From a virus: DNA of 21,932 nt. The notes under the pieces are model-generated. The model saw only the letters and a list, made by a program, of their open reading frames with translations. It did no database searches and had not been told where the DNA came from. Positions 1 through 21,932 of this stretch are shown one piece after another. A program made the translations under genes and the position numbers. The DNA lies in IMG/VR virus record IMGVR_UViG_3300032046_001766, positions 1-21,932 of that record. One strand, given 5' to 3'. Numbering within the stretch: the first letter of the stretch is position 1; each line of letters starts with the position of its first letter.

Positions 1-688
1 TTTTCTCTTTAGCGATATTTTGATAAACATCATTAGCAGATTGAGAAACAGAAGCAATCCTACGGGCAGTTTCCACTCCTAGATTCTCTGCTAGAGCTTC
101 AGCGACAGAAGAAGAAGAAATCCCTAACCCTGATAATTGGGCAATATTCTGTTGTTGAATCTGTCTAAATAAATCCCTATTTTGTTGTAAGGCGGTTTTC
201 TCTTGAGTTTGGGCTAATTGAGTTTGTCCTGTCAATCCTTGAAGTTTAGTTGCTTCTTGTTCTTGTAAGGCTGTTTTGGCAGGGGCATAAGCAGTTCCTA
301 TAGCTTCAGTAGAAGTTTGGGCTTGCTGTTGAAGTCCCTGTTCTGCTCCACCTAATTGACTTAGGAAGTCTTGATAATCTCTGTCTATTTGATCCATACC
401 AGTTTGGGTATTTTGGTTAATATTACTTGTATCTATACCTTGAGGTGCTACAACTCCTCCCCCCCCACCACCAGTATTTGTAGCCGTAGTAGGGGTATAT
501 GGTGAAGAAGTAGGATAATTATAAGTTGAATAGTTTTGTTGTGGGGCTGGTTCGGCAGCATGAACTGGAGTAGCACCGAATGATTGATATGATTTCTGTT
601 GTGCAGAAGTCATAGGAGTCCCACCCCCACTTACAGTGGTCAACCAATTAGACCAAGATTGCTTACTTAATGGATTAAAAATTGGCAT
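1..688 (-). CDS. Gln/Ser/Thr-rich virion-like protein, 3' end beyond the window
   Basis: This open frame starts at ATG 688 (MPIFNPLSKQSWSNWLTT) and runs without a stop through the left edge, giving about 229 visible residues. Residues 1-75 are low-complexity, rich in Ser, Thr, Pro, Tyr and Gln, followed by a six-Gly run. From about residue 95 the protein is predicted helical and Gln/Ala-rich, with many LQQQ/LAQTQEK-type stretches and then an Ala/Ser segment (SSSSVAEALAENLGVETARR). No enzyme motif is visible. The composition and the position downstream of the fibre genes fit an internal virion protein or a tail/injection protein, but no family is recognised. The upstream sequence has only A-rich purines, with no clear Shine-Dalgarno. 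A weak promoter (TTGGTT-16-TATAAC) can be drawn in front of it. Confidence 0.7.
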   Translation of the reverse strand, partial: MPIFNPLSKQSWSNWLTTVSGGGTPMTSAQQKSYQSFGATPVHAAEPAPQQNYSTYNYPTSSPYTPTTATNTGGGGGGVVAPQGIDTSNINQNTQTGMDQIDRDYQDFLSQLGGAEQGLQQQAQTSTEAIGTAYAPAKTALQEQEATKLQGLTGQTQLAQTQEKTALQQNRDLFRQIQQQNIAQLSGLGISSSSVAEALAENLGVETARRIASVSQSANDVYQNIAKEK

Positions 689-713
689 ATTTTTATTTCT
701 TTTTGACTTTCTG

Positions 714-722
714 TGTTATAAT
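714..722 (+). promoter_or_regulatory. extended -10 promoter element for the 58-aa frame
   Basis: TGTTATAAT combines the TGn extension with a perfect TATAAT (717-722). No -35 at 16-18 bp is present; the TTGACT at 703-708 is only 8 bp upstream and cannot serve. The predicted RNA start (about 729-730) coincides with ATG 730. Confidence 0.4.
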
Positions 723-729
723 GTAATTA

Positions 730-906
730 ATGAAAAAACCAATATTATTTATTATTTCTCTCTACTTTTTATGGTTTTGGTTTCTTTTTTCTAGTTTTAA
801 CCATTCTACTGGTGAGATAAATTATCTTGCCTTACCCTTACTATTTGTTTTAATAATTCTTACTGTCATTTACCTCATCATTAAAACCAAACCTAAACTC
901 CAATAA
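730..906 (+). CDS. possible 58-aa two-helix membrane protein
   Basis: This is the only plausible plus-strand gene. ATG 730 opens a 58-codon frame ending in TAA at 904-906. The product has two hydrophobic stretches, about residues 5-21 (ILFIISLYFLWFWFLFS) and 33-52 (YLALPLLFVLIILTVIYL), joined by a short polar loop and ending in a basic tail (KTKPKLQ), so an inner-membrane hairpin is predicted. An extended -10 (TGTTATAAT, 714-722) lies so close that the RNA would start about at the ATG, which would make it leaderless. The 3' end overlaps the convergent HNH gene by 14 bp. A holin-like or membrane moron role is possible but unsupported by homology that I can see. T-rich DNA yields hydrophobic frames by chance, so it may not be real. 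Confidence 0.42.
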   Translation: MKKPILFIISLYFLWFWFLFSSFNHSTGEINYLALPLLFVLIILTVIYLIIKTKPKLQ

Positions 907-1318
907 CGACATTCTCTATTAAATTGATATTTCCGTTCTTTCTATGTATTTCATAGTGATGTTTTGAACATAGCCATATTACATTTTTTTCGTCTTTGTA
1001 GTCTGGGTGATGACCTTTCGTTTCAGGGTTTCCGCAAAATAGACAAGGTTCTTGATCAATTATTTCATGTCGTTTCCTGTAACCTAATCTCCAGTTGATA
1101 TAAAATTGTTGTTTATTGTTTTTCCACCACCGCTTCCAACCTTTTCGTATCTGAATCTTATTTATTTTTCTATAATTACTAAGATAGATTGCTCGATCTG
1201 TGTTTCTAGAGTGTTCGCACTCCTTACAATGATATTCAAAGCCATCGGATTTTGTTTTATTCCTATAAAAAAATTCAATGGGTTTTTCTTCTTTACATTG
1301 ACTACAAATTTTAAACAT
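893..1318 (-). CDS. HNH endonuclease with N-terminal zinc ribbon
   Basis: This 141-aa protein has two metal-binding parts. At the N-terminus C5-x2-C8 and C31-x2-C34 form a zinc-ribbon-like element. At the C-terminus C92-x2-C95, H103-H104 (motif KGHHPDY), C117 and H120-H121 (motif WLCSKHH) followed by H125 match the treble-clef HNH nuclease layout common in phage-borne endonucleases. The middle (residues 41-85) is strongly basic and Trp-rich, as expected for DNA binding. Family knowledge suggests DNA nicking or cleavage, either as a free-standing homing nuclease or as a packaging helper. Its isolation between fibre-type genes and its own promoter-terminator module favour a mobile, free-standing nuclease. 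There is no Shine-Dalgarno before ATG 1318. The stop lies inside the convergent small plus-strand frame. Confidence 0.82.
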   Translation of the reverse strand: MFKICSQCKEEKPIEFFYRNKTKSDGFEYHCKECEHSRNTDRAIYLSNYRKINKIQIRKGWKRWWKNNKQQFYINWRLGYRKRHEIIDQEPCLFCGNPETKGHHPDYKDEKNVIWLCSKHHYEIHRKNGNINLIENVVIGV

Positions 1319-1330
1319 ATCTATTAGACG

Positions 1331-1355
1331 AAAAAAACCGCTTCTTCAGCGGTTT
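1331..1355 (-). terminator. intrinsic terminator between promoter and HNH gene
   Basis: Read on the minus strand, AAACCGCT-GAAGA-AGCGGTTT is a perfect 8-bp stem with a 5-nt loop (arms 1348-1355 and 1335-1342), continuing into a T-run reaching 1331. It lies downstream of the promoter at 1384-1412 and 12 nt before ATG 1318. A short upstream GGTTT can compete for the AAACC of the first arm. Confidence 0.85.
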
Positions 1356-1383
1356 CTCAAATTCAATTCTAAAACCTGACTGA

Positions 1384-1412
1384 ATTATAATTCTTTTGAT
1401 ACTATTTGTCAA
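1384..1412 (-). promoter_or_regulatory. consensus sigma-70 promoter upstream of HNH gene
   Basis: Minus-strand TTGACA (1407-1412), a 17-bp spacer and TATAAT (1384-1389) form a perfect consensus match. It starts 3 bp after the stop codon of the fibre-like gene. The predicted RNA start is near 1377, so the terminator would be reached after about 47 nt. TATTGACAAATA is shared with the promoter at 8776-8804. Confidence 0.85.
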
Positions 1413-1415
1413 TAC

Positions 1416-2363
1416 CTATCTATAACATAAAAATATCAAAGCGATAGTTCCCGTTGGTGAACTGGCTTTCGTCCAGGTTAAGGTAAAACCATCAGCATCA
1501 AAACTTTTAACGATGGCACTTTGGACATCCCCTCCAGTTGGGTTATAATAGACAAGATTACTGGTCTTAGTGTAAAAATTTGTCGCATCCTTATAAAGCA
1601 TCATATTTGCTTTAGCACTATCAGCAACTCCCCAACCACCAATAGTGGTCCCATCAACATTCCAAAAACAAACAATGGAAGTTGGCTTAAATCCTACTCC
1701 CGTATAACCTATATCACCAGTTCCCGCCGCTGAATCTCTTGTCCCAGAAATCACTTTAGATGACAGAAAAGAACCAGAAATAGAAGCTCCAGAGGCATTA
1801 AGGTTGGTCGGAACATAAAGGGTTGAAATGGAAGCAATGGAACTTATAGCCATCCTTACCAAGGTAAGATTATCCGAATTTAAGACAGCAATAGAAGCCA
1901 CTGAAGAAACAGCGAGATTCCTTAGTTCCGCATAAACAATGGAACAAACTGAAGTTATTGCTAGCTTCTTGTTTTCTAAAGAGGCGATAGTGGCTTGAGA
2001 CATAATATGACCACCTATAGCAGTGTGTTCTGGATTAAAAGCATTGTAATACTCTTCCTGTAAGGCAGCTGTCATTACCGCTTCCACCACTGCACCAGAT
2101 GAATGGGCTTGTTGGGTGCTTCCACCTTGCGCCCTAGTTATCGTTAAAGTTCCACCGACAATGTTGGTAACTTTGACATATTCCCACAAAGAAGTTGATT
2201 TAAGAGTTCCAGCGGCATCCACTCGGTCTATAACTAAATAAGAAGGATAATTTAACTTTGTGGCATCACCAACATCCATTGAGGTAGCAACATCAGTGAT
2301 ACCAGCACTTAGTGTTGTTGATACATTCTCTACTTGTGATGCTCGGCTCAAATTTGCGCCCAT
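1416..2363 (-). CDS. tail fibre or receptor-binding-like protein
   Basis: This 315-aa protein has almost no Cys and is rich in Ser, Thr, Ala and Val. Residues 1-110 (ending around TITRAQGGSTQQAHSSGAVVEA) look like the small beta domain found at the start of many phage tail-associated proteins. Residues about 130-205 are a repetitive linker with alternating VSSVASIAVLN / ISSIASISTL blocks, suggesting a fibrous shaft. Residues 205-315 are a compact beta-rich end containing GTGDIGYTGVGFKPTSIV and the near-terminal LTWTKASSPTGTIAL, similar in style to small phage fibre tip domains. It forms its own transcription unit with a promoter-terminator module in front and another after. ATG 2361-2363 is separated from the terminator U-tract by only four bases and has no Shine-Dalgarno. 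Role in host attachment is inferred. Confidence 0.7.
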   Translation of the reverse strand: MGANLSRASQVENVSTTLSAGITDVATSMDVGDATKLNYPSYLVIDRVDAAGTLKSTSLWEYVKVTNIVGGTLTITRAQGGSTQQAHSSGAVVEAVMTAALQEEYYNAFNPEHTAIGGHIMSQATIASLENKKLAITSVCSIVYAELRNLAVSSVASIAVLNSDNLTLVRMAISSIASISTLYVPTNLNASGASISGSFLSSKVISGTRDSAAGTGDIGYTGVGFKPTSIVCFWNVDGTTIGGWGVADSAKANMMLYKDATNFYTKTSNLVYYNPTGGDVQSAIVKSFDADGFTLTWTKASSPTGTIALIFLCYR

Positions 2364-2367
2364 AAAT

Positions 2368-2389
2368 AAAAAACCGCCTTTCTAGCGGT
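2368..2389 (-). terminator. intrinsic terminator just before the fibre-like gene, with competing hairpin
   Basis: Minus-strand ACCGC-TAGAAAG-GCGGT (arms 2385-2389 and 2373-2377) runs into TTTTTT, and ATG 2361-2363 follows four bases later. The first arm can alternatively pair with an upstream AGCGGT (2405-2410), a perfect 6-bp match. The two pairings exclude each other, as in an attenuator. Confidence 0.75.
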
Positions 2390-2413
2390 ATTGATTCAAT
2401 CTTAACCGCTATT

Positions 2414-2442
2414 ATTATAACAATTTAATTCTTTTAAGTCAA
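2414..2442 (-). promoter_or_regulatory. near-consensus promoter upstream of fibre-like gene
   Basis: Minus-strand TTGACT (2437-2442), 17-bp spacer, TATAAT (2414-2419), with TGT before the -10 giving an extended -10. It lies 4 bp after the stop codon of the tail-hub-like gene. The predicted RNA start is near 2407, about 40 nt before the end of the terminator U-tract. It shares the 13-mer ATCTCTTGACTTA with the promoter at 5561-5589. Confidence 0.85.
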
Positions 2443-2446
2443 GAGA

Positions 2447-4408
2447 TTAAGTTTTCCAAGTTGCCGGATTAATCCCTTCCCCTAATTCTTGAGCTTGTAG
2501 CTGTAAAGACAATAATTCATATTTGTCATTATTTCCTGTTGTGGTAATTTCTATCTGACAGGTTCTTCCCACCTTATTAATTCTTGTTTGTTTAACCATA
2601 TCATTACTAGCTGCCGCATTACCGACACCAGCTGAAGTTCCAAATCTATTTGTTCCGAAGTTATCAAAACCCCAACCAACTCCAGCGTTGGAAGCAGAAA
2701 TGGTGAAAGTTCCAGCTGAACCAACCGCCCCCTCCCTTGTTTCTAAGATGATATTGACAAAGGGACTACCAAAGATATTTCTCCAATTGGAATAGATATT
2801 CCGCACCATCTTAAATTTAAAAGGATTATTAAAGGCGGTTTTCTTGGTTAATAAAGTCGTTTGAATTTTTACCCCCTTGTCATTGGCATAGGCATCAGAA
2901 TATTCGGTGACAAAGTTGTCAGTCGAATCTCCCCAAACTAAGTTCTCCTTACCGCTTCCATCATAATAAATCGCATAAACTCCAGGAACGGCTGGATAAG
3001 TATTTGGCCCCATCCAAGCCAGTCTTTCTCGGTCATAAACGATTTCTTTAGTATTGACATCACTTGAACCCATTGGAAAAGCTAACCGATATTTATTATT
3101 ATGATAAATCGCACAAGCCTTATCTAATTGGGTATTGGAAAGTAAAGAGAAGATGGGTCTGACTCTGGCTGATAACTCATTTGTTCTTAAAACATTCAAG
3201 AAATTAGCTTCATTCCCTAAAGTAAAAACACCCTTTCTTGACAAGAAGAAAACATCATTTTCCACATGACGAATCGTCTTATGAGAAACTGCCCCAACTC
3301 CTCTCACAATCATTTTAACTGATGGGATAACTAAACTTCCTGAAGTTGATAGAGTGACTTCCCAAATTGACCTTTCTTTGAAAACAATAATCTTATCCTG
3401 AAATTCAATTAACCCTTTAACCGCATCTCCAGCGTCCTTATCAATATCAACATATCCCCCACCATATCTCCAGTTAAACTTATCAATATTAGAACCACCA
3501 CCTGACCACGATATTCTGGAAGGAAAACTATCCAAATTGCCTAAAATCAATTTATCTTTATGGATAATCACATATTTGGCGATTGGACCTAGAGTCGTAT
3601 CTGCTCCAGGAGGGAAAACTAACATACTTGGGTCAGGCACCCCAAGATAATCAAAAGTCTTGGATGATGGGTCAGTTGTAGTGATTAGTCTTTCATCACC
3701 TTGGTCATAACCATAAACACCATAACCAGCCACATAAGAAGCAGGTGAAGCGGTTGTCCAAGTCAATCTAATTGCTGAAGTCATTAAATCTTGTGGCATA
3801 TTCGTAATTAAACACGCTTCTGAAGCAATCGTTTCCCCAACCGCACTAAAGGCTGATATACGGAATGAACGGGTAAAGGTTCCAGATGTTCCTGAAAGAT
3901 TAGTTGCTAAAACTCCTGTCGGTCTTGAGATTCCGACATAGGAATAAATTGTTGCCCCATCATATTTTGTCAACTCATCTATTCCATTAGTAATAAAAAC
4001 TTTGTTAAAGGCTTGGACTAATTCTGTATCATAACCAGAAGCATAGGAAGAACCATAAATCTCCGTATAAGAAGCCCCATTCTTTTTAACTAACAATCCC
4101 CAGTCTGATAAGGCGATTAATTCATTGACTCCTGAAGCCCCAGAAGCAAAGAGAACACCTTTTAAACCTCGGACTCTTTGTGAACCGGTCGCAACCGAAG
4201 GGGCAGTCTGAAAGTAATTAGCTGTTCCCTCTCTTTTAGTGGGAACACCTAAACCAACAAGTTTCAAATTATCACATTGAGCCAATTCTTTATCTTTAAT
4301 TTCTGTTTGACGAAGTAAAGTATTTAAACCCCCATTAAAAGCGTTCCAATCTAGTTGGAGTATTTTTGGTGCTTTATAAGGAGTCTCTTGAAATGAAAAA
4401 TTAGGCAC
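2447..4408 (-). CDS. large tail hub or nozzle-like virion protein
   Basis: About 653 residues from GTG 4408, beginning VPNFSFQETPYKAPKILQLDWNAF. A longer frame opens at TTG 4474 inside the upstream gene, but GTG 4408 has an AAGGG ribosome site nine bases upstream and follows the previous stop by 4 bp, so I prefer it. The protein is beta-rich throughout. It has short repeated motifs such as GVLFASGASGVNELIALSDWG, KVFITNGIDELTKYDG, IEFQDKIIVFKERSIWEV and DVFFLSRKGVFTLG that look like propeller blades, then a late beta domain. This style, together with the preceding 220-aa connector-like protein, resembles the gp11/gp12 (tail tubular A/B) pair of T7-like phages; that link is by layout and feel, not by a clear motif. 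It is last in its transcription unit. Confidence 0.65.
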   Translation of the reverse strand: MPNFSFQETPYKAPKILQLDWNAFNGGLNTLLRQTEIKDKELAQCDNLKLVGLGVPTKREGTANYFQTAPSVATGSQRVRGLKGVLFASGASGVNELIALSDWGLLVKKNGASYTEIYGSSYASGYDTELVQAFNKVFITNGIDELTKYDGATIYSYVGISRPTGVLATNLSGTSGTFTRSFRISAFSAVGETIASEACLITNMPQDLMTSAIRLTWTTASPASYVAGYGVYGYDQGDERLITTTDPSSKTFDYLGVPDPSMLVFPPGADTTLGPIAKYVIIHKDKLILGNLDSFPSRISWSGGGSNIDKFNWRYGGGYVDIDKDAGDAVKGLIEFQDKIIVFKERSIWEVTLSTSGSLVIPSVKMIVRGVGAVSHKTIRHVENDVFFLSRKGVFTLGNEANFLNVLRTNELSARVRPIFSLLSNTQLDKACAIYHNNKYRLAFPMGSSDVNTKEIVYDRERLAWMGPNTYPAVPGVYAIYYDGSGKENLVWGDSTDNFVTEYSDAYANDKGVKIQTTLLTKKTAFNNPFKFKMVRNIYSNWRNIFGSPFVNIILETREGAVGSAGTFTISASNAGVGWGFDNFGTNRFGTSAGVGNAAASNDMVKQTRINKVGRTCQIEITTTGNNDKYELLSLQLQAQELGEGINPATWKT

Positions 4409-4412
4409 ATTA

Positions 4413-5075
4413 TCAATCCCTTCCGATTCTCCAAGTTTTATAATCTTCTGAACCAACTGAAACTCGGCGGTCAACTGACGATTGACCTAAAGTATTCTCA
4501 TTTTCAATCATTCTGGCTAAAATCCTGTCTGCCTCCACTTTGGCTTCTGGAAATCTCCCATCTTCCCGACTCTTTAGAAGATAATATAAAGACCTTTGGA
4601 CTAAATAGGTTGGGTCGGGAAGAGGGATTAAATCACTCGCACTTGATAAAGTCGCTGGTGAAGCATAATAAGTGAATTGAACCGAAGCCCCTGAAACTAA
4701 GGTATCGTGAATAAACATGACTTTATTGCCTAAGATATTGACGAACCTATCAGAACTAAGGGTTCGATGATTGTTGGTCGCATCAATGACAGGATAGGAA
4801 TAGGTATTTACTCCGTCAGAGGTGATTTGAGGGAAACCATCTATCTTCCTAAAATCAGCTGGTAGGGCATAGGAAGCATTAGCCGAATCAGTAGACACTA
4901 AGCCATTAAAGACTTTCTTCATACATTCCCAATCGTAGGATTCACTCCAATCAATTAAGGAACGATTAATAAAGTTATTTCTGATATTCCAATCAGTCCC
5001 TCCATAAGTAGGAGCGGTAGCTGACTGGTCAACCTCGCTTGCTATCCAATTTTGAATATCCTGTAATGAACTCAT
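4413..5075 (-). CDS. head-tail connector or tail-adaptor-like protein
   Basis: This 220-aa protein starts MSSLQDIQNWIASEVDQ. An N-terminal helical part (to about residue 60, with WSESYDWECMKKV) leads to a central beta part (YALPADFRKIDGFPQI, VMFIHDTLVSGASVQFTYYASP). A helical C-terminus follows (LIPLPDPTYLVQRSLYYLLKSREDG, then EAKVEADRILARMIENENT). The pattern of helix bundle, beta insertion, then a helix after a loop of the PLPDPTY type is common in phage adaptor or gp11-like proteins placed just before the large tail-hub protein, as here. No Shine-Dalgarno is visible before ATG 5075. A short inverted repeat (5099-5112) precedes it. Function is inferred from order and fold style. Confidence 0.6.
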   Translation of the reverse strand: MSSLQDIQNWIASEVDQSATAPTYGGTDWNIRNNFINRSLIDWSESYDWECMKKVFNGLVSTDSANASYALPADFRKIDGFPQITSDGVNTYSYPVIDATNNHRTLSSDRFVNILGNKVMFIHDTLVSGASVQFTYYASPATLSSASDLIPLPDPTYLVQRSLYYLLKSREDGRFPEAKVEADRILARMIENENTLGQSSVDRRVSVGSEDYKTWRIGRD

Positions 5076-5098
5076 GTTATTAAAATATGACTCTATGA

Positions 5099-5112
5099 CC
5101 TAGAGGTCTAGG
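5099..5112. repeat. short inverted repeat between two tail genes
   Basis: CCTAGA-GG-TCTAGG is a perfect 6-bp inverted repeat in the 44-bp gap between the 121-aa and 220-aa genes. An overlapping alternative, GACC-TCTA-GGTC on the minus strand, is also possible. It could be a small RNA hairpin or an operator. It has no U-tract. Confidence 0.4.
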
Positions 5113-5119
5113 AGTTATT

Positions 5120-5485
5120 TTAATAAGCTCCAGGACCATTGACAGCGGTTGATAGACCGAATAAGGGGATAGCATAGTTAATATTCCCTGCCCTAACAAC
5201 AACAACTTTTTGTGCTTGTCCAACTACACCAATTCCCACCGCAGCTGTCGATACTGAAGCCACAGAAATAAAGTTATTTCCAAAGTCAATCACTGGAACT
5301 GATGCCATTGATAGATTAGCAAAGACTAATGGGGCTGATGTTTCATTTCCTATAATACCTCTACTAATCCGGACAGCTGGGTAATAAGTCGCATTACTAG
5401 AAACTTCCAATCCTGCATTAACAGAATTAGCAGGATTAATTATTCTTCCGCCATATTCATTATCTAAGTCGTAAATAAAGCTCAT
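5120..5485 (-). CDS. small beta-rich virion protein of unknown function
   Basis: This 121-aa protein begins MSFIYDLDNEYGGRIINPAN. It is free of Cys and charged clusters and is rich in Val, Ala, Ser and Gly. The central stretch VPVIDFGNNFISVASVSTAAVGIG and the hydrophobic end (VVVVRAGNINYAIPLFG) predict beta strands. It has no motif I can assign. It is the first gene of the tail transcription unit and has the strongest ribosome site of the five module-controlled genes: AAAGGAGGTGA, eight bases before ATG 5485. A small tail or decoration protein is a reasonable guess. Confidence 0.6.
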   Translation of the reverse strand: MSFIYDLDNEYGGRIINPANSVNAGLEVSSNATYYPAVRISRGIIGNETSAPLVFANLSMASVPVIDFGNNFISVASVSTAAVGIGVVGQAQKVVVVRAGNINYAIPLFGLSTAVNGPGAY

Positions 5486-5509
5486 ATTTTAATTCACCTC
5501 CTTTCCCAC

Positions 5510-5538
5510 AAAAAAAGAGACCACTTTTTGTAGTCTCT
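5510..5538 (-). terminator. intrinsic terminator in the leader of the tail unit
   Basis: Minus-strand AGAGACTAC-AAAAA-GTGGTCTCT (arms 5530-5538 and 5516-5524, 9 bp with one G-U pair) runs into seven T. It lies downstream of the promoter at 5561-5589 and upstream of the GGAGGTGA ribosome site and ATG 5485. Confidence 0.85.
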
Positions 5539-5560
5539 CGAATAAACGATAACTTTCTCT

Positions 5561-5589
5561 ATTTTATACTTTTAAAGGGTATAAGTCAA
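5561..5589 (-). promoter_or_regulatory. near-consensus promoter of the tail unit
   Basis: Minus-strand TTGACT (5584-5589), 17-bp spacer, TAAAAT (5561-5566). It begins about 10 bp after the stop codon of the LamG gene. The predicted RNA start is near 5554, giving about 45 nt before the terminator ends. Confidence 0.75.
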
Positions 5590-5599
5590 GAGATTTAGC

Positions 5600-6319
5600 C
5601 TACCACATCTTATTGGTCGTTAGAAATCCTCTGTTTATTATTTCATTATAAATATAGTTAATATCATCTTGGGTTAAAGCCGTTCCATTTATTAACCAGA
5701 CATCATCTAAAGAACCATTAAAGAATAAAGCAGGTGTCCCAAGTCGATTTCTACAACCTACCTGAACATAATTAGTCGCCGCATAGGCAGGGCTATAACC
5801 AGCGGCAGAATATGGGTCTTTATCAATTAACCCATCTACATAAACCCTTAAATAAGTTCCGTCAAAAGTTGCCACGCAAAAATGCCAATTACCATCGTTA
5901 ACGGGAGTATTGCCAGATACTTGTCTATAATTACCTGGTGCTGTTCCTGAGTTTGGAGCGATTAAGAATAAAGGTTCACCAGTAGCCAATAAACCAAAAT
6001 AAAAACCAGCGTGGTTGGGATTTAGAGAATAAGATTGAAAGATAAAACCTTGAGCCACAGATGTTGTCTTTACCCACGCCCCAATCGTAAAATTACCAGT
6101 TGGTTGAAAATCCGCATGGTCAACCGCCGAATAAGCATCATTCCCATCTAAAGCTACTGCCCCGCCAAATTGTCCAGAAGCATCTTCCGCAGGGTCGGAA
6201 ATATCGGTTAAAGTATGTCCATTACCAGAACTATCCGTGGTTAAAGCACCAGAAGAAAAGCGGTAATAGGCCGCAGGAGGGTATTTTGAAATAACTTCGT
6301 AGAATTCTTTACTTGCCAT
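5600..6319 (-). CDS. LamG/concanavalin-A-like lectin domain virion protein
   Basis: This 239-aa protein is essentially one LamG-type jelly-roll domain. The recognisable signature runs in order: PPAAYYRFS near residue 15, TDSSGNGHTLT (about 28-38), GAVALDGNDAYSAVDHADF (about 53-71), FTIGAWVKTT (about 77-86), GNWHFCVATFDGTYLRVYVDG (about 142-162) and a final GSLDDVWLINGTALTQDDINYIYN. In family knowledge these domains bind carbohydrate or form adhesion modules and are frequent in phage tail spikes and fibres. There is no signal peptide. CGGAG lies six bases before ATG 6319 and the gene follows the repeat protein by only 2 bp, so it is co-translated with it. It probably decorates the fibre or binds a surface sugar. 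Confidence 0.85.
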   Translation of the reverse strand: MASKEFYEVISKYPPAAYYRFSSGALTTDSSGNGHTLTDISDPAEDASGQFGGAVALDGNDAYSAVDHADFQPTGNFTIGAWVKTTSVAQGFIFQSYSLNPNHAGFYFGLLATGEPLFLIAPNSGTAPGNYRQVSGNTPVNDGNWHFCVATFDGTYLRVYVDGLIDKDPYSAAGYSPAYAATNYVQVGCRNRLGTPALFFNGSLDDVWLINGTALTQDDINYIYNEIINRGFLTTNKMW

Positions 6320-6321
6320 TA

Positions 6322-8160
6322 TTACTCCGTAAAGTAAACTAGGTTTCCACCAATTCTAGCAACTGTAGAACCTATATCTTGTTTTTCGAAGTTAAGTGAA
6401 CCTGAAGGCAAACCAATCCAACACGGAGAATCGGGAGAACCGGACATTACAAATCCACCACCAGGCATTAAGGTTATACCTATCGAAGCATTACCTGTCA
6501 TATAAGTTGCTCCCGATTTAATCGCTATTCTCACGGTGGCATCTGAACTTAAAACAATATTAGTTAAGTTAACTGTTAAGTTAGTTCCTGGAACAACTAT
6601 TGTAGCTAAACTTGCTAATGAAAAGGCAATTGGAAGATTGTAAAGACTTTTGGCACTTCCGGCATTTCTTGTCCAAGCGGTGACTAGACCAATAAATTGA
6701 GTCCCTGCTCCTGAAACAACTGTATTTAATCCAGTCCAAGCGTCTGAGGCACTCAAAGTTACTAAGCCGATTTTAGAAGTTCCTGCCCCAGCGACAATAG
6801 TATTTAATCCTACCCAAGCTGGTGAAGCATTTAAAGTAACCAAGCCAATGTTTCGTGTTCCTTCGCCTACCACCACCGTATTTAGACCAATGAATCCCTT
6901 TGGGTCTGATAGGGTTATGTTTCCAGTAATCCCAACAGTTCCTGAAACAGAAACTAATCCAATCCATGTTTTAGGGTCAGTCCAGGCTAAACCATTACTA
7001 GCGGTTACCAAGCCAATCCAAGAAGCCGAGGGGTTTAAAGTAACATTACCAAAACCATGAGTAGAAGTTACTAAACCAATAAAAGTTGTGCCTACGGCAT
7101 TAACAGCCGTTACTAATCCTATAAATGTTTTACTGTCTGAAAGAGTAAGGTTACCAGTAATTTGTGTTTTACTCCCTGCATCAAGAGTGATATTACCCGC
7201 AAAACCAACCGAACCTGACACACTTACTAAACCAATCCATGCGTTGGAAGCACTTAAAGTTACTAAACCTATCTTTTGTGTCCCTATACCAAGCGTTGTA
7301 GTTGTCAGCCCAATATAGGTTGTAGCATCAGTTAAAGTAAGATTCCCTTTTAAAGCAATTGTATTAGCGACTGTCACTAAACCGATATAATTAGTGCTCG
7401 CACCAAGAATGGGAGCATTACCTATAGTAGCGGTTGTTAAACCAATGTAGGTTTTACTATCCGAAAGTGTCAGATTCCCTATAATCCCTGTGAGAGAGCC
7501 ATCATCCAAAGTAATATTGCCAGAGAAACCAACAGCACCACTTACAGAAACAAGACCAATATAGGCTTTCGGATCTGTCCAAGCGTTAGTGGAAACCAAG
7601 CCAATGTATCCTTTAGGGTCAGAAAGTGTTACTGTTCCTATTCCCCCAACAGTTACTAAACCGATAAATGCCTTAGAATTGCTTAAAGTAAGATTACCAC
7701 TAACTCCAACCAAAGAACCTACATCTAGGGTAACATTGCCCGAAAAAGTCACTGGAAGTGGGTTGGCAAACCCAGAAACAGAAACTAGCCCTATATAACT
7801 TTTACTATCGCTTAAAGTTAGATTTCCTTTAATCCCAGTAAATGAACCAGCATCTAGGGTAACATTACCAGAGAAGGTAACGGGAACCGTATTAGCAATG
7901 GTGACTAGACCAATATATGCATCTGAAGGATTGAGAGTAACTAAGCCAATTTTCTGTGTCCCTATTCCTAAAGTAGTTGTAGTTAAACCGATATAATTTT
8001 TAGAGTTAGATAGAGTTACATTGCCGGAGATGCCAATCGTATCCCCAATAATAATATCAGCCGAGACAACGGCATAAATAGTCGAAGCCGAGATAAGGCT
8101 TACTTTTTGAGCTTTTAAATTTGCATCATATTCTTCTCTAATTATATCTTGATAGTTCAT
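6322..8160 (-). CDS. 612-aa repeat protein, probable beta-solenoid fibre
   Basis: Residues 1-45 form an N-terminal part (MNYQDIIREEYDANLKAQ) that may anchor the protein to the particle. Residues about 45-495 hold 22 copies of a motif of the form [YFWKN]-x-G-L-[VTN]-[TS], mostly YIGLVT, FIGLVT, WIGLVS or KIGLVTL, alternating with GN[LVI]TLSDSK-like strands at intervals of roughly 11-25 residues. Such regular short beta repeats suggest a solenoid or trimeric shaft. Residues 500-612 are a non-repetitive C-terminal domain (SLYNLPIAFSLASLATIVVPG to the end) that could be the tip. GGAAGA precedes ATG 8160, which overlaps the upstream stop by 4 bp. Host attachment is inferred from fold style and from the LamG gene next to it. 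Confidence 0.75.
   Translation of the reverse strand: MNYQDIIREEYDANLKAQKVSLISASTIYAVVSADIIIGDTIGISGNVTLSNSKNYIGLTTTTLGIGTQKIGLVTLNPSDAYIGLVTIANTVPVTFSGNVTLDAGSFTGIKGNLTLSDSKSYIGLVSVSGFANPLPVTFSGNVTLDVGSLVGVSGNLTLSNSKAFIGLVTVGGIGTVTLSDPKGYIGLVSTNAWTDPKAYIGLVSVSGAVGFSGNITLDDGSLTGIIGNLTLSDSKTYIGLTTATIGNAPILGASTNYIGLVTVANTIALKGNLTLTDATTYIGLTTTTLGIGTQKIGLVTLSASNAWIGLVSVSGSVGFAGNITLDAGSKTQITGNLTLSDSKTFIGLVTAVNAVGTTFIGLVTSTHGFGNVTLNPSASWIGLVTASNGLAWTDPKTWIGLVSVSGTVGITGNITLSDPKGFIGLNTVVVGEGTRNIGLVTLNASPAWVGLNTIVAGAGTSKIGLVTLSASDAWTGLNTVVSGAGTQFIGLVTAWTRNAGSAKSLYNLPIAFSLASLATIVVPGTNLTVNLTNIVLSSDATVRIAIKSGATYMTGNASIGITLMPGGGFVMSGSPDSPCWIGLPSGSLNFEKQDIGSTVARIGGNLVYFTE
6676..8028 (-). repeat. coding repeat array of the fibre shaft
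   Basis: This stretch encodes the 22 copies of the aromatic-x-G-L-V-T motif. The clearest larger duplication is a 21-residue block coded at 7933-7995 and again at 7255-7317. The amino acids are identical while 15 of the 21 codons differ. Confidence 0.8.
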
Positions 8161-8726
8161 TTTTCTTCCAACTTCATTCTGGCAAAGATATATAAATTAT
8201 CGATTGTCTTATTACCTACGGAGGGTAAAGTTCTAGCTTTATGGTCTAACCATTTCATTATTTCGTGGATATTATCGCCTGTTCTTAACTTCGCCCATTC
8301 AACGATGGTATAAACCTTGTCATAATACTTATCCCATTCATGGAGCATATCCACGCCTAAAAACTTACCAATCGCATTATAAGTAGGATTAATAATTAAC
8401 TGATTAGCCGTTTGGCTCGGCGTAATAGAGACTTTTTCTTTTTTAAGAGATACCGAATTATAGTCATACGGATTTTTCGCATAGACTCTAGCTTTTTTGT
8501 CAAACTCTTGAATATTTTCTGGTAACTCGACTTTAACTGCTTCATATTCTTTTGGTTCCTTTCTCGGTTTTGAATCTAAAGATAATTTCTCCTTAACTAA
8601 TTCAGGACTATTTTTATAATATAATCTATCCTTTATAACTACCTTTTTATTCTGAAAGTTTATTTCACTCCCGGGTTGGCGGATTTTAAATAGATTTCTT
8701 TCTTTTAAATCGATTGGTTCTTCCAT
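8157..8726 (-). CDS. unknown virion-region protein at the head of the fibre unit
   Basis: 189 residues from ATG 8726 (MEEPIDLKERNLFKIRQP). A GTG 12 bp upstream is in frame but lies inside the terminator stem, so it is unlikely. Residues 1-100 are hydrophilic and Lys/Glu-rich, probably extended. Residues about 110-189 (AIGKFLGVDMLHEWDKYYDKVYTI and then EIMKWLDHKARTLPSVGNKT) look like a compact helical domain. There are no catalytic motifs. It overlaps the repeat-protein gene by 4 bp (ATGA), so the two are translationally coupled; an adaptor or assembly helper for the fibre is possible. There is no Shine-Dalgarno: the terminator U-tract touches the ATG. Confidence 0.65.
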   Translation of the reverse strand: MEEPIDLKERNLFKIRQPGSEINFQNKKVVIKDRLYYKNSPELVKEKLSLDSKPRKEPKEYEAVKVELPENIQEFDKKARVYAKNPYDYNSVSLKKEKVSITPSQTANQLIINPTYNAIGKFLGVDMLHEWDKYYDKVYTIVEWAKLRTGDNIHEIMKWLDHKARTLPSVGNKTIDNLYIFARMKLEEK

Positions 8727-8749
8727 AAAAAAAGCCACCTTTCGGTAGC
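8727..8749 (-). terminator. intrinsic terminator abutting the start codon of the fibre unit
   Basis: Minus-strand GCTACC-GAAA-GGTGGC (arms 8744-8749 and 8734-8739; GNRA-type tetraloop, one G-U pair) is followed by seven T, and the next base is the A of ATG 8726. It is upstream of the gene and downstream of its promoter. Confidence 0.85.
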
Positions 8750-8754
8750 CCTCA

Positions 8755-8767
8755 CTAACAAAGTTAG
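8755..8767 (-). promoter_or_regulatory. dyad in the early leader of the fibre unit
   Basis: CTAAC-TTT-GTTAG on the minus strand is a perfect 5-bp dyad at about +2 to +14 of the predicted RNA. It could be an operator or a first leader hairpin; a GTTAG just upstream can compete for the same CTAAC. Confidence 0.4.
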
Positions 8768-8775
8768 ACTAACTG

Positions 8776-8804
8776 ATTATAAACCTTTAACCCTTATTTG
8801 TCAA
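8776..8804 (-). promoter_or_regulatory. consensus sigma-70 promoter of the fibre unit
   Basis: Minus-strand TTGACA (8799-8804), 17-bp spacer, TATAAT (8776-8781): a perfect match. The -35 lies in the last codons of the upstream glycosyltransferase and the stop codon (8794-8796) falls in the spacer. The predicted RNA start is near 8769, about 43 nt before the terminator ends. Confidence 0.88.
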
Positions 8805-9558
8805 TAAAACCGACATTTAAGGGTCTTGTTCCATTCTCTAAATCTTTCAAACATTTCTGATAGTATTCGCAACCCTTAAAGTAGGCTTTATCCCATTCTT
8901 CCCTTCCACCTATTCGGTCATGTTTCAAAGCCCGATACTCAATCCCCTTATCAATAAAGAAGTTATATCCTAATTTACTCATTCGCCAACACATCTCTTT
9001 TTCTGATAAAGCGGCGAATCTATCAAATTCTTTATCTAAACCGCCACAATCTAGTATTGCTTGTCTTGGTATCGAACATAAACACATTTCTACCTCATTA
9101 GGGCTAACTTCAAAGAAACTCTTATCACTTTGTAGGCTTCTTGGGTCAACCCAAACCTGATTTATAGGTCTTTCATCTAAATTCTTCTCATATTGATGAC
9201 CAATACCAGAAATCAAACCTTTAGGATTAGCTTGATAATGATTCCATAATCTAGTTAGAGTGTCTGGTGGAAACCAGATATAATCAACTATATCAACTAT
9301 AAGCTCGCCTTCAGCCTTATTATAAGCCAAATTCCACGCCTTGTTTAAATTATAGAAATCACTTGGTCTTTTAGGTGGTTCGATTAAAACAAGGGGCTGA
9401 GGATAACCAATTAAGGCATTTTCTACTTCTATTTCCATTTTCTTCGGAATAACAATTATCCACTCCCAATCGATAAAATCTTGCCTTCTAAGACATCTAG
9501 CGACCATTTTAAGCCCTTCAGGGCGTATGGTTGGGGTGAGAACACTAATTTTTAACAT
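8794..9558 (-). CDS. family 2-like glycosyltransferase
   Basis: 254 residues from ATG 9558 (MLKISVLTPTIRPEGL); a longer TTG start at 9588 is less likely because the fold begins with KISVLTPT. The GT-A features are the first strand and nucleotide-binding turn (SVLTPTIRP, 5-12), LNKAWNLAYNKAEGELIV (71-88) and, in the usual DxD position, VDIVDY (88-93), which keeps two Asp in a D-x-x-D spacing. Later EKEMCWRMSKLGYNFF matches the helix after the acceptor site. GT2 enzymes transfer a sugar from a nucleotide-sugar in the cytoplasm. This is the last gene of the island operon. It overlaps the previous gene by 14 bp. Confidence 0.82.
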   Translation of the reverse strand: MLKISVLTPTIRPEGLKMVARCLRRQDFIDWEWIIVIPKKMEIEVENALIGYPQPLVLIEPPKRPSDFYNLNKAWNLAYNKAEGELIVDIVDYIWFPPDTLTRLWNHYQANPKGLISGIGHQYEKNLDERPINQVWVDPRSLQSDKSFFEVSPNEVEMCLCSIPRQAILDCGGLDKEFDRFAALSEKEMCWRMSKLGYNFFIDKGIEYRALKHDRIGGREEWDKAYFKGCEYYQKCLKDLENGTRPLNVGFIDK

Positions 9559-10261
9559 ATTCTTGTAATTCTTTAGGTAATTCAACAATATCTATCTTGA
9601 ATCTTGTCCAGTCATCCTTAGCATAACCGCCATATTTGACCTTATTGGCGTGTTTATTCCTGACCCTTAATCTCTTGGGGTCTAATCTGGCGTAGTGGAG
9701 AATGGCAAAGCCCCTAACTGTCGGAGTAGCATTAACTATCCCTTCTGGGTCTTTATCATCAGAATAAGTAATTGAACAAAAAAAATCTTTAAACCAATGA
9801 AGATTACGATCATAATAAAAGACTTTTTGATTATGGTAAACAGATGTGCCATCATAGTGGAAAATGTCTTGGATCAGATTCATATGGTTAATAGGAATCA
9901 CAAGGGGACATTTTCTTTCGGGACTATCATAAATCGCAGGGTCAATCCAACCCTTGATATATTCCCTAAGTCCATATTCCGTCCTTTTTGACAACTTCTC
10001 ATCTTGGTCTATGGTTACTATCCATTGGTGCTTTTCAGTCTGCTTTAAAAGAAAATTGCGTTGATTACCTAAAGTATCGTATTTACGGTCAAATATCTTC
10101 AGGTTATAAATCTTTTTCCTATCTTCCAGAAATTCCCTTGTCCCATCTTTTGAACCGCCGTCAACCACATAAATTTCATCACAAACACAATAAAGGGATT
10201 CAATTGCCCTTAAAATATCAGGCATCCCATCTTGACAGACTAAATGACCAATAATCTTCAT
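9545..10261 (-). CDS. family 2 glycosyltransferase
   Basis: 238 residues from ATG 10261, chosen because it forms an ATGA overlap with the preceding methyltransferase and because the fold starts at MKIIGHLVCQDG; an ATG 12 bp upstream is also in frame. The GT-A motifs are clear: VVDGGSKDGT at 32-41 (nucleotide binding), NQRNF at 66-70, and DQDE at 85-88 as the metal-binding DxD. Residues beyond 170 (GFAILHYARLDPKRLRVRNKHANK) are typical of the COG0463-like group in which a His and several basic residues follow the acceptor part. It acts in the cytoplasm on a nucleotide-sugar; the acceptor is not predictable. Confidence 0.88.
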   Translation of the reverse strand: MKIIGHLVCQDGMPDILRAIESLYCVCDEIYVVDGGSKDGTREFLEDRKKIYNLKIFDRKYDTLGNQRNFLLKQTEKHQWIVTIDQDEKLSKRTEYGLREYIKGWIDPAIYDSPERKCPLVIPINHMNLIQDIFHYDGTSVYHNQKVFYYDRNLHWFKDFFCSITYSDDKDPEGIVNATPTVRGFAILHYARLDPKRLRVRNKHANKVKYGGYAKDDWTRFKIDIVELPKELQEYVKN

Positions 10262-10734
10262 TTCTGCCCCCATCCATAAATTGCATCTGGGTTTTCCTCA
10301 AAATAACAATCATTAAATCCTTCAAAAAACACATCTAAAGTTGGTCTTAAAAATCGGTAATAATCACTCGGCCAATCGTGAACACCACAGAGTAAAGAAG
10401 GAGCAACAATCAACATCCATCCACCTTTCTTTAAAACCCACCTCATATTCTCTACTGTTAGCCAAAACTTGTCATCGTGTTCCAGGGTATCAAGACAGAT
10501 AACCAAGTCAAAACAACCCTTTGGAAGAACTTTTTTTATATCGTGGGCATTACAAACAATGTCTGTATATTCTCCGCCATCTATCATATCCAACCCAATA
10601 TAATCTAAACCATGATTAACTAAAACTTCTTTGACAGTTCCATTGACATTCCTTGAACCAATCTCAAGAACCATTCCTGTAATGGGATGTTTCTCTAAAA
10701 AATCATATAGAAAGTTCCTACTTGATGATGTCAT
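10258..10734 (-). CDS. small class I SAM-dependent methyltransferase
   Basis: 158 residues with the Methyltransf_11-like core. VLEIGSRNVNGT (22-33) is the SAM-binding motif I. YIGLDM (45-50) carries the acidic residue after strand 2. CLDTLEHD (80-87) is motif II and WVLKKGGWMLIVAP (99-112) is the post-II strand. The C-terminal part is short (DYYRFLRPTLDVFFEGF, then FEENPDAIYGWGQK), and this is smaller than most members. It starts at ATG 10734 with GAGGT nine bases upstream inside the previous gene, and overlaps that gene by 4 bp. The substrate is likely a sugar or glycan, judging by the neighbours. Confidence 0.85.
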   Translation of the reverse strand: MTSSSRNFLYDFLEKHPITGMVLEIGSRNVNGTVKEVLVNHGLDYIGLDMIDGGEYTDIVCNAHDIKKVLPKGCFDLVICLDTLEHDDKFWLTVENMRWVLKKGGWMLIVAPSLLCGVHDWPSDYYRFLRPTLDVFFEGFNDCYFEENPDAIYGWGQK

Positions 10735-12011
10735 TTACTAATAACCTCAAATCTAGGTAAAGGAAACACCAATCTACCACCCTTTTTAATAAACCCTTGT
10801 TCTCTTTCGACAAATTCCTTTTTAAAGAACCAAGGTAAAACCAAGAAGATGTCGGCTTTAAACCTTGCTTCTTCTTCGGAAACAATCGGAATTCCCGTTG
10901 ATTTCATTACCCTCCCCCATTTATCAGGATTTCTTTCAGCCGCCCCTACGATTTGGGTATTATCTATCCCACAGAACTGAAGTAGGGTTCCACCCCTTGT
11001 TGAAGCCCCGTAAACATAAATCTTCTTGCCTTTTTCATTCTCTTGGTCAATAAAGTCTTTTAAAACCTGCCCATTGTTCTTAACCTTCTCGGCAAATAAC
11101 TGATAAGTTTCCCTTTCATCAAGTTCAGCATCAGTTTCATTCCTGCGCATCTTAATTGTTTCCCAACTCTCCCTACCCCCTATTTCACTTCCCTTATGAC
11201 GAATATAGGTTCTAAAACTACCACCATTGATATTGTTTTGCGAAACATCAAAAACTTCCAAACCATTTCTTTTTAATAAGGGTTCTAACGAGAGTAAAGA
11301 GTAATATTCTAGATGTTCGTGGCAGATATTGTCAAAAGCTAGTTGGTCTAACATTCCTTTTAGATAATTCTGTTGGATAACAAATACTCCGTCAGGATGA
11401 AGACAATCCCTAACACCTTGTAAAAACTTATTAGGATTGTCCAAATCGTAGAACATGGCAATAGCGGTGATAATTTTAGCGGAGTTCTTTGGGTATCTGT
11501 TTAAATAAAGTTCTTTTTTAAAGTAATCAACAAATAAAGACCATTTATCCGATGGTAAGGTGTGAAAATAATCTAAAGCATATTTAGCCACATTGATTGA
11601 GGGGTCAAAACCAACTCTAATTGGGTCTTTAGTGTAGGCCTTTAACAAAGTGCCATCATTACAACCTATATCAACGACAATATCATTCTGTTTTAAATCC
11701 ACAATTTGTTCTGACTTATGAGCAATATCTCCTAGCTCATTCCTCATGGTTTCGTTAACCCCTGATTTATAACCATATTCATTCCCCCATAATAAATCTG
11801 GCCTTGTGGTGTGCCTTAATTGAAGTAAATTACAATCACCGCATAAAACTAAGGAAAGAGGAACTTTCGGTGGTTTCTTGTCATCTTCGGTAAAAGAAAC
11901 AATCCTTTGGTCGCCCAATGACAGAACCCCCTCTAACTGAGGTGAATTACAAGAACGGCAGTTAGTTATTCTTTGATACTCTGGATTATAAGAACTTTCG
12001 TATTCAATCAA
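10731..12011 (-). CDS. NDP-sugar C-methyltransferase-like protein (zinc, SAM and C-terminal domains)
   Basis: About 426 residues from TTG 12011. This start has a perfect GGAGG (12020-12024) eight bases upstream and a TTGA overlap with the preceding gene; an in-frame TTG at 12026 has no such site. Domains in order: a zinc-binding N-terminus with C18-x2-C21 and C57-x2-C60; a SAM-binding core with VVDIGCNDGTLL (112-123); HEHLEYYSL (231-239); NINGGSFR (260-267); and a C-terminal Rossmann-like domain (KIYVYGASTRGGTLLQFCGID). This is the Methyltransf_13 / core / Methyltransf_14 layout of sugar C-methyltransferases such as those acting on dTDP-4-keto sugars. It suggests that the island makes or modifies an unusual branched sugar, unless the enzyme has another target. 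Confidence 0.88.
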   Translation of the reverse strand: MIEYESSYNPEYQRITNCRSCNSPQLEGVLSLGDQRIVSFTEDDKKPPKVPLSLVLCGDCNLLQLRHTTRPDLLWGNEYGYKSGVNETMRNELGDIAHKSEQIVDLKQNDIVVDIGCNDGTLLKAYTKDPIRVGFDPSINVAKYALDYFHTLPSDKWSLFVDYFKKELYLNRYPKNSAKIITAIAMFYDLDNPNKFLQGVRDCLHPDGVFVIQQNYLKGMLDQLAFDNICHEHLEYYSLLSLEPLLKRNGLEVFDVSQNNINGGSFRTYIRHKGSEIGGRESWETIKMRRNETDAELDERETYQLFAEKVKNNGQVLKDFIDQENEKGKKIYVYGASTRGGTLLQFCGIDNTQIVGAAERNPDKWGRVMKSTGIPIVSEEEARFKADIFLVLPWFFKKEFVEREQGFIKKGGRLVFPLPRFEVISK

Positions 12012-12706
12012 GGAAAAGGCCTCCAATTCTCTTTCATTTGTTCTGGATATTGTTTTTCAAACAAGACTTCGGGATATTCACCATATTTAGATTTAAAATA
12101 TTCCCGATTCCTTTTATCGTTCTCTTCCCTATTAGGAATCTTCTTTTGGGTGAAACTATCTAGGTGTTGATAACAAGCCTTGTTAGTATAGGCAGTTTTA
12201 AAAGTCTTTCTGAATTCCAACCAATATGCCCAATCTTCACAACTATTAAAATAATTGTCATCATAAAACTGGAATAATCTCATCACAAAGAAAGAACTTG
12301 AACACCATCTCTCTTTACCTTCTTTCCAAGTGTCATTACCAAAGGAAAAAGGTTCATCATAACCAATCATCCTAAAGTGAACACTCCCTACTTTCTCATC
12401 TTGTAAAATTTCTTCTGCGACCTCTAACCAGTTAGGAGAGACACGAATGTCATTATTGGCTACTACCACCGCATTTACCCCTAAACAGGCTTTAAGACCT
12501 AAATTTACAGCTCTGGCATAGCCTAAATTATTCTTTAGTCGAATATAGACATCAGCCATCTCTCTCATCTTGCCACCGCCTAAAGTTGAACCATTGTCAA
12601 TGATAAAAAAGACCGATTCTGGTGTTTTAAGAGAATTAACCGCATTTCCGGTTAAAACCATTGTTTCTTCGTCATTAGAGAAAACTGGGATTATTACTGG
12701 TATCAT
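12008..12706 (-). CDS. family 2 glycosyltransferase
   Basis: 232 residues from ATG 12706, which forms an ATGA overlap with the preceding small gene; a TTG at 12727 is in frame but adds residues before the first strand. The motifs are VIIPVFSNDEE (4-14), FIIDNGST (34-41), the GT2 helix NNLGYARAVNLGL (59-71) and ANNDIRVSPNWL (83-94), where NND replaces the more usual DxD. Later EDWAYWLEFRKTFKTAYTNKACYQH is the region that carries the catalytic ED in rhamnosyl-type GT2 enzymes. The C-terminal 45 residues are charged (KKIPNREENDKRNREYFKSK), as in WcaE- and rhamnosyltransferase-like proteins. It is a cytoplasmic sugar transferase with unknown acceptor. Confidence 0.87.
   Translation of the reverse strand: MIPVIIPVFSNDEETMVLTGNAVNSLKTPESVFFIIDNGSTLGGGKMREMADVYIRLKNNLGYARAVNLGLKACLGVNAVVVANNDIRVSPNWLEVAEEILQDEKVGSVHFRMIGYDEPFSFGNDTWKEGKERWCSSSFFVMRLFQFYDDNYFNSCEDWAYWLEFRKTFKTAYTNKACYQHLDSFTQKKIPNREENDKRNREYFKSKYGEYPEVLFEKQYPEQMKENWRPFP
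12020..12024 (-). promoter_or_regulatory. ribosome site deciding a TTG start
   Basis: Minus-strand GGAGG, eight bases before TTG 12011. It lies within the 3' end of the preceding glycosyltransferase gene and supports TTG as the real start of the C-methyltransferase-like gene. Confidence 0.65.
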
Positions 12707-12906
12707 TTGTTTAAATAATATATCCAATTTTTAAGATGAAACTTCGCTAAAAACTTTTTGATTCTTAATGGTTCCCATCTTAACCAACGCCCATCAATTT
12801 TAAATAAGGATTTACGATAAACTATCTGTCCAGATTGGACTTTGGCCTTTTTGTTTTCCCTGTGAATTTTGGGAATAATACCATCAATTCCAGAAATAAA
12901 CGTCAT
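12703..12906 (-). CDS. 67-aa basic protein of unknown function inside the island
   Basis: It starts at ATG 12906 (MTFISGIDGIIPKIHRENKK) with a 4-bp overlap with the glycosyltransferase upstream, and ends in a 4-bp overlap with the one downstream. This tight fit supports it as a real gene. It is strongly basic, with aromatic residues (WLRWEPLRIKKFLAKFHLKNWIYYL). No motif is recognised. It might be a small partner of one of the flanking glycosyltransferases. Confidence 0.6.
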   Translation of the reverse strand: MTFISGIDGIIPKIHRENKKAKVQSGQIVYRKSLFKIDGRWLRWEPLRIKKFLAKFHLKNWIYYLNK

Positions 12907-13709
12907 CCTTCTATTCCTTTCAATAATTGAGAAGCATAAATCTCAGCACTATAAAATTTCTCAATAAACTTTCTGGGTGATTTCACTTTTGAATCTAAAA
13001 ACTCTTGAAGATAAGTTAAAGCTCTATCGTTCTCACAAGTTATTTCTGGGAGCATATTCATACTCATAGATTCTAAAACAGTTCTTTCCGAACCATATTT
13101 AGCGGGGATAATAACATTCTCCGACCTTCGGTACAAATTCCTAATCTCTATCGAAGGCGTATATTCGGGGATAACCCGAACTCCATGTTTAAGACAAGCC
13201 ATTAATTCTTCCTGCCCATCCGGTTGGACTTCACCAACACATAAAAGTTTACTTCCTAATTTGGCGATACTTGATTGTCTTTTCCAAGGCGAAAAAGTTG
13301 CCGGATAAAAGTATTCAATATCCTTTTTGGTTTTATCAGGTGAAAAAAAGTCAGTATCAGTTCCAAAAGCCCTAATCGCCCTTAAACCATCCCGCCTGAC
13401 TAAATCATAGGTAATTGAGTTTTCCACAAAGACAACCTTTAGGTTTCTTAATTTCTCAACATTGGGTGGAAAAGTGCTTCCATAACATAGCCCCATTGGA
13501 CAACTATATTTCTTTTGTAAGATTGGTGAATTCTCGTCAGACCAGACTAAGATAAAATCATATTTATCTTCAGGCTCTTCCCCTAGAATCCAATCAACTT
13601 GATATTTCTTACCAATAATTTCAACTGCGGTTCTTAGACCATCTCGCCAATGAGGGAATATTTCTTTCGCCCTATCCCAAGCCCATACGAAACTTATTTT
13701 TTTAGCCAT
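12903..13709 (-). CDS. GT-B (family 4-like) glycosyltransferase, short form
   Basis: This 268-aa protein has the parts of a GT-B fold in shortened form. The N-terminal Rossmann half is at 1-115 (FVWAWDRAKEIFPHW, YDFILVWSDEN). The hinge motif GTDTDFFSP is at 116-124. The C-terminal half carries TFSPWKR (138-144), LLCVGEVQPDG (155-164) and YGSERTVLESMSMNMLP (205-221), which corresponds to the donor-binding E-x7-E region of GT4 enzymes. Typical GT4 proteins have 350-400 residues, so both halves are trimmed. It starts at ATG 13709 inside the preceding gene (16-bp overlap) without a clear ribosome site, so coupling is likely. Confidence 0.78.
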   Translation of the reverse strand: MAKKISFVWAWDRAKEIFPHWRDGLRTAVEIIGKKYQVDWILGEEPEDKYDFILVWSDENSPILQKKYSCPMGLCYGSTFPPNVEKLRNLKVVFVENSITYDLVRRDGLRAIRAFGTDTDFFSPDKTKKDIEYFYPATFSPWKRQSSIAKLGSKLLCVGEVQPDGQEELMACLKHGVRVIPEYTPSIEIRNLYRRSENVIIPAKYGSERTVLESMSMNMLPEITCENDRALTYLQEFLDSKVKSPRKFIEKFYSAEIYASQLLKGIEG

Positions 13710-14353
13710 ATACCAGTGGCAGCGTCAATATCTCCACCCCTCCTTTTTCTTTCGCCATCACCCCAAGACCAATATAGTTTTTTAAGGGGTAATTTTTTAT
13801 TTACAAATAAATGCATTAGGTAGATTATCTCCCGACCAGAGCCATCATAATTCTCATAAACCAAGTCTTTCCCATCCTCCCTCACCGCCCAGTCGTGAAT
13901 AATAACCAATCCACCTTTCTTGACTCTGGGAATGATATTCTTTAAATACCACTTACAATTTTCTAGGTCATGGTTGGTGTCAATCAAAACATAATCCAAT
14001 ACTTTGGGAACTTTGTCTAAATTGTCTTCGATTTTACCAATTAAAGTGGGTAACTGACCGCATAATTTCTTAATGTTTTTCGCACATTCATCTAAAATCT
14101 TTGGTTCCATCTCGGAAGCGACAAACTTAAATGGTTTTTTATTCTTTAATAAAGCAAACATCGTCAAACAAGCCGTGCCACCATAGGAAGTGCCAAACTC
14201 TAAACAAGAAGTGGGTTTGTATTTCCGAATGATTGAATAAATAATGGGTTCTGACCACTGGACATCAACTCGGTGTTCACTCATCCTTGGTGGGATATAG
14301 CCATCACCTGTCCAATATTTTTTAACTAGAGTTTTCATTTCTTCTAAATTCAT
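13694..14353 (-). CDS. class I methyltransferase, CmcI/Methyltransf_24-like
   Basis: This 219-aa protein has CLEFGTSYGGTA (50-61) as SAM motif I, FVASEME (77-83) after strand 2, YVLIDTNHD (121-129) with the Asp and His typical of the metal-assisted Methyltransf_24 and cephalosporin-hydroxylase-like group, and GGLVIIHDW (147-155). This group is common in polysaccharide-modification gene clusters and methylates hydroxyl groups of sugars or related small molecules. ATG 14353 has AAAGGAGAA just upstream, lying inside the preceding zinc-ribbon gene (32-bp overlap). The last 30 residues (WSWGDGERKRRGGDIDAATG) are basic and may be flexible. Confidence 0.85.
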   Translation of the reverse strand: MNLEEMKTLVKKYWTGDGYIPPRMSEHRVDVQWSEPIIYSIIRKYKPTSCLEFGTSYGGTACLTMFALLKNKKPFKFVASEMEPKILDECAKNIKKLCGQLPTLIGKIEDNLDKVPKVLDYVLIDTNHDLENCKWYLKNIIPRVKKGGLVIIHDWAVREDGKDLVYENYDGSGREIIYLMHLFVNKKLPLKKLYWSWGDGERKRRGGDIDAATGIWLKK

Positions 14354-14576
14354 TAATTCTCCTTTTTAACCTAAGGATTCTATTTATCCAGGCGAATAAA
14401 GATAAACTTTCTAAAATATCATCAATCTTGGATAATAATTTCCACCTGTAAAAGTTTTGTTCAGTATAGCCAGTCCTTTTACACTTGGGACACCATAAAC
14501 ACCATTGGAATCCCATGTTATGGTAGTATTTTAATCTATGGCCTTTATCACACCTTTGTCTTGATATTATTCTCAT
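14322..14576 (-). CDS. 84-aa zinc-ribbon-like small protein
   Basis: From ATG 14576 (MRIISRQRCDKGHRLKYYHN), which overlaps the preceding stop by 4 bp; an in-frame ATG at 14612 exists inside the upstream gene but lacks this fit. C9, H13 and then CLWCPKC form a probable one-zinc ribbon, followed by a basic helical C-terminus (RWKLLSKIDDILESL, NRILRLKRRINEFRR). Function unknown. Small zinc ribbons are frequent in phage gene clusters and may act in nucleic-acid or protein binding. Confidence 0.68.
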   Translation of the reverse strand: MRIISRQRCDKGHRLKYYHNMGFQWCLWCPKCKRTGYTEQNFYRWKLLSKIDDILESLSLFAWINRILRLKRRINEFRRNENSS

Positions 14577-15214
14577 TTTTTGATTACCATGCCAAAACCC
14601 GAATAATGGCAAGGATTAGTTATCTCAATCTTATCGTCTTGGATTGCCTCCCAAACGACAAACATATCATTTAAACGAATGTCATCAATCAAAATTACAC
14701 AGCCCTTGGGAAGTAAGGGCATATAAAGATTTAATTCCTTCATTAATTGACCTCCAAAATGGATGGTATCAATGAAGACCAAATCCGTTTTACCAATATC
14801 AAAGTCTTTAGGATAAATAGACAAATCTAAGTCATTACCGATTACCTTAATCAGTTGGGGATAATCCCTATCTATGGCTTCCCAATCTTTCATCCCCTCT
14901 TCGTAATCGGAAGCATCATCAACCGAATATAATTTGGCATCTTTTTCTAGTTGAGTCAGAATCATAATGGCTGAAAGACCAATACTTGCCCCAAGTTCAA
15001 TAACTTGTTTCGGCTTTAAGAATCTCACTAAACAGGCAAGATATTGATAATATAAATTAGCCTGCCCTGTTTTATTTAAAACTTCTAGTCTTTGCCCATC
15101 TGGGACTTTAACCAAAAAGGGCAATAAAGAATTAGGATCAAAATAATGTAGGTATTCGTGAACTTTTTTATCTAAATCGTTTGGGGTCAATGAATCGTTT
15201 ATCATGTTTGTCAT
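14573..15214 (-). CDS. class I methyltransferase, Methyltransf_24-like
   Basis: About 213 residues from ATG 15214; GTG 15223 and ATG 15205 are alternative starts and none has a good ribosome site. Motifs: QVIELGASIGLSA (70-82) binds SAM, YSVDDASD (96-103) carries the acidic residue after strand 2, LVFIDTIHF (145-153) is the Asp/His motif of this family and VILIDDI (173-179) the next strand. The fold is the same as that of the 219-aa methyltransferase further down the operon but the sequence is only distantly alike, so it is probably a paralogue with a different target. Sugar O-methylation is the likeliest job given the surrounding glycosyltransferases. Confidence 0.83.
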   Translation of the reverse strand: MTNMINDSLTPNDLDKKVHEYLHYFDPNSLLPFLVKVPDGQRLEVLNKTGQANLYYQYLACLVRFLKPKQVIELGASIGLSAIMILTQLEKDAKLYSVDDASDYEEGMKDWEAIDRDYPQLIKVIGNDLDLSIYPKDFDIGKTDLVFIDTIHFGGQLMKELNLYMPLLPKGCVILIDDIRLNDMFVVWEAIQDDKIEITNPCHYSGFGMVIKK

Positions 15215-15224
15215 TGTTCTCACA

Positions 15225-15329
15225 CTACTTTGAGCAGTATTTGTTCACTAATTCACCTGTTCTGCTTTTGGCAAAAGAGAACATCTCCTTTCCACAATAG
15301 ATATATTTAGTTTTAAACATCATTGTCAT
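15225..15329 (-). CDS. 34-aa Cys-containing micro-protein
   Basis: ATG 15329 overlaps the preceding stop by 4 bp (ATGA). It has one of the best ribosome sites of the window, GAGGAGGTGAT, with the core at 15338-15344 and eight bases before the ATG. The product has 34 residues with two Cys (C12 and C32; YIYCGKEM and KYCSK) and a basic character. The stop at 15225 lies 10 bp before the next ATG. The strong ribosome site argues for translation; it may work as a leader that feeds ribosomes to the next methyltransferase. Confidence 0.5.
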   Translation of the reverse strand: MTMMFKTKYIYCGKEMFSFAKSRTGELVNKYCSK

Positions 15330-15481
15330 TTTTTTATCACCTCCTCTAAATAAATATCTATCGCTCCTTGTTTAAATAATCTTTTAATTTCCGCCTTTGA
15401 CTTCTTAGTCATTCTGGCTAATGATGAAACTAGGTCAATCCTTATCCATTTATGTTTACCAATTTTCACTAGCATTTCCAT
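15326..15481 (-). CDS. 51-aa basic protein, weakly S4-domain-like
   Basis: ATG 15481 overlaps the stop of the preceding gene in the form TAATG, and its own stop overlaps the next ATG, so it is embedded in the coupled operon. The 51 residues (start MEMLVKIGKHKWIRID) include SLARMTKKSKAEIKRLFKQG, which resembles the helix-turn-helix part of S4 RNA-binding domains (as in TyrRS: SKSEARRLIKQG-type). It ends with charged residues. The likeness is weak and the protein is half the usual domain length, so RNA binding is only a suggestion. Confidence 0.55.
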   Translation of the reverse strand: MEMLVKIGKHKWIRIDLVSSLARMTKKSKAEIKRLFKQGAIDIYLEEVIKK

Positions 15482-16806
15482 TATTTCTTAATCTCCACTA
15501 ACATTTCCTTGTCTTGGTTGACAATAAATTGCTCTATTTTGTAATCTTTTAATAATTCCTTAAATTCTTCTTCTGTCCATAATCTCAAATGTCCAGAAGG
15601 TCTGGGGTCATCCCAGGGCTTAAGATGTTTCGGATTAGCATATTTATTCTTAATATGTTCTTCAACTCCGATATGGTCAGTTCTGGGAGTTGAAAGGTAG
15701 AGGCTACCATGGGGTTTTACTAAAGAAAAGGCTTTCTGGAGGGCTTTTTGTGGCTCTGGGATATGTTCTAGGAGTTCAAACATCACTACGGCGTCATATT
15801 GGCCGTTTTCTTCCATAAAATCTTTACAAACGAAGATTGCAGGTAAATCCCTAGCTCTTTTCTTAGCGATTTCAATCGAAGGTCGGTAAAGATTGATTCC
15901 AGTTGCCTGAATTCCTTTTTTAGCCAAAGTTAGGCATAAATAACCATCGGCACAGCCAATATCCAAGATTTCCCGATGACCCTTTTTAACGATTTCTTCA
16001 ACCAACCACTCAAATCTTGGGGCTAGTTTGGAACAATCAAAGGCAATCTCTTCGGAAACTGGAGTTTCAACTAACTCATGTTCATAATAATTCTTATAGA
16101 CTTCGGGTTTGAAGCAATGTTCGACTAAGGGATATATTTTCTTCTCAAATTCCGTGCCTTTTGACAACTTATAAGCCTTTAATGCCTGATTATGGTCTAG
16201 TAAATCCTCTAATCGCTTCTCTAAACTAATGGGTTTTCTAAATTCCTCATCCCATTGTTTAGCAATCTTATCCCAACCAAAGTTTGCCTCAGCCCAAGGC
16301 ATCATTTCTTTCCGTATCTCTTCTTGTCTTTTCTCATCTTTTAATAAACTGACTAATTGTTTAATATATTCGTCTTTGGTTTCTTGGTCGTAAATATCTC
16401 CCTCAACCTTGATACCGAAATGAACTGTCTCTCTAAGGGCAGCATAATTAACAACGACAGGAATAGCCCCCCAACATTGGGCTTTCATGGCGGTTATACA
16501 ACTAATCTCTCCGAAGTGCGTTGGATACATCCAGATAGCTGATTTTTCCATTTCTTCTCTAAGTGCCTGATGAGAGATACGCCCTAAGTGTGTTATTCCT
16601 GGTTGTGTCATCATCTTGTCCATATTATCTTTCCAAGCCATCCGTTCGGGATTGCCGGCATAAAATTTAGCGAAAAGCGTCCATCCATAGAAAATTGTTA
16701 AGGTGGCATCCGGAACTTGTTTATGAATCTCTGGCCACATTTTAAGGGCGTGTTCTAAGCCCCTATCATAAGAACTACCATATACCATAGAATGTGGATT
16801 TCTCAT
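15481..16806 (-). CDS. C-terminal half of a GT-B glycosyltransferase fused to a methyltransferase
   Basis: 441 residues from ATG 16806. Residues 1-190 are the donor-binding half of a GT-B enzyme: MVYGSSYDRGLEHA (7-20), DATLTIFYGW (33-42), GRISHQALREEM (75-86) and HFGEISCITAMKAQCWGAIP (97-116, the E-x7-E-type region). No acceptor half precedes it in the protein; that half is at the end of the upstream gene. Residues 190-260 are a linker. Residues 265-441 are a class I methyltransferase: LDIGCADGYL (281-290), GINLYRP (303-309), VVMFELLEHIP (340-350), LVKPHGSLYLSTP. GGAG at 16814-16817 is seven bases before the ATG, so separate initiation is plausible. The split is discussed as a finding. Confidence 0.85.
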   Translation of the reverse strand: MRNPHSMVYGSSYDRGLEHALKMWPEIHKQVPDATLTIFYGWTLFAKFYAGNPERMAWKDNMDKMMTQPGITHLGRISHQALREEMEKSAIWMYPTHFGEISCITAMKAQCWGAIPVVVNYAALRETVHFGIKVEGDIYDQETKDEYIKQLVSLLKDEKRQEEIRKEMMPWAEANFGWDKIAKQWDEEFRKPISLEKRLEDLLDHNQALKAYKLSKGTEFEKKIYPLVEHCFKPEVYKNYYEHELVETPVSEEIAFDCSKLAPRFEWLVEEIVKKGHREILDIGCADGYLCLTLAKKGIQATGINLYRPSIEIAKKRARDLPAIFVCKDFMEENGQYDAVVMFELLEHIPEPQKALQKAFSLVKPHGSLYLSTPRTDHIGVEEHIKNKYANPKHLKPWDDPRPSGHLRLWTEEEFKELLKDYKIEQFIVNQDKEMLVEIKK

Positions 16807-18560
16807 AAAACGACTCCATTTCCAGTAATCATCACTTTTTCATTTGGTAAAATATTACTAGGCACATTCTCCCGATGCCATTGTGATAAGAAGAAAACTT
16901 TATCAATCTTGGCTATTCGTTCAGGAGTATAAGTCATCGGATTTTGTATATCGTGATTCCATAAATAGGCTTTCTTAGTCTTTATCGGTAAATCAAAAAC
17001 TCCAATCTGTCGCCAAGCAATTAAGATATTAAAGTTATCCCGCCAATTCATTTCATAGTGATTCCTAAATTCAACTCCTTCATAATCCCCTTTATCATCT
17101 TGGGGGTCGGCATAGACAACAACCTTCCAACCCAATTTGGCTAGTTCTCTTGAGTTATAGACTACTGCTTCCTCTGAACCACCTAATCCTTTAGCAATAC
17201 TCTTGGGCGACCATTTCTCAAACCCAGCCCCGCAGTAAATCGCAATCTCTTTGTCAGTCCAATCTCTAGGTGGCATCATTGTTTGTCGAAGATTGACCAA
17301 GGCTGGTTCATTGACGATTTCTAAGGGAATTGAATTTAATAAATTCTTTAATTGTTCTTCTTGGTTAGTTTCTTTGAGGTGATAAGCGAGTTTAACAATA
17401 TAATGGGCTATATCGTTGCGGTGTTTAACATCTTCCACTCCAACAAGCCTGTCTTTGTTAATATCGGTGGGTAATAATTCGGCTAACCCTTGGGCGACTT
17501 TGTAAGCTTCGTCTAACTTGCCAGTATTTAGATAGATATGAAACAAAGATTCTAACATCATTGTTTTGTAATCTCTTGGAGTAATGACTAGAGTTGTCTT
17601 GGGAATCTCAACATGACCCGCTAATTTAACCCAATGTAAGGCCTTAACCCAATCTTTCATTAAGGTATAAACTAAAGATAATTGGATATAGACCGAGGGG
17701 GTTTCAGGCCATTCATATAAAGACTGCATCAAGGCAAAGATAGCCTTTTTATATTCCTGTCGTTCCCGATGAATCATGGAAAGATATTCCCAACATTGAC
17801 CTCTTTCTTCAGCCCAACCAGACTTACGGATATAATCTTTTAATAGCTCAACCGTGATTGAATCTACACCTTCACCTGCGGGTTCGTATAAGACTTCTTG
17901 AATTCTGGTATCAAAATAAGCTTTGGCGAGATAATAAATAGGTCTTGGGTCATTGGAATTATTAATAACTTCCTGCTCTAGGATACCGATATTTCGCCAC
18001 ATTGAGGTTCCCATATCATCTCTTTGAGCTGTATGGACTACATAGAATCCTTGAAAGTCTGTTTTACCCGAAGGATATTGTTCAATTAATGTTTCATGGA
18101 TTGGAGCGACCCATTTATAAGAACCATCATTTTTAATTAATCGCTCCCTTAGATGTTCAATTAAAATTTGTTTGATTTGTCCTTTTTCATCAAACTCTAC
18201 TTGATAGAGATAACGAGCAAAGATGGCTTTAAGGTTATTTTTTTCTCCTAACGCACACGCTTCTTGAAAGGTCTCACCACCAACAAGAATATCGTCAGTA
18301 TCCTGCCAATAAATCCAGTCATATTCTTTAGGAACTTGACTCCAATTGAAATTACGAGCCGCACTAAAATCGTGAGTCCATTTAAACCACGACCAAACGG
18401 CTTTATATTTCTTACATAACTTTTTAATTTCTATTTGGGGTTCTTTAGTTCCAGTAATGAAGATTCCTTGAACGAAGGGAGCAACCGATTTAAGACTATT
18501 TTCAAGTCTTTCCTTCTCGGTGTCATCTTTTACGATTAGTGCTAAAGCAACTTTGGCCAT
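16803..18560 (-). CDS. GT2 domain, TPR-like region and N-terminal half of a GT-B glycosyltransferase
   Basis: 585 residues, first gene of the island. Residues 1-170 form a GT2 domain: ALALIVKDD (5-13), DFSAARNF (64-71) and QDTDD (86-90) as the metal site, KWVAPIHETL near 150. Residues about 190-410 are helical with TPR-like repeats (IYYLAKAYFDTR, AIFALMQSLYEWPETPSVYIQLSLVYTL, LDEAYKVAQGLAELL), a common partner of this GT2 type. Residues 429-585 are the acceptor half of a GT-B enzyme (GLGGSEEAVVYNSRELAKLGW at 458-478, KAYLWNHDI, KVFFLSQWHRENVP) that stops at ITGNGVVL, exactly where the second half should start. ATG 18560 directly follows a U-tract and has no Shine-Dalgarno. Confidence 0.87.
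   Translation of the reverse strand: MAKVALALIVKDDTEKERLENSLKSVAPFVQGIFITGTKEPQIEIKKLCKKYKAVWSWFKWTHDFSAARNFNWSQVPKEYDWIYWQDTDDILVGGETFQEACALGEKNNLKAIFARYLYQVEFDEKGQIKQILIEHLRERLIKNDGSYKWVAPIHETLIEQYPSGKTDFQGFYVVHTAQRDDMGTSMWRNIGILEQEVINNSNDPRPIYYLAKAYFDTRIQEVLYEPAGEGVDSITVELLKDYIRKSGWAEERGQCWEYLSMIHRERQEYKKAIFALMQSLYEWPETPSVYIQLSLVYTLMKDWVKALHWVKLAGHVEIPKTTLVITPRDYKTMMLESLFHIYLNTGKLDEAYKVAQGLAELLPTDINKDRLVGVEDVKHRNDIAHYIVKLAYHLKETNQEEQLKNLLNSIPLEIVNEPALVNLRQTMMPPRDWTDKEIAIYCGAGFEKWSPKSIAKGLGGSEEAVVYNSRELAKLGWKVVVYADPQDDKGDYEGVEFRNHYEMNWRDNFNILIAWRQIGVFDLPIKTKKAYLWNHDIQNPMTYTPERIAKIDKVFFLSQWHRENVPSNILPNEKVMITGNGVVL
16814..16817 (-). promoter_or_regulatory. ribosome site at the split glycosyltransferase junction
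   Basis: Minus-strand GGAG, seven bases before ATG 16806, within the last codons (GGA GTC) of the upstream gene. It supports independent or re-initiated translation of the second half. Confidence 0.5.
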
Positions 18561-18586
18561 AAAAAAAGGACTCCGATTTGGAGTCC
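18561..18586 (-). terminator. intrinsic terminator abutting the first start codon of the island
   Basis: Minus-strand GGACTCC-AAATC-GGAGTCC (arms 18580-18586 and 18568-18574, perfect 7 bp) is followed by seven T (18561-18567) and then immediately by ATG 18560. It lies between the island promoter and the first gene. Confidence 0.88.
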
Positions 18587-18595
18587 ACCCTTAAG

Positions 18596-18609
18596 ATACA
18601 ATCTTGTAT
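18596..18609 (-). promoter_or_regulatory. 14-bp dyad just after the island promoter
   Basis: ATACAA-TC-TTGTAT is a perfect 6-bp inverted repeat at about +6 to +19 from the predicted RNA start. It has the size and place of a repressor operator, or could fold as a first leader hairpin. Confidence 0.5.
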
Positions 18610-18620
18610 GGAACAACTAG

Positions 18621-18649
18621 ATTATAGTATATCAGTCCTTTTTTGTCAA
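18621..18649 (-). promoter_or_regulatory. consensus sigma-70 promoter of the glycosylation island
   Basis: Minus-strand TTGACA (18644-18649), 17-bp spacer, TATAAT (18621-18626): a perfect match. The TGA inside TTGACA is the stop codon of the upstream gene. The predicted RNA start is near 18614, about 54 nt before the terminator ends. Confidence 0.9.
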
Positions 18650-18942
18650 GGAGTTCCCGTCACATTACAAAAGAATTTAGTCTTATTTTCGTTCTCATTG
18701 ATAGTTGGGACTTCTCCTTGAGACACTAGGGCATCTGCCCATTTGGTCGTTCCTCCTAAAGAAACTAGCCATTCCTGTTCCATTTGGTTAACTGGTTTGA
18801 AAACTGAGGCATTGCTCCCAAATCCCTTAGAAATGAAATAAGCCACCTTATGTTCGTTTAAAGGCGCATTAACTGGCATTCCTGAACGAGTAGCATACCA
18901 ATCGTGTTCGGCACTTGCTAAACTAACTTTTTGAATTGTCAT
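18646..18942 (-). CDS. 98-aa protein of unknown function, last gene of the head unit
   Basis: It starts MTIQKVSLASAEHDWYATRSG. It has a polar, Asn/Ser/Val-rich composition with one Cys near the end (FFCNVTGTP). The sequence gives no clear family. GGAGGTGA lies 6 bases before ATG 18942, inside the preceding gene, with an ATGA overlap, so it is coupled to it and probably well translated. The position two genes after the capsid gene fits a head-completion or decoration protein. Its stop codon is part of the -35 box of the island promoter. Confidence 0.6.
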   Translation of the reverse strand: MTIQKVSLASAEHDWYATRSGMPVNAPLNEHKVAYFISKGFGSNASVFKPVNQMEQEWLVSLGGTTKWADALVSQGEVPTINENENKTKFFCNVTGTP

Positions 18943-19379
18943 TTATTTTCACCTCCGACTTTAAATACTTTAAACTTATTAACTAACTTATAAATAAAAT
19001 CCTTGTTAAATTGTTGTAAGGGAAAGACCGCTTTAATCAATCTTTCAAATCTTGGTGGTAGACTAGCAAGATACATCATTTCTTTATTTTTTGAATAACC
19101 ACCAGTTCTCCTTGTGCCTTTAATTTGTGGTATGACTTTGGCAAATTCTTCCCACTCTCTAGGCCATCTAGTAACAAAAAACTTTAATAATTCTTCCATT
19201 ATTTCCCAATCTTTCGGTGATTGGACTATTTCTCTATTTCCATGTGATAAAGCGACTAGCCTGTCAACATCATCAACATCTTTTTTTGTAACCTGAAGCC
19301 ACCATAGTTTTTTATCAGGTTTTTGCTGTTTCTCTAATATGTAAAATGGTAAAAATGTATCTGGTTTAACTATTTTCAT
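18939..19379 (-). CDS. 146-aa protein of unknown function after the capsid gene
   Basis: It starts at ATG 19379 with AAGGA six bases upstream. It is a charged, aromatic-rich, probably helical protein: LWWLQVTKKDVDDVDRLVAL, DWEIMEELLKFFVTRWPREWEEF, then a basic, Gly-containing loop (KGTRRTGGYSKNKEMM) and a basic C-terminus (FIYKLVNKFKVFKVGG). There are no catalytic motifs or membrane segments. Sitting between the capsid gene and another small gene, it may be a head-tail joining or assembly protein, but I do not recognise it. A strong GC hairpin lies just before its ribosome site. Confidence 0.62.
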   Translation of the reverse strand: MKIVKPDTFLPFYILEKQQKPDKKLWWLQVTKKDVDDVDRLVALSHGNREIVQSPKDWEIMEELLKFFVTRWPREWEEFAKVIPQIKGTRRTGGYSKNKEMMYLASLPPRFERLIKAVFPLQQFNKDFIYKLVNKFKVFKVGGENK

Positions 19380-19391
19380 ATTTGTCCTTAC

Positions 19392-19412
19392 CCCTCCCCG
19401 ACGGGGGGAGGG
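19392..19412 (-). promoter_or_regulatory. GC-rich hairpin after the capsid gene, without U-tract
   Basis: Minus-strand CCCTCCCC-CCGTC-GGGGAGGG: an 8-bp all but pure GC stem with a 5-nt loop in the 49-bp gap between the capsid stop and the next start. The bases after it (GTAAGGACAAATATG) are a ribosome site and ATG, not a U-run, so it looks like an RNA-stability or processing element rather than a terminator. Confidence 0.7.
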
Positions 19413-19428
19413 ATTAAGAACTAATCAA

Positions 19429-20349
19429 TTAACCGTTCTGGTTATAGCCAGTACGATAAACTGATGATCTCTGAGCTAAAGACTCCAAAGTGAACTCACC
19501 AATGATTTGACCGCTTTCACGGTCTCCATCTTTGCCAAGCATCTCTTTGAAAGGCTTACGCAGATAAGCAATTCGGAACTTGTCTTCCTTGATTCCAAAG
19601 AAGGCTGTTCCTGTTGCATTACCAATAGCCGTATTAGCGACTCCATTAACATAACGGTGTTGCATTATTCGGGCAATACCGGCAGAGGTTTCATAGATCG
19701 CCACTGGCTGTGTAAGTTTCTTGTCAGACTGATCCACATACTTCGTCGCACCAGCGGTAAATCCATCAATCTTTCTCTTGAGTCCAAAAGGAACTAAGAC
19801 CAAATCAAATGAATTATCCGTCCCACCTTGCTCCCAAGAAGCCTGGTGCATATCTTGAAACTCGGTTTCAGATAGAGATGTTCCAGAACTTCTAAAAGTT
19901 GCTAGAGTCGTAATCACACCAGCTAATCCAGCCATAACGGTTGGATAACCAGAGGCACCAGCCGAGGCTGTGCCATTGACCACAACAAATTCAGCATCCA
20001 TTTTCCAACTTCTCAATGCTTTACCAGCTTGATAGTCCATCGCATCCTGATTGTTACCAGGTTTGACGGCTCTTTCAGTGCCAGAAACACGAAAAGTCTT
20101 AGCAATGATGTTCGTGCGGTTCGTGCTACGGGTTGGCTGGGTCAACGGGCCATAAGTGGCTGCCGCACCCTCATTTGCCAAAGTTACAGAAGTAGGTGGT
20201 GTCGTATAGTCAACCAACCACTCATGCAGCGTATTTGTTGCTGTCGAATCCTTTAACATCGTCATTAAAGGAGTATCGTCTGGAGTAATATCTCCAACGA
20301 TACTTAACAAATCTTCCCGCTTACTCGTATCATCATAAGTCATTAACAT
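19429..20349 (-). CDS. major capsid protein, SU10/DUF5309-like
   Basis: This 306-aa protein has the hallmark order of this HK97-fold family. It begins REDLLSIVGDITPDDTPLMTML (11-32). HEWLVDYTTPP (42-52) follows, then a loop with EGAAATYGP and NRTNIIAKTFRVSGTERAVKPG (77-98), and DYQAGKALRSWKMDAEFVVVNGTAS (104-128). It ends with beta-rich domains (FDLVLVPFGLKRKIDGFTAG, FRIAYLRKPFKEMLGKDGD and ESGQIIGEFTLESLAQRS). It forms the shell of the head. AGGGAGGTGA six bases before ATG 20349 is a very strong ribosome site. Base composition is unlike its neighbours: rows here reach 47-60% GC against about 30-40% elsewhere, fitting either strong codon selection for the most abundant protein or a different ancestry. 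Two strong hairpins bracket the gene. Confidence 0.88.
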   Translation of the reverse strand: MLMTYDDTSKREDLLSIVGDITPDDTPLMTMLKDSTATNTLHEWLVDYTTPPTSVTLANEGAAATYGPLTQPTRSTNRTNIIAKTFRVSGTERAVKPGNNQDAMDYQAGKALRSWKMDAEFVVVNGTASAGASGYPTVMAGLAGVITTLATFRSSGTSLSETEFQDMHQASWEQGGTDNSFDLVLVPFGLKRKIDGFTAGATKYVDQSDKKLTQPVAIYETSAGIARIMQHRYVNGVANTAIGNATGTAFFGIKEDKFRIAYLRKPFKEMLGKDGDRESGQIIGEFTLESLAQRSSVYRTGYNQNG

Positions 20350-20365
20350 AAGTTTTCACCTCCCT

Positions 20366-20402
20366 TTATGTCCCAGATTTTTACCTTTAACCTGGGACAT
20401 AA
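20366..20402 (-). promoter_or_regulatory. stem-loop upstream of the capsid gene ribosome site
   Basis: Minus-strand TTATGTCCCAG (20392-20402) pairs perfectly over 11 bp with CTGGGACATAA (20366-20376) around a 15-nt loop. The GGGAGGTGA ribosome site of the capsid gene follows at once. There is no U-tract, so it probably protects or separates the capsid message. Confidence 0.7.
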
Positions 20403-20412
20403 GGTTAATAGG

Positions 20413-21237
20413 CTACTTAGAATAAGGAACCGCTTTTAAACGAGTCGCAATAGCGTCTTCGGCTTCACTTCCTTTACCTCGACTCTGTCTTTTTAATCTT
20501 TCAAATTCTTCATCTGAAAGTTGTTGACGAGACGAAGTGGAAGTTTCACCTTCGGCAGCTAACGCAGCCTGTTCTTTAGGCGATACCTCCTCAAGAATCT
20601 TCTCCGCACCTATCTTTTCGGCTTTGGAAACGGCTGAGCCAAAACGTTTAGCAACACGCTTGGCTATTTCTGAGACAGACATATTCTCGCCTCTCATCTT
20701 GGCAGCAAACCACCTATCGGCAATTTCCTGTTCAGTTTCTCTATCAGCAAACAGGTCGGGATAGTTCGAACGAGCATTATTCTCGTCAATTATCTCTTGT
20801 GTTGTTTGTTGAGCTTCGAAACGAGCCGTCTTTTGAACATTTTGTAATGTATTGTTGACCGCCGTATTATAAGCATTCCAATTAACTTCACCCGTATAAG
20901 GGTCAGTAAAATCCTCGACTCTTATAGGGATAGAAGACGCAACTGGAGCTTCTTTAGGTCGGAAAACATCAAAAGCTGACTCGGATTTAACACGAGCTTC
21001 TTTCTCTTCTTTTAACCGTTTGATTTCCAATCTTTGAGCTTGAAAAGCCCGTCGCTGTTCTTCTTCATCGACTGGTAAATCCTCAGTTACTTGAGAATCA
21101 GTTTTTGCTTCCTGAATTGTTTGTTCCTCAGTAGTTGGAACTTCAACCTTTGGCGAATCGGTTTGGGTAGTTTCTTCTACCACTTTTTCTTCAGCCTTAA
21201 CCTTTTCGGTTTTAACTTCTTCAGTTAGTTTTGTCAT
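20413..21237 (-). CDS. capsid scaffolding-like protein
   Basis: This 274-aa protein is highly charged and free of Cys. Residues 1-60 are an acidic, disordered tail (EEVKTEKVKAEEKVVEETTQ). Then comes a helical region (EEQRRAFQAQRLEIKRLKEEKEARV). A conserved-looking middle reads DVFRPKEAPVASSIPIRVEDF and DPYTGEVNWNAYNTAVNN, which is typical of proteins placed directly before capsid genes. Helices follow (RFEAQQTTQEIIDENNARSNYPDLFADRE, SEIAKRVAKRFGSA), and a basic end (FERLKRQSRGKGSE). Position, length and composition fit an internal scaffold that organises capsid assembly. AAAGGAGGTGA lies four bases before ATG 21237. There is no sign of a protease domain fused to it. Confidence 0.78.
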   Translation of the reverse strand: MTKLTEEVKTEKVKAEEKVVEETTQTDSPKVEVPTTEEQTIQEAKTDSQVTEDLPVDEEEQRRAFQAQRLEIKRLKEEKEARVKSESAFDVFRPKEAPVASSIPIRVEDFTDPYTGEVNWNAYNTAVNNTLQNVQKTARFEAQQTTQEIIDENNARSNYPDLFADRETEQEIADRWFAAKMRGENMSVSEIAKRVAKRFGSAVSKAEKIGAEKILEEVSPKEQAALAAEGETSTSSRQQLSDEEFERLKRQSRGKGSEAEDAIATRLKAVPYSK

Positions 21238-21285
21238 TCTTCACCTCCTTTCTTCAGCCTGATACGGGGGCGAACCGGAATGATA

Positions 21286-21326
21286 CCAGCTAATTTGCTG
21301 GGATTAAGAGACTTTATCTCCTAATC
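21286..21326 (-). promoter_or_regulatory. tandem RNA hairpins between the CxxC gene and the scaffold gene
   Basis: Directly after the stop codon, minus-strand GATTAGGAGA (21317-21326) pairs with TCTCTTAATC (21302-21311) over 10 bp including one G-U. Then CCAGC-AAATTA-GCTGG (21286-21301) forms a second stem. The G-U pair in the minus RNA is an A-C mismatch on the plus strand, so the first stem is better formed in the minus-strand transcript. No U-tract follows. The rest of the 89-bp gap to the scaffold start holds only the ribosome site. Confidence 0.6.
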
Positions 21327-21587
21327 TCAAATAACTAGCTTGCCTTTTTTATTATATAAATGTCCATCAATAATCTTGTCCCCTGGGTCTAACTCAAATC
21401 CCCAATCACAATGTTGGCATTGAGCTTGTCTTCCTGTTGTTCTGACAAAATAATGTTCTCCACCTTTATTAATTTCCTCGGGTATCAATCCCGTATGAAT
21501 TTCCGCTTCCAACCAGAAATCACCATCACTTGACGCAGGCAGATCGGGTAGCTTTGTGCTTTTTGCCTCGGACGATTTTTGAACCAT
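21327..21587 (-). CDS. 86-aa CxxC protein of the head region
   Basis: It starts at ATG 21587 inside the preceding 46-aa gene in another frame (62-bp overlap). Residues 1-20 are polar. DGDFWLEAEIHTGLIPEEINK and HYFVRTTGRQAQCQHCDWGFEL (45-66) follow; C57-x2-C60 together with H76 (IIDGHLYNKKGKLVI) suggests a half zinc ribbon. Proteins of this sort, with a CxHCxWGF-type motif and a DGHLY ending, are often seen beside phage portal and scaffold genes, but their role is not known to me. A GGAC nine bases before the ATG is a weak ribosome site. Confidence 0.68.
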   Translation of the reverse strand: MVQKSSEAKSTKLPDLPASSDGDFWLEAEIHTGLIPEEINKGGEHYFVRTTGRQAQCQHCDWGFELDPGDKIIDGHLYNKKGKLVI

Positions 21588-21666
21588 ATTTAGCTGTCCA
21601 ACGCTTGGCTATTGCCGGATGTTGACTCCACATATAGCGTCGTTGCTTCTCCGATTTAAACGGCAT
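21526..21666 (-). CDS. 46-aa basic phage protein (FKSEKQRRYMW type)
   Basis: ATG 21666 overlaps the preceding stop (TAATG) and has GGGAGGT eight bases upstream. The product MPFKSEKQRRYMWSQHP, AIAKRWTAKYGSK and a Lys/His-rich tail match a very common short phage protein with the pattern F-K-S-x-x-Q-R-R-x-(M/L)-x-x-x-x-P-x-(I/V)-A-K-x-W. Its role is not established as far as I know. It is too well formed to be chance, although short. The last 20 codons overlap the start of the 86-aa gene in a different frame. Confidence 0.78.
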   Translation of the reverse strand: MPFKSEKQRRYMWSQHPAIAKRWTAKYGSKIVRGKKHKATRSACVK

Positions 21667-21890
21667 TATTTATACCTCCCATATAATTTTTTTTTAACTT
21701 CAATCCCGTATCGTTTCATTAACTCTTTCGTTTTCTTACTGACTTTCCTTTCGGTCATCTTTGGGTGTTTCCGATGTAATTCCTCATGGATAATTGTATT
21801 TAAAACCTCACCTTTTTTCTTATTTTTCTTTTTACTCTTGTTAACTCTAATAACTTTATTGTCATAGTCAATATCACCATGCCAACGCAT
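21666..21890 (-). CDS. 74-aa HExxH mini-metalloprotein
   Basis: It starts at ATG 21890 (MRWHGDIDYDNKVIRVNKSK). A Lys/Asn-rich stretch (17-28) is followed by EVLNTIIHEELHRKHPKMT, which contains the zincin motif H35-E36-E37-L38-H39 in a predicted helix. A basic helical end follows (KKTKELMKRYGIEVKKKLYGRYK). The motif is that of zinc metallopeptidases of the SprT/ImmA style, but the protein is less than half the usual domain length and no third metal ligand is obvious, so it may bind zinc without being an active protease. There is no strong ribosome site. Small HExxH proteins are seen in phage head-gene regions. Confidence 0.7.
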   Translation of the reverse strand: MRWHGDIDYDNKVIRVNKSKKKNKKKGEVLNTIIHEELHRKHPKMTERKVSKKTKELMKRYGIEVKKKLYGRYK

Positions 21891-21932
21891 TTTGTTATCT
21901 TTTATTCTTTTTCATTTAACTGATGTTCCTTT

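Follow-up and report, generated by a model that had tools for sequence, protein, structure and literature searches.

Analysis of the window, by which the whole stretch of 21,932 nucleotides is meant, indicated that this 21.9-kb IMG/VR virus record carries a late gene cluster located entirely on the minus strand. The cluster contains genes for an SU10-type capsid protein and an SU10-type adaptor, tail and fibre genes, and an extended series of glycosyltransferase and methyltransferase genes. Between the capsid and tail genes (8794-18560) there are about a dozen genes for glycosyltransferases, methyltransferases and related proteins, an arrangement conserved throughout the clade, and the 612-aa late protein encoded at 6322-8160 is built from numerous degenerate repeats with the pattern GNxTLSDSKxYIGLVTV.

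Five copies of one layout, promoter, leader, terminator hairpin and gene, were identified in the window, with -10 boxes at 1389, 2419, 5566, 8781 and 18626. The intrinsic-terminator hairpin is designated HP2 and the antiterminator hairpin that pairs with the 5' arm of HP2 is designated HP1. All five strong intergenic coding-strand promoters predicted in the window (at least 10/12 matches) are followed by HP2 within 40 nt. The features of the five leaders are as follows.

1384 to 1412, minus strand: promoter of the HNH-gene leader, TTGACA-17-TATAAT
1351 to 1376, minus strand: HP1 of the HNH-gene leader, canonical, GGTTTT A GAAT TGA ATTT GA GAAACC
1335 to 1355, minus strand: HP2 terminator of the HNH-gene leader
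2414 to 2442, minus strand: sigma70-type promoter of the fibre leader, TTGACT-17-TATAAT, TG before the -10 box, predicted +1 at 2407
2384 to 2410, minus strand: HP1 of the fibre leader, AGCGGT TAA GAT TGA ATC AAT ACCGCT, of which local RNA has only the part from GGT (2407)
2373 to 2389, minus strand: HP2 terminator of the fibre leader, segments 2 and 3 (see below), U-tract at 2372-2367
1416 to 2363, minus strand: fibre-like tail gene, 315 aa, N-terminal part matching the PHROG tail fibre, ATG 9 nt past HP2
5561 to 5589, minus strand: promoter of the leader of a 121-aa late gene, TTGACT-17-TAAAAT
5532 to 5554, minus strand: HP1 of the 121-aa-gene leader, weak and non-canonical, AGTT A TCG TTTATT CGA GA GACT
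5516 to 5538, minus strand: HP2 terminator of the 121-aa-gene leader, then AAAGGAGGTGA and the ATG at 5485
8776 to 8804, minus strand: promoter of the leader upstream of a 193-aa gene frame, TTGACA-17-TATAAT
8746 to 8771, minus strand: HP1 of the 193-aa-gene leader, TAGTCT A ACT TTGTT AGT GA GGGCTA, 21.7 bits, a training sequence of the covariance model
8734 to 8749, minus strand: HP2 terminator of the 193-aa-gene leader, ATG 7 nt past the hairpin
18621 to 18649, minus strand: promoter at the head of the glycosyltransferase operon, TTGACA-17-TATAAT
18584 to 18612, minus strand: HP1 of the glycosyltransferase operon, variant, TCCAT AC AAGAT TGT ATCTT AAGG GTGGA
18568 to 18586, minus strand: HP2 terminator of the glycosyltransferase operon, ATG of the 585-aa gene 7 nt past the hairpin

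The HP1 of the HNH-gene leader was also matched by the covariance model, of which it was a training sequence (1375-1352, 22.6 bits). HNH-type endonuclease genes or fragments are found directly behind the element at 893-1318 of the window and in two relatives, L085 (about 3840-4000) and L086 (about 4900-4990); in each of these two, one such gene appears to separate the terminator from the fibre gene, as though it had been inserted in the leader and had taken over the switch. Several late genes, with leaders such as L083 3460 and window 18568, have the ATG a few bases past the U-tract and no clear Shine-Dalgarno sequence; by contrast, the small decoration-like gene has a perfect AAAGGAGGTGA.

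In the fibre leader (2368-2419), a sequence-only reading had proposed three minus-strand segments able to pair either as 1-2 or as 2-3, and these were located as described: AGCGGT at 2410-2405, ACCGCT at 2389-2384 and GCGGT at 2377-2373 (GGCGGT with its first G). Pairing 2-3 gives the terminator-like hairpin ACCGCT AGAAA GGCGGT (-7.7 kcal/mol) followed by TTTTTT, and pairing 1-2 gives the antiterminator AGCGGT...ACCGCT with the inner stem-loop GAT-TGA-ATC (-8.4 kcal/mol), which 3 of 200 shuffles matched in folding. The local promoter is likewise present, with 11/12 consensus matches. The mutual exclusion of the two hairpins is a design kept throughout the phage group, and each of the three strands shows compensatory change. 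The single fibre copy alone would be a modest coincidence, and it is the repetition of the element that raises the observation above chance.

The clade was sampled as about 20 viral contigs found as relatives of the capsid protein, the fibre and the adjoining 675-aa protein, their capsid proteins being 67-75% identical to that of the window. A search of 226 kb of the clade revealed 36 leaders with promoter and terminator (33 distinct), against one or two in dinucleotide shuffles; no such leader was found in 556 kb of distant relatives with about 22-34% identity in the 675-aa protein. Besides the five of the window, HP2 is present at most of the intergenic coding-strand promoters in other clade members. 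The copies of the 41-kb members precede the portal gene, the glycosyltransferase operon, the small decoration-like gene and the fibre, tail and lysis genes, and most coding-strand intergenic promoters elsewhere in those genomes lack the element. To judge from these genomes, nearly every late-gene promoter has the terminator and HP1, and the phages appear to keep their structural genes behind a common RNA switch. Viral contigs scanned with a loose DNA pattern yielded 59 matches, of which about 8 are real. A stricter promoter-plus-hairpin pattern gave 48 matches in species genomes, none with a terminator hairpin behind it; the element was therefore not found in bacterial genes.

Comparison of the HP1 sequences revealed a constant shape of 24 nt, composed of an outer stem of 4-5 bp, a single A on the 5' side, an inner stem of 4 bp, a URN triloop and 2 nt on the 3' side. 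In 21 ungapped sequences 91% of the cells are paired, double changes occur at 8 of the 9 pairs and the covariation is 0.92, against 0.26 when shuffled and at most 0.20 when slid. These 21 aligned sequences were selected for pairing (at least 7/9), which inflates the alignment statistics, and three less biased tests were therefore run. In the first, all nine pairs are present in 10 of 35 elements that had been selected by promoter and terminator alone, against 1.5 with swapped arms (maximum 6 in 1000) and 0.04 expected with shuffled leaders. In the second, a search for HP1 that made no demand for overlap found that 15 of 16 good hairpins overlap the 5' arm of HP2 by 3-7 nt. At 77 of the 88 overlapped positions the base pairs with both the HP1 5' strand and the HP2 3' strand, against 39 when shuffled. 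RNA folded from +1 to the end of the HP2 5' arm had a mean minimum free energy of -4.81 kcal/mol, against -3.36 kcal/mol with arms swapped, and none of 300 swaps was as low.

In the third test, the covariance model recovered HP1 in all four held-out leaders (L186, L187 and L196, found after the model was fixed, and L185, outside the training set) with 21.5-24.3 bits and exactly at the portal leader. It gave 28 matches in 295 kb of the clade, and those compared with the leader lists are coding-strand leaders; the best score in 310 kb outside the clade was 16.7 bits. In about five leaders the parser found no HP1, or a weak one only. Comparison of sequences establishes the two hairpins and the overlap between them, the covariation of the three strands, and the constancy of the unpaired A and the URN triloop. 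Two other kinds of element were considered and rejected: a DNA-operator palindrome, since the arms vary by compensatory pairs and their sequence is not kept, and an N4-type hairpin promoter, since the promoter is a near-perfect sigma70 one and the hairpin follows it.

The overlap also bears on a reading without any switch, in which HP2 would be the leaky 3' terminator of the preceding unit, situated beyond the next promoter, and HP1 a hairpin protecting the 5' end of the mRNA. The promoters do directly follow the stop codon of the preceding unit, which has no terminator of its own, and HP2 would therefore end the upstream RNA too. Such a reading leaves unexplained why HP1 uses the HP2 5' arm as its 3' strand in 15/16 cases and why the three strands covary, since a protective hairpin would avoid the overlap, and we consider it improbable.

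The sequence-only reading had gone on to propose that the element distinguishes its own RNA, which would lack part of segment 1 and stop, from RNA read in from upstream, which would pass. For the fibre copy this was borne out by folding calculation: for RNA begun at 2407 P(HP2) is 0.95, and inclusion of 2413-2408 lowers it to 0.03; it also varies with the start, being 0.66 from 2409 and 0.24 from 2410. As a function of the element the claim did not hold. None of 33 other elements shows a difference between the two RNAs above 0.3 in P(HP2), and the pairing gained from nucleotides upstream of +1 is at chance level (means of -1.12 against -1.06 kcal/mol with swapped arms). In most copies the situation is the opposite of that proposed: HP1 mostly starts at +1 to +3 relative to the predicted start, and locally begun RNA therefore carries the antiterminator. 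Segment 1 is not kept in orthologous fibre leaders; in the relative L002 the stem 2-3 is perfect and ATGGTT replaces AGCGGT, the common part being only GGTT, which begins at the predicted +1 of L002. The fibre HP1 is furthermore an outlier in shape, with a 3x3 internal loop, and is absent from the covariance model R1 list at E up to 5. Because none of the 33 other elements behaves in this way and segment 1 is not kept in orthologues, the distinction made by the fibre copy is probably an accident of its discriminator sequence and incidental, and that the element in general passes upstream RNA and stops its own is very improbable indeed.

For RNA from the predicted +1, HP2 was calculated to be favoured at equilibrium in all copies (P about 0.95), so that the calculated default is termination after about 40-60 nt. 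The explanation that we favour, with somewhat better than even confidence, is a termination/antitermination switch of the late modules that is off by default and in which HP1 is held by a putative factor. Each late transcription unit would start from a sigma70-type promoter of its own, and in the leader directly behind it HP1 and HP2, sharing a strand, would exclude each other. The single A and the triloop would be the features by which HP1 is recognised by a factor made or activated during infection, either a phage or a host RNA-binding protein; HP1 held by this factor would stop HP2 from forming and RNA polymerase would enter the late module. One such factor may jointly switch on the portal, capsid/glycosyltransferase, decoration, fibre and tail units.

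The position of the ATG 5-12 nt past HP2 in many leaders, together with the presence of GGAG, AAAGG or GGTG in some HP2 arms, would also suit a translational switch, in which the HP2 3' arm contains a ribosome-binding site near the ATG, HP1 frees it and termination is secondary. Many short leaders lack such a motif, however, the leaders of the small decoration genes have a separate AAAGGAGGTGA downstream of HP2, and the T6-8 tract directly past HP2 is a feature of terminators; the translational reading is accordingly quite unlikely.

Candidates for the factor of the favoured switch were sought among the phage proteins. The CAT_RBD domain was found in none of 12 phage records and the ANTAR domain in none of 10, the latter being a weak test because none of 14 control genomes passed the curated cut-off either, and no early protein common to all clade members was found. 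A protein of about 105 aa (L170 14943-15257 and orthologues), encoded just upstream of the portal element, is present in all members examined and has no Pfam match; it is the sole protein conserved beside the portal element in all of them, and its structure model is of low confidence (pLDDT 65). It was dropped as a candidate regulator, since a homologue seems, from the upstream sequence, to be present in L197, which is without the element.

That neither these domains nor a common early protein was found in the phages favours a mechanism acting in cis only, in which HP1 folds first and either delays HP2, giving a fixed partial read-through, or acts on the polymerase in the manner of HK022 put. 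HP1 is indeed transcribed first, at the extreme 5' end, and putL lies just downstream of its own promoter and requires no dedicated protein (PMC9378689). HP1 is, however, weak (-3 to -8 kcal/mol) compared with HP2 (-7 to -16) and should open in time for HP2 to form; put comprises about 70 nt with two stem-loops against 24 nt for HP1; and the fixed unpaired A and URN loop suggest recognition by something. We regard a cis-only mechanism as rather unlikely, though it deserves more weight than the other alternatives.

A search for the capsid protein in 84,980 species genomes gave no match. Among 380 genomes of the phylum containing a Ca. Kaiserbacteria MAG (Patescibacteria group), one contig, G127 C1 (L270-L274), is a syntenic relative, with terminase, capsid protein and then glycosyltransferase genes in the same order. 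The contig continues into genes for peptide deformylase, methionyl-tRNA formyltransferase, HU and MgsA/RarA, which gives it the appearance of a bacterial chromosome carrying a prophage. In the terminase gene of this contig the ATG is immediately preceded by a terminator, which in turn overlaps with a longer hairpin. Since this probable prophage is syntenic with the clade, a host among the tiny Patescibacteria is likely for these phages.

A search of Rfam 15 gave no family at or above the gathering cut-off, the best sub-threshold E value being 0.13, and a permissive threshold gave chance matches only. More tentatively, the elements may represent a new RNA family: a phage-wide late-gene regulon of Patescibacteria phages, controlled by strand-sharing antitermination with one RNA-binding factor for the same hairpin. 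That factor might be a phage protein with no recognised relatives, and possibly a component of the virion that acts back on its own genes. The 24-nt hairpin would offer a directly testable RNA target that points to an undiscovered RNA-binding regulator, and the switch would rank among the first proposals of a gene-control mechanism in Patescibacteria phages.

Among RNA hairpins recognised by phage proteins, that of the Q-beta operator carries a bulged A and has a loop of 3 nt. The coat-protein operators of MS2 and Q-beta are hairpins recognised by protein in which the loop is short and one purine of the stem is unpaired (PMC3561173); their likeness to HP1 is one of shape only, as they belong to RNA phages, act in translational repression and have no terminator.

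Phage systems that place a promoter and then a terminator ahead of genes, as found here, include lambda Q (pR'-tR') and HK022 put, the lambdoid genes lying behind terminators (PMC9378689, PMC6606751). They differ in that Q binds promoter DNA and put remodels the polymerase for distant terminators, and the two stem-loops and about 70 nt of put are not found in the single 24-nt HP1. Neither system is known to have an antiterminator that shares a strand with the terminator and recurs at every unit.

The general kind of the element, judged from its sequence, is that of an attenuator, with an intrinsic terminator between promoter and gene and a covarying alternative hairpin that shares a strand with it. 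Alternative terminator/antiterminator leaders of this type are known from bacteria through a survey of premature terminators, the text of which does not mention phages (PMC2965389). The RAT of BglG, SacY and LicT is, like HP1, a small antiterminator hairpin that overlaps an intrinsic terminator at its 5' arm; it shows asymmetric internal looping and binds a protein that tips the balance; RAT has two asymmetric internal loops, while HP1 has one (1x2 nt) in its 24 nt (PMC3369936). In addition, no CAT_RBD protein was found in the phages, and phage late units are controlled here instead of the sugar operons controlled by RAT. The eut cluster of the ANTAR type (AmiR, NasR, EutV) resembles the phage leaders in that several leaders of one regulon carry a common antiterminator stem overlapping the terminator, but ANTAR targets consist of stem-loops P1 and P2 with loops sharing A1 and G4 (PMC3369936) and the phage element of a single hairpin with a URN triloop. 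In the proposed switch the element would work like LicT-RAT or ANTAR; it belongs to neither family, and no description of such a switch for phage late genes was found in the open-access literature. Phage late genes are known to be controlled by sigma factors, activators, the phages' own polymerases or polymerase-modifying antiterminators; a small strand-sharing antiterminator at every late unit would, if true, be a different layout for phages.
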